DNA of 64,000 nucleotides, taken from NCBI RefSeq assembly GCF_019649055.1, contig NW_026570332.1, positions 62,001 through 126,000 of the forward strand. Direction: 5' to 3'. This stretch comes from Paramacrobiotus metropolitanus (taxonomy: Eukaryota; Tardigrada; Eutardigrada; Parachela; Macrobiotidae). Each line of letters opens with the position of its first letter. Position 1 is the first letter of the stretch. Made by a program: the position numbers and the translations under genes. Positions 1 to 64,000 of the stretch are shown here, one piece after another. Below the pieces are notes generated by a model that was not told where the DNA came from, searched no databases, and worked only from the letters and a program-made list of their open reading frames with translations.

Positions 1-117
1 GAAAGCAAAATGGAAAGAATTTGTTGTTAAATAAACATGTTTAGCATCAAAAGTTAAGAATTTTTTTCACACCTTTGATATGAATATATAGTGCACTCGA
101 TGCGCAGTCTGAAAGTT

Positions 118-2938
118 TTAGCGTCCGTTTAGGTATTTTGCGGACCGACTGATCGGTTTCTTTGTCGTACATTGTAGTTTACCATGTGCATCGGCTACTC
201 TCTTTATGAGATTCCTTAGATTTTCCTCAGGCCTAATGCTTATCAGTGCGCCACGGAACTGCGGCGGAAATTTTTGTAATGTTTCATGAAATTCTTGGAA
301 TTTGTCGTGGAAGAAGATTAACTTCCGTTGTCTTTCTGCCCAGCGCTCGCAAAGTGGTTTCAGCTTCTCACGATGCTGAAATAATTTCTAATGCATTATA
401 CGTACTCGTATAAGAGTAGGCGAGAAACAGAGCAAACTAAATGCAAAAGGAGTTCTTATGGAAAGTCAGGAGTAGCACTCGTAATTGCCTGCTCGTATAT
501 TTATTAAAACTACATAATAAAAGCTTACGTACTGCAAGCACTTAAATTTATATTTTTTCACCTCATATTTTTAATAAAGGAATAAAGTTATCACATGTAA
601 TATCTTACGATTATTAGAGTCGATTACTTTACCTCGACATTCACTGGATTGAATATGACTATCAGTGTTCGATCCCGGCGTATCAAAACAGAAAGGATTT
701 TTATTACCGATTCGACACCTTTCGGTTTCCCTTTAATATCGTAAAGTGACTGCAATGCAAAACTGGTTAATGATTAGCAAAAATTACAGGCTTCTACGGA
801 ATGTTGAAGGAAGAGCTTCTCAACATTTATGTTCTACTAAAATAGACTAACAATAAGCTATACCGCCTTCATTAATAATATCGTGTTCAGCCAAAGTTCA
901 GCCAAATGTTTGCAAAATAGACGGGCAAAATCAGATGCAATCTATTCATAACATTTATTACCTTAGTTTCTTCCAAATCCGTCGTTTTTAATGTTACGCT
1001 CAACGCTGCCTCCAGATTTACTTCCTCCATTAAACTTCTGATTGGGCCGAAAACATCAGAAATCTTTTCCAAATTCCAATAGAAAGAGCCACATTTGTAC
1101 AAATTCTGTAACAAAAGATCAAGGAAAGGCATTAACACAGATAAGATCATTTTCCGTTTCCCCTGCGCAGTTTATTAGCGCAAGTAAATTCCAATAGGTC
1201 ACGGTGCAGAAATCTAATTTGGAATTTGCCACTAAACTATATCATTATACTGACCACTTGTTGGTTTTCAGCCATCTTCCTTTTAAAGTTCGTATGCACA
1301 GCGTAAACTCTGTCGAAAAACTGAAACCAGAAATGCAAATATACGATCTAGAGTGCGAGGTCACGATACGCAGTAATTTAGGGTCATGATGACATAAAAG
1401 ACGTGATATATATACTTCCGATGGATTCCAGTTGCACTGAGGAACAACCAGCACTTCTTGCAAAATTTTTACTTTGCCGGTATGCTGTCTGGGTGTAGCG
1501 AACAATCGGAGGAAAGGCAGTGGAATCGTGATGGGCCACTGGGCTTCCGGAAGAATTAAATTGGCTACAAGCCGAATCAATCTTCTTAAGGGAACACGTA
1601 ACTGCTGACTGAGAAAACCCAGCAAAGCGAACGACACCAAGTAGACACCAACGAAACCGTCTTCCAGGGCGTTGTATTTAATCCTTTCGACAGGCTTTTT
1701 CTGAGTCGGGAGCGGCGCTTTTGCAGGCTGCAATTGCATATTGTTAAGACATATCACAAACGCTCTTTTTTTACTGCATGCAATGCATTTTTTTGTAAGG
1801 TCATCCTTAAAAAAACGACATCCCAGTGCAACGCTCTATTTAAGACGCTTATTGGGAACGGCAGAGACAAAAGATTACAGTAAGTAACGATTTCATACTG
1901 AACCAGGTGTTGTTTTTTCGTGTTTTTTCCACTAGTGTCAGGTGCAGTTGGTGTCGGCTCGGGAATTTCAGTTTTTGCGTCGAAAAACGTACTAAAAAAT
2001 CATTCTGTCACTGACCGTACATGTACATTAATGCGCTTGATAAATATCACGATAATGTACGTAAATACTAACGGACGAAAAACAAATATTATTTACCTCA
2101 GTGACTGCTCAATATTCAAGTAATTTTTCAATATCGGCTTTCCATATTTAAAACGCCAGTCCCTCATCCACTCTCTTGCAAAATTCTGAGCTGCTTCCCG
2201 AATTCTATGTTTGAATGAGGACGCTGTTTGATGATTGTTCTGAATGTCCGTTGTTGTTTCGTCAAAAATTGTGTCGAAACAGAACTGCCAAAAATGTGCA
2301 TTAAACGCGCAGTTGTCTATAGTTATGCGCAGGAATGACCGTTCAATCAATTGGTACTTCCTCTACCGGAGAAAGTACAATGCTGTGCAAAATTAAAACA
2401 CCAGTCATTTCTTTAATTTGTCGTAACAACAGTAATCAATCAATACAGAAAGCATTTGTATTTTTTGTGCTGGATTTCGTACCGCTATCTGAGAATTGTC
2501 ACGAATAATCTGAGTTCGGATGCCGATGTTTCCGACGGAATCCACGGTGGGAATGACCTGCACATCCGATAAGACTGGTTCTAATGGAGGAAATTCGAGA
2601 GGATCAGCGTCCGGTGACACGATTGGTCCCACCGGTAGTTTTGGCCGAAACGCTCGCACCTTGATTAAAAATGCCTTGCCAGTGTGAATTAGCATTACTC
2701 CCATTGCACACAACACAAATAATATGCTTAATTTAAGTGAGAGCTTTACTGAAATATTTACAAATGACAACATAGGGTCAGATGGACGGTTCCTCGCCAA
2801 GACATCTACAGCGTTTCCTATCAAATCGCTAAATTCCTGTCCATGGTCCGAATTAAACGCTTGCGCGAGTTTGATGCCTTCCGGTGTGCGAAAAAAGGAG
2901 TCGTCTTCCGATATCGTCAGCTCGGTTTCTCGGAGCAT
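118..2938 (-). CDS. uncharacterised membrane protein, six exons
   Basis: I do not recognise this protein. Six exons join in phase: 2938-2483, 2362-2097, 1991-1904, 1727-1473, 1105-962 and 375-118, giving 488 residues from ATG at 2938 to TAA at 120-118. Exon 1 has a hydrophobic stretch near residues 75-95 (SILFVLCAMGVMLI), a probable membrane segment. The fourth exon has a second one (GFVGVYLVSFALLGF). A short proline/threonine-rich linker exon lies between. The last two exons are charged and helical, with FFHDKFQEFHETLQKFPP in the final one. The 1904 donor (GTTCAG) is weak, and GTTACT 15 bases on is a possible alternative. The final exon could instead splice at 183 (GTAAAC) and continue off the left edge; reading through it gives a basic C-terminus. 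Phase consistency across five junctions is the main evidence that the gene is real. Confidence 0.5.
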
Positions 2939-3235
2939 AACGGTGTTATTCTTGTTTTCAAAGATTCTCCAAAAGGGAGGTTAGTTTTATAAGTAATTAA
3001 CGAGAAATAGCTCCAGGTAGCCGCTGTACATAATTGGTGCGCCTATACTTCATTACTACTTCTATTTACTGAGATGGTGTAATTTCATCACACTGCACTG
3101 CAGCTGATACGTAACATTTGACAAATGAGTGTTTTTCCGATTAAAAGAGTGATTACATCGACCAAAAATTTTGTCATGATGGGGAAATTCTCTATATTAT
3201 TGCAATTGTACTTAGAAATTGTAATATCGTACCTA

Positions 3236-3511
3236 CCGTATTTATCGAATTAGAAGCCCAGGGTTACAAATATTACAAATGACCCACGGGGTGGGCTCCA
3301 ATTACGGGCATGGGCTTGTATTTAGGGGGGGGCTTCAATTTTTTAAACCAGCTTTTTGGCATTTTTTAATATGGGGTTTACGGTATTTAATTAAGCCCAT
3401 GGGCCTCTATTTCGGGGGGGGGCTTATAACTTTCAAACAACCTTAGGGGTGGGCTCTAATTACGGGGGGGGCTTGTATTTTGGGGGGGGGCTTCAAATTC
3501 GATAATTACGG
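3236..3511. mobile_element. MITE with TA target duplication
   Basis: A 276-bp element is bounded by imperfect inverted repeats of about 24 bp. The left end begins CCGTATTTATCGAATTAGAA and the right end, read on the other strand, begins CCGTAATTATCGAATTTGAA. TA dinucleotides flank it at 3234-3235 and 3512-3513. The interior alternates G-runs of 7-10 bases with phrases like GGGCTTGTATTT and GGGCTCCAATTAC. It has no coding capacity. A TA duplication and short terminal repeats fit a non-autonomous Tc1/mariner-type element, but the superfamily is inference. Confidence 0.75.
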
Positions 3512-4100
3512 TAAATCGAATTGCACTAGTACTATCTGGTTTAAAAAACATTGATAGATAGAAGTATTCATAATTCTACTGTATTAGTAATTTTATCATA
3601 GTGTTGTACTGAACCTCATACATGGCTCGATGCTCAATCACAAAGCGATGCATTCAAAATATTTTATAATGTTCGACATACTCGTAATTTACACTACCAT
3701 GTTAGTTCAGGTGCAAGTACTGTATAACTTACTCCTGTACGCTTAATAAGCCTTTAATCACTAAGCAATCAATCGAAATATGGAACCCGGCAGGCGGCAG
3801 TCAATCAGGATGCAGACATTTTTTTCCCGGTAATAAATACAGTAACAGAAAACAGCCCGAATTATTACGCCACTACGGTGCTTAAGTGCAAAACTAGCCG
3901 CACCAGTAAGAAATAACAATATCTTATCCTACATCATTGTATTTTGCATCTACCGACATTTGATTAACTCACAGTAATCCAGATAACACTTTAAATAGTT
4001 CTATACGCGAAAATGTGATAAAACTCATAAAAGAGTTTATGGAACGCTAGAGGAAAAGCGGTATTTATTCTTACATCACGAAGTTCCATAATGAATTTCG

Positions 4101-5040
4101 TTACACGGTGTCGTCAAATTTTCGCCGTGGAATCCTATCGCGTGGACGCGGAATACGGTTCGCTAGCCACTATATTAAAAACTTTTTTACTGTACTTATT
4201 ATCATTTGCTGATAGACTGTTCCCAGAACAAAGGCAAATAATATTCTCAGTGCATATCTCACCAGTTTGTACCACTGATCCACGTAGTTAACGTAATCCA
4301 ATTCGCCGCGCGGAAGTTGCGATACGTATTTGAAGAGTGTCTTCAGTTCGCTGGGTGTCATCCCATCTTCTTTCTCTTCCTGCGCAAATATGTTTGTCAG
4401 ATTTTCGACATTCAAACTTCCACGCTGGGACATATCCAGTCGCTTCCAGGCAGTGATAGCTTTTCTTGGGGAAGGAGGCTTCCATCGGCCTTCCCGCAAC
4501 AGCTACAACGAAAGGTCACACGAAAAAAGGCAATGCGTCATTTTTCTTCAACATATGAAAAATATGTACACTCATGCACCACTTATATAAAACACTAGCA
4601 TGTAACAAACAGCGTTGCACAAAAAAACTGCGTTAAAGAAACTGTCGGTTATATTTATAAGTCGAAAGAGATGTGAAGAGCTCTACATGCGCTGTTTTAC
4701 ACACCTCATAAATACCGTCACAAAAGGTCATTTTATCCACATACCAAACGTCCGTACTGGATTTCCTGCCTACTGAATGCAGCCAGGCATCCATTTCCAA
4801 GTCAGTTGGAAACAGACCAGCAGCGCGTATCATTAGAGCTGCTTTTTCAAAATCCAATCGCTCTTTCCTGTCCGCATCCAGAACATTGAACAAGGAACGA
4901 ATTCGATACCTGATTTTCTGGTTGTAGATATAGTTGTAACTGGATGCGATGTATGGTATTTCGTCCCATTCCAAATCGGGAAGTTCTTTCGGTGGTTCAT
5001 TTTCAGGTTTTTTCTTAGGATCGGCCTTTTTGGGAGGCAT
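4101..5040 (-). CDS. EF-hand protein, DRC8/EFCAB2-like
   Basis: Exon 1 (5040-4705) and exon 2 (4502-4263) join in phase 0 through consensus GTGTGT/TAG sites. Together they give two calmodulin-like lobes after a lysine/proline-rich N-terminus. The joined segment around GIYELLREGRWKPPSP, followed by AWKRLDMSQRGSL, follows EFCAB2, the axonemal dynein regulatory complex subunit 8, which sits in the nexin link of motile cilia. Lobe 1 is degenerate (DADRKERLDFEKA keeps part of a Ca-binding loop), as is common in DRC8. The last exon is uncertain: 4169-4101 after ATATAG adds 22 residues, or a nearer acceptor gives an immediate stop. The family assignment is from remembered pattern, not a search; other EFCAB/centrin-like proteins remain possible. 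Confidence 0.65.
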
Positions 5041-5555
5041 TACATGTTTCGATTACTGGTACATCACCGTACATGAACGAACCAATACCGATATGAGATA
5101 AATATGACTAACAATTTGTTAAAGATTGACAGGTGGTTGCTACAGCATTCAAACGCAAATTATCAAGCTTTCTGGCTGCAATTCATTCACTAAAGTGCGC
5201 CGACGCCGCATAATAACATCAAAACAAAAATTACCGGAACAGATCCTTGTTATTGCATAATTCCTAAAGAACAATATTGTATTTTAACAACAGAGCTCAA
5301 TTTCACATCATAATGGCATAATCATAATGGCAGTACCTAAATACTACCTACAATAACCGCATCTACCAGATCAACAATAGAGGAACCATTCCGACTCAAC
5401 AAAAATGGACTGCATCTATTAACTGAGCAAATTATTTATAACATAAGGTTAAATGCAATGAAGCCACCGAAAAATAGAATAATATGTTGTACAAAAACAA
5501 ATCTCAAGAAAGCTCGTGCAACCTGCTTATCATATCGCGCAAAACATACACTTTC

Positions 5556-7375
5556 TTAGTCCCAAGCTGCGACATTCTCAACTGGCAAATCCACCAGATT
5601 TTGCGCGCCCAAGTCATTTTCCGGCTCGTCGCTTTCCGGCCCGATCAACCTATAGGACACTTCATCCTTTTCTTGCGAATATATTCTCCAGTCGGTATTT
5701 TTTAGCATCAGGGCATCCCGAATCGGCTGTAAATGATTCGGTGGTTTTAACATATCCTGCAAGCGCCATCGTGTCGCATACAACTCCGAAACGGGAAAAG
5801 TAAACCATTCCACATTGAAGCGATTTTCCGATTCTGCAATATCCTGTAGTTCTTTGGCCAAAGTGTAGCATTCGGCATCCACAATGTCCACCAACTGTTC
5901 TTGCAGTGATTTCGGTGGCGCCCATGGGTATGTATAGTCTTGCACTAATTTGTGCACAACACCGACATCATCTGGACAGTTCCGCGGAGCGCCAGCATCA
6001 CGAACAAACGTGGCAATCTGAGAGCAGTAACCGTGTGATTCCAAAGTACCATCCGGGCCCTCTCCAGCTCCGGAAAAAAGAACCGTATATGGAAAGCGAT
6101 CCGCCACCGAATTCGCCCTATAATTATGTCAGCATTATCGGCGTTCCTTCACAGTTCACACAAACGGATTAGCGTGTTTACCTTAAGACAATTTTAAAAC
6201 ATTGAGCTTACTTGGACATGAACAAAACCAAATTTAATAAAAAACTTTTAAGAAATTTTAACCGAAATTTTCGTTCCAAGTTCTGAAGGTGTCTGTAGTT
6301 GCTGATTCAGCAGTCAGCTTACTTCATTAATTACTTACATTCCAACACACAGTAATTCAGATTAACTAGTAGACGTTGCTCCTAAATTACCATGTCTGAA
6401 ACTCTGCTCGAGTCCACTCAAAACGGTGATCCCAGTGCCGGCGCTGCTCGATACTACCACCCGGAAACAGCGGATTGTACTCGACGTTGGGAGTCGTGAA
6501 AATAGCCAGTTTCGGCTGCATGAGTCCGAAAACATTTTGTACCAAAGCTTCATGCGTTTCAGTTTCCATATGTTCAATTAGTTCGATAGCTGTGACAACA
6601 TCGACGGCCACCAAGCGTTGATCTGGAACAGTGGCATCGCCAACAAAAAGGTGCACTTTAAGAGGTCTATCCCGTGTGTTCATCATATCGAACACCATAG
6701 GCTGCAGTCGTCGGCAGCTGCTGCCAACCTAAATAAGGATATCGCAGCATTAAATTATTTTAATTAAATTTAATACGGTATTCCGCAAGTCACTTCGTTA
6801 ACGCTATTGTTAAAAAATAACTGAAACTGAAACTACAACACGGTCTGCAATCTGCAGTGATCCTGTTCGCCTTTTTTACTAGCAACAGCAGTGTTCCGCT
6901 TAACAGTACATACGTACTACCTGCTGCCACCAGCACGATCCAAGGAAAGTGTTAAGACATTTAGGGAGACTGCCGCTCTGCGCAATTTTCAAAGAAACAC
7001 ACAATTTACCAGAAACTCATCCACGTCCAACCCAACAATTCGCTCAAACATTCTACCATTTTTTGCTCGCAAAAGGAACTTCAGTTCAGCACAGCCAATG
7101 TCTACCAAGGACTTGAACTCCTCATCCGTCCCTGGCTTGTTATAATCATCGATCAACTTTTCCACGCAGCAGTAACGCTGAATATAGAGCGGCGGCGAAA
7201 ATAATGGCTCGTCATGATCTCCACCACCAAATTCGGGCAGTTCAAGCACTTCGACATCGTTGGAAGAGCTGGGTTCCTGCTCGGCATCATAATAAGGTTC
7301 AACATCATCGCCGTTCTCCGGCTGTTCAACACCCAGATCGTAGTAATCAGGAATTCCATTCTGCACGACTGCCAT
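5556..7375 (-). CDS. HENMT1: small-RNA 2'-O-methyltransferase, HEN1 family
   Basis: Three exons, 7375-7010, 6728-6391 and 6117-5556, splice in phase to 421 residues. HEN1 enzymes put a 2'-O-methyl on the 3'-terminal ribose of Piwi-bound (and in some lineages siRNA) guides, protecting them from tailing and decay. The SAM-binding motif is SLVDIGCAELKF in exon 1. The metal-binding signature is in exon 2: ELIEHMETETHE, giving the two glutamates and a histidine, followed by FTTPNVEYN and the downstream RRHWDHRFEW histidines. Exon 3 has the family's FQTWANSV-like junction and GAGEGP loop. All catalytic residues expected of animal HEN1 appear present, so the protein should be active. It lies 516 bp downstream of the DRC8-like start on the same strand and head-to-head with the DNA2-like gene, 854 bp apart. 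It implies a piRNA-type pathway in the organism. Confidence 0.93.
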
Positions 7376-8229
7376 CGTAGTGTCAAAATGCCTACCACTT
7401 CACGGAACACATATACTCAGCAAAGTTCGATACAGATGCAAATATGCAATTATTTTGTATCGATTCTTCTGACAGAACAGCCTGTCGACAGAAGAAACGT
7501 GGTGACTTTTGTGACTTTGTCAGTTATTTTTCTGGAAAACGAAAACAAACGCGTTTCGAAAAATCCGGTGACTACGGGGAGCGCTCGGCCCCTGAAATCC
7601 CACCCCCAAAACAACCAATCACAAACGGGCACAACAAATTTACAGAAAACGCGCTCTACGGTTGAAAAGAAAGAAATTTTAATTCATGTTTTGATGTTGT
7701 TTTAGTAAGTAATGGCATTACTAGTACTTAAATGCCTTTCGGTTTCGAGAGAGGCAGAAATAAATAAGCAATGCTTTTGTTTGAGGCTTTTAATTTTTGG
7801 TTTTTAAGTAAAGTAGCACGACAGCTATCTTATTTTTACCGTAAAAAACCTGCCTAAGCCATTGTGGAATCTCTGAACTAGCCAACAGAAGACCGACCGT
7901 TTATGATCTTATCATTCTTATGAATCTGAGTCATTTGACTTATGCCTTCCTTCGACCGAAATTCGATGTGTTTTTATTTTGATAGCCGTCAGGGTGGAGA
8001 GTTTTGGCCTTGATCCCCTTCTCTTCGTGTATGATTCCATTGCGGAAGTGTAAAAGTCGCTGCGACTATTCGGGACTTGTGGAATGGCTTGGATTTGCTG
8101 ATTTTGGTTTATGATTACCGTTTTCAAAGATGGTTTCGGAATAGGAATTCCGGGATTTGGAACATATTAGACAGTTGATAATTCATCTCCGAAGGCGTGA
8201 GGGACCAAAGAGCCTGATTTCTGTGCGCC
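7376..8229. other. intergenic space between divergent HEN1 and DNA2-like genes
   Basis: This 854-bp gap should hold both promoters. I see no clear TATA box. A minus-strand reading frame from about 8165 to 7918 (ending HKSNDSDS) looks mildly protein-like, and a minus ATG shares its CATG with the DNA2-like start at 8230, but a TAA just upstream of the open stretch and the lack of clear splice sites stop me calling a gene. Confidence 0.4.
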
Positions 8230-11200
8230 ATGCAGCAGTCAAACAAACGATTGCGATCCCCCTTTGAAAAGGTATGAGCTTGGCTGCTGGCTGATTTCAA
8301 TTTTTTAATTTAATTATTAATATTTGCCACGGTGATTGTATATGTAGGTCCGTTTTTCCTGGATGCTTCTTTCTTATGTCTTATGTGCATTTTTCTGACG
8401 TTTGTACAAGTTTCCCTAATGGTTGGTAATTTTTCTGATAGTCACGGCTTCTGATATTACGTTCTTTCATTTTAGGGAAGTCCTGGCAGTCTGCAGGAAG
8501 AAACTCGAGAGCTAGATTCCATACCGCTATCTGTGGAGTCGCAACCGGTTGCTATAAAACGACTTTGTCAGAAACTGGGAAATTTGAAATCTCCTTCAAA
8601 ATTGTGTGGATTGACGCTGTCGACTGAGAATGTTGATCGAAACGAGAAACTGCAGACCGACAAGACTGACGACGATAATACTGCGAAACAGGATGCCACA
8701 CCAGAAAATCCAGCCGTTAGTGTGCCGGAACGCCGCTGTAAGTCGCGTCTAAGAAAATGCAGAGAGATTTGAATTTTAATCTCTTTGATCCGATATCCGA
8801 TATATTTTAATCTCTTTGATCCGATATGTTGTTTTACATATTTTGCAGCTGCGCGACAACTTCCCGGACATTTTCCTCTTTATACAGTCGTATCCGTCGA
8901 AATACGAATGGGATACACGAGTGTATCTGTTGTACCGTACAACAAGCCCTCCGAAACTTCCAAAACCTGTCAGTTAAAAGGATTTTGGGTGCAGTCCGTC
9001 CTCGGTCCGGGTGATGAAGTGATGGTAATCGGGCAGTTTGATGAAAGTGGAATGTGTGTGATTGATGATGCTAATAATTATCTCATATCCCACCCGGATG
9101 TCCTGGTTTCGCCCACTTTAATCGGGGGCGCGCAGTATTGTATGAGGAAAGCCTTGCTCCAGGATATGATGCGTTCGGATACGACTAAGGAGATGTTTAT
9201 TGGAACTTTAGTACATGACTTGATGCAGCGGATTGCCGTAGCTGTTGCCGATTGTGTTAAAAAACGAGGTTGGAAAATTGCGAATAAGTCTACAGCACTT
9301 AATTTTGTTATTGCTTGCGCTGTTCGGCTGTAGTACGAAATTTTATGTTCCTTTGCGTCTACTGAGAAAATGCAGTGCATATTGCAGGTTTTGTTTCGTA
9401 TTTTGTGGTTGCACCAAAATCCAAGCCTCGTACTAATAATATTTATAAAAACAATGTTTTTACAGTTGCGCGGAAGGAAACATCCAAAGAAATTCTTCAA
9501 AAATTGCTGAACGACCCGAGATACCGACAAGACATGTATGCTCTGGAAATGTCACAGGAAACAGTCGCAGATATTGCAGACGGTTTCGTTCCCAACATCG
9601 AAAAGTGGGCTATGGAACAGTTCTCCACGCCTGCAGTGGAGATAGCCGATATTGAGGAATGGATTTGGTCTCCTCGTTATGGTGTCAAAGGGCGTGTCGA
9701 TATGACGCTTCGCACAGCCGAAGGTATCCGACCTCTCGAAATCAAGACTGGAAAACCATCGTTTGCCATATCGCACACTGGCCAAGTTCTGCTTTATACG
9801 TTACTGTTATCGGAAAAATATCGAAGTGATATCACCGAGGGATTCTGTTTTACGCCAAAAATGGGGACAAAAAGACTGTTGCTGCCCGTCACTTGGAATT
9901 GGGTGGGCTGATTCAAACCCGGAATGAGATCGCGCGTTTTATAAAAAAATATCACAATCGGAATAAGGAGAAATTTCTGAATTTGCCGGCCCCGATTAAC
10001 GACGAACGTGCCTGCTCGCATTGTCCTTATGCAGTAACTTGCTCCTTGTACTATCAGAATGTGGAATTACTGAGAGAACTTCGGAAACCTTTACCGATTG
10101 ATCATTACATGAATAAAATGACTACTATGATGCTGGCTGATTTAACGGAAGCTGACACGCGATACTTTGAGAAATGGATTATTCTATTATTCATGGAAGC
10201 GAACAATAGTCAGAAGAACGTTTCCGTATTGGATTTATGGTCTCGAAAGGAAGTCGGTGAACTTAAACCTGACGCCAAACAGTTCTCTGCCAGTGGGCTG
10301 CGACTGAAATGCGTGAAAAATACGGGGAACGACCAATTAATTTACACCATGACTTCTTCCAGAGCCCAGCAAACTGACTTAAATGTTGGAGATTTAGTGA
10401 TTTTGCGGGAGGACAGTAATGCCGCCGGCATGGTGATAGATCTCTGTACTATTCTAACGTTAGGAAACGAGCCGGCGCTCAGTGTGGATTTACAAGCCGA
10501 TCGCTTTTATCACACTCCGAAGCTGAATAATCGTGCATTCAGAATTGATAAATACGTGTTTTCTGTAAGTTCAATGGCGGCTTCCTATGACGGATTGTCA
10601 AGAACAATGGAAATGGGAGAAAAAGCCAGTCGGATACGAAAACTGTTTGTGCAAAAAACGGCGCCAAGAAAGGATCAAGGGATTACCAAAAACCAGTTAA
10701 TAGATTGTAAAGATATCCTGAAACCCCTTCCAAAAACCCAGCAAGCCGGCGTCGTAAAAGCTATGATGACATCGGATTATTCAATCCTGGATTCGAGAAA
10801 CCTCCCCGGTAAGTTTGGTTACTTACTTGGTAGATAAAATATAGCGATTAAATGGACTGACCCTATGATCGTAATGATAGGTAAACGGCATGTCGGCAGT
10901 GTATCGGAGATTGTGATTGTTTTCCAGATGCTTGCGATTTTCTTACGGTATTGTTGCGTTCCTTAAATCGCTGTGGCTGTTCGGTCCTGTTTGTTTGCTC
11001 CAGTAATCCCACGTTAGATGCCGTGTTGTCTCGCCTTAAACTGGATTCTTCTCTAAATGTTTTGCGACTGGGATCCGCTTTGCGAATGGATAACGGTGTG
11101 AAAGATATTTCCAGTGAATTCATTGCCTCCTCGAAATCATATGATGACATGTGCACATCTTTTAAGTCAGCCAATATTGTGGGAACAACAAGTGGGACGC

Positions 11201-11442
11201 ACCGGCATCCCGTTCTGACTAACCGGGAATTTGATATCTGTGTGATAAATGAGTGTTCGCTCATGCTTCAGCCATCTCTCTTGGGATTTTTCTTCTTGGC
11301 CCGGAAATACGTATTGGTTGGCGATGGGACGCGAAGCCCCAATATGCGATGCTCAGCGGCAATTGAAGCCGGAATCCAAGAATCGATCATGAGCTACTTG
11401 GAACAAGTTGCTGTTTCTGCGAATTCCTTAGTGATTCTTTAA
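8230..11442 (+). pseudogene. DNA2-like nuclease with degenerate helicase, frameshifted
   Basis: Exons 8230-8271, 8476-8737, 8849-9268, 9466-10808 and 10928-11442 join in phase. DNA2 is the nuclease-helicase of Okazaki-fragment processing and double-strand-break resection. The nuclease half is well kept: the first Fe-S cysteine in QYCMRKALL, FIGTLVHDLMQ, GRVDMTL, LEIKTGK, and the last three Fe-S cysteines in ACSHCPYAVTC. A one-base shift in an A run (9857-9861) breaks the frame; one more base would give exactly 861 codons. The helicase half is ruined: the Walker A site reads NLPDACDFLTV with no GKT, Walker B reads CVINECS instead of DEAS, motif III reads VGDGTRSP, and it ends before the second RecA domain. 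Intron 3 has a perfect TACTAAT branch site. The exon 3 donor (GAG/GTTGGA) is weak. It may be a decaying paralogue, or a nuclease-only protein with an assembly indel. Confidence 0.75.
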
Positions 11443-12779
11443 ATCTTTTCCTGTTATTACATCTGTCCTTGTGGTGGTTTGGTGTCTGCATTATAATTTT
11501 CAATGTTCTCTTGGTAATGCTAGTTTTAAAGTATTACTGCTGTGCAGTTCTGAAATTGCTATGTATAATTGTAACTTTTAAAACCAAATTCTTGCCAGCA
11601 CACAAAAATGTTGGGCTTTCAGTCGTCAGTTATTTTGTGGCCTTTGCGTTGTTGGAAACTTGTTGTTAGAATTTAGAACCGCAAAGTTTTCGGCGGCACC
11701 TGTAATAAAAATAGTTTAATAACTGACCTGTGCGCAGTAATTTAGTTAATTGTAACTAGTAGACCCCGCGCAAACTGCGCGGAATAAATTGGCGATAAAT
11801 TGTTATTTGCGAAAACTACAAAGGACAAACCCATGAATACAAAATTAGTTTTATTGAGCGGAGCGTATAATAATAATAATATAGTTTCACTGGCAGAGAC
11901 AGACAGTATTTGTCGTATACAGATACCGTACCTATTTCGTTGACTACTTATCATAACTTATGTCGTAAATTATTCTTTATTTTGGCCATAGTGCACTGAC
12001 ATATTAATAGGAGTTAAAATGTATCACAGTTTACTAATTAAATGTTTAAGGCCGCATTGAGAAAACATTGTCGCGTTCCGCTGACTTCAGATTTAACCTT
12101 AAATTAGACCCGAAAAATTTGGAAGTTTCCAGGAATACATGTTATATGCCTATTTTGCAGTTATAAAACAAAGTTTTTAAGCTTTTCCCAAATCAATCAG
12201 CAGCATATGCTGGTCAGCTGTCAAGAACTACAAATAAGAAAAACTCCATAATTACGCCTTACTGGAATTTTTATAGCCTTATTACAGTACTGCTACTGGT
12301 TCAGATACCATTGTGAGCTTTGTTAAATTTTAGCCAGTGCGTTGTGACCGACAAAACAATCCAGTGATACGACGGTACGACCACCGATGTTAACCTTTAG
12401 ACCACTTAGAATAAAAATACTTTCTGGTGTCCAGTTTCCTCCAGTCCTAGTGCTTAAACACCAAAACAATTCAAACTTGATGAAGTTCGAAATTTCGTTG
12501 TATTCTTCGGTGAATTTTTAGTTATTTTGAGGTATTCGAACATGTTTTAAAAACGTCTTAAAGGTTTCAAGAATTTAAAAAAAGCTATAATTTTGAATTT
12601 TTGATGGAATTGACAATTTAAATAACATACACAGATCTGCAGTTCAGGTTGCTAAGCTGCGAAATTTGTATTTGCTCATTCGAGACGTTTCCAGAATTTA
12701 CTGGAAATTTCTATGAACTTTAAACGCTAAGTAAAGAAAGTTTGAAAGGGTTTCTGAAAACTTTCCGGAAACCAGAAAT
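11443..12779. other. gene-free AT-rich stretch
   Basis: No reading frame with splice support or family resemblance. AT-rich, with many homopolymer runs. I see nothing specific in it. Confidence 0.5.
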
Positions 12780-13065
12780 TTTTTTCCAAGCTGCAGGTAG
12801 GAAGCTTTGGAAGATGCTTTATTTTATAAAATTAACAACTTAGTGGAAAAATCAACGTTGAATTAGGAGATAATTTCCAAAACTAGCAACCGTTAAGTAC
12901 TAACAACCCTTAAGTACTACAACTTTTAAAAATCTTTTTAGACCTTCTCCAAAATATAAGATTTTTTTAAAGATACAGGTAGAAACGTTTGTGCGATGCT
13001 TTATTTTATAAAATTATCAACTTACTGAAAAAATTAATCTTGATTTAGGAGATAATTTCCAAAAA
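12780..13065. repeat. imperfect direct repeat, about 177 bp apart
   Basis: Two diverged copies of a roughly 110-bp unit lie at about 12780-12885 and 12957-13065. Both carry the phrase GATGCTTTATTTTATAAAAT, then a run through CAACTTA to TTAGGAGATAATTTCCAAAA. The spacing suggests an old tandem duplication with decay between the copies. Confidence 0.65.
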
Positions 13066-14401
13066 ATAAGGACGTAAGGATATATGAATCTATTGATATA
13101 TTAATAAAAAATAAAATAAGCCTTAGCGAATTCCATTTCTGTCTCCCTTTTTTGAGCGAGCCACTAAACCAAACTTTGATGTCTATATGTCATTTAATAG
13201 CCGTTAGTTTGCAGATTTGCAGAAACCAGTCAGTTTTTTGAAAGTATGCGAAGTTTCAGAGAAAATCTTAAAAGATCTTAACATACAAAGTCCATGGGAA
13301 AAGTGGAGAACCCACCACTGCAAACCCACCCACGCCACCACCGTCATGAACAGCATAGGAAAAGCATTCATCTACACAGACTACACTTGATGGAACTTTG
13401 GTGTCCATTAGTTATCCGATTGCCTTTAGTTCATAAAATTTTTATTAAGAGTTAGTTTTTAAAAAATGTAGGCTTTGAAAGTGATGTTTCTTAAAAACTG
13501 AACATGCGAAATCTTCTGGAAAGACAGGAAAGTGGGAACGACTAAAATTCCAAAGATAAAGTAGTTGCCTTTCGCAACGGGTTGATTAGATTTAATATTG
13601 AAACTGCTTCCACAGGGCGGTTGATTTTGGTAATATCGTGCTGGCGTGCCAATAAACATTCTTTTGGAAATCGCCAATAAACATATTATTTTGTGAGAGA
13701 CTGAAAGTCGATTTCGGGAATTTTGGTGTTCGACTGGAAATGATGTGGACTGCTTGAGCAAAACAACGTGTCCCAGTCCCGCCGGGCGTACGGACTAGGG
13801 TTCGAGTCTAGCCACCGCCGGGGAGGGGAGGGAGGGAAGGCGGCCCAAGTCTTTTCCGGCGACTGAAGTGAGGAGCGCGTATTTTAAATGTCTGCAGGGG
13901 GAGGGAAGGGAGGTTAAAATATTTTCCGAAAGACTAAGGAACGTAGAAAAACGGTTTTATTAAAACAAAAAACGCATTTTTAGCATTAAAAACTTTAAAA
14001 CAAACAGAAGATTCAAAATCGAAGTTATCCGCTTTCTAATCTATCTTTCCGCCAGCTACAAAGCAATCCGTCAGATCAGCTCCCATCAAAGGTCAAAACT
14101 AAAAAACACGGGAAAATTTTATAAGCACGTAACGGAAAGCGGAGGCACAGGCGACGCCTATCTGCAGCGGGGGTCGCAACCAAGACACTGCGCTAAAGTT
14201 GTCGACGTTAATTAATGATAATTAATTTTTCCAAAGTCGGCTCCAAAGCTTTTACATTTCCAGAATTTCTAAATATTTCTCAATATTTCGACTCGGCCCC
14301 GCGCAGCGGGGCCGTTACTTTTAACGTTTTTAGCCTCCAAAGTTTCGAAATTTTAAAAATGTCTAGAAATGTCTGAGTACCTCAATATCTCGCGGTTTTA
14401 A
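13066..14401. other. gene-free stretch with a GC-rich hairpin
   Basis: No supported gene. At 14294-14314 there is a perfect 9-bp stem, CGGCCCCGC and its complement around a GCA loop, standing out from AT-rich surroundings. A G-rich patch at about 13815-13915 (repeated GGGAGG) follows a tRNA B-box-like word. The stretch ends at the TTAA that flanks the fold-back element. Confidence 0.45.
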
Positions 14402-15470
14402 GGGATACATACTACATGGCACCAAATTTGTATGTATATGTCCATACGCTGTCGCACGCTCCTAAACCCTAATTCTCATAACGGTCCTCACTCATAACCC
14501 TATTTCTAATTCAGAATTCCTACTCAAAACGGCTTTCATAATCATAATCATACTTTGATTCTAACGGTTATCATATTTTTGTTCGTATTCATAACTCAGA
14601 CCTTTACCGCTACTCATACCAGTGCGCTACTGCGCTCAGTGTTATTAGTAAAAGCATTATAGTATTTATTAATCGTAAAACCGTAATATTGACACTAAGT
14701 TTTAATAGCTGTTGCGCAAATTGTGCACCATTGTTGAATTTTAAAAAAGTTTTTTGATATCTGCTTTTGTTCTGGGTAGTAATTTGCGTTGTTACTGTTC
14801 CTGTGTTCCATTGCTGTACAGTGTACGCGATGCTTTTGTCGAAATTTAGTTTTGTGGAAATTAAAGTTAGCGGCCCGTTCACTTTTGTTTGATGGAAGCT
14901 ACGTAATAAGTAATAAGCCCATTAACATTTCAGGTTTTTTTCATTAGCACTAGTTTAAAATGGACGAAAGTGGACAATGGTAGATTTTCTTGCTCAGTTT
15001 TTATATGCAGATTGAATTACTTAGCTTTCGTTACTCAGTTCAAGTTTACTGAAGTCATTTTGTAATGAAGCCATTTTCTAATAAATATTTTTTCGCTACT
15101 AATTCAGATGAAATAATTTTTACGAGTGTACGAAAGCGGGCGGTTGAGTAGACTTACATGAACACATGGTTGTAATTGAATATAACATTTTTGACACACC
15201 AGCATGAGTAATGGTTAAGATATGAGCAATAATTATAAATAAATTAATATGATGACCGGTAGGACCAGAGTATGATTATGATTATAAGGGCCGTTATGAG
15301 TATGAATTCGGAATTAGAAGTAGGAATATGAGTATGAGTATGAGAGCCGTTATGAATATTAGGTACATACCTAGCCTGGCTAGCCATGCAAAAAAGTTTT
15401 TAGGATTGCGCGACAGCGGAAGTTCCCGTGTATTTACCCGAATTTGGTACTATGTACCGGGCCAAATCCC
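14402..15470. mobile_element. fold-back DNA element with TTAA target duplication
   Basis: A 1069-bp element has long, imperfect terminal inverted repeats of roughly 200-250 bp. The left arm runs from about 14402 to 14635; the right arm from about 15195 to 15470 is its diverged reverse complement. Shared phrases are CGCTGTCGC, CTCATAACGG, CATAATCATAATCATACT and GGTATGAGTA. TTAA flanks both ends (14398-14401 and 15471-15474). TTAA duplication is typical of piggyBac-like elements, but piggyBac termini normally begin CCC while these begin GGGAT, so the superfamily is open. Internally I see no transposase; a minus frame at 14610-14882 has no recognisable domain. Confidence 0.75.
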
Positions 15471-15474
15471 TTAA

Positions 15475-17313
15475 TTGTCTAATTTATATGTAATTTCTAA
15501 TTATCTAAAAGCCGGCCGGCGGCCCGTTTACCGTATTCACTCACATGGCGGCTCTGAGATACTGGTGGCAGCTTGGGCATTCACTAACCTCGAAATCTAA
15601 TAAACATGTATTTATTTTATTTTAATAAATACTGAAGAGCTTGACTGATGGCTGAAAAAATCTTACAATTAGTATCTAAAGGTGCAGCCTGCAAGGACAC
15701 CTTGGGCGACCGTTAACTGTTCCCCGCAAGTTTCCATTAATTCTGCGCTGAAAAAATGGTATTTAATGGGCATCGTGTACAGATACAGGTCGATCGCGCC
15801 AAGTGTTTGCAGTTTTTTTAAAAAAATTATAAAATGTCAGCCGTCAACAAATAAATAATTATTTCATTTTAACATGGTTGCAGCATGTGTCTAACATGTT
15901 TTTCACTTGAACCGCCCTGTTGAGAACGTGTTTCGAATCCCAGTGATATCAAAATTGTTTCCGACCGTCTTGCAAATGGGGCTTGACCCATCGGCCGTGG
16001 TTGCAGTCTTCCGCCTTTAAATTTGTTTAGAGCTTTCGTTGACGTCTTATCGCAAAAGTGATAAGTTTGGGCTGTTGCCCAACCAGTACTCTTGCGAAAC
16101 ATGCCTGCCATGAACCGAGTTTCACCAAACCCGCCTGACCTTTGCAGAGTCAGTGCGGGCACCGTTGAAAGGGTGGGCAACCCCACTTCCGCCGTCTCAG
16201 TGCAGCCATGGAGTTTCTCAAATGTGCATTCTTGACAAAATCACGTGGAGAAAGTATTCACTGTTCGCTTAAAACTTTTCATCAAAACAAAAGGCTCGAG
16301 ACGTTCCAATCCGCCCACTTTTTCCAGCAGTCATGACTTTTTTTAGTCATCGCTTCATTAATTTTTTTCTCCATTCGTCCAGGACTTATATCTTCTTTCC
16401 TGTGTTGTAGATATTTGTCGACACCCCAAAATTAACTCAGGTTAAGGTAGTCCATGTCTAATTCATGGAAATTATTAGTTTGAGATTCCCCGTTCCTTGC
16501 GCTAGGCAACCACATTTCTTGGTAGGTGCTTTCTACCATACAAGTCTATGGGAGATGCCCTTTGCTTCGAGATCCCCTCGACCACTGATCACGCAAGATT
16601 TTGCTAATAACGCCAACGAACATCTTGGGCTGTACAATAACTTCCAGAAAACTCCAGGCAGCAATCTTAACGCTGAGATTTTCCCAAGGGTAGTTATAAG
16701 CATAAAAAAAACTGACAGGTGCCCCTTCCCCAAAAACACCGCTCGGCTCCCTACTAGCACATTAAAAGATATTAGTTTTGATGGTGCTGGATTCGCAAAA
16801 AAAATTTTATTAGAAATATGCCGAAAAAGCAATAAAACGACTTACAGAAATATTTTTAATTTATTTTTTGCACCTGCCCACACTTGGTGTGATCGACCTG
16901 TATGTGACCCCACTCAATCCTTTTATCACCGTTAAAATATTATCTGTGGAACCAAAAAATTCAAGTTTTCAGTTCGTTAGATCGGTAATATAAAGTTACA
17001 TTAAAAACGCCATAAAGAACCATGAAAAAATGGAAACTTACGGGGGCTTTTTCACAGTTTCAGAAAATGGTCGAATTTAACCGGAAAGCTTGAAAAAATT
17101 CCGCATTCCTTCATGTTTAAAATGTTTTCGCAGCTGGCCTCGCTGGGTTTTATATTTGAAATATTTCTCAAAATTTTTTTTATTGCTGTACGAAGTATAT
17201 TTTGTATTTCTTTCATACTTCCATACCTTAAACACAACTGGTCGCGCGCTAGCGCGACCGATACTTGTAGGTTATATAGGATTATTTTGTCGATACGATC
17301 GACCGAAACGAGT
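15475..17313. other. gene-poor stretch
   Basis: Two open frames (minus 16186-15869 and plus 16465-16935) have neither splice support nor recognisable motifs and read as chance. At 17240-17259 is a perfect 8-bp GC-rich hairpin (GGTCGCGC and its complement round GCTA). Confidence 0.45.
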
Positions 17314-17316
17314 TTA

Positions 17317-17607
17317 GGCGCGATTCAAATATTACGTAACGCGAAGGGGTGGGGGGGTATTCTTGGCTTTTGTTACGCCGTATTACTGGGGTAGGGGGTC
17401 CAAAAAATTTTTGTTACGTGCGGGCCGACACCCCATAAAAAAACGAAAAAAATTAATATAATTTAATTGAATTTTTGTAGGGGTGTGGTCGGACTCTGCG
17501 TTACGTATTCATATGGGGGATTAAAAATTTTGTTATATGGTGTTACAAGGGGTGGGGGGTGGTCGGAAATCACGAAAAATCGCGTTACGTAATACTTGAA
17601 TCGCGCC
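17317..17607. mobile_element. PIF/Harbinger-like MITE
   Basis: A 291-bp element has near-perfect terminal inverted repeats of about 28 bp. The left begins GGCGCGATTCAAATATTACG and the right, read on the other strand, GGCGCGATTCAAGTATTACG. Both continue TAACGCGA. The trinucleotide TTA flanks it at 17314-17316 and 17608-17610. A TTA (TWA) duplication is characteristic of PIF/Harbinger elements, so a Tourist-type MITE is likely. The interior is G-rich near both ends and non-coding. The terminal repeats are so similar that insertion should be fairly recent. Confidence 0.82.
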
Positions 17608-17981
17608 TTACAGTATGGCAGACAACAAAATTAATAAGACAGCGAAAGCTACCCATAGTATATGACGATTGCTAACATGGCAAAATCCACAAATTCCCTG
17701 TATAGATAGATATCCTTGGCGCGTGGCGCCTTGGCGGCCGAGTTTGTTCGTTCATGTTTCGACGCATTTTTTCCATTTTGAATTGTTGATTTACTTGCGT
17801 TTGATAACTTTGATTGCTTTACACTTTACAGCCATTGCTGACCTCATCCGACGATAAGCTGAACTGCTAGGCCTTGGGTTTTTAGTTTTGCCATATAGAT
17901 TTTACTGATTTTCAGTCGAGCCGTTCCAAAAAATCAAAGAACTTAAAGTGCTGTCATTGCAGAACAAAGTCAGTATACATA

Positions 17982-18798
17982 ATGGCTACGAGTGCAGCTT
18001 TCAAGCACCAGAGGAACTTCATTAAACTCGCACCTGTGGATCCGCGACCAAAGCGCGCTGCTTCCATCGATGAAGACCCAACAACTTCAAAGCGCCTTTG
18101 TTTCGAGGAAAGTGACACTGCAGTGTTGCAGGTATCCCCGGAAAAGTGCGCCTCCTTGGACTTGAGTGGTTTGCGCGAAGATTTTGGTAAGTGCTACGCA
18201 GCTACTCGTAACCAATACATTATATACACTTATTTACTGTAGGATTAGGACATTAGTCTTGAACAGTGTTCAGGACTGATAAGTACGAAAGTCGGAAAGT
18301 GGAGATCAGCATGTTTTGAAATTTTCAGAAATTAAATTATTAGTAGCAATGTTGAAAATTCAGAAGTCGAAAACACGGGATACAGTTACTTATACTATAG
18401 TAAGCAGTAAATTATTTCTAAAAATTATTCTAAGTATAGTGATTTTTACATTTGAAATACGTCTTATTGTTGAAACAGGCAAAATGGATTGTGTGGATAA
18501 GGAGGAGAGCAGTCAGGGCCAGGACGACAGCATCATCTCTTCAGATGCATCGCGTCAAGAAAGTCCGCAACCGGAGAACATCAAGAGCAGTTCAGATGAA
18601 TCCGGACTGCATGATATGGAGGATGACACCTTTTCGCCTATTAAGCGCGCGGATTCGCTTGTGACGCCGTTGACATTACACAGTCCCATCCGGGCCGTTG
18701 TGGCGGCTCGTCCTCGACGGCGCTATACTATGGGTAATGTGCCACAAACTCCGATGAAAGTCAAGAGCTTTATAATCCATCGCACTGCTCTGTCTTGA
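17982..18798 (+). CDS. small CDK-site-rich protein of unknown family
   Basis: Two exons, 17982-18186 and 18479-18798, join in phase 1 through GTAAGT and AACAG to 174 residues. I do not recognise the family. The protein is polar and probably disordered. It contains six S/T-P sites (VSPE, ESPQ, FSPIK, VTPL, HSPIR, QTPMK), three followed within two residues by K or R, which is a full CDK consensus. It also has a cyclin-docking-like KRLCF near residue 38. The C-terminus is basic, with RPRRRYTMG. This composition fits a cell-cycle-regulated CDK substrate or inhibitor, but that is inference from motifs only. Confidence 0.55.
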
Positions 18799-19904
18799 AC
18801 GGAAAATGTGTGGTCCAGGTGATTTCAGTGATTTTGGCTTCCATGGTGTTCCCGTGTTCCGATTTTAAAAAAGCCTTGAGTCGATTTATGGACAACGTGA
18901 TGGAGTATTTATGTTCTGTTAGCAGTACCGTCCGTACGTGTTCGTTATATGTTAAGGTAAATATTGAGCCAGATTTTGTAATTTTCTCGTTAAAGTGCCT
19001 CTGTCATCGTCTTTCATTTGTTCTTTTTTGTAGTAACGACGCTTTTCTTGTTTTATACGAAATATGTTTAGGATGGCTTTTTCGATTTCCAGTTATCGGA
19101 AAAGAGTGATCTTCTAGTTTACAATCAGCAATTCGGAAATCGGAATAAAGGTTTTGAGGCTGAAGCATGCGGTTGTTATAGGAAGTGTAATAATATCCTG
19201 ATTTCCTGTATCGAATCCCGGGAAACATTGATGATTAAACCCGAAATACTTACAATGTCATTTAGCTTGTGAGCATACGGCAATACTAGTTCAGAGCTAC
19301 AACTTCTTATTGCAAAGCACCAGTTTACTGTATAACTCAGCATAAGTACTCGTGCAACTAATATTTTTCTAAAGCCTTGTATTACTTCAAATATTTGTAT
19401 TTACTGCATTCAGAGTCATAAAGATAGGTACGTAGCAGCTGTGACCAAACACCTCTTTTCTAATATTAAAGGTCAGCACTCCGAAATAAAGTTTTTAACC
19501 CCCTTTACTTAGTAAGCTTAAGTTCTATTCGTATTTTTATTGAACATATAAGATATTCTCACATCAGATTTTGTTCTAGGTGCAGAGAAAAAACTAGAAA
19601 GTGGGTTAAATCATGCGGCAGGATAATTAGAAGCATTTTTATTACGGTACGCGCATAGAAATCAGAAAGGTATGAAAGGTCAATAAAAGAGCAGTGATCA
19701 CAAGATCGGGACTTATGGACTAGCTGCGATGCAGTAGATTCTGACGACATGATCCTTGAGATTAGCCGGAATTACCCTCGGCATATTTATAAGTCAATCC
19801 GATGGCTATAAAATTTACAATTTGATTGCTGGGATTGCGTCGGCGCCTGGTATGTGCGTACATGTATCTACTCTCCGCGGCGACAATGCCGTTCCAGTGT
19901 ACGG
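18799..19904. other. intergenic, no gene seen
   Basis: Lies between the CDK-site-rich gene and the stop of the GPCR gene. No supported frame. It should contain both 3' ends. Confidence 0.5.
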
Positions 19905-22840
19905 TTACGCCTCATCCGGCTCGTGCTCAAAAGCTCCATAGATGTCGGCGCGCGGCGTTAAGAATAACGGCGCTGTTGACTTATCCGACAAGCGGGAATG
20001 TCGACGTGATCCATCGGGATCGAGCGGCTGGCCGGTCTTCATGCCGTTACGCTGCTGCATACGGCAAATGTAGTAAACACTTTGACGAAATCTCCGGTCC
20101 ACACTGCAGTAGACAAGGAAATTGCATGAATAATTCACATTAAGGAGAAAATTGAGCACAGGAGCTGCTAGGCGTTTCACGGAAACCGGCACTGGTCGGA
20201 CGCAGGATTTTTCCAGCAAATGGATAATGTTATAGGCAAACACGGGCATTTGTGTGATGAGAAAGAGTATAACAACTCCACCAAGTAAAATTAGCGCATT
20301 GTTTTCCGGTCTCGTGGGAATTTCACTACGGTCAGCGTATGCTAACAGTTCTTTCTGTTGAAATCGTCGCATCTTCAAGATTTCACGCAACAACATGGCA
20401 TTGAGGATCAGAATAATGAGGAAAGTAATCATCTGGAGTAACGCCTGAAAGGAGCAGCAATAGTGAATAATATAATTGCCTTTAATACTATTCTAGCAAT
20501 TTTCTTATTTGTGGCATATCAATAATTAATAACTAACGACATTTTGCTGTTGCGCACACGTACAATGCCCCAGGTGTACACTTTGTTCCAGTACGAGAGG
20601 AAATCTGGCCGATTCGGCGCTGAGCCGGTACCGCGGTAGTTGATATAAAACCAATAGTAATCCACTAAACGGTGGGTGGCTAACAAAATGGCGGCCATTA
20701 TTGTACCGGATATGCTGATGCGGCACTGGCGAAGATGATCATTAACCTTATGCTGCAATGGATATTTTATCGCCAAGAATCGTTCCGCACTGAAAGCAAT
20801 TATCAGCCTGCAAAAAGGACAATTTAAAGTCCCTATATGTGAGACATAATTGCATAGCCGCGTCGACGTCAACGGAAATTAGAATTTGGGGGGTGATTTA
20901 AAACTCTGATGGGAAATCGTGTTCTACGCAGAGTAAAATTATAATTCCAGCAGGCGGTAATAAAAACAGAATAAGAACTGCAACACTGACGTTAATGTTA
21001 CATTTGTATCAAATAAAATGACAAGTAAATAGTGGTGGGGGATATGCATTTTAAGTTTGTAGTAATTTATGACGATAAAAAATCAAGTCGTCCACATCTT
21101 AAATTTCTTGGAAGCAAAATTTATGGGCGCACTATCAAGTTTACCACGAAATACTGCGCATGAATGTTGCAACAAACAGAATTTTATGGATTCATTTGAG
21201 AGGAAAGAAATCTTGGGTTACATGCAACAAGCAAGCAAAGATCTCGTATAAATGCACAAAGTGGCATCAATGTATCGGTGGCAGTGGTTGCATATCTTGC
21301 TTTGAGTTTGGATACACTGCAAGTCTGCAACGGACAACGGCCATAGTCTCCGCAGTTATTTTTATTTGTTACCCGGGTACCTTATTCTACATGAATGGGA
21401 TAACTTCTACGAATTGTTACACCACAAAGACACTATTAAACACTACACTATTCAAAAAAAACTGCAATGCAGAAACTTTAATGATGCACCAGAAGAAGTT
21501 AGTTAAGTTCTTGTAAAAAAGATCGGTCCACTTGGAAATATTTGTTACGGTTGACAAAGATATGTTACATAACGATGAAAAAGATGTAAAATAACATAAC
21601 GATGTGACATAGGGTAATGTTTCATTTAACATTTTAACACTGGCAGACAAAAAATAAACGAATCGGGTCAGCGTATTGATAACCGCAACAATTAGGCACA
21701 GTTCTTCAAATACGAGTATACTTTTATAGCAGCATTTGCCATTCAATGACAGAAACATCCTTCTAAATACGAGTATTTGCGTATTTTCGTTTGTACTATC
21801 GAATTATGTATATAGGCCTAATGTGATAGAAACAATACGATATGGGTATTAGTACAAGGATATTAATTGAATGGCTTATATGGAAAAATTCTCCAACATT
21901 TCGTACTCTGCAAAAGAAACAGCTGTAGAAAAAGGAAGTGGAGGCCTACCAGGATGAAACAATTGCCGCCGACTCCTGAAAGAAATAGCCAACTCCGCGC
22001 ACTCGTCCGAGCATGGTTTGTATTTCCGGTCGCGGATGTCCGTGAATTTCGCCATCAAAATTTGAAATATAGGAAAACAGCCCACTCCACCTACATAGTA
22101 GGTTAGAAAAAAATTCAGTTTAACTTATTTATGTAATATAGCCCACAGCGTAATTTAATATGAACAGCATAAATGAGCACTATCACTAGCTAAAGGCAAA
22201 TAGATACAGTATTTAGAATCTACCAGAGAGCTATAAATATGTGATGAATCCAGTGTTGTCTCGTTGTCGAGGCGCTGGTAATTGTAGTGCATTTCAATAT
22301 TTTAAAGGTCATCCATCGACAGATATCGGTATTGTAACTTATTAAAGGAAGGCCATCAGGCTTGCAGCGCCCAGAAATGTAAAGTAATGTGCAACCATTT
22401 CGAGCTTATATTCGCATTATTGTTATCGCATTATTGTTATCGCTCGTTATCGAATATTCTCAAGAAATTCTAGCATTTTTAAACAAAGTAAACTTCGAAC
22501 GCTGTCTAAACTCAGGTACTTACATGAAGATCATATCCGATGCAGCGATTGTTATCAAATATACATTCTTTGTTCCATTAGGCCGTTCCCGCTTGAGAAT
22601 GATCATGTTCATCAAGTTTCCGATCGTTGCTGCCATTAACAAAATGGGATACGTGTATAAATCCAAATAGCGAATAACATGCCGTCCAGTATTTGTCTTT
22701 GGGATGACTTCCAGAGGCCATCCACAAGAAGACAAAATAATGGGTGAAGAATTATTCATCCTTAAAAGTGTCGACATTGCATCTACAACCAAAAGCTTTG
22801 ATTGACTTAAGATGCTCTGCACAAGCGAATCAGAACTCAT
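19905..22840 (-). CDS. rhodopsin-class neuropeptide-type GPCR
   Basis: Four exons, 22840-22524, 22090-21950, 20807-20564 and 20444-19905, join in phase to 413 residues. The second exon was found by phase alone and completes TM2 and TM3. TM1 has IGNLMN, TM2 has AASDM with the sodium-site aspartate, TM3 ends SAERFLAIKYPL (the E/DRY region), TM6 has FLITQMPVFAYN, and TM7 has NYSCNFLVYC, close to the N-x-x-N-F-x-x-Y form of FMRFamide-receptor-like proteins. Two NxS/T sites are not obvious beyond NNSS in the N-terminus. The cytoplasmic tail is about 70 residues with RRHSR. The canonical disulfide cysteines (position 3.25 and ECL2) are absent. The exon 3 donor (ATT/GTACGT) was chosen for phase; the ligand cannot be inferred. 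Confidence 0.85.
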
Positions 22841-25800
22841 GTCTTACTTATTTATTTGCTAAACATGATTTATGTGGCATTAAGTTGTTTTTAAATATTT
22901 TTGATTATTAAATCAAAGGATTTGCAAATTTGTGTAATACTAATCTTACTCGTAGTGTCAACAATGCCATTCTTTTCGCAGATATAGACATACTGCAGTA
23001 AGTAAACAAGAAAAAATTACAAAAACTAGCGCAAATCAAAAATAGAGCGCAGCGATTTGTTACGCTCGATTGGATCGCTTAAAGTGTTGATCCAAATACC
23101 GTATCATACAGGAATATTGCCGCCATAAAGAACGCTCGGCGGCATATTAGAAGCTTATATATACGACGCTTATAAGCACTCCGCAAATGGGGATGCTGTT
23201 AAAAATATCATGTGCAACAGTTATCTGATTGTATGAAAAAGGTTATTAAGTACCGTATGCCCACGTTCGACGCACACGTCCCACGAACGATTCCGCTCAC
23301 CGGATGGATGCTTTTATCCGGCACCAAACCAAGTTGTATCCAGCAATATCAGCACAATGCTAGGAACACGTCAGCGCTGGACGTGATCTAGGGGCTTCCG
23401 CACAACATAATAGAACTAATCAGATTAATTTGATCCATATATGGTTCCTCATAGAATATCCAGATGAACATGACTTCCAATGCCGACAATAATCATATCA
23501 ATACATATTAGTCAAATATGAGGAAAACATCCTGCTGAATGGGTTCGGCACAATATATAGTCCAGTCCAAATGCATCACAATAAGAAAACGCAGACTGTA
23601 TCACACGATAGGGCTTTTCCGCTGAAACGATGACACTATCATGCCTGGGTAAAATATTAATGGAAACCTTACAAGACACACAGGAAAAGTCAACCTTGTG
23701 CACTTGCATTAACCGTTTTCGCTTGCAACGACCGGAAATGCAGCTTGAACTTACTTTACGACTTGTCACATTCATTCGACCTGCATTAGCCGGCAGATTC
23801 TGAGACCGCTGAATCACAGAGACTTACGAAGAAAGTTAATGTAAGAGGGCCGGGATCCTAATGGAAGTGGCTGAAATTTTCGGCTGCACAGCAGGATGTG
23901 TCAGGAAGGTTGGTGGGAGTAGTTTGGCTAAATATGCTCTCATCATGTCCATTACACACGGCAATTGCAAAATCACTAGAGCGGGTCCAACTTTCGAATT
24001 CAGCAGATCAATCAGGAAATGGTCTGGACTCTGTTCCGTCAATTAATTCCACAACATTTGGGACAACAACAAACATTAAACAACATTTAGTGTAGTTCTC
24101 ATGGGAAAAACCGCGACTTGTGAGTTGTTAACATATGTAAACACATGAATTCGAAAGCTCGAAATTTACAGTATATAATTGTATCACCATTAATTGAGTA
24201 ATCGCCCTTTTTTTATAAATTGTTGAAATACAGATACTTTATATACTACGGTAGTAGAACTGCCGGCAAAATTACAGAGGCATTATATTGTATGTACGAA
24301 CAGTGTCGCAGGAATCGCAGGAAAAAACGGCGGCAAAAACTGCAACCGGCGGCGGCAAAAACTGCAACCGTACGCAACGAAAACGGAGTTCTGGAAAATG
24401 TATACGCTTCTTACCAGTTGTTAACGCATACTTCGTACGCATGAAAATCTTACAATTAGTTAATATGCAAAATTATAACAAAAACCCACACTCTTTTTAC
24501 CAGAGGTTTTCGCTTAAATTGAAGTTTTTACTAAAGTTTACTATAAGTATAGATATCCTATTCGTTCAGTAGTGTTTTCGTTATTCAAAATTTTATTTGT
24601 CATGGCCAGTTGAGATCAAATCGACAGTTACGAAATATAAACTTGAGTACAGTTATCGGTATCACAGCTCCAGCCTCCAAAGCCCACACAAATATAAAAC
24701 AAATTTGATTTTACATGCTGTTAATTAGTATACAGCATTTGCGTGCGACGCAAAATACGTACAACATTTCGAATGTCGAAAAAAACAATTTTGTCGCCAT
24801 CACACAAAAAAGACAAACGCGTATTTTGTACTTCAAATTTACAAACGGCAAACAAAACAGAGAACCCTTTTCCCTTTCTACATCGCATGCAGCAGCAGAA
24901 TGGTCAAGCTGGACACATTGTCGACAGCGTTACTTGTTGTAAACGGTGTAATAATCAGTAGTGTAGATGCCATCTCTGGAGTTAACCAGAGGTCCGCCAG
25001 CGATGCGACCAGAAGGAGCGGTTTGCGAATTTCCGTCTGTAGTGCGTTGTCCGGTCATGTTTCGTCCTTTGCCGAAATGCAGCGTTGATTTAGCTAGTCA
25101 GTAACAAATGATCACGCAGATAAGTGACAATAATGCCGCCGTTTACCCGCTGCGATATAAACACAAATATTAGCACAATCAGGCTTTCAAAAGGTCAAGT
25201 CAACTGTACGATCAGAGTATTGTGAGATGCATTGTAGTCGACTGTCCGTATATATGTGCCAGAAGCTTTGGTTAAAACCAAAATTATTTTGCGGAAGCCG
25301 AACCTTCCGGCAAATTTGTAAAGCTATAAATCTTCCAAAATTCTGTCGATTAGTCAAACTGTTACACATTACGCATCGTCACATGGCCGGCATTCCGTCC
25401 ACAAATGTGTGAAATATGGCGGGTCAATCACTGTCTAGCGTATTACTATGTGCCCGCAGGATACGACGTTACAATGGACAAAATTTTGTTAACCAGACAA
25501 ACGATTACAAATACCAATAAAACAACTTGATGGATACATCCGGCGGGCATGTTTCGTCAGAGAACCTTGTCAGGTTGCGCTTTCCGGATATAGCATCGCT
25601 CAAACTAATGCAGAAATGCGTTAAAATGGCGTCCTCACATCAGCTGTCCATACGACCTTTTCGCAGCGTTAGTCATTGTGTGTGCGCGACAACGGCCGGT
25701 AAACCATAATGAATTATTGCTGAACGTGTTGCGTTTGATCGTTTGGAGGTGTGCTAACTAAACAAACTACGTAAAATAATAAAACGTGCGTAAACCAGTA

Positions 25801-27249
25801 AAATGTTCATTCACAAAAAATCAACACAGACAGCCCGCGCTTAGGGTAGCTGCTTTGTGCACCATCACTGCCCATTCTTGCCGCATTCTACCTATGATGC
25901 ACAGGGCGTCAATCATTTTAGCGTTCTTCTTTAATCGATTTGTTAATTTTACGGAAAAAAAGTTTCTTATATTAAAGTTTCTGTTGTGAGTAAGCACGCG
26001 TATAGTAAAAATTTTTTTCGTGGATGCTTCATGCTACCATGCAATTGAATTCTTTTATCTGTTTAAACAGTTTAATAACACAATCATTCTCGTATAATAT
26101 ACCACAAAAGTAACATCCGATACAAAGGGCTAATCAGGAAACGAGCGCAGGAATTTATATTGATAATGTAATGGCACAAGTTAGACTGCTAAAAATTTAA
26201 AAAAGTATTATTATGATAAGTTAAAACTTAAAACCTAGTGTAAGTACTGTACTCGTATTTTAACCATTAACGAAAAGGTGTTAAACCGGCACGCTATCAC
26301 GGCTGCAAAGTGCCTTACGGGACAAGCGCCTAGCAACATTTGAGCACCCTTGCATCGCATCGCAGAAATACCATAGAACTTTGCTTTCGTGTTGCATGTT
26401 TTGCAAAAATTTGTCTGTACGCGGCGTGCCCGTTATTCATTATCCGTAAGCTCTTCGTAACAGACTAACAGTGCTCACCATTATTTCCAGACGGGATTTG
26501 TCTCTACCGAGTGCAACGTGCCTCTTGAAAGTCGAAATATTACAATTATTTTGGTCTCGATAACGGAGATCTTAGCGTTTTCACTTTGCACTGGATTATC
26601 ACTTTTTTTCAGTTTTTGGAGACACAATCGAGGGTGATACGTCAGGAAGTAATCCAAACTGGTATGGTCACTATTAACCATCTAAACGTTTATTTAAAAC
26701 ACTTCCGGTTTCAGAGAATTCGAATTCGTGGGTGTGGTAAATAGGTAATTACCTATTTGGAAGTTCCGAGGAAAGCTGGTACGTACAGTAAATTAGACGA
26801 TGACCTCTTGCTCACCAGTCTGCAGCCTGCGTCATAATTAATTTCTGCTAACATACAGTAGTACTGAAACGGAAACAATTTATAATGGTCAGTTTTAAAA
26901 TGTTGAAGGCGACTTTCGTAGCGCAAAAATTACGAATTTCAACCTTCATATGAGTTTTTATTTAATTTTATAGATATATATATGATACTAAGTACTGTAC
27001 TTAACGTGTGTCACGGTGTGTATATCGTACGAGTAACTCCTAGCTTCCCGTAAATCACAAAGGTTAGCTGACGATATCGACTTCGGTCTTTCCGTCTAGA
27101 CTGGAATAGGCAATATAGAGGCACAGCGAACAGCAAATAAAATTTTAAAAAACAAAACTGCATTGAAACAGGTGGCGAGCTACTGTAACTGTCAAACTTT
27201 TGCAGCACTGATAATCGACGATTGTTAATCGTTACAGATACAATCCACA
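22841..27249. other. long intergenic stretch, no supported gene
   Basis: Several short frames exist (minus 24042-23836, minus 23817-23512, plus 24220-24572, plus 24715-25088) but none has a recognisable motif together with good splice sites. The two minus frames at 23.5-24.0 kb have the most protein-like composition and could be fragments of an unrecognised gene. A small repeat, GGCGGCAAAAACTGCAACCG in two copies with one slightly shortened, lies at about 24331-24370. Confidence 0.4.
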
Positions 27250-28569
27250 ATGCCCCGCACGGCAACCGCTTCCACAGCAAATTTGCACGTTGCTGGCCCA
27301 TCGACCAGTAAGCCAATCATGGAATCCAAGCTCCGTCATGACGCCGGCGATGTATCGGACACATCCGAAAAAACCAGCAGCATCACCTCCGGCAACCCGG
27401 GAGGCAGTATCGCTGAAAACGAAAAATATCCCGAAAACATCCACAAATGCATTAACGCACTGCGCAATCTGCACATGGAAGCGCGTCGTAAGGAAGTGGA
27501 GAGCCAGGTAGCCGCCTTCCGTCTGGAGGCTGACACGTACCGCAGTCTGGATAAAGTGTGGAAGAAGCGCGCGGAATTCATCGCCGGCAAAGCGGTCCCG
27601 ACGGAGCAAGAATCCAAATTCTCCTTAACAGATAAGGATATCAAACCGGATACTTCACCGGACGATGGACAGAAAGGCATTCCGAAATTCTGGATGGTTG
27701 TGCTGAATTATGCCGCCCATACCGCCGACATGATCCAGGTACTCATACTCTCAAAGCGAAGAAAAACAATACATAAAAGAAGAAACAAAAAGTCAGAAAC
27801 CAGAATGATATATGAAATCGATCAAAGAAGAAAAATTAAGACATCTGACGCGCAGAAATCTTCCATTTTGTAAGGTCATAGGCTCATAGCGCACTTTTTA
27901 TACTGCCCATACGATGATGTTGGCTTGACTGGATACTGTTTTTGCCCATGTGATGATATTGACATGATATTGCAGCCGCATGATATCGCGGTGCTGGAGT
28001 TTCTCAAGGATGTCCGCATTGAATACAAAGATAAGCCGTTGGGATTTGGTATTGCCTTCGAGTTTGCGCCCAATCCGTTCTTCGGCAATACGGTGTTGAC
28101 CCGTTCGTACGAGTACGATACGAACCTGACACCGACACAGCTGTACACATCCAATGGACTGATGCCGACATCAACGGCCGGCTGCAAGATCACCTGGAAG
28201 GAAGGAAAGGATGTGACCAAGAAATCCGCCAGCGGGGATGGTATGAAGGGGTCCAAGAAGGTGGATTCGTTTTTCGATTTCTTCACGCCGGGCATCACCG
28301 ATCTGAGTAAGATTGGGCAGATGCTGGCGGAGGAGGACAGCGAGGATTTGATGGAGAAGGCGGAGCAGGCAGGTGTGGATTATGAGATCGCTACCGGGTT
28401 GCGGCTGCGTGTTGTGCCCCGGGCGTTGCTATTTTACACCGGGGAAGCGGATGCCGAAGGAGTGGATGACAGCGACTTCTCGGAAGATTACAGTTATGCA
28501 GGGGATACGGATGAGGAAAGTGGCCGAAAGCAGCAGGACGACAGTGAAGCAGAGGACAATCAAGAATAA
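27250..28569 (+). CDS. nucleosome assembly protein 1 family histone chaperone
   Basis: Two exons, 27250-27738 and 27976-28569, join in phase 0 to 360 residues. NAP1 proteins carry H2A-H2B between cytoplasm and chromatin and assist nucleosome assembly. The core shows GIPKFWMVVLNYAAHTADMI at the exon end, then PHDIAVLEFLKD, FEFAPNPFFGNTVLTRSY, GCKITWKEGKDVT, SFFDFFTPG and RALLFYTGEA, all in family order. The long helix before it (RKEVESQVAAFRLEADTYRS) is the dimerisation helix. The C-terminus is the expected acidic tail (DSDFSEDYS..DEESGRK). Length suits the family. An AATAAA lies at 28691-28696, 120 bp past the stop. It could be a NAP1-like or testis-type paralogue; I cannot separate these. 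Confidence 0.93.
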
Positions 28570-30530
28570 ACGGGAAAATCATTTTCAGTACCGCGCTACT
28601 CGTATTGCGCACCATGAGGATTTGATTTGTTCGGTTAAATTTAGATTTTTTTTTGCAGATTAGTCTTTGCTCTGCTATTGTTCAACTTACAATAAATTTA
28701 TTGTTATTGCTCAGTGAACTGAATTACGATAATATTATAGCAATTATAATTATTATAGTTTTGGCATCAGTACTGTATGTTCATAATGTTCTTATCAAAT
28801 GTTCTCTCTGCAAGTGCTCATCTGGACTGTATATATAAATTCTAAGTTTTGCGCGAATGAAATACGTAGCAGCAAATCCATAATAATTTTGTTTGCATGA
28901 TATATTATTACCAATACCTGCGCCCTACGAATACTACTTACTAAAATCAGATTAAGTACTTTAATCTCAATGCTAAAATTATGGTCTTGACTTCTGATCA
29001 TCGTGAAATACTAGTACCGTAGCACCAGCATGATATGAGTACAGTACTTACGTGCTAATATAAGTACTCGAAAAGTACTTGTACAGGTACTGTGCTTTAA
29101 AGTGCTTCTGTTTTCTTTGACCATAATAATATTATTGTAAAAAATCCATGTATTATACTTGTGCGCCGACGTTTTATTAATATCTACATATTATATTAAA
29201 AATTGTTATACATGCCGCTGCCGCAGGATGTTTTACGACTGACTGACTCATCGGTCCCACGTTACAGTAAAGAATAGGAATTAAAATCTTGTGATATCCA
29301 CATTTCAGTTATGAATCTTATGATGTATTATGTTTAAAAGATGATGGTCACGCGAACTGTTATTAAGTCATGACAAATATGGTCTTAATCTTGGCAAAAC
29401 GAATTTCAGTAATTTGTTTTTTGGGTTCAAATCGATGAGTAACCGCGCTAACGGCAATTGTTTTGCAAAAGCCTGGCGGCTGCATGATAAGTACTCGTAT
29501 ATACATAATTGTACTACTTGCCATAAGTACTTATTGTACAATTTGTACTGTATCTGTAGCCGTGGTCTGTTAACCATTAAAAAGAAATTAAGAATGTCGT
29601 TTAAATAATAAAATGCGCGCGTTGAATTAAATGCTTCTTGTTATTCTACATTGGTTTTTAAAAGCTGTATTGCTTTCCTAGCTATTGAACTTTGCAAACT
29701 GATCGATGTAAATATTGTGTAAACCTTTCTCAGACATCTAAACGGGCTAACAGTAAACTGCTAGATCTAAATGTTAGTACCGTTTCTTAAAATTCAGGAA
29801 AGGGGAAATAACAACTTCTCAGCAGAATCGATGGCCTCTTACCATTATATCTCATTAAATAAGAGTGATCTTTTTACATCCTTTAAATAAACGAAGTATC
29901 TACTGCACAATACTAGTACTCGTGCTTATGCAGACGTTATGGTTAGCTGTTACTGTTAGCTTGTTAATTATCTTGTATGTCTAATGTTAGCCTTATTTTA
30001 ATTTTCACTAATGTTTTGAAAGCGGTATTGCAGGAGTTTTGTACTCGAACCCAAAAACGACAGGTGAAAAAAACCGGGCAACATCATAATTAAATTTTTT
30101 GATGGAAATGCAAGATGATACTGCGAGCGAGCGAGATTCAACAGTGCCAGAATTGTAATCACTGGCCGCCTTGCCCGCCTAAAGGCGTATCCTAACATCA
30201 CTGACCGAGTGACGTTTCAGCCATATCCGTTCCGGCATATGTGCAGTGCAAATATTATTTGACTTTATTTTTAACTGTTTGGAACGAGTCCAGCTACAGT
30301 ATCGCTTCATTTCCCTGTGTACTTAAAATATCTACCCACAAATCTAGAGCAGCCTAGACACTGCTGTAATAAACGGAAAGATGCAGAATTGGAGATTCTC
30401 CTTTCCTCGTCGTCTAGGATGTACATGCGTGAGCGAAGGAACTGCAGAACTGCTGCCTGATCATCCGATCAGCTTGAAAACCTTTGGAAAGGTTTCTGCT
30501 CCTGCGGTCGCTTATTAACCTTGAATCACG
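28570..30530. other. AT-rich intergenic, no gene seen
   Basis: Holds the probable NAP1 polyadenylation signal and the 5' flank of the prolyl hydroxylase gene. Rich in AGTACT/GTACTG words. No supported frame. Confidence 0.5.
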
Positions 30531-33012
30531 ATGCATGCCAATCAGGTTTTGATTGTCTTATGTATTTTGTATTCATCCCTGAGAAGGGGTTCGGCCGAAG
30601 TATTTACGGCCATCGCAGATTTGGAGAAACTGCTGGAAAATGAGCGTCTGGTGGTGGACACTCTGGAGAGATTCTTGGATGAAGAAGAACAACGTATGGA
30701 CCAGATACGAAAGTAATGACTTGGAAAAAAACTATTTACTGTACGGTATCCTTTTGGTGAAGCCAAATGGTTTGTGACTTCCAGATACACGACAGAATTG
30801 AAGAACATCTATGCCACCGCCAATGATAATCTGGAAAAGTTCATTGCTCATCCTGTGAATGTGTACCTTTTCGTCAAAAAACTCACTCTGGACTGGAAGC
30901 AAGCAGAGGATTTGTTAAACCAGGCTTTGGGCCGAGGTGGGCAAAACTTACCAGTTTGCTAGAAATAGGACGCTTTCAAGTTTAACATAAAAAATTAACA
31001 AAACATTAAGATGGCATTAACATAACATTAAAAAAAATTAACATAACAGTAACGGATTAACGTAACATTAACATAACATTTTAACTTAAAAGGGATGATA
31101 CTTTGAAGTTTTAACTTCTAACATAAAAAGTTATTCTGTACGTATAGCCACACAAAAAAAAACGAAAATTCTTAATTTTCACCAGTCAGTCTTACGATCC
31201 CACTCATATTGCGGCTAGTACTGTAATGTATTGTACAGCTGTACAGTGTTTATACAATACGGAAATGTTTAAATATAAACGGTGACTGAACTGGGACGCA
31301 TTTTTCAATAAAGGCAAAAAATCTGTTACTCTATATTTACAATTTGCAGTGCAGAATACAGCGTGGTATTTTACAGTTTACCTTGAGGACATATATGGTA
31401 TCCGAAGTGATTCAAATTATCCCATCCCCACCGATGAAGATCTGAACGGAGTGGCTGTGGCTTTATCTCGACTGCAAGATACTTACCGCATAGACTCTGA
31501 AGCTATTGCGGAAGGGCGAATTAAAGGTGTCGCTAAATCCCCGAGTTTAACGGCCTTGGAGTGCTTCGAATTGGGAAAAGTTTTCTACAATTTCAAAGAC
31601 TATGATCACTCGATGGAATGGATGCGAACAGCGTTGCACCGAATGAATGAATACTTCATGATAAATGAAACTTTCAGCAGAGCGGATGTTTTGGAGTATT
31701 TGGCGTTTAGTAGCTATTTGAAGGGAGAACTGAACGATGCAGTACGCTTCACTAGAGACATTCTAGATGTCCAGCCTTCACACGAACGAGCTCAGAATAA
31801 TTTGTGGCACTATAATCAAGAGATGGCGCTGTTGAATTCCGGAAGAAAGAAAGGAGACGATGGGAATACCGTCGCGACAAAAAAACAGTTAATCGAAAAG
31901 AAGTCTGATAAATGGGCGGATGAAAGGCGGACGTATGAGATTTTGTGTCGTGGAGAAAAGCAGTTTGTAAGTGTGAATCTATAGCGTTTAACGAACAAAT
32001 CGATATTAAAGAATAAGACCGTGATGAGTTGGAGAAATTTGTTTGGGTTACCGGTTTACCTACTTTGTACGAGTGGTTGTTTGATAATAATACTTTATGT
32101 TGTTTGCAAATCAACATCAACATCAACATGTTTGATTGGCTCAGGGAAACGCTTACTAAAAAATTAATTTTCTTTAACATTTTTGTGGTTTTTGTTGCAG
32201 AAACCTTCAGTTGACAAGCATTTGAATTGCTTTTTCACAGCGAACGACCCTTATTTATTCGTGCAGCCGGTGAAAAGCGAATTGGTGCACAAAGATCCAG
32301 ATGTTATTATTTACCATGATGTCATATCAGATCGGGAAATTGGAGTTATCAAATCTCTTGCCGTGCCGAGATTACAGAGGGCCACTGTGCAGAATGCTGT
32401 GACTGGCGAACTGGAAACCGCACATTACAGAATAAGCAAAAGGTGAGGGTCAGCAAAATTTTATCGGTTACGATTAAAAATGTAAATAACAGTGTGCCTG
32501 CTAATAAATAGCTTTGTGACTTTGTCCATTATAGCGCTTGGTTGAAAAGCACAGACGATCCAGTGATAGATCGTGTTAATAAGCGCATTGCTGCCATCAC
32601 TGGACTGGACACTGATTACGCAGAGGAGCTGCAAATCGCTAACTACGGCATCGGTGGACATTATGAGCCGCATTTTGATTTCGCCCGCAAAGCGGAAACA
32701 AAAGTTTTCACTAGCCTTGGCATGGGTAATCGCGTGGCCACAATGCTGTTCTATATGTCAGATGTGGAAGCCGGTGGAGCTACGGTATTCCCCAAACTTA
32801 ATTTGGCGTTGTGGCCGAAGAAGGGGTCCGCTGCATTCTGGTATAATCTCCACAAAAACGGTGAGGGCGATGTCAGAACGCGACATGCGGCGTGCCCCGT
32901 ATTGTCCGGTGTGAAATGGGTTTCCAATAAATGGATTCATGAGTACGGACAGGAATGGCATAGACCGTGTGAATTGGAACCGGATGGTTACGAACCAGAA
33001 GAGATGTATTAA
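30531..33012 (+). CDS. P4HA: prolyl 4-hydroxylase subunit alpha
   Basis: Five exons, 30531-30712, 30785-30936, 31350-31966, 32201-32442 and 32535-33012, join in phase to 556 residues. The enzyme hydroxylates collagen prolines in the ER using Fe(II), 2-oxoglutarate and ascorbate, normally as a tetramer with protein disulfide isomerase. A signal peptide (VLIVLCILYSS) leads, followed by the N-terminal coiled-coil (LLENERLVVDTLERFL), HPVNVYLFVKKL, the TPR peptide-binding domain (ECFELGKVFYNFKDYDHS) and YEILCRGE. The catalytic 2OG domain keeps the HxD iron ligands in EPHFDFAR and the distal histidine and 2-oxoglutarate lysine in TRHAACPVLSGVKWVSNKW. The exon 4/5 junction RISKSAWL is exactly as in animal relatives. 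It should be active. Exon 2's donor (GAG/GTGGGC) is the least certain junction. It is tail-to-tail with the next gene, 288 bp apart. Confidence 0.96.
30983..31085. repeat. ATTAACATAAC-type simple repeat in a P4HA intron
   Basis: The second intron of the prolyl hydroxylase gene contains about nine degenerate copies of a 10-12 bp unit of the form ATTAACATAAC. It is an ordinary degenerating minisatellite. Confidence 0.8.
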
Positions 33013-33300
33013 CGTGGTGTTTGGGCTAACATGACTGCTATTTTGATCTTTTATGTTGTTCCTTGCGTAGCGCATTTCTTAAGATTGATTTTGCTCTGCT
33101 GCTAATGTGATCTGTTCCTGTTCTTTTATTGTTTTACTGGTTAATTTTTTATGAACGGTTCAAAAGTGAACACAGATTGTTAAGACAGTTTACACTAAAT
33201 GGGTGAATGAACATCATAATTCGAAAAGCATGCAGCTCGAAGAGTCGCGGTACAAGATCGATAAAAAAATCAAGTATAAGCAATATTTATGTCAAACGAT

Positions 33301-35574
33301 TTACTGGGGATGAGTAGTAGGTGCACCTTGCCCAACATACAATTCATCGTAACTGAGACCAATGGCTTTTTTGATGCGATCCTCAATCGTAGCCAAGACG
33401 ATGCTTTCTTGGTGGGTAAACAACGGGCTTTCCAGCAATCCTTTCTGAATGCACTGGTAGACTTCCTGGGCTTCGTACGTCATACCTTCGCCGTGGGGAT
33501 ACTCCAGTTTATGCTCCACTTTGGGCAGAGGGAAATTGTATTTCTGCTGTCGTTCATCCTTGTCAATTTCTTTAACTTCTGTCACAACCATATCGGTTGG
33601 GCTCCAAAAGGGATGTTTCACCTGCAAATAGAATTTTATGAAACTGATGTACAACTAGAACGGTATGAATTTCCTGGCCCTAGCTACGCTACACTAAACA
33701 GTACCATGTGCATAAACTGATTAGTATTACGACTCAATTATGAGTTTTTAGTTGTATACCGTGATGTATCCTTTTTCGCCGTAAAGTTTCAGCTCAGATG
33801 GGACTTTGGCAAAAAACGTCGTCGCAAATTGTGCCATTCTTCCATCCTTCCATTGTAATGTGACCGTAACGGACTGATCCACACCTAACCCCATCAATAA
33901 CAATTATTTATTTGCAAAATGCAGTTTATGTCCAAAACAGCCGGTACGTCTAATCTAACAACTGCACATGCAGTGGCTTCATGAGATTCATGACCGACCT
34001 TCTTTGTTCATTATCGCACAGGCTTGTACATTTTCCGGCATTTCCGGTCCATAAGCTAATAAAATCGCCTGCGTGCAGTATCCACCGATGTCCATGAGAC
34101 TTCCTCCGCCTAGTTCTTTCTTCACCAACCGCTGGGCAGACGGATTCTCGTCCATCTTAATGCCAAAAATCGCCGTGACCAGCTTCACTTCCCCAACGGA
34201 TTTCGCCTTGATATCTTCGCGCAGTTGCTTGTACAGCGGAAAAAACCGGCTCCAGAATGCCTAAAAGGCCACAATGGTTAGTATTACTGTCCAGAAGGAA
34301 GACACGAAGTCACAAAACCAAATCTACTCATATGCTAGTTATCCATTTCAATTACCGTTGTGTAATTTCCTGATTGTAGTACAGAACTGACCTCTTGAAA
34401 AAATATTTTTTTCTGTTCCGCTAAAGCGATTAGTTCTTTTGTATGCTCCAACTTCAGCGTCAACGGCTTTTCGCACAGAATTCTTTTGTTATGATTCAAG
34501 AACATCTTGCAGATTTCGTAGTGATTCGGATTGATGGTCCCGATATACACCGTATCTGTAAACTGGGCCGATTAATCAATGCACTCACAATGAGCTGCAA
34601 TTTGCAACATTCATGATCGCAAAAACTAATTACAGCTGATCCAACCGCAAGTTGACCGCAGAGCATTCACTGTCATCCACTAAATCTGATTAACTGAACG
34701 CGATCTGTTGTCTTATACAAAAAACTAATTGTGTTAAAAAACAAAATAATAACTGCTACAACTTGCTCGAATACGCTGCAACCTATTAATTTTTAAACTA
34801 ATTTATTTGCCCAGTCGCAAGCCAATATTCATCCGTGCTCAGCTTGTAAGTAGACAATCCAAGCCATAAAAAGTATTACAGTAATACACTTGACTTTGTG
34901 ATAGTGGTTGCAGAAGTCTGCTTTATTCAGCCACGTGGGTAGCAATGACATTTTACTGAGTTAATACGTAAAACGCAGTTAGGATAAATCATATTAACCT
35001 TAAAAATACTGTAATCATGAAAAGAAATGTAAAGCCGTAAAGTTTAAACTCTGAATCAACATACAAACTAAACGTGTAAGTACAATACAAAGTAGGTACA
35101 TAATTACAATAAATACTTGTACGATACTAGTAATGTAGGAACTGTACACAGGGTAAACTTTTTAGGTGTCCATACCGACATCGGGGTCTGCCGCAAGTTC
35201 GGCGTAAGATCCATAATGCTTCTGGAATCCGAAATCATTGGCGAACGCTTTCGCTTTCTCTTTATCACTAGCAGCTGCTGCTACGAGCTAAAAATTGCAA
35301 ACGTTAACACCGATTGTGAGGAATACCACTACACTGCAGCCACTTCCGCATGCGCCGAACAGTAATCAGTACAGAGTCTTCACACAGAAATAATTATTAG
35401 TGGTGTAAAATTCTGCCATAATGACAAGACTCAATTTTATTGGTCAATAAGCGCAAACGTTATGGTGTTAACCATAAATACCTGATGTTCTTCCCTTGGC
35501 AGACTCTGCAGACAAGAGGCAAAATCATTGCTAATTTCACCGCATCCCACCATTCCCCAACGTAACGGAGCCAT
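33301..35574 (-). CDS. DHDH: trans-1,2-dihydrobenzene-1,2-diol dehydrogenase-like
   Basis: Six exons, 35574-35482, 35287-35176, 34555-34392, 34260-33999, 33884-33760 and 33621-33301, all join in phase to 358 residues. The family is the GFO/IDH/MocA NAD(P)-dependent oxidoreductases; mammalian DHDH oxidises dihydrodiols and reduces dicarbonyls. The Rossmann start is [15 protein letters not shown], then [12 protein letters not shown], the conserved ILCEKPLTL with its active-site lysine, AFWSRFFP, and [14 protein letters not shown]. The C-terminal half has [13 protein letters not shown] and a terminal helix as in DHDH. The length (334 in human) is close. Five introns interrupt a compact gene. It is tail-to-tail with the prolyl hydroxylase and head-to-head with UTP23, about 1 kb away. 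Substrate in this organism is unknown. Confidence 0.92.
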
Positions 35575-36590
35575 GCTTTCCGCGAGCGTTCAGCCGTACG
35601 CGTTTCCCAGTGCAAACCAACTTCCTGATTTAAAAGATATAAGCAACTCACCGCTCGATGAAACAACAGAAATTATTGAACTGCTAATTATTGATTTAAT
35701 AAACGTCGATTTGCAGCACTAACTTGTAAGTAAGTACTGTCTCAGGCTGTTTACGTTAGCGCGAGGTTGTAGTGTGGCATACAGATACATAACAACAGCT
35801 GCAAGACTTTTAACGCGGCGGTGAGCCTGGGAAAATTCCTACCGATAGTACAGATAGTCGCTACTATTTGTTTTCCTTCGGTATGTCTGGCAAGTTTTCC
35901 GCTGTCGCTCCACTTCACAAGAGATCTGCATAGGCCATAGAGTATATTGATCACAGCATTAGCTAAACGTCTTCTCTTATTTTGTTAGCCGCCGTAATTT
36001 ACATCTCCGATATCACATGATAATAACTTACAAGAAATGATTTTTAACGAGGATCGAAATCGAATGGCAGCACGCACGGAGTCAGCACTGTGTTATCAAT
36101 TAGTGCTACAGGTCGTGTTGTAACGAACAAATGTAACCCATTTAAGATTTTTGATGCCTAACCCTTTGTGGATTTATTAGGAAAAGGGTCATGATGACCA
36201 TTGACCTCTATTAATTAATAACAATAATGATTATCAATAAGTACAATAACTTCCCGCAAGCGAAACAGTTGTGCGTTATACCACCGGTTACCGGCGCCCG
36301 GTAGAGAAAGCTGACAGTCATGCTTCCCAGCAACTGTCACCCGAGGTCGGTTGTCTGTATCACTAGCCCGTGCGAAGTGCGACGAAAAAAAACCGATTTA
36401 ATATGTACTTATCAGATTTAGATTTAGTATCGTTCATCCTGAGTGGCATTGTGGCATCGGAACTAAATTAAAAATTTTAAATGAGTTGGTTTGAAAAGTT
36501 AAAGGACTGCCTAAGGACTTCTTCACTGCTCTAGTAGTAGTATGCAATTGAATTGGTCCCGTTTGGCAGGTCTTGAGTTGCGGACCTAAA

Positions 36591-37754
36591 ATGCGAGGAA
36601 AACGCTACAAGAAAGCCCAAAAGTTTCTCTCATTCTACGAAACCAGTTTTGATTTCCGATCGCCTTTTCCTGTGCTAATCGATGGAACATTTTGTTTTCT
36701 CGCTTTGAAAATGAAAATCAACCTGCGGGAACAGTTACCGAAATATCTGGGAGCAGAATGCCAGTTGTTGACCACTACATGCTGCCTGCATGAAACCACG
36801 AACCTGGGTACGTCCGTACAGTCTACGGTCCCTTTGCATTGAATTCTTATCGCTGCATTTCTTATTGTTAAGTGACTACTCGTACATGTGTCGATCGGCT
36901 GTAATTTTTGTAGGTCCAGAGCTTCATGGTGCACTGTGTGTATTGAAGCAGTTCAGCCTTGCACCCTGTAATCACCAAGAGAAGCCTTTGCCAGCCAGTG
37001 CCTGCTTGGAAACACTAACAAGAGGCGGCAATACCGAGAAGTTCCTTATTGCCAGCCAGGTAGCCTTACGAATTCTGTTAGCAGATACCCGATAACGATA
37101 ATTGCTGATACTTTATTTCGCTACAAATTTACTAGATCCCCTACCATATAGATCGGGTTATGAAAAAAAGCTAAAGCTGGCATAGGTTTTTTAACACTAA
37201 AAAACATTGTTAATAATACTTAACGTTTTGCATAGAAAAATATTGATCGAAATGGCTGTCATGGATCCGAAAAGATTGCATTCAAAAATATAAATTACAG
37301 CTTTGAGTAAGTAAGTATCCGAATTTTCTGTTGGTAGGATCTTGATCTCCAAGACAAACTGCGAAAGAAAGCAGGGGTGCCCATTCTCTATCTCCATCAC
37401 CATTCTCTAACTCTGGAAAAGCCATCGGAAAAATCTCTCGAAGTGGCGCGAACGCGACAGAATGAGAAACTGGAACCGAGCGGCTATCAGAAGGATGTGA
37501 TAGGCGAAATGAAAAAGAGGGAATTGGGCGAAACATCGGCCAGCCTTCCACCGAAAAGGAAACGCAAAGGACCGAAGCAGCCCAATCCTTTGTCGTGTAA
37601 AAAATCCAAGAAAGATAAATTAGTCAAATCCTTACAAGTGGAGATGAAGGTCGGCAAGAGTAAAGGACGGCGACGGCATAAGCGGATTAATATGTGTGAT
37701 GCCCTGAAGAACATCCATGCAAAACTTGTTAAGCAAGCGGAAGCGAATTCATAA
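36591..37754 (+). CDS. UTP23: rRNA-processing protein UTP23
   Basis: Three exons, 36591-36807, 36914-37059 and 37338-37754, join in phase to 259 residues, close to the 249 of human UTP23. UTP23 is a nucleolar PIN-domain protein of the small-subunit processome needed for early 18S rRNA cleavages and snR30/U17 release. The start MRGKRYKKAQKFLSFY, PVLIDGTFC, LREQLPKYLGAECQLLTT and the CCLHETTNLG metal-binding segment match family order. Exon 3 has KKAGVPILYL and then the lysine-rich tail with GPKQPNPLSCKKSKKDK, a conserved UTP23/FCF1-like feature. Family PIN domains of UTP23 are often catalytically degenerate; I cannot judge activity here. AATAAA occurs at 37849-37854, 95 bp past the stop. Confidence 0.92.
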
Positions 37755-38348
37755 ATTGCGGTGCGTTGAATGGGATAAAGTAATCATGAAGAGTTTTATT
37801 TCAAGACTGATTGGTTCTGGTTTCAGCAAAACGCTACTGTACTACAATAATAAAATTTATTGAGCCGCATTATTTGTTAAAGAGTATCTGTATAATACAC
37901 TCGTTATGATTCGTTTCATAAGGTGAATACTTGATAGTATGCTCAATGTTGTAGCGGGAGTATCGAATGGCATCTGTTTCCTACACGCACTGTGTGACCA
38001 TGAAAATTACGCCTTCTGATAGGTTGCATGCAGAATTTCGCAACTGACCGAAACTCGTCAAAATTCAATGATCCCCGGTTGTGCAGATATGTAGGCGATT
38101 GAAGTTAAAATTGTTCGAATGCCATTACATGCTCTCAAATCTCAACCCACACAGGATGTGAGCTCCGAAGTTATGAACACATGGATCAGCGCACAAAAAT
38201 ATGGTTGATTAAATCCGACCATAATAAGATTGCAAATCAGAAAGTCATAATGCGCGACTCTTGCACAAAAGATCTAATTGATAGATACGAAACCGCAGAG
38301 TTTATGGTAAGTCTGATCGGTGCACCTACCAATGATTACAACTGAAAA

Positions 38349-38420
38349 TCCCATGTGGTCTAGTGGCTAGGATTCCGCGCTTTCACCGCGGCGGCCGGGG
38401 TTCGATTCCCCGCATGGGAA
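38349..38420 (+). tRNA. tRNA-Glu (anticodon TTC)
   Basis: A complete 72-nt cloverleaf. The acceptor stem pairs TCCCATG with CATGGGA, the anticodon stem is CCGCG/CGCGG around loop CTTTCAC with anticodon TTC at 38382-38384, and the T arm is CGGGG-TTCGATT-CCCCG. A box (TGGTCTAGTGG) and B box (GGTTCGATTCC) are intact. There is no intron. CCA is not encoded, as expected in animals. Confidence 0.97.
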
Positions 38421-38422
38421 GC

Positions 38423-38428
38423 TTTTTT
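38423..38428 (+). terminator. RNA polymerase III terminator
   Basis: Six T residues two bases after the tRNA-Glu 3' end, the usual Pol III stop. Confidence 0.85.
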
Positions 38429-41400
38429 GCCTCAATTGGATGTTTGTTCAAGGGTGTTTATTGGCAGTCAGTTTTTTGGTGTTAAGAGAACCGTTTCTAT
38501 CTACTTTAACCGAAAAGTTATTCTTTTTCGACCTATCAAACAAAACAAAAATAAAGTTTTGGAAAACATATAACGTGCGCAACCGTACGTTCAAGCATTC
38601 ATGCAGCCGCACGGGATGCTGCAGATAAACGCTATAACTACAGTATTATTCTGGCAAGATTTATTACTTTAACTGTCTCAGAGCTAATTTAAACAAAATT
38701 AATAAGCCAATCAAAACCAAAGGTTTAGAAAAGGTACCGGAAGATATTGATGTAATTTACATTTGGCTCTTTCACCGCGCCGGTAATTTTGATGTGGTTT
38801 GAAAAACAATCACAGTTATTAATGTGAATTTGTGTTCGATAAAGCTTTAATACGGAAGTTTTGCTTTTGTCACTTTTGTTTTTATTGTGACAACAAGTTG
38901 TACAACATTATTACTGCACTGCACGCATACGTCAAGTATTATAGGGCTACAAATTAATGTATTATTGCGATCGTTTGCATTGAAAAAGTAATTGACGGGA
39001 AGAATATAGGGTTAACAATGAAGGCACAGAGCACTTCGTTGATTAAGCTGTAGATCGAAATTAAACTTTTGCTGTATTTTAATCTGTCGTATACTTATAT
39101 AATCAAAAATTCTTTGGATAAAAAAATTCGGCTGGAATGAACTCTGTTGCAGAATTGTTATGCTGATCATGAAGCATTTGTGTAAACACCATTTGCTATT
39201 TGCAACTGCATAATGCTATTCAAACGGCGCATATAATCGATCATTTCACAACTACATACTGTGTATAATAATACATCGGGCTGAAATTGTTACGACAATC
39301 AAGTCAGATTCCGACTAAGGGTAGAGCTAATTACGCCCATATATAATTTTTTATCTCATCTAACATATAGATATAAGTATTCATATTGTGCAAGGTCACA
39401 TCGGCATCTGATCACATCTTGGCATCAAAATTGGAAACTTAAATTAACAAACTTCAGTTAAAAACAAATACCTCCAAGGAATGCACAGGAGTTAACATAA
39501 TGCAGATTACTAGAAGGACAAACCGCCATTTAGGAAACAGGCGTAGCTCGATTATGCATTTACTCGAGTCTCGGCAAAGTTCCATCAAATGCTACGAGTA
39601 CGTGATCAACTGCTGTCCGGATCCATGCAGCGGTGCTAAGGTGATAGTCGCCACCCTATCATTAGTCCGGCTGTGTGCCTGGAGTAATATGCAGATTATT
39701 ATATTTTGAATAAGTGTCCCGTGCATAAGGGAATCAGCCGTGATCCTCGTCAACTGTCGACACAGGTACCGGAGCATTGTGTTAAACATCGGATAATTGC
39801 TCCAGCACATACTGAACACGCAATGATAAGACACAGCAAAAAAGTCATCATCGATATCGACGTCGGGATACCATGCGGAATAGTAGTTCATCATCACACG
39901 TATACATCGTAATGCAGTCATCTGGTTAGATTGTCCTGATGGAAAAACCGTTTGATTGTATCTTGCAGGTGCAATACACGGCTAGCTGGCATGGCAATAA
40001 ACCGGGATAAAAATGCCCAACCTTGACACATCTTTATTCCACTCAATCCCGGAAAGAACATTAATGACTGGCCATATATGCACTTGCACATCCACACACG
40101 CTGCAAGTTCAAGGCTCAAGCTGGCCAGACCAGACGCGGGGCAAGTACAACCGGCGCTCATAGGAAGCGTGTTCCCCTTTAGGCCTTTACCGGCACCCAA
40201 CTGTCGATACTTGCCGGCGATGAAGGGCCTTATTTCACATGCATTTACCGGAAATTTGCTCTTTTCCGTAATATTCGAAACAACCGGATAGCCCAGGTTA
40301 AAGTAAAATGACTGAAATCGATTCACCACGCACTCTCACGTGTGAAACACTTTCCTCCGCGCCAAACGATAGAATACCTATACGGTATACCGACTATTGT
40401 GTGACAGGCGCATAATAATGCCGAATTGCACCCTTCAAGTGTATACCGACACACTGCATATGCTAGCCCAATAACATTCCGGCTGCCCGGGAAATTCACC
40501 GGCAACTCCCATTCGGGGATCCGAGTGCTATCCACGATAATCCATACCGCTTCGGCTTGTGTGACATTTTAAAATGCCCCACAACAGAGGCAATTCTGCA
40601 CTTTACATTTTAACTTTCAAAAGGTGCATTGAAAATCAAAGCGGAAATTAGGTTATTTTTGGTTAACAACATATGCCGGTTATATACCATGCATGTTCGC
40701 CGGTGTCAGTGTTGCGCACCGGCGTATAAGCCGGCCTGTTATTGTGATGCAGTGAATTGGTGCTAAATGGTGTTATTATGCTGCAAAATGTCCCTTTGGG
40801 ATGTTTACAATTACGCAGCTGCCTACGTACAGAAAATTCTGTGCTTCGATAATAAGCGTGCTATATATTTTATGAATGTCGGTTATCTATGCACTATAGA
40901 GATATTTCATTTTTAGCTCGAATATTCTAAAAAGTATAAATAGGCTAGTATCTACAGCTCGAAATTATCATTTGGATAATCGGAAGTAAGCCGTTGGACG
41001 TTGTTTGTCTCATGCCGTTGCACGGGATACCTTATTTACGAGCTTATTAACCACCCGTACTGTGGAAACTTTTCGCCAATAAGTGTTATACGAAGTATAG
41101 CTATTTAGATGCGATCTATCCGCTGCGCAGTAGAATTAGTAAATTATCTTGATAGTATTATTCGACAATGAAGCCATGAGATTTTTAATAAGTCACCTTT
41201 ATTACTAATTACTATTATTATTATTGCAACTACAGTAGACAAACTCCATTTTATATTTATTCTCCATTTTGTATTTATACTCCGAGATTTTGTATACTTT
41301 ATAGATGAAGACCTTTGGGTATAAAGGTTTTCACCTAAGGGTAAATATTATAAATGTTGTTTTTGAGCAGTACCGATTTGATTTAACATAGGCGGTAGTG

Positions 41401-42533
41401 CTAGCAATGTACGTGGTAAATTGGCGTCGTTAATGTACATAATTACAAAATAAGTACTGCACAGTACAACAGGTCAGGGCTGGCAGGCTATGATCCATTA
41501 TTAAACAGGCTCTCATCCCACTTCGACTGACAACAAGGAAAATGAACCATTTGACGAGTCGGCAAACATCAGCGCGCTCAAAATAGAAAACCATTTGCGG
41601 AAGCGGTAGTTTTGTACCGAACAACGCTTTCCTATACTTTCAAAATAGAAAACCATTTGCGGAAGCGGTAGTTTTGTACCGAACAACGCTTTCCAACGAA
41701 GTAGTGGATCCGATACACTATCCCGTCCGACCTGTGTCATTCGTATCGTAAAAAACGTGCGCTGCCTATGTATACGACTCGTATACATACGAGAGTAAAC
41801 ACAATGCTTACATAATACCGTGGTTTTTAACGTTGAAATATTTGTCTCGTGACAAGATACGAGTACATCTTGATGATCTTGCAGCGCTCCACATGATAGA
41901 TTCACTGCTAAACAGAAAGTATTTGTTTTTCATGCTGATCAATTCAAGTGTAAATTTACCATGTACTCGTATTACCACATACTATCGAAATAGTCAGTCT
42001 AACGTTTTCGAGCCGGTTCCGGCAAGAGAAAACCGCGTCTCCTTAAAATTGTCCACCTCGAATAAACAAAATCTCGTATGACCGATATGTGCTTAGTTTT
42101 TTTAAATTCTCGGACTAATAGCCAACTAATGCAAAGAAATTAACCAATGAAATTAAACAAGCGAAGTAGGCAAAGGATGGCATTTGTAGGTTTTGGGCGT
42201 TTAAGAAAGGAACTCAAAGTACGAACCAATCTTTCAACAACGACAGCTTATTTTTCGGTTCCCATAAAAGCCTACTATAGAGTTCCCTTATCATCGGGCT
42301 GCAGCGTTCAAGCCTGAGCTGCATAGTAATAACAAAAGACTTTCGTTCCAATCAGACCTGGTTTGTACAAAAGCATACGGGATGCACATAGAAGTTGAGG
42401 AACTGCGGAAAGAAAAACCGAATGCAGTCAACGCTACGAACGACAAAAACTTCCAATGGCAATATACCCTGATTTCCATCGCAAATAAACAACGAACCAA
42501 AATCCAAGGTTAATATCAACACAAAATCCTTAG
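38429..42533. other. intergenic, no supported gene
   Basis: Minus frames at 40535-39592 have protein-like patches (for example EWELPVNFPGSRN and FIAGKYRQLGAGKG) but I could neither splice them nor recognise them, so a decayed or unrecognised gene is possible. A 54-bp duplication lies at 41579-41694. Otherwise nothing is evident. Confidence 0.4.
41579..41694. repeat. perfect 54-bp tandem duplication
   Basis: Positions 41579-41632 and 41641-41694 are identical over 54 bp and separated by 8 bp (period 62). The unit begins CAAAATAGAAAACCATTTGC and ends CGCTTTCC. Perfect identity implies a recent event. Confidence 0.95.
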
Positions 42534-45500
42534 TTAGTGTCGTCGTCTCTCCACACGCTGGATACGTTTGACCGCCTTACGACGCACCGTAACACCGTCG
42601 CGTTTCTCCAGATATTCTTCCACCGCTCGATTTTTAGCTTGAAACTTTAGGAACAGCTCCATTTCTCTCAAAATAAAATTTTCGTTATTTTTCTCTTCAT
42701 CCGCCTGCCGCGGCCATAACGTTTTCCGGAAGTGGTCGCAATAATTGACAAGGACAGGAGCATTCGATCGAGAATGCTGTGCCACGAACCGATTGACCGA
42801 CGAGAGCTCGAACATGGATTTGGGATCCGTGACCAACGGAGGATCCGAGGGGTCAGGACGCTTTAAATGCTGGACACGATTGAACAATCCATCAAAGCGC
42901 TTTTCGTTGGTCATATAAGGTAGCTTAAAATTCGTTGCGGCATAGGTCATGAACGGTTTAGGATCCCGGGGTTCGGGAAGTGGGGTGGATGCTGAAATAA
43001 AGAAATACAAAAGAAACCTTAGAAAAATTGAACATGCATCTGCATGAGAATGTTTTTTTATCTTTTCTCAAGACACATATTTTGGCAATCTACTTGTAGC
43101 ACAAAAACTCAAATATCTCTTGTCGTATTTTACACCGAAGCCTCTATACGTTGCGCCTCTACGAAGTTTGAGCGCTTACTGTCAAAAACCAGCTTGAGGT
43201 ATTTCATGTCTTGCGGCACAACATCCTTGAAAATTCCATCTACAATAACGGAACATATTTTGCCTTCGGTAAATATGCATAATCAGGGTGCATGTTCATT
43301 TCGTAGCATATGCCGTTCTTATTTCTTACCGGCTTCCGTAACATACTGGACTGGGGGCACGACTTCAAGTGGCTTCCGAACCGGTCCCGCAGGTGCAGAT
43401 GGAGCTTTTGCGTCGGAAGTTTTCGGTATTTTCATCTTATAATCCCACTCCTTAAGAGCCTACAATTGTTGTGAAAGAGCCATTTAAAGCAGTGAGAAGT
43501 ATAAAAGAACCTAAACAACTTACTTCATAATTATTCTTCACAGGAGCAACGTTCAGTTGTCTGGGAGCGTCTGCGACAAATCAAGCCGTTTTCTAATGAT
43601 TTAAATATAAAACTTCCACAATAAAGGTTCACTAACCATCCAGTGGTCTCTGAAGCTGGTTGATTCTGTAACTCTTATTCATCACGGCATCCTTGCGTAC
43701 TTGTACTTCCGCATCTGCCGAGTCCTGCAAATGAGATTGTCATGAATTTTGTATCCAATGTGTTTCTTTTAGTAGGAAATTTCAACTTTTCGCATGGTAT
43801 AAAGGGACATGCACCCACGACCCATTTAACACGTTTCTTTATCGTCATTATATCACTGGAATTTAATCAACTTATATAAGCAAGTAAGTTGTAGTTTAAT
43901 TAAAACACTACTATCTGATTTAAGTCGTAGCGGGCCGAAAAAATATAATATATTTTAAACCAGGCACATTCGAGGTGTGTTTGTGTGGCTGACCGTACCT
44001 CTTCCTGCATTCCAAAAACCTTGTCCATATGCGTCATTTTACGCGAGGGCTGGGCTGGCCTTGCAGAAGAAAGAGTAGACAATTTATTTTCACGCTCCAG
44101 CTTTTTCGCCTTCTTCTCCGCTTTTTTCTTTCTTTCCCTCTCTTCTTCCTCATCGGAAGAAGAAGTACTGACTTTTGAAGCGGCAGATGTCGTTGCCAGA
44201 CTCTTAACGCGTTCTTTCTCCTTCTTCTTTTCCTCTTTCTTCTTGGCTTTTTCGGCTTTCTGTTGCAAATACTCTTTAAAAACATCCAGGTGCTTCAAAT
44301 TTTCCTCGGGCTCCCAAGTATCATCATCCCTAAAAATTTTTTAAAACACTCAACCACATAATCCAGAAAAAGACACAAAAATCGCCTTTAAAAACGCCAA
44401 TCACTTACGAGTCATATCCCAGCCACTGCACAAAGTACATCTGACACCCCTCATCTTCTGACCATTTGTCCTCGACAATTTTTCGCACTTCGAACTGTGG
44501 TTCACCGTCCTCGTCGTCTTCGTCGCCCGACTCATCATCCGATGCTTCGTATGGCTGCGGAGCCGATACGGGTAAAGTTCCATAACGCATCGGATACGCT
44601 CTATTGACAGGAAACATTCAAACCAAAGAAACAAGACCCAACAACAAATCCACATACATTTCAGGCGATACTTCGCGATCCATTTCGCGGCTGGTGGAAG
44701 CCGCCTGGACCACAGTTGGAGTGGTGTGGCTAGCAACGCTGGTCGATACACTTCTTTCGTCAATTTCCATACTGTTCGATCTAGACCTTTGCTCTGCTTT
44801 CTTTTCCAGTGCTATGATTTCAGGGGGCTGTTGATCTTCAGAATGGGCCGAACATAGTAGAGATTCGGTGTTCTTGGGAGAAAGGACACTTGTGCATGTG
44901 TCGCCAGCATTCTCACCAAATTCGATACTCGATGACCTTGCCCTTTTCGCTACTTCCATGCTTTTCTTTTCAGGCTGCCAACTTTGCTCATTACTGGGTT
45001 CAATACTACTTTTTTGAGATTCGAGGTTCTTATTAAATTTTTTCTCCTGAAGCTCAATGCTGGTTGATCGTGATCTTCTTTCGTGAATACTCTCCTTCGG
45101 CTTTTTATCTCGTTGTTTCTCAGTTTTCCTGGTTTCGGCCTCCATGGAAGATTTCGTATTTTTCTTCGGATCAAACTTTTGGTCCTGTGCTTTTTGAACA
45201 GACTCGACGCTATTGGATCGAGATCTCTGTCCCGCTTTAACTTTCTCATGCCGTTCCTTCTCTTTCGAATCGTTATTTTTACGCATTTCCAATCCGCTAC
45301 TGGAAGGTTTGTCGGATTTCGCACCGAAGAAGAGAGATGCAGCATCATTTTTCTTCTTGACAGGCTTCTCCTTCTCTTTATCACTTTTATTGATTTGGTG
45401 ACTTTCCTCCTTAGCCTTCTTTTCCGCAACTTTGATCGTTTCCGCAAACTTCTTCGCCTCCGGAACGGCGACATGCTTTTCGGGTGGTTCAGGATCTTTC

Positions 45501-47059
45501 TGCTTCGGAACTTTCTTTTCATGTTGTTTATAACTTGCGGCCTTCTCCAATTCAATTTCTTTAATCGCCTTTCTCTCTTCAGCCGCTTTTCTCTCGCGAT
45601 CCTTCTCCTTTTCGGCTTTTAACCGTTGCCGAATCTCCTCTGCTTCTCTTTCTTGCCTTTCCCGTTTGGCCTTCTTCCGAGCGGCTTTCGCAGCTTCGTC
45701 ATCGTACGCCGGTTTTTCCTTCCTAGGAGATTCCGTTTCCGTAGTTCGGCTATCGCTATCTTTCACTTGCTCCATGGCTTTTTCCTTCGCCTGTTTCTTT
45801 TCGGCCTTCCGTTTCTCCTCTTCTTCCAATCTCTCACGCTCTCGTGCTTCTCGCTTGGCTTTCTTCCTGGCTAGTTTTTCCTTTTCCTCTCGCTCTTTTT
45901 CGGAGTCGCTTTCGGATTTAGCCTTCTTTTCTGCTTTGTGTTCCGTTTCTTTCGTGTCGGATGTTTCATCATCACTGGAGGACAAGAAATTTTTCTTTTT
46001 TTCCGTTTCATGCCGACGCTCCTCTTTCTTCCTTGCAGCTTCCTTAGCCTGTTTACGTGCAGCTTTCTGCTGGGCGCGAAGACGATCAGCCTCCTCTTTT
46101 TTACGCTTGGCTATCCGAGCGGCTTTTTGATCCAACTCTTTTAAAAAGTCTTGAACAATTTCAAGGTGACCGACTCCTTCTTCCGGTTCCCAGGTGTTAT
46201 CTGAACTGCAAAATCAAAGCGGATAAACGAAAATCTTTAATAGCAAATGAGTTAACGACCGAAAATACGACACTTTCTGAATGCACAACATAGTATACTT
46301 TCCATCTTGACCGCGACCGCATCAAAGCCGCTCTATATTGGTAATAATTCGGAATTTTGAAAGATCAGTTGTAGCAGCAATCGCTGATATTATTCACAAA
46401 TATATTCACTGGTATTATCGCAATTCACCTATCACATTTTCCATAAATTTTCCAAAAAACTTCACCACAGCAATACATGCTAAAATCAATAATTTATAGT
46501 TCATGATTTATCCACATTAATGACGATTTCAAAGAACTGTGAATGGCAGTCTTTAAAAAAATAAATATTTACAAGAAATTATTGTTTAAAAAAAACACCA
46601 GCATTCATTGGAATCACTGCTAATGAAATAATGTTGTAACAGTAGTCCTATGCGGCTATGCCCGCTTTCAAAAATCGAATTTAGTTAACGACGTCTTGAT
46701 TCTTACGGTTGCTTGCAAAAAACAGCTGAATTCTTTCTTCTTTCATCGAATCTTTAAAGAACCAATCAACAGCACGGGGCACCGAGCAATGTAAATAAAA
46801 ACAAAAATCTTACGGTTTTGAAGTCGTCTTAATCCTTTATCAACCGCAAATCGAAAAATGGTGAATTCCTAATTCTTACGTACTCGGGATAACCATGCCA
46901 TTTGATGAAAAACTCTCGTTCTCCTCTCTTTCCGCGAACAGCCTTTACTGCTTCTACACAGAAGAGTGTCTGTCCTTCGGCATCTTCTAACTGTTCTTCC
47001 TCCTCGCTACTCTCGTCCGGCTCCTTCTTTTCACTCTCTTCCTCCTTCTGAGATTCCAT
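42534..47059 (-). CDS. tandem chromodomain protein with long charged linker
   Basis: Nine exons join in phase to 1009 residues: 47059-46884, 46205-44658, 44600-44409, 44329-43999, 43724-43637, 43570-43524, 43459-43330, 43239-43180, 42991-42534. ATG at 47059 has a good context (GCCATGG); the frame upstream is open, so an earlier start exon is possible. Chromodomain 1 spans residues ~30-75 (LFCVEAVKAV, FFIKWHGYPDSDNTWEPEE). Chromodomain 2 begins near residue 610 (FEVRKIVEDKW, YFVQWLGYDSDDDTWEPEE). Both keep the aromatic cage positions. Between them lie ~500 residues of K/E-rich, S-rich probable coiled coil and disorder. Chromodomains read methylated histone lysines (H3K9 or H3K27). The C-terminal ~250 residues (for example YAATNFKLPYM and VLVNYCDHFRKTLWP) are not recognised. 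There is no helicase, SET, shadow or ankyrin domain, so it is not CHD1, SUV39, HP1 or MPP8. Confidence 0.85.
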
Positions 47060-48088
47060 GGCCGAGTGATCTGTGTGCCCGGATTCCGAGGATTCCACAC
47101 TGATGGCAAGAAACCAGTGAAGCACTCAGTGCGCACACAAAAAGGTTTAATAAGGGGGTAACGGGGTGTACAGAAATGATAACGATCGATAACTTTACTC
47201 CAGAAAATAAGTATCTATAAGGTTATTCAAAAAGAAAAAGGTGAACTATTCTGAGGAAAATTCAGGTATTCAACTATTAAATATTTAGGCGATTCTTTGG
47301 AAATGCGGAGATCGGCGCCTGTCGACCATCAACGTAACCGCGTTTCCTGGTGGCGGCCAGTGTTACTGGCGGCTTATTTAAAGGTTTCAGAAGTACAGTA
47401 CATAAACATTTTTATTTTGTGCGCCACTGCGCTGCAACGCCACATGTAAAATTAATTTGAAATTAAGTGACTTAACAAACAGACCACTAAATAACTTTTC
47501 ATCGTGAACAGACAAACAAACTATTGCGCCCTTTGAGAAGAGTTTTGTCGTAGAGACGCGGTAGAGTGGATAGTGAAGTTACCTTTTTCTTCCACATCTC
47601 TCATGTCCACTTCCGTTAGCCGAGCCTGAACGACTATGTTCAGTTGGACGGTCATTGTTTCGAATGCGTGTATAGTTTGTGAAAGCGGTAGGAATTTCCG
47701 GCGAATCTTCCCGTTCGGCCATATTACAAATCGAGATCAGTATTAAACTTACAAGATTAACGAAAGTAGTGTACCTTACTACCTACTCTGTACAAACAAA
47801 CAATGCGGTCTACATCTACGAGTATAAGTATTTGAACAGCAAAAAGAGGAAGACAAACAGCAATTCTGGTTTCGACACAGTCAGTTATTTAATCATTAAT
47901 TATAAGTAGAGATACTAGTAAATAAAAGAAAAAATGTCTGCTAAAATTAAAAGCGTAAAATCTAAAAACTGACAGAGCAAAATTCACTTGCCGAACGCCA
48001 TCATCATTCTTCAAGACCCATAGAGGAACTTCAAGCAGGGCAGTCACGGCAAAATCGCCAACAGGCCTCGGGGCAGCCAGGAGACTAG
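47060..48088. other. intergenic left of the LTR element
   Basis: No confident gene. The last ~110 bp before the LTR read on the minus strand as a protein-like stretch (APRPVGDFAVTALLEVPLW) ending at a GTGAAT donor, which could be the remains of an exon cut by the insertion. Confidence 0.35.
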
Positions 48089-48374
48089 TGTCAGAGTGCC
48101 GTGCATATAGCACAGGGTAGTGGCACATATGCCTCACCATCATTGGATCGGCTCGCCATATGCCAGCTTTCTCAAACACGACGGAACGTGTTTGCCATTC
48201 GGATGCCAGCATCGGAACCGTTAACATCGTTTCCTAGCTTTCCTTGGTTTCATGCCCTTTTTCTCACCTTTAGAGATTTGTTTTGATGCTGATTAGCATT
48301 TATTTCATTGAAATAAAGCGATTGTTTCGAGGAGATGTTGCTCCCGTTGTCGTTTTCCCGTACAGCGTAGACGC
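48089..48374 (+). repeat. 5' LTR (minimum extent)
   Basis: Matches 62744-63031 with few differences over 286-288 bp. It starts TGTCAG and contains an AATAAA at 48312-48317 near its right part. The true 3' boundary is probably beyond 48374 (for example at GCTGTAACA near 48451) but cannot be fixed because the right-hand copy is truncated. Confidence 0.88.
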
Positions 48375-49239
48375 TTCTCCGAGATGGTGGAGATGCCTTA
48401 AGATCCTCGTCATTCCCTCTAGTTTGCACTCAACAGCGTTCACTCACAAACGCTGTAACACGGAAGTTTCCTCTTCTTCAGTGGAGACCCCGGGTCACCA
48501 GCGATAGCCCACAACAACCAGCAGCAGAAGAACCCGTACAGAAGCAAGGAGCGTCGCTGGTTCGGAAGGCACGCGGCCGCCAGCACGGAGAAGAACCGCG
48601 GATTGCGTACAAACAGTGGTAGGCAATAAACCAGTGGTTGTTGCGCATACTCTACGGGATTAATTCCTAGCAGATAATACCGAAGTGGGATTATTTCCCT
48701 GACTTATTTTAATTTTCCTTTTACGGGTTTAAGGAAGATATCGAGACGATTGCCTCTAACATATTAGAGTTGTCGGAGGAGGAAGTTGTTTGTGATCTGG
48801 TACTGAAATGAAGAACGTTTTGGTTATTGTGGTCGACGGTAAAACCGTCAAAATAATCGTGACAGAAATTCAAACCGTCTATCTAGACGATATTCTTTTG
48901 TAGTGGAACGATTGTTCCGAATTGATAAGTTATTAATTTGAAGAAATGCAGACGACATTTAACAGGACGATCGTTCTGGCAAGAGTTTCCTTGTGGTGCT
49001 AGTGCTGACGAACTAGCTGATTTTATCAGTGGCAGCAAATCGCAAAGCGAAACAATAGGAGATAGCCGAGCAGGCTATTTATAGCCGCCCAGGCCAAGAC
49101 TAGTTACAGACTGCAAAGCAGCGATACATTGAAACGCATTGACCTACAATGCAGTGCATAGTGTATACAGTGAAAAGACCTATTTCGAAATAAGTCTAGA
49201 ATTTAATTCTGAATTCTATCGCTTAGTTTTGACGGCATA
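48375..49239 (+). other. retrotransposon leader
   Basis: Remaining LTR plus untranslated leader before the gag start at 49240. I could not settle the primer-binding site: TGG-initial candidates at about 48482 and 48559 match no tRNA 3' end I can name with confidence. Confidence 0.5.
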
Positions 49240-49686
49240 ATGCCTGTAAATCGTTCACCGCCAAGAAAACAACCAGCTATCGATAGACTGAAGCAGGGCG
49301 TCGAAGACGTCCTAAAATCAGCCAGTAAGGCATTGAAAGGAATAACCGATGATCCAGCAAAGGCTGGCACGAGTGACGCTACACAACAAGACAAAGTCAC
49401 CCGTAGTAAAACGAATCAGTTGAAAGGGACAGGCGTGGAAGTTACCCACAAAGTCCTCGAAGATAAACCTCGTAAACCGAGGAAAGCAACCGTAATGGAT
49501 CAAGGAGATAATCTCCTTGATACACCATTAATGCAGCCACCGGAACAGTTGTTTTTCCGGCCGCTAACTCCGAGAAAAGCCGACAGGTTAATCCCGATAA
49601 TCGGGAAGAAGTACAGGCACCTGTGCCAGAGCGATCCGATAGCACTACCGAATCAACGGCCACAACAGGGTCGTTTTCTCAAGTGA
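49240..49686 (+). pseudogene. gag-like ORF, N-terminal piece
   Basis: Basic, low-complexity N-terminal region of the first gene, from ATG at 49240. It shows repeated K/R-P motifs (PPRKQPA, KPRKPRKATV). The coding sense passes to the -1 frame somewhere around 49510-49620, where both frames are open. No conserved domain is visible. It is the natural gag start because it follows the leader. Confidence 0.6.
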
Positions 49687-50234
49687 GCGAAAGCGAGCTG
49701 AATAAATCCGCAACGACGGAAGAAGAAGAAGAACCTGTGACAGTGATACCGACCACCTTGCGTAAAACGCAATCATATACAGCAAATCTGAATGAATTAT
49801 TGAATTCAGCGGCAAAGCCGGCAACAGGTTCCAGTATCGTGGAATTAAAACAGGCAACCGAAACTATTTCGGCAAATCAGGTATTGATTAAAGATCTGCA
49901 GAGGAAATTGGAAGTAGCTGAGGACGAAGTCCAACATCATAAGAACCAGTACCAACATGCACACAGTTCTTTTAAAAATATGGAAAAAATCGTATTGGGT
50001 CTGCGGGCCTTAATAGGCGAAAAGGATGCGGCAATGGCCGAACTAAGAGGAAAAGTAGATGAAGCACGCGCTAAGAATTCCGATTTAAATCAGCAAATCG
50101 CTGAGAAGGACACCATGCTTGATCAAGTGTGGCAAGAAAATCAACGATTAAAGACTAACAACTTTAATCATATTACCGATCTGAAAACGTGCAGTCTATG
50201 CTGCACGAGAGCCAAATGGAACATAAATCCCTAA
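49623..50234 (+). pseudogene. gag-like ORF, coiled-coil piece
   Basis: Continuation of gag in the next frame. After an acidic S/T/E-rich part comes a heptad-rich coiled coil of about 110 residues (LIKDLQRKLEVAEDEV, LGLRALIGEKDAAMAEL, LDQVWQENQRLK). A long coiled coil before the capsid domain is seen in some Gypsy-type Gags. It ends by a frameshift at about 50190. Confidence 0.65.
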
Positions 50235-51388
50235 TTGGGAAATTTAACTCTTTAGCTAAAGATTACCGAACGTTATATGATCGGCAGATGAATCCGGAAG
50301 CCGTAGAATACGGCGAGCGACCGCTCAGTAGGGCATATGCCGCAAATACTGAAGAGTCGCAGGTGTCTCGGGCACAGCATACACCCTCGGCAATGAACGA
50401 GAGTGGTTCCCGGGAAATGCCGAGTGCAGACAAACAGCAGTTTATCCGCAGTATTTTGCGGGAAGAAATCCAGCGAGCAGGCATCGGACAAAGCAGGACA
50501 GTAAGCCCTGTAAGGAAATCAGATTTGGCTGAAGTGATGCGACAGCCTGTACCACGTCCTAACTACAATGGTAGTAAAGAGGACATCGACAGTTTTATCA
50601 TAAAATTCGAACATGCGGCAATCGCAAACCGTTGGGTAACCGACGAGAGGAAGATTACCGAACTGGCGTATTGCCTTAAAGATGATGCCATTATTTGGTA
50701 TAATGGACTAATAACGTCGACGACGCCGCCGACAACTTATAAAGAGTGGAAAAAACAATTAATCGCCCGTTTTGGCGATTCGAAAAGAGCAGTAAATGCA
50801 CTTGCAGAACTGGCGAATCGCATGTATAAGCCGGGACAGGAAACTTTGGAAACTTATTATCAGTCGATGATGACATTGCGCGATCGCGCAGGATTTAACG
50901 GATCACCGGAGCAAGTTGTGAACTTCCTCGTAAAAGGGTTAAAATCCCACGAGAAATTACATGATAAAATAGAAATCATGAGGCCAGTAACTCCGGAACA
51001 ATTTCTGGAGATTATCCGTTATCTATCGTCGAATAATCCAGAGAAATACGTGATTCCTATCGGCAATACCCGACGTAAGCAGGATCGCGATAGCGAAGTG
51101 GTGACTGTACGAACTGTACAAGTACAACCGAAGACTTATGCGGCGGCGGCGGCCAGCCCGCCGCGGCCAAGCAGCAAGCCAAACAGTGGGAAACCGAATT
51201 ACGGTAATCGTAATAATAATAATATCCGCAGTAATATCAGCAAAGCTGAAAGTAGTGATATCCGAAATATTGAGAGGATAACCGCGCACCGTCTCGTAAA
51301 GAGCAGTGGGCGAATAATATTAGTAGAATTCAGGAAGCGACCGATCGGTCACCGGCCTTGCAGAAAACTCTGCGTGGCAACCGAGTAG
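50189..51388 (+). pseudogene. gag capsid (retrotransposon Gag domain)
   Basis: Contains the capsid-like Retrotrans_gag domain: YNGSKEDIDSFIIKFEHAA, RKITELAYCLKDDAIIWY, YKEWKKQLIARFGDSKR, TLETYYQSMMTLRDRAGF, then VVNFLVKGLKSHEKLHDKI. This is the helical core that assembles the particle shell. It is followed by an A/P/N-rich linker. The frame shifts at about 51360 into the nucleocapsid. Confidence 0.85.
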
Positions 51389-51711
51389 TGAAGTACTGCC
51401 AGCACTGTGATTTGTGCGGACATTATTTCCGAGATTGTCAGTTTCGCGATAAACCGCGAAGTGAAAACCCGACATACCTAGCCTACCATGATCCAGAAAC
51501 TGGAAATCGGCGATATGCCGCTGATTTCTACCAGCGCCGTAGTGGTAGTCAGTCAGGAAGCGAACCTAATTCGCCGGTGAGGCAGAGAAGTAATTCCCGG
51601 CAAAGTACCGGCTCAGTAGAGGAGCGGATACGTCCGACGTCAGGATCACCGCTACCGGATAATAATCCGTTTTCTGGTTTGGCGGATCAGGAAAACGAGG
51701 AAGGGCGGTAA
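51358..51711 (+). pseudogene. nucleocapsid zinc knuckle
   Basis: Has one CCHC zinc knuckle, CQHCDLCGHYFRDC, with the exact C-x2-C-x4-H-x4-C spacing, followed by an R/S/Q-rich RNA-binding-type tail. It continues the gag coding sense in another frame. Confidence 0.85.
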
Positions 51712-51779
51712 ATTCCGGCTTTACCGACCCGATTCCGCCCAAACCGCCGGACAAAATCGAAATAATTACAATCAACGGA

Positions 51780-52643
51780 TTGCGAATAGTCGAACCTGAT
51801 GAATCATCGGATAGTAGCAATGCTACTATTAACTTCTGTACGGCCGTCATAAGTCACACTGAACCTAAACGCGCACACCCGCTAATGCTAAATGCATTTA
51901 TAAATGGGCGCGAAGCGCCGATAATGATTGATACTGGAGCTGAAACATCTCTGATTTCTAACGAATTTGCTAGTGAAATTAGCGCAGCTAAAGTACCGTT
52001 AATTAAAGCCTTGCATATCCGCGGAATCGGCGGAGTGCGTGGGTTTTTAGTTACTCACTATTGCCGTATTATTGTTAAAATTCGAGATTTCGAAGTAGTA
52101 CACTCAGTGTACATTAAACCTACAACCGACGATATCAAGGTTTTATTGGGGCAGGATTTCCTGCAAGAAACCTTTTACGCAGTTCGAAATAATAAACTGC
52201 GTTACTTGGAATATCAGCCGAGTAATAAACATGGAACTGTTATAATTAACAGACCAACGTCACCTGTAATTCAGGCAACGAAAACCATAGAAGTAATTGA
52301 TCTCACAGGATCCGCAAAAGCGGATACGTCAGAGAGCGAAAATACCGTAGAAACTTTACTGTTTAATGGTGATGTTTCCAAACCGGAAGATAGTGTAATC
52401 TTCCCGATACCCGTGGCAACAGAAGGGATTGATGATACTGTAGAAAAGTTACAGTCAGAGGAAGTTACCGCATCGAATGGGAGCAAAGTCTTCCCGATAA
52501 CCGTGGCAAATGCTACAATAAATAGTGCAACACAGCCAAAAGGAATCCCCAACCGTAAATCGGTACTAAAAAACCGGGAAAATACGATTGCCAGCGAAGA
52601 CTACGTTTCGCCGCCTTTGGGGCGAGTATCGGGTGCTGGTTAA
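51780..52643 (+). pseudogene. retropepsin-type protease and start of spacer
   Basis: The active site is MIDTGAETSLIS (D-T-G), with the flap/helix region IRGIGGVRGF and a C-terminal VLLGQDFL (the family's ILG-x-D-F/W). It is a single-domain, presumably dimeric, aspartic protease that would mature Gag and Pol. The C-terminal ~130 residues are acidic and repeat a phrase (VFPITVA, IFPIPVATEG), with no known fold. Confidence 0.85.
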
Positions 52644-53034
52644 AGAAATCCAGGATTTAATCAAAGCAAAGGAAGACGGTATGAACGTCATGTACCTATT
52701 CATGGATGATGAAACACCCGTACCAGGGATTGATTCTGCAAAGGCAGAAGAGATCGTTCGTAATTTAGCCAAACAGTACAAATCGGAATATCTCGCTTTG
52801 GAGGAGAAACAGCGTCATTTGAGTGAGATATTTAGGTATTTTAAAATACCGTTGCCGTATGTACTACGTACATCTTTGCGAATATTAGCACAATTGACAC
52901 GGCGTCAATTGCCCGTATTGCCGTATCAATTAGCGGAATGTAAACCGCTGAATAATTTCGCAAACGAAACAATTCCTAAAACACTTGCGAACCATAATCG
53001 GTCAGTAAGTTTTGCGCCGATGGCGCGTCGTTGA
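52588..53034 (+). pseudogene. unrecognised spacer ORF between protease and RT
   Basis: Roughly 145 residues, charged and helical (IQDLIKAKEDGMNV, AKAEEIVRNLAKQYKSEYL). No family is recognised. Most Gypsy elements have little or nothing here, so this ~0.5-0.9 kb spacer is an addition peculiar to this element or its relatives. Confidence 0.5.
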
Positions 53035-53569
53035 ATTTATGATAGATGATTCGCCTACCGTAGTGAGAAAAACTCTTGATACTGCCGCTACTAATGAAAC
53101 TAATAATAATTTAATTAATCAAGCTAGCATCGAAGTAGTACCGGATCCTAATAAACTAATTATCGTAAATGCAGAATTGGTAGGGCCCACTGATTCTGCC
53201 GTGATCACTAACGGATCTCCGACTTGGGAATTTTCCGAGTCCCCGAATATTAATCCCACTTACCGCGGTACACGCGCTAAGCCTATTAAAGTCTTCGCCG
53301 GCGATAAATTACTAATTAATCCGGGTACTAATTGGGCGACAGTGAATGTCCATTTCGATGCAGACGAGCAGTTCGATACCGATAAATTTTTATTTCTTCC
53401 AAGTCCGCACCTGTATATGGAGCGGCGGATAAAACCGATGGAAGGAGTGGTTAAACCACTGAACAATAAATTTGATATGGTATTCGTTAATTTTCAACAC
53501 CAGCGGCAGTCCATTAAGAAAGGCCAATTTATTGGCTATCTAGAACCGTACGAGGAAATTCCGAGATAA
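53012..53569 (+). pseudogene. Pol linker upstream of RT
   Basis: Beta-rich segment with YRGTRAKPIKVFAGDKLLI, LYMERRIKPMEGVVKPL and VNFQHQRQSIKKGQFIG. This resembles the beta-barrel linker that many Ty3/Gypsy polyproteins have between protease and RT (pattern of N-x-x-x-x-x-x-x-K-G-x-x-I/L-G). It ends with a stop at 53567-53569 shortly before the RT part. Confidence 0.65.
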
Positions 53570-53589
53570 ATATTCAAATTAATGCCACA

Positions 53590-54187
53590 ATGTTGGCTGA
53601 GATGACTCAAGAGGAACAGGAAACTGTTAAAAAAGCCGTTGATGAATTGAAAATCAATCCTAATTTAACCGAACAAGAAATTCGGAAATCAAGGAAATTT
53701 TTCTCGAATATCCCGGCTTATTTGCCACAAAACTCGTCCATTTGGCGATGTACAAATCGTGAAACACCAGATAGATACCGGTGATACTCCGCCAATAAAA
53801 TCTAAACCGCACAGGACTTCGTGGCGAGGCCGCGAAATTATCCAGGAGCATGTCAACGACATGTTAACAAAGGGAATAATTCGTAAATCGAATTCACCGT
53901 GGTGCTTCCCTGTCGTATTAGCAAGTAAGAAAAATCCCGATGGGACGATCGGTACGCGATTCTGCGTAAATTATATAAAGTTAAACGACGCTACTAAAAG
54001 AACAATTATCCGCTTCCCAATCCAGATGAGCTTCTACAAGCTGTCGCGGATAATAAATATTATTGTGGATTTGACTGCAATGCAGGATTCTGGCAAGTGC
54101 AAATGCACGAGAATTCCATTGAAAAAACTGCGTTTATTACGCAGGATGGACTTTACGAATTTTACGAATGCCGTTCGGTGTCTGTAA
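53590..54187 (+). pseudogene. reverse transcriptase, N-terminal part, several frameshifts
   Basis: The RT fingers region is split over at least three frames. The helical lead-in lies at 53590-53700. HQIDTGDTPPI and SNSPWCFPVVLASKKNPDG (RT motif region 1-2) lie in the 53759 frame. The palm part, including the first catalytic aspartate region, lies in another frame between about 54010 and 54165. None of these breaks contains extra sequence; they are small indels. The product cannot be made as the sequence stands. Confidence 0.85.
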
Positions 54188-56060
54188 TGGCCCTGCAACG
54201 TTTCAGGAAGCCATGAATAGGACGTTATCGGACGTTCATAGCGAAAATATTTTTGCTTATTTAGACGACATTATCGCCGCCGCCAAAGACTTCGAAGACC
54301 TTAAACGTAAAATACGTTTAATGTGTGAGTGTCTTTTAAAGACAGGTTTCACGCTGAAACCGAGTAAGTGCCATATTGGCGAGACAGAATTGCACTTCCT
54401 CGGACATATCGTGTCCAAGGATGGGATAAAAACTGATCCCGATAAAATAGCGGCTATAGAAAAATACCCAAAGCCAGAGACAGAGAAGGATCTAAGATCT
54501 TTTCTCGGACTTTGCAATTATTATCGTAAGTTCGTCAAAGACTTTGCCGGTAGAACGCGCCGTTTATACGGCCTATTAAAAGGAGAAATTGATGTAAAAT
54601 CAAATTGGACCGCAGATCACGATGGTGAATTTGCTGATTTAAAATCGGCATTAATTAACGCGCCAGTATTGGCGAAATTTGATCCCAGTAAACCAACCGT
54701 AATTGAGTGCGATGCATCGACAATAGGAATCGGTGCAATATTACACCAAGATGGACATCCGATTATATATGCGAGCAAATTGCTCACCGATGCTGAAAAG
54801 AAATATCCAATTACAGAATTAGAATGTATGGCAGTAGTCTTTGCGTGTCGGAAATTTCGACACTTCATTGAGTACTCACACTTTTCGGTACAGACCGACC
54901 ATCAAGCTTTAACGAATTTATTGCGATCGGTTTCCCGCAAAGAGGGATTAAACGGCCGATTAACGCGTTGGGCACTTCAGCTCAGCAGTCATAAAATGAC
55001 TATTTTATATAGGCCGGGAAAACAATGTGATAACGCTGACGCGTTGAGTAGGCACCCGGTAGGAGAGGCTACAGAATGCCCAGACGATGACTGGGATGAG
55101 TTTAAAGACTCAAAATTCAGTACTCCGTCCATTCGTGTAGTAACGATAAGGGACGGAGCCGACCATGAAGAAGGGGAGGACAATTTCAAGTTCTACAGAG
55201 TAGAACAGGAAAAAGATCCGAATATCGAACGCATAATACATGCGCTAGAAGGACGCGTAGAAAGCGTACACTTACTAAAGCGACCCGGTTATTCCGGCTA
55301 CGAATTATGGAATGGTGTACTATATAAGATTTCAGAAAAAGACGGTCGAATTAATCGCCGTTTTGTGGTGCCAAAGCACATGCGAGTGGATATCATGCAT
55401 GCCATGCATGATGCACCGGCTAGCGGTCACTTAGGCCGCGCTAAAACTTATCAGGCGATAGCCTTGCGGTATTTCTGGGAGAATATGGTCTCCCAAATAA
55501 TTAAATACGTCGATCACTGCTTTGCATGCCAGCATCGCAAGACATTGCGCAAAGCGCCACCCGGTAAATTACAGCAAATCGCTATCGGCGAACCCTGGTT
55601 CAGAATGCAGGTAGATTTGAAAGGGCCATTGCCCAAGACAGCACGTGGAAACACGTATATTGCCGTAGCAATAGACGAACTCACGAAATTCGTGATTGCG
55701 AAACCGATACCAGACGCAAAAGCGGAAACCGTAGCAAATTTTTTAATTTACGATGTGTTCCTACCGTATGGAACACCGCAGATATTAAACACTGATAGGG
55801 GTACGCACTTCCATAATTATTTATTGGAAGCAATAAATAAACGTTTGCGAATACAGCATCATTTTGGTGCTGCGTACCATCCGATTGGACGAGGACTTGT
55901 CGAACGACAAATGCAGACGATAGCCGATTCACTCGCGATGTACGCCAGTGATGGTCGGGAACGTAACTGGGACAAAGTCCTTCCTTTCGTAATCGCCGGA
56001 AAAAAATCGTGTAGCAAACAAAACGACGAATATGTCGCCGTATTTTATGCTATACGGTAG
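54168..56060 (+). pseudogene. RT-RNase H-integrase
   Basis: The longest intact piece, 630 codons. RT: MPFGVCNGPATFQEAMN and the catalytic FAYLDDIIA, then HFLGHIVSKDGI and LGLCNYYRKFV. RNase H: VIECDASTIGIGA and VQTDHQAL. Integrase: HHCC zinc domain (HDAPASGHLG, CFACQHRK), then the core with QVDLKGP, NTDRGTHFHN and GLVERQMQ carrying the D, D, E residues. Gypsy integrases usually read N-G-x-x-E-R-x-N at the last motif; here GRGLVERQ. The frame is lost at 55999-56006, where a run of seven A replaces the five seen in the inverted copy at 63.6 kb. Confidence 0.95.
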
Positions 56061-56487
56061 AGAGCAGGTTATTCCTGCAGACACCGAAACTAAGACAAAT
56101 TTGCCGTCTGATCACGCGACAATTCGCGAATACATGGAGGAGCTGCGCTACAATTTAAATCGCGCTCATGACATAGCCGAGTTACATATTCGTAACGAAT
56201 TTGAAAAGAACGCCGAGCGATTCGACAAAGGTCGATCAGAAGATACTTTCAATATTGGAGATTTAGTGATGTTAAAAATAGAAAAAAAGAAAGGTGAGAC
56301 GGAGTCATTTCGTCGCAGGTTCGAAATCGAACCGTGGGAAATTATAGGATTCCCATACACTAACGCTGTCGAATTGAAGAAAATAAACTCCGATAAATCG
56401 GAGGAAATCCGTATAGTAAATTGCGAACGCATAAAGCCATACAGGACGACAGAAGAGGACCGGAAAAATGAAAACCCTATTAATTAG
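56032..56487 (+). pseudogene. integrase C-terminal domain
   Basis: Continues integrase: SPYFMLYGREQVIPADTE, then NIGDLVMLKIEKKKG and RRRFEIEPWEIIGFPYT, the basic DNA-binding barrel (GPY/F-like region). The inverted copy B carries the same protein uninterrupted. Here the frame breaks again at about 56470 in an A run that is one longer than in copy B. Confidence 0.9.
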
Positions 56488-56800
56488 GGACCTTTTGGAA
56501 AATAATAATTTAAAGGAAATCCCCGATAATCAGGTGGTCTTGGCAGATAGTTCTGCCGCTAATATTCCCGCTACCGACGTGGTCCGTACCTCTGCAGAAA
56601 TTGCTGCCGACAATCCCCTCGTACCTGATTCAGAAGAGTGGGAAACAGAGAATGATGACGAAAATAATACTAAGCACAATAGCGCTAATAAACCAGTGCC
56701 AAAAAAGCGATTTTTGCTTAAGCTACGCAAAAGCGCTAATGGATACACAAGAGTTAATCGTGTAGTTATTGAGCTACCGTACAAAGTACGCAAAGAATAA
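56468..56800 (+). pseudogene. C-terminal tail of Pol
   Basis: In copy B this segment is fused in frame to integrase, so it is the Pol C-terminus: LLIRDLLENNN, then an acidic part (SEEWETENDDENN) and a basic end (KKRFLLKLRKSANGYTRV). No chromodomain is present, so the element is not a classical chromovirus. It ends at TAA 56798-56800. Confidence 0.75.
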
Positions 56801-56928
56801 AATGACAAATTAGAACGATCGTTTTAATTATAGGATGTTGAAGCACGATAGAAAGCGAAGCTTAATTAAAATACCGTACAAAATCCACAATTAGATTGTG
56901 TATTTTTCCATTGCAGATATTTCCCGCA

Positions 56929-57420
56929 ATGGACCGCGATCAGCGACCGAACCGACCGGTTGGCAGAGGTAATCCTCGATTCTTCGCCCCACCCGTAGCG
57001 GGAAATCAAGCATACCGCCCGATACAGCGATTCGCTGCCCCGAGTGTCCAGAACGCTCAAAGCGCCGGTAATTTGCCCAATGTGGCACCAGAAGTGATTC
57101 CAGTGACTATGTCACGTAGCACGCAAACTGATCCAGTAATAGTGGCATCGTATGCCGAATACGAGCTATTGTTGCGTAGTAATCGGGAACGCGACTTGGC
57201 ATCATACAGACACTCATTGGCAGCGACTGCTGCCCAACCAGAGGAAATAGCTGCAGTTGATCAACTGCATATTACTCCGCCAGCAGAAAGAGTGGCAAAG
57301 GCCATGATAGCGCGTGCAAAGGCACAGAGTGATGCGGCGGAAGCTTCAAAAGAAATTGAAGAAGTGCCGTACGAATCAATTGTAAAGAAACCTATTAAAT
57401 CGCCTGCAAAGCAGGAGTAG
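56929..57420 (+). CDS. ORF3, first piece: disordered N-terminus
   Basis: Starts at ATG 56929, 13 bases after a splice-acceptor-like TTTTTCCATTGCAG. Proline/arginine-rich and disordered at first, then MSRSTQTDPVIV and a short helical part (AEYELLLRSNRERDL, AERVAKAMIARAKAQSDA). No match to env: no signal peptide, no membrane anchor, no cysteine pattern. It is followed 9 bp later by the next piece in another frame. Confidence 0.6.
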   Translation: MDRDQRPNRPVGRGNPRFFAPPVAGNQAYRPIQRFAAPSVQNAQSAGNLPNVAPEVIPVTMSRSTQTDPVIVASYAEYELLLRSNRERDLASYRHSLAATAAQPEEIAAVDQLHITPPAERVAKAMIARAKAQSDAAEASKEIEEVPYESIVKKPIKSPAKQE

Positions 57421-57428
57421 AAACGGCG

Positions 57429-57725
57429 TTGAAGGCAAACCCTAAGCGAAGCAGATCACCGAAACCACCGGCAGATGCCGACGAGCGATTAGCAAAGCTA
57501 ATCGCCGACCACGAGCAACAAGAGGCCAGAGATAGGCAGCGTTGGGGACAGTCCTTCATAATGGAAGGTCCGTTCGCCCCGACGAAAACAGACGCCCCTA
57601 ATGGGAAAGAACTTCGAGTAGTTACGATACCGCAGCACGTGTATAATACACCACAAGTCTTAACGCAGATAAGGCCACAGTTGCAAGTGCAACCGCCCCG
57701 GCGTTCTGGAAAGAGACTGGTTTAA
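57429..57725 (+). CDS. ORF3, second piece
   Basis: Basic then helical (PKRSRSPKPPADADERL, KLIADHEQQEARDRQRW), then a more hydrophobic part (LRVVTIPQHVYNTPQVL). The frame is one base back from the previous piece. Not recognised. Probably one protein with its neighbours, broken by small indels. Confidence 0.5.
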   Translation: MKANPKRSRSPKPPADADERLAKLIADHEQQEARDRQRWGQSFIMEGPFAPTKTDAPNGKELRVVTIPQHVYNTPQVLTQIRPQLQVQPPRRSGKRLV

Positions 57726-57754
57726 AGCCAGCCGTAATTAGATTCCCTACTCCT

Positions 57755-58408
57755 ATGGGAGTTGTCCAAGCGCCGGTCGAACACCAACAACCGGCTGGGA
57801 CCTTAAAAAGGGGTACGAACCCGGTCAGAATTAAGGAGGAACAGAGTTATATAATCCCGAAATTATCGGGAACGCGTACTCCGTCGCCAGCTACTAGCAC
57901 AGTATCCTACAGGACACATCCGCATCGAGTGCAAAGCACAACCTCACCAGGTGAGGAAGAAAAGAAGCGGAAATTAGTGGAGGAAAAAGAGGAAATCACA
58001 CGAAAAGTCGTGCAAGTAAGGGAGCGGCTGAGACATCAGCCGTCGTCATCAGAAGACGAAGAACATTCCCGTCTCGTGATCGACGAGACCCGCAGCGATC
58101 AGGCACAGAAAGGTAGTGAAGAGGACTTGATTAAGTTCTCTAGCGAGTCAAATGGTCGGAATAACTCGCCGGAAATTCCGGAACCCTTACCGAATGTCAG
58201 TTTACCATCACCAGCAAAGACTGGGCGATCACAACCGCCGAAACCGGTGACCAGTGAACAGATAGCACATATTACAACGTTGACATTGGACATTATAAAT
58301 AATGTCCGGAAGAAGGATAAGATGGCAGCACCGGTCCATTTGCTACAGAGATACAGGCAGATTATGGCCCTCGACAAATTGACGCCGAGGAATACGCATC
58401 TGCCGTGA
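57755..58408 (+). CDS. ORF3, third piece: linker and start of a winged-helix-like unit
   Basis: A K/E-rich helix (KKRKLVEEKEEITRKVVQ), acidic serine clusters (PSSSEDEEH) and then TSEQIAHITTLTLDIINNV followed by VHLLQRYRQIM. The last part, continued in another frame just before 58405, has the helix pattern of a winged-helix domain and may be the first of several in ORF3. Confidence 0.5.
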   Translation: MGVVQAPVEHQQPAGTLKRGTNPVRIKEEQSYIIPKLSGTRTPSPATSTVSYRTHPHRVQSTTSPGEEEKKRKLVEEKEEITRKVVQVRERLRHQPSSSEDEEHSRLVIDETRSDQAQKGSEEDLIKFSSESNGRNNSPEIPEPLPNVSLPSPAKTGRSQPPKPVTSEQIAHITTLTLDIINNVRKKDKMAAPVHLLQRYRQIMALDKLTPRNTHLP

Positions 58409-58773
58409 AGGTAGCCTCAGAGCGTGGTACGTTGGTGGAAGTTTACGAGAATTGGTCACCAACAATGAAGTATGCGATAACCGCAAGCCGTAAAAGTCGA
58501 TATGTCGACATGCGAGTTAATAACATGCAGGAAATGGTAGAAGCAGTGGCAATAGCCATTAGGGACATCCACAATGTTCGTGGATCAACCATCGATGAAA
58601 TTGTTAGGTATATGTACCTAACTATGCCGTTAGACTCGGTTAATCCCGAACAGCGCTATTCAGATGTCACTACCGCTGTTAATGAGGCAATCGCCACAGG
58701 AATAATCGTAGACGCAGCATTAGAAGGGAATAGTGGGCGCTATGCGCTAGTGAAACTAATCGTAAAAGGATAG
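58405..58773 (+). CDS. ORF3, fourth piece: linker-histone-like winged helix
   Basis: After ASERGTLVEVYENW (end of the previous unit) comes a ~75-residue domain: MQEMVEAVAIAIRDI, GSTIDEIVRYMYLT, YSDVTTAVNEAIATGIIV, GNSGRYALVKL. Helix order and the closing G-x-(I/L)-x...G-x-(Y/F)-x-L hairpin follow the H1/H5 globular domain (winged helix that binds the nucleosome dyad in linker histones). The call rests on pattern, not on a profile search. DNA or nucleosome binding is inference. Confidence 0.6.
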   Translation: MKVASERGTLVEVYENWSPTMKYAITASRKSRYVDMRVNNMQEMVEAVAIAIRDIHNVRGSTIDEIVRYMYLTMPLDSVNPEQRYSDVTTAVNEAIATGIIVDAALEGNSGRYALVKLIVKG

Positions 58774-58871
58774 CCGAATTAACCGGCCAACACGTAGAGG
58801 AAGTACCATATTCACCCGCGAAGCGCGTTCCATTCGGGCGAAGGCCTATAGCCCTAGATGAACAAAAAACT

Positions 58872-59369
58872 TTGTTGGCACAACCATCGCGTAATGATTT
58901 GGCAATAGCCATATATAAAATTGAGCAGAGAGGGGAAAATCCCACAGCACAGCGGATAAGCGAGTATTTCGGCACTTATCAACCGTACGCTGTGCAGTCT
59001 ATGATTCGTGCGATGTACGAAGCTTCACAAATAACCCGTCGTTATAATGGCGAAACTTCGCCGTCCTATTATTTTGGTCGTAAAGGACTGTCCTTTCTGC
59101 AGCGAGTGCAATTCGAGAAAGTCCCCCAGTGGGATGAAATCGTTATAAAAACGATTGCAGAAATTGCCGACCCTTCGGGATCGTCGCCTGACGAAATCAT
59201 ACAGTATATTACCACTGTATGTCCAGCAATAGCTGACCAAGTGGACGATGCTGTAACTCTAGCGATAAGCCGCTTAATTAGCGACCCGAGAATTATCGGG
59301 TTGAATGACCCGCATCGCGGGATGGTTTTATCCGTGGTGTTAGACCACGTTAGCGAAGAAGAGAATTAA
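58872..59369 (+). CDS. ORF3, fifth piece: two more winged-helix-like domains
   Basis: First unit: RNDLAIAIYKIEQRGENP, AQRISEYFGTY, YAVQSMIRAMYEASQI, SYYFGRKG. Second unit: WDEIVIKTIAEIADPSGSS, DEIIQYITTVCPAIAD, DDAVTLAISRLISD, IIGLND, GMVLSVVL. The second is H1-like (helix, G-S-S-x-x-x-I-x-x-Y-I, helix, hairpin); the first resembles generic winged helices. It ends with an acidic SEEEN and TAA. With the pieces before it, ORF3 would carry about four such units. Confidence 0.6.
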   Translation: MLAQPSRNDLAIAIYKIEQRGENPTAQRISEYFGTYQPYAVQSMIRAMYEASQITRRYNGETSPSYYFGRKGLSFLQRVQFEKVPQWDEIVIKTIAEIADPSGSSPDEIIQYITTVCPAIADQVDDAVTLAISRLISDPRIIGLNDPHRGMVLSVVLDHVSEEEN

Positions 59370-59475
59370 TCCAATTTTACAGTATCTCCGAGGTGGTTAG
59401 ATGCGTATACTACGCAATAATATTAAAAACGCCTTAAATACTGCATAATTTAATTATTTTAAATTATTTGCAGAG
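59370..59475 (+). other. gap between ORF3 and ORF4 with acceptor-like site
   Basis: Holds TTTTAAATTATTTGCAG ending at 59473, three bases before the ORF4 ATG at 59476. It would serve as a 3' splice site for a subgenomic ORF4 message. Confidence 0.5.
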
Positions 59476-60633
59476 ATGGAGGAATTACCGTACGCCTATG
59501 CGCCAATGCGCTCCTGCAATCGCTGTTTAAATAATACGAATAACCGTAAATGCGTGGAATGCACGCTGGGACCCAACTACCGATCGGATAATCCGCAAGT
59601 CGTTGTCTCCCGATTGTTTGACGAAGTACTCATGCGCAGCCTGGATGCGTATCGCACCATAACGCTGCCGGAGTATTGGACGGTAGTCTGTGCCACGCCA
59701 TATTACTATAATGGCATCTACAAGAGTGCCGTTAGGTTTATTGGCGATCAAGCTGATGAATGGTCGTGTGCGACACACCCGGAGAACTTCGGACGGAATA
59801 CCGCTAATCTGATGCAATGCATCGCTGCACCATCGAATCAGGTAACTATTCCAGTGAACAGTACCTGTGGGAATTTTGAGATATTCCCGGTCAATACGGG
59901 TATTCAATATTCCTCGAATAGAGATAATTCTCATAATTTACAGAATTATCCGACGAGTGTCGGTGGACAGCAAATGCCGTCTCAACAACCAGCATACGGC
60001 CAATGGCAGCCGTCGGTTGTGTTTTCACCGCAACATCAGCAGCAAAGTCTGCCGGGATATCAGCCACAAATGCAGCAAACACAAACACCTATTCGTTATA
60101 CGAATATGGCGCTGCAAGTACCACCGGGCGCATTGCCTCCAGAGCATATTGCTCATCTTCAGCAGAGCCTCCCCAGCGGAAGCTACCAGTATGATCCAGA
60201 GACGAAAATGATAACTCCGTGTCCATGGCCAGCCGGGACAGCACCGAAAGAACCCCCACAGCGGCAAACTAATCCGCTGTTAGCGAATCTTCCGCCGCTG
60301 ACCAGGAAACCGCCAGTGAATCAACAACCGCCTTTACAATTGCTGCGAGTGCAGCCTGTACCTGTAAGTGAACCAGTTTTCGATTCCGAGCCGAACTCAG
60401 GTGCTAGTCATTCTAGCAACACTAGCAATGCTAGTGGCAAAACTCGCCATAAAATTACTTACAATTTACCGAATGTGGGGAAAACCCCAGATAATTCTTT
60501 TGAAGAAGGCGATATTATGCCCGGTAAGCTGAATGCAGCTGTTAAATTTCAGAGGAAGAAGGCAGCAATTGGAACATCCGCGCAACGCGCGATAAATCAA
60601 CACCGTATAAACCGGATGCATCTGTGTTGGTGA
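59476..60633 (+). CDS. ORF4, first piece: zinc-binding N-terminus and P/Q-rich body
   Basis: An intact 385-codon frame. Residues 14-29 hold CNRCLNNTNNRKCVEC, a C-x2-C-x8-C-x2-C arrangement fit for a zinc site. A ~100-residue folded-looking part follows (VVVSRLFDEVLMRSLDAY, TITLPEYWTVVC, SAVRFIGDQADEW). From about residue 150 it is rich in Q and P (MPSQQPAYGQWQP, LPPLTRKPPVNQQPP). No signal peptide or membrane segment, so not an envelope protein. The function is unknown. Confidence 0.65.
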   Translation: MEELPYAYAPMRSCNRCLNNTNNRKCVECTLGPNYRSDNPQVVVSRLFDEVLMRSLDAYRTITLPEYWTVVCATPYYYNGIYKSAVRFIGDQADEWSCATHPENFGRNTANLMQCIAAPSNQVTIPVNSTCGNFEIFPVNTGIQYSSNRDNSHNLQNYPTSVGGQQMPSQQPAYGQWQPSVVFSPQHQQQSLPGYQPQMQQTQTPIRYTNMALQVPPGALPPEHIAHLQQSLPSGSYQYDPETKMITPCPWPAGTAPKEPPQRQTNPLLANLPPLTRKPPVNQQPPLQLLRVQPVPVSEPVFDSEPNSGASHSSNTSNASGKTRHKITYNLPNVGKTPDNSFEEGDIMPGKLNAAVKFQRKKAAIGTSAQRAINQHRINRMHLCW

Positions 60634-60935
60634 TGCCTGAAAGGCAAACACATCCACAATACATCCGCCGCGATATCGACGTTATTCGTCGTGATTTGGA
60701 GTTATATGTGGATCGTGTTGTGTCAGTAATTGGCACAGTTAATACCGACCAAAGAGCCGAAATTGGCAAAGCCATTATTGACACTTTGGATTTACTCCAT
60801 ACTATCGGATATGATCTCCGTATTAAGAACTCGATCAATATGTATAAGATTGATCTGTTCCGTCAGATGGAGATTAGGCGATACGAAACGCCACGCCGTC
60901 ATGGACTGCGTAGCGCGCTGGATATTTCCAGCTGA
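60624..60935 (+). CDS. ORF4, second piece: helical
   Basis: Follows in the -1 frame: YIRRDIDVIRRDLELYVDRV, TDQRAEIGKAIIDTLDLLHTI, NMYKIDLFRQMEI. Mostly amphipathic helix. Probably the continuation of the ORF4 protein. Further coding-like sequence lies in another frame at about 60985-61130 (NPEEFLLQFILPDTDPAKFW). Confidence 0.5.
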   Translation: MLVMPERQTHPQYIRRDIDVIRRDLELYVDRVVSVIGTVNTDQRAEIGKAIIDTLDLLHTIGYDLRIKNSINMYKIDLFRQMEIRRYETPRRHGLRSALDISS

Positions 60936-61083
60936 AGGAGAAACTTATCGAAATTACCGTAGTAGATTGGGAATTAATTTCCCAGTTTAAAATCTTATAC
61001 ACCGAACAATCCGGAGGAATTTCTCCTGCAGTTCATCCTACCGGACACGGATCCAGCAAAGTTCTGGTTTTCTGCCGTGCCGC

Positions 61084-61731
61084 GTGTGCAATACAGCGAA
61101 AAGTTGCCCCATGAAAATTACATGGGATACGATTAATATCGGATGGGGACTTAAGTATATTCTGGTCATCCTCTCCGCGCTAATGGGCAATTGCCACGCT
61201 CACCACTGGGCCCGCACATACCGGCAGGAGGAACAGAATCGTCGATTAAAAAGCTACGTTAATCGCTTGGGCGAGCCTCTAAATGAGGAACAACAAGCGA
61301 AAGTCTTAAATGACATTCTGGGTGTGATGCAAGTCGACGGACTGAAGACCGAATCAATCCATAATGGATACTATGACGGGATCTATGATCTCATTAAGCG
61401 ATTTGCTGACCGTCAAAGTCAGGGGAAGCGCAAAGTCGCCCCAAATTCTCCCGACACTCCAACGACCAGCAAGACAGTCCAACCTGAACCGAAGAAAACC
61501 GTAGTGTCAATGGACACTGAAGAAACTGACGAAACGCCGGAGACAGCTAATGCTGCACCAGTAATTGCAGAGAACACTGCAACCGTACCGCCGACTGTGA
61601 ATACCGAATCTGCAGTGATCACTGCGCCACCTAGCGAAATTCCGCGAACGGATGTCGTGGCGTCGGTGGAATCACTGACGATTTCAGGAAGCGCAGAAAC
61701 TCCTGGAAGAAGCAGTAATGGAGACGGATGA
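61084..61731 (+). CDS. ORF4, third piece
   Basis: A frame with one short hydrophobic stretch (YILVILSALMGNCHA), helical charged parts (EEQQAKVLNDILGVMQV) and a T/P/E-rich disordered end. The coding sense of the first ~60 bp is doubtful because another frame looks better there. After its stop, coding-like sequence continues in other frames to about 61954 (LIFAVHIPDNDTDPLYY). Not recognised. Confidence 0.45.
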   Translation: MCNTAKSCPMKITWDTINIGWGLKYILVILSALMGNCHAHHWARTYRQEEQNRRLKSYVNRLGEPLNEEQQAKVLNDILGVMQVDGLKTESIHNGYYDGIYDLIKRFADRQSQGKRKVAPNSPDTPTTSKTVQPEPKKTVVSMDTEETDETPETANAAPVIAENTATVPPTVNTESAVITAPPSEIPRTDVVASVESLTISGSAETPGRSSNGDG

Positions 61732-62001
61732 GAAGCCGTCTATGAGAATAATTTTCTCTATCCATCCCGCCAAGCCCTGCGGGACAGGCAGTACGAACTG
61801 GAAGCAATGGGCCAGGGTTGACCTACCGATGTGGACCACTTGATTTTCGCGGTACACATACCGGATAACGATACCGACCCGTTGTATTATCCAGGAGGAA
61901 ATGGAGAGCGGATATGTTGGATGATAGTGCCGACATTAAGACTACGTCTGCCGTATTGAGCAACGCTCTTAACGTACTAAATGCCGAACCGCAGATGGAA
62001 A

Positions 62002-62440
62002 CGCCGTAAAGCATTAAATGCTAAAATTAAACGCCGTAGTACACTGTGTATAAATTGAAATCGCCGTATTGTACTATGAGTACACAACTTCATATTAATC
62101 GCCGTAGTGCACAATGAGTCGCAAAATTAACATTGTTAAATCGCCGTACAGTACAACGAGTACAAAACGAAAAGGCCGTAACGCCCAACGAGTGCACCAG
62201 ATTGAATTCATTTCAATCCTTACAAAATGAATCGCCGTAGATGCACAAATCAGTGCATAATACTTGGTTAAAGAACTGCCGTAGTGCATTAATTGCAGGA
62301 AAACGGATAAATCAAATCGCCGTAGATGCACAAATCAGTGCATAATACTTGGTTAAAGAACTGCCGTAGTGCATTAATTGCAGGAAAACGGATAAATCAA
62401 ATCGCCGTAGATGCACTATGTTGCACACATGTCGTGGATC
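62002..62440 (+). repeat. array of GCCGTA-plus-hairpin units
   Basis: Eleven units with (C/T/G)GCCGTA begin at 62002, 62032, 62062, 62101, 62143, 62174, 62233, 62277, 62318, 62362 and 62403. Most are followed within 0-4 bases by a short inverted repeat, for example AGCAT-TAA-ATGCT, TACAC-T-GTGTA, GTACT-ATG-AGTAC, ATGCAC-AAATCA-GTGCAT. Stems differ in sequence but keep pairing in most units, with GTAC or TGCA at the core; the units at 62101 and 62174 pair poorly. Part of it is an 85-bp direct repeat (62231, 62316, partial 62401). Confidence 0.8.
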
Positions 62441-62743
62441 GACGCTACAAAGCGTATAATTGGAGGAAAACTCCGGAATGGAACCTGCAAAACTAACACG
62501 GATTAACGTGTGCGATTTTGGAAATAACCGGAATGGGAATTTAACGGATTCTGTTACGAGTATAAACTCGTTTTGATTAAATTTACGCCGCACTTTGCCG
62601 CGTCTTGTTCTCACTAACTGTGATGAAATAATTGGCACATTTTTTTTATAAGAATTTCTCATTATGTTGCATATAAGATGCGTTTTTTCATTTCTCATTC
62701 CTGTTTTGAGCCTCAAGGGGCTTCGGCATCCCGTCCCGTGGCA

Positions 62744-63031
62744 TGTCAGAGTGCCGTGCATATAGCACAGGGTAGTGGCACATATGCCTCACCATCATTG
62801 GATCGGCTCGCCATATGCCAGCTTTCTCAAACACGACGGAACGTGTTTGCCATTCGGATGCCAGCATCGGAACCGTTAACATCGTTTCCTAGCTTTCCTT
62901 GGTTTCATGCCCTTTTTCTCACCTTTAGAGATTTGTTTTGATGCTGATTAGCATTTATTTCATTGAAATAAAAGCGATTATTTCGAGGAGATGTTGTTTC
63001 CGTTGTCATTTCCTCTGTACAGCGTAGACGC
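62744..63031 (+). repeat. 3' LTR, truncated
   Basis: Near-identical to 48089-48374, with AATAAA at 62967-62972. It stops at GCGTAGACGC where sequence of the inverted copy B begins. No clear polypurine tract precedes it; the bases just before are GTCCCGTGGCA. Confidence 0.9.
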
Positions 63032-64000
63032 CGGTGGCTGGAGTATTAGCGGCAGAATTATCTACCACAGCGCTGATCACCTGCTTATCAGGAATTTCAC
63101 TTAAATTATTATTTTCCAATAAATCCCTAATTAATAGGGTTTCGTTTTTTCTATCCTCCTCGGTAGTACGGTATGGTTTTATCCGTTCACAATTAACAAT
63201 GCGAGTTTCCTCCGTTTTATCAGAGTTTATCCGTTTAAGTTCCACCGCATTGGTGTAGGGAAATCCCACAATCTCCCATGGTTCGATTTCGAACCGACGA
63301 CGAAACGATTCCGTCTCTCCCTTTTTCCTTTCTATTTTAAGGATCACAAGATCCCCTATGTTGAAGGTATCCTCTGATCGACCTTTGTCGAAACGCTCGG
63401 CATTCTTCTCAAAATCGTTGCGGATATGCAACTCGGCTATGTCGTGAGCGCGATTTAAATTATAACGCAGTTCCTCCATATATTCACGTATGGTCGCGTG
63501 ATCTATCGGTAAATTCGTTTTAGTCTCCGTATCAGCAGGAATAACCTGCTCCCTACCGTACAGCATAAAATATGGCGACAAATTTGTCGTTTTATTCGCT
63601 ACACGATTTTTCCCAGCAATTACAAACGGTAGGACTTTGTCCCAATTACGCTCGCGGCCATCACTGGCATACATTGCGAGTGAATCGGCTATTGTCTGCA
63701 TTTGTCGTTCGACAAGTCCACGCCCGATCGGGTGATATGCAGCACCGAAATGGTGCTGTATCCTTAAACGTTTGTTTATCGCCTCCAATAAATAATTATG
63801 AAAATGCGTTCCTCTATCGGTGTTCAATATCTGTGGTGTTCCGTAAGGCAGGAACACATCATAGATTAAGAAATTAGCGACAGTTTCCGCTCTTGCATCT
63901 GGTATCGGTTTTGCAATTACGAATTTCGTAAGTTCATCTATCGCTACGGCGATGTAGGTATTTCCCCGTGTTGTTTTGGGCAATGGCCCTTTTAAATCTA
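63006..64000 (-). pseudogene. copy B of the element: integrase and Pol tail, inverted
   Basis: A minus-strand frame open from the window edge to 63006. It encodes integrase from just before LPKTTRGNTYIAV through NTDRGTHFHN, GLVERQ, SPYFMLYGREQV, NIGDLVILKIERKKG to the Pol tail NSAANTPATGV. It differs from copy A by a few conservative residues (for example K to R, E to D) and has none of copy A's frameshifts in this span. At about 63031 it runs into the antisense of the copy A LTR, so its natural C-terminus is lost and the last few residues come from LTR sequence. Confidence 0.93.

Follow-up and report, generated by a model that had tools for sequence, protein, structure and literature searches.

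The window is a stretch of 64,000 nucleotides (C112:62001-126000 of the Paramacrobiotus metropolitanus assembly; the genome searched comprises 169.8 Mb in 533 contigs). It contains a Ty3/Gypsy element that spans about positions 48089-63031 and is composed of LTR, gag, pol, ORF3, ORF4 and LTR. ORF3 and ORF4 are two further genes located in the ~5 kb 3' of the integrase. The following features were assigned:

48089..48384, forward strand: 5' LTR, ~296 nt; its end was set from other copies, in which 4-bp target-site duplications follow ...CCGAGA
48385..48397, forward strand: putative tRNA primer-binding site, starts with TGG and adjoins the LTR
49521..51711, forward strand: gag pieces, retrotransposon gag / Ty3 capsid-like (PF03732, E 1.4e-6)
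51666..56800, forward strand: pol with aspartic protease, RT, RNase H and integrase (PF13975, PF00078, PF17917, PF17921, PF00665); frames broken here
56903..56916, forward strand: 3' splice-site-like tract TTTTTCCATTGCAG, 12 nt 5' of the ORF3 ATG, by sequence resemblance
56929..59369, forward strand: ORF3, ~440 residues of disordered appearance (judged by eye), followed by the array of four winged helices; where uninterrupted, 814 aa counted from the ATG
58247..58488, forward strand: WH1, generic winged helix (fold model, structure comparison); limits approximate
58510..58758, forward strand: WH2, H1/H5-like and acidic (Pfam, fold model, structure comparison); limits approximate
58878..59081, forward strand: WH3, basic winged helix (SAMD1_WH match below the cut-off in family B); limits approximate
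59112..59351, forward strand: WH4, H1/H5-like and acidic (Pfam, fold model, profile searches); limits approximate
59458..59473, forward strand: 3' splice-site-like tract that ends with TTTGCAG, 2 nt 5' of the ORF4 ATG; also present in three sister copies
59476..62015, forward strand: ORF4, end approximate; broken here, 847 aa where uninterrupted
62744..63031, forward strand: 3' LTR, end approximate; lost where an inverted second copy abuts

The window element is a Ty3/Gypsy LTR retrotransposon (Metaviridae) by its pol order protease-RT-RNase H-integrase. A preliminary description of the sequence had made the same assignment, which is borne out by the Pfam pol domains and the LTRs. The element belongs to family A, one of four families (A-D) in this genome. 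The pol order was also found by Pfam in families B and D, with the protease not among the family D frame matches, and the pol of family C was assigned by alignment alone (44% identical). No chromodomain was listed by Pfam in the pol frames scanned (window without the last pol piece, families B and D). The gag frames are broken in the window copy and possibly start further upstream; in some sister copies, gag is uninterrupted with frames of 846-861 codons.

In the window, the first 226-229 nt of the two LTRs are identical, and the last ~60 nt contain 6 substitutions and 2 one-base gaps. The full LTR length of ~296 nt was derived from six other copies of family A, for which both ends were fetched. 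Paired LTRs are present in all seven elements (window and six). Target-site duplications of 4 bp were found in four of the seven (C39, C76, C13 and C212) and were not counted in the other three, since the window element and C7 abut element DNA and the 3' LTR of C29 ends early. Four more family A copies were fetched at one end: three of them yielded one LTR match, C246 none. Over the aligned part, the two LTRs of each of the six other copies differ at 0 or 1 position, which indicates that several family A subfamilies were inserted recently.

The ~2.4 kb of extra coding sequence that had been described 3' of the integrase is present at 56866-59369, although in the window copy it is split into five overlapping pieces. 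Compared to a copy ~14.7 kb downstream, the window ORF3 displays 3 substitutions and four single-base gaps. Both recent decay and an assembly error are possible causes of the breaks; the latter is favoured because three of the four gaps adjoin short homopolymers. The published P. metropolitanus genome, which may differ from the assembly used here, is described as a Canu assembly in a paper that itself works with Nanopore reads (PMC11191345). The downstream copy has a stop-free ORF3 frame of 822 codons, 814 of them counted from an ATG that matches window position 56929. A search of the genome with the ORF3 protein gave at least 63 matches. Intact copies, for which the preliminary description had recommended a search, are encoded in three families: ORF3 frames of at least 800 codons with no stop inside the match were found in A (e.g. 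C112, C212), B (C6, C1:4050139) and D (C64:656238, C1:1968229). No ORF3 relatives were found in the viral contigs scanned.

The C-terminus of ORF3 is a predicted array of four winged helices, two of which are of the H1 type according to profile matches. For the last 375 residues, AlphaFold predicts four tandem winged helices (pLDDT 74); the winged-helix order of elements appears four times in the model, with part of the last strands of unit 4 at pLDDT <50. The four units lie where repeats had already been noticed. Linker-histone profile PF00538, one of the 24,736 Pfam models scanned, has a curated cut-off of 22.4 bits. With the broken pieces of the window copy it yielded E-values of 0.035 and 0.0055, which are suggestive but below the cut-off. 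In contrast to these pieces, uninterrupted proteins reached the cut-off in 3/3 cases in family A (24.6-25.6 bits, two stretches apiece; 25.6 in the sister copy), 3/3 in family B and 2/2 in family C. A score of 42.2 bits (E 9.4e-11) was obtained in a second family, and the single family D protein scanned remained below the cut-off with 21.0 bits. The matches fall on units 2 and 4. This supports the tandem arrangement with two H1-type units that had been proposed. The array signal is regarded as more than chance, given the number of Pfam models scanned and the purifying selection on the frame in uninterrupted copies.

The preliminary description had expected linker histone or winged-helix folds as top matches when the units are analysed separately. 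Single units of family A match Pfam below the PF00538 cut-off, and their best PDB profile matches are not H1. For unit 1 the best match was archaeal MJ0754 (E 8e-7), for unit 2 a ribosomal protein (E 0.017), and H1 was not found in the PDB profile searches with units 1-3. With unit 4, no PDB match reached E 0.001; the top match was a chain named CAP REPEAT (E 0.005), not a histone, and a KAT6B chain had E 0.41. SAMD1_WH (cut-off 24.5) scored 14.9 bits in unit 3 of family B and 16.5 bits in family D, both below the cut-off. Using hhalign, unit 2 did not match units 1 or 3. By structure, unit 2 can be aligned with H1.8 and H5 in their nucleosome-bound form. The structure comparison list consists mostly of unit 1 matches, H1 among them; units 3 and 4 are scarcely represented. 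Absence from this list excludes no family. Cullins and the bacterial regulators MecI/BlaI, PadR and Fur, which were matched by unit 1, were not taken as relatives. A recent capture of the host H1 was rejected, too: units 2 and 4 match it weakly (hhalign probability 18 and 55) and lack its charge. Both units may descend from host H1 or from another winged helix.

The ORF3 array is under strong purifying selection among uninterrupted copies. A lack of such selection had been named as one of the outcomes that would speak against the preliminary description, and within the limits of the copies used the frames pass this check. Selection was calculated by the Nei-Gojobori method from those fetched copies that are unbroken over the array, which biases the values toward constrained copies as broken ones were omitted. 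In family A, the array dN/dS amounts to 0.048-0.117 in 15/15 pairs, in family B to 0.076 and 0.095 in two of three pairs, the third being saturated. Between A and B, 16 of 18 pairs are saturated and the other two yield 0.23-0.25 at a dS near 3. The N-terminal part of ORF3 has a dN/dS of 0.12-0.15 (3 pairs) and ORF4 of 0.09-0.16 (6 pairs).

The order pol-ORF3-ORF4 occurs in four divergent families of the P. metropolitanus genome, which were read at the window locus (A), C6 (B), C414 and C56 (C) and C1:1961000-1974500 (D). A gag frame like that of family A was read in B; in the stretches of C and D that were read, gag was not identified. In the copies of families C and D read, ORF4 is distributed over more than one frame. 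Over the stretch that extends from the RT tail to the integrase, A and B are 75% identical, A or B and D 52-53%, and C shares 44-45% with any other family. The array is less conserved, with 35% identity between A and B, 25-29% between A or B and D, and 13-18% between C and the others; at this level, the putative homology of the family C array rests on position and layout. As pol and array identities rank alike, ORF3 was probably inherited together with pol since before the families split, and the repeated gene order in four families this divergent gives the impression of an old, stable gene rather than of a chance capture. Over the whole genome, PF00538 has at least 61 matches. One is a plain H1 gene (C33, 104.9 bits) and 38 overlap ORF3 protein matches; among the other 22, two are the family C loci C414 and C56, and 20 were not read. 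In 14 control genomes a single PF00538 match was obtained, in E. coli and below the cut-off.

At the N-terminus of ORF4 lies a cysteine motif (A and B: C-x2-C-x8-C-x2-C; C: with x12), followed by a proline/glutamine-rich middle part and a conserved helix-rich core. Pfam gave no match for the family A ORF4, and the structure model of the core has a mean pLDDT of 46, too poor for interpretation. T- or pyrimidine-rich tracts that end with CAG or TAG lie 2-12 nt upstream of the ATG in all 11 contexts inspected (ORF3 in A, B, D; ORF4 in A, B), a count based on resemblance alone and made without a chance control. The ORF3 tract is present in 5/5 family A contexts and has an equivalent in one context each of B and D. 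These tracts suggest that both genes are expressed from spliced messages. ORF4, the splice-acceptor-like sites before both genes and the occurrence of pol-ORF3-ORF4 in four families were not part of the preliminary description.

The units of the array differ considerably in charge. Unit 1 has a pI of 5.3-10.0 over all families (5.3-8.3 in A and B). Unit 2 is acidic to nearly neutral in A (4.4-4.7), B (5.5-5.6) and D (6.1) and basic in C (9.6-10.1). Unit 3, in which most of the basic charge resides, has a pI of 8.3-10.4 in A, B and D and of 5.9-6.9 in C, whereas unit 4 is acidic throughout (4.3-4.7 in A, 4.3-4.8 in B, 4.5 in D, 5.2-5.3 in C). This means, the most H1-like units are the least H1-like in charge in three families (A, B, D).

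The H1-related domains of ORF3 are a hint at a protein of the element's own that handles chromatin or nucleic acid. ORF3 may be a nuclear adaptor that tethers the element to chromatin, with basic winged helices for nucleic acid and acidic H1-like ones for proteins, a proposal that is preferred to the other readings but put forward with slightly more doubt than confidence. DNA or RNA would be held by the basic units, namely unit 3 of families A, B and D, also unit 1 of D, and units 1 and 2 of C, and protein partners by the acidic units, among them unit 4 of every family. In this way, ORF3 would link chromatin with the nucleic acid of the element (DNA or RNA) or with its integration complex; MOZ and MORF are tethered by their tandem winged helices in a comparable manner. 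We do not think that ORF3 is a linker histone replacement. A more far-reaching version is conceivable but doubtful: An old animal Ty3/Gypsy lineage would own a stable gene, expressed from a spliced message, for a four-module chromatin reader of the H1/MOZ type that directs the element genome or its integration to particular chromatin. Other retrotransposons are targeted by chromodomains or Pol III factors; such a reader, if real, would represent a further way.

That tandem H1-type winged helices can tether proteins to chromatin is deduced from MOZ and MORF. The two winged helices of these enzymes are reported to bind DNA cooperatively; of the two in MORF, one recognises unmethylated CpG specifically, while the nucleosome dyad is bound by the other (PMC9908889). 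ORF3 resembles MOZ/MORF (KAT6A/B) and SAMD1 in its tandem H1-type winged helices. However, MOZ and MORF are host chromatin enzymes with two units, whereas ORF3 has four, its H1-like units have an acidic or nearly neutral pI in three families, and its profile matches to the MOZ/MORF/SAMD1 type are below the cut-off.

The main rival is a role in gene expression, which is rather unlikely: ORF3, together with ORF4, might control transcription, splicing or nuclear export of the element RNA, comparable to regulatory genes of complex retroviruses. Such a role would fit two extra genes 3' of pol, both with splice-acceptor-like sites, one basic winged helix, a charged low-complexity N-terminal part (by eye) and the several transcription-complex winged helices among the structure matches listed. 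The evidence presented here does not distinguish it from tethering.

It is improbable that ORF3 and ORF4 are structural proteins of the cytoplasm or of particles, possibly acquired from an RNA virus. Both proteins are large and paired, ORF4 combines a conserved core with a cysteine motif, and unit 1 has very weak nucleoprotein matches (E 0.56 and 0.88). But matches of this strength are expected by chance, the quality of the ORF4 core model does not allow a search, and the element has a gag with its own capsid match.

Little probability is also assigned to an array that mimics H1, i.e. binds nucleosomal linker DNA like a linker histone and thereby compacts or shields element DNA. Binding in this manner had been part of the preliminary description. 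Two units are of the H1 type by profile, unit 2 aligns with nucleosome-bound H1.8 and H5, and unit 2 of family C is basic. However, the pI of the H1-like units of A, B and D is 4.3-6.1 compared to 10.3 for the host H1 globular domain. From helix 3 to the end of the wing, a segment whose limits were drawn by eye and for which charges, not single contact residues, were counted, the numbers of basic and acidic residues are 8 and 2 in host H1 compared to 2-4 and 4-6 in units 2 and 4 of A and B. In addition, a lysine-rich C-terminal tail is absent in all four families; ORF3 stops within ~20 residues of the array. Hence, ORF3 shares with H1/H5 the family profile of units 2 and 4 and the fold alignment of unit 2; it differs by its low pI in A, B and D, its tandem units within a large protein and the absence of both the basic DNA-contact surface (A, B, D) and the tail, which is also missing from C with its basic unit 2. 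Mainly because of this difference in charge, the linker-DNA reading was not followed.

The env gene of errantiviruses is located after pol, has a splice-acceptor site and is expressed from a spliced message. ORF3 or ORF4 shares its place and the splice-acceptor-like site, and family B ORF4 has one borderline 19-residue stretch (hydropathy 1.75), but a degenerated envelope protein is extremely improbable given that no strongly hydrophobic segment was found in ORF3 (A, B, D) or family A ORF4 (highest 19-residue hydropathy 0.94-1.37) and that Pfam gave no Env match for the family A ORF3 and ORF4. On the same grounds, family A was not classified as an errantivirus (Gypsy with env), and the earlier view of ORF3 as not env-like is corroborated. 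LTR elements are known to take up host genes (PMC6431247), but a random, functionless capture is hardly credible for a gene with a dN/dS of 0.05-0.12 among uninterrupted copies that is carried by four families ranking alike by pol and array.

Extra ORFs in LTR elements are already known from rotifers, plants and planarians. In the bdelloid rotifer elements Vesta and Juno, ORF3 encodes a GDSL esterase or a DEDDy exonuclease (PMC5408684). Like the tardigrade element, these LTR retrotransposons come from a microscopic invertebrate and have, 3' of pol, an ORF that does not encode an envelope protein; their ORF3s are described as enzyme-like, relatively recent acquisitions with no significant departure from neutrality (PMC5408684). 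In contrast, the tardigrade ORF3 contains a winged-helix array, is under purifying selection, occurs in four divergent families and is accompanied by a second extra ORF. Plant Retand elements have a long region between pol and 3' LTR with the conserved TRP28 domain, predicted to bind DNA, but the domain and the lineage are different, and their extra ORFs are reported to be partly antisense (PMC11963269). Planarian Burro elements are large invertebrate Gypsy elements with host-type domains, too; according to their description, however, many domains (BIR, BCL2, MATH) reside within one giant polyprotein, and the word 'histone' does not occur in the main text of that paper (PMC6431247). Nor does it occur in the main text of another paper, whose passages on tardigrade repeats mention no winged-helix or linker-histone ORF (PMC11071193). 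Among titles and abstract starts of the best-ranked matches, with few subscription journals and preprints, a retrotransposon with a linker-histone or winged-helix ORF did not appear. This agrees with the preliminary description, which knew of no element with such an arrangement.

Most accessory genes of LTR retrotransposons still lack an explanation. ORF3 has a recognisable fold, is under strong selection and exists in four divergent versions in one genome, which makes its role accessible to experiments with purified domains. If ORF3 binds chromatin, it would show how an element can carry its own protein for targeting or chromatin handling. NCBI predicted proteins that carry isoform names exist for both ORF3 and ORF4, and a protein search with the family A ORF3 has two P. 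metropolitanus proteins among the matches listed.

In the genome-wide profile search, six loci among the matches listed (on contigs C37, C42, C7, C63, C296 and C160) carry two separate matches each to the linker histone profile PF00538. Such pairs fit the expectation of two H1-like units per ORF3. The elements of family C (L029, L034 and L035) are of the Gypsy type, and their ORF3 frames comprise up to about 1,750 codons. By eye, the N-terminal part of the family C ORF3 sequence seems to harbour internal repeats.

Single winged-helix units were also matched by other profiles. Unit 4 of family B (L031:479-721) is weakly matched by DUF4777 (PF16007) with 17.9 bits at a cut-off of 34.4. When this unit is taken alone, its DUF4777 score lies slightly above its PF00538 score. 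This makes DUF4777 a possible winged helix of the H1-like kind. Unit 1 (alignment A7) yielded a match to archaeal MJ0754 with an E-value of 8e-7 over 40 residues, which may be a chance product of a thin profile.

In the family A copy on contig C29 (L021), the 3' LTR is about 20 nt short at its end. The TAAT found at this break is the same as in the 5' flank and may represent a target-site duplication that follows a truncated LTR; it was left out of the target-site duplication count.

Directly after the 3' LTR of the window element, a second gag-pol follows in inverted orientation (window 63006-64000 and the adjoining stretch L011, C112:126001-136000), together with an LTR:

C112:133312-133540, inverted, LTR

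Beyond both come ORF3, ORF4 and an LTR, all in forward orientation. This arrangement stems either from an inversion that involved adjacent copies or from an error in the assembly.

Upstream, at window 44001-46000, where the tandem repeat scan reported no repeats, strand asymmetry is strong (GC skew -0.21, AT skew -0.34). Between ORF4 and the 3' LTR, an exact tandem duplication of 85 bp is located at window 62230-62399.
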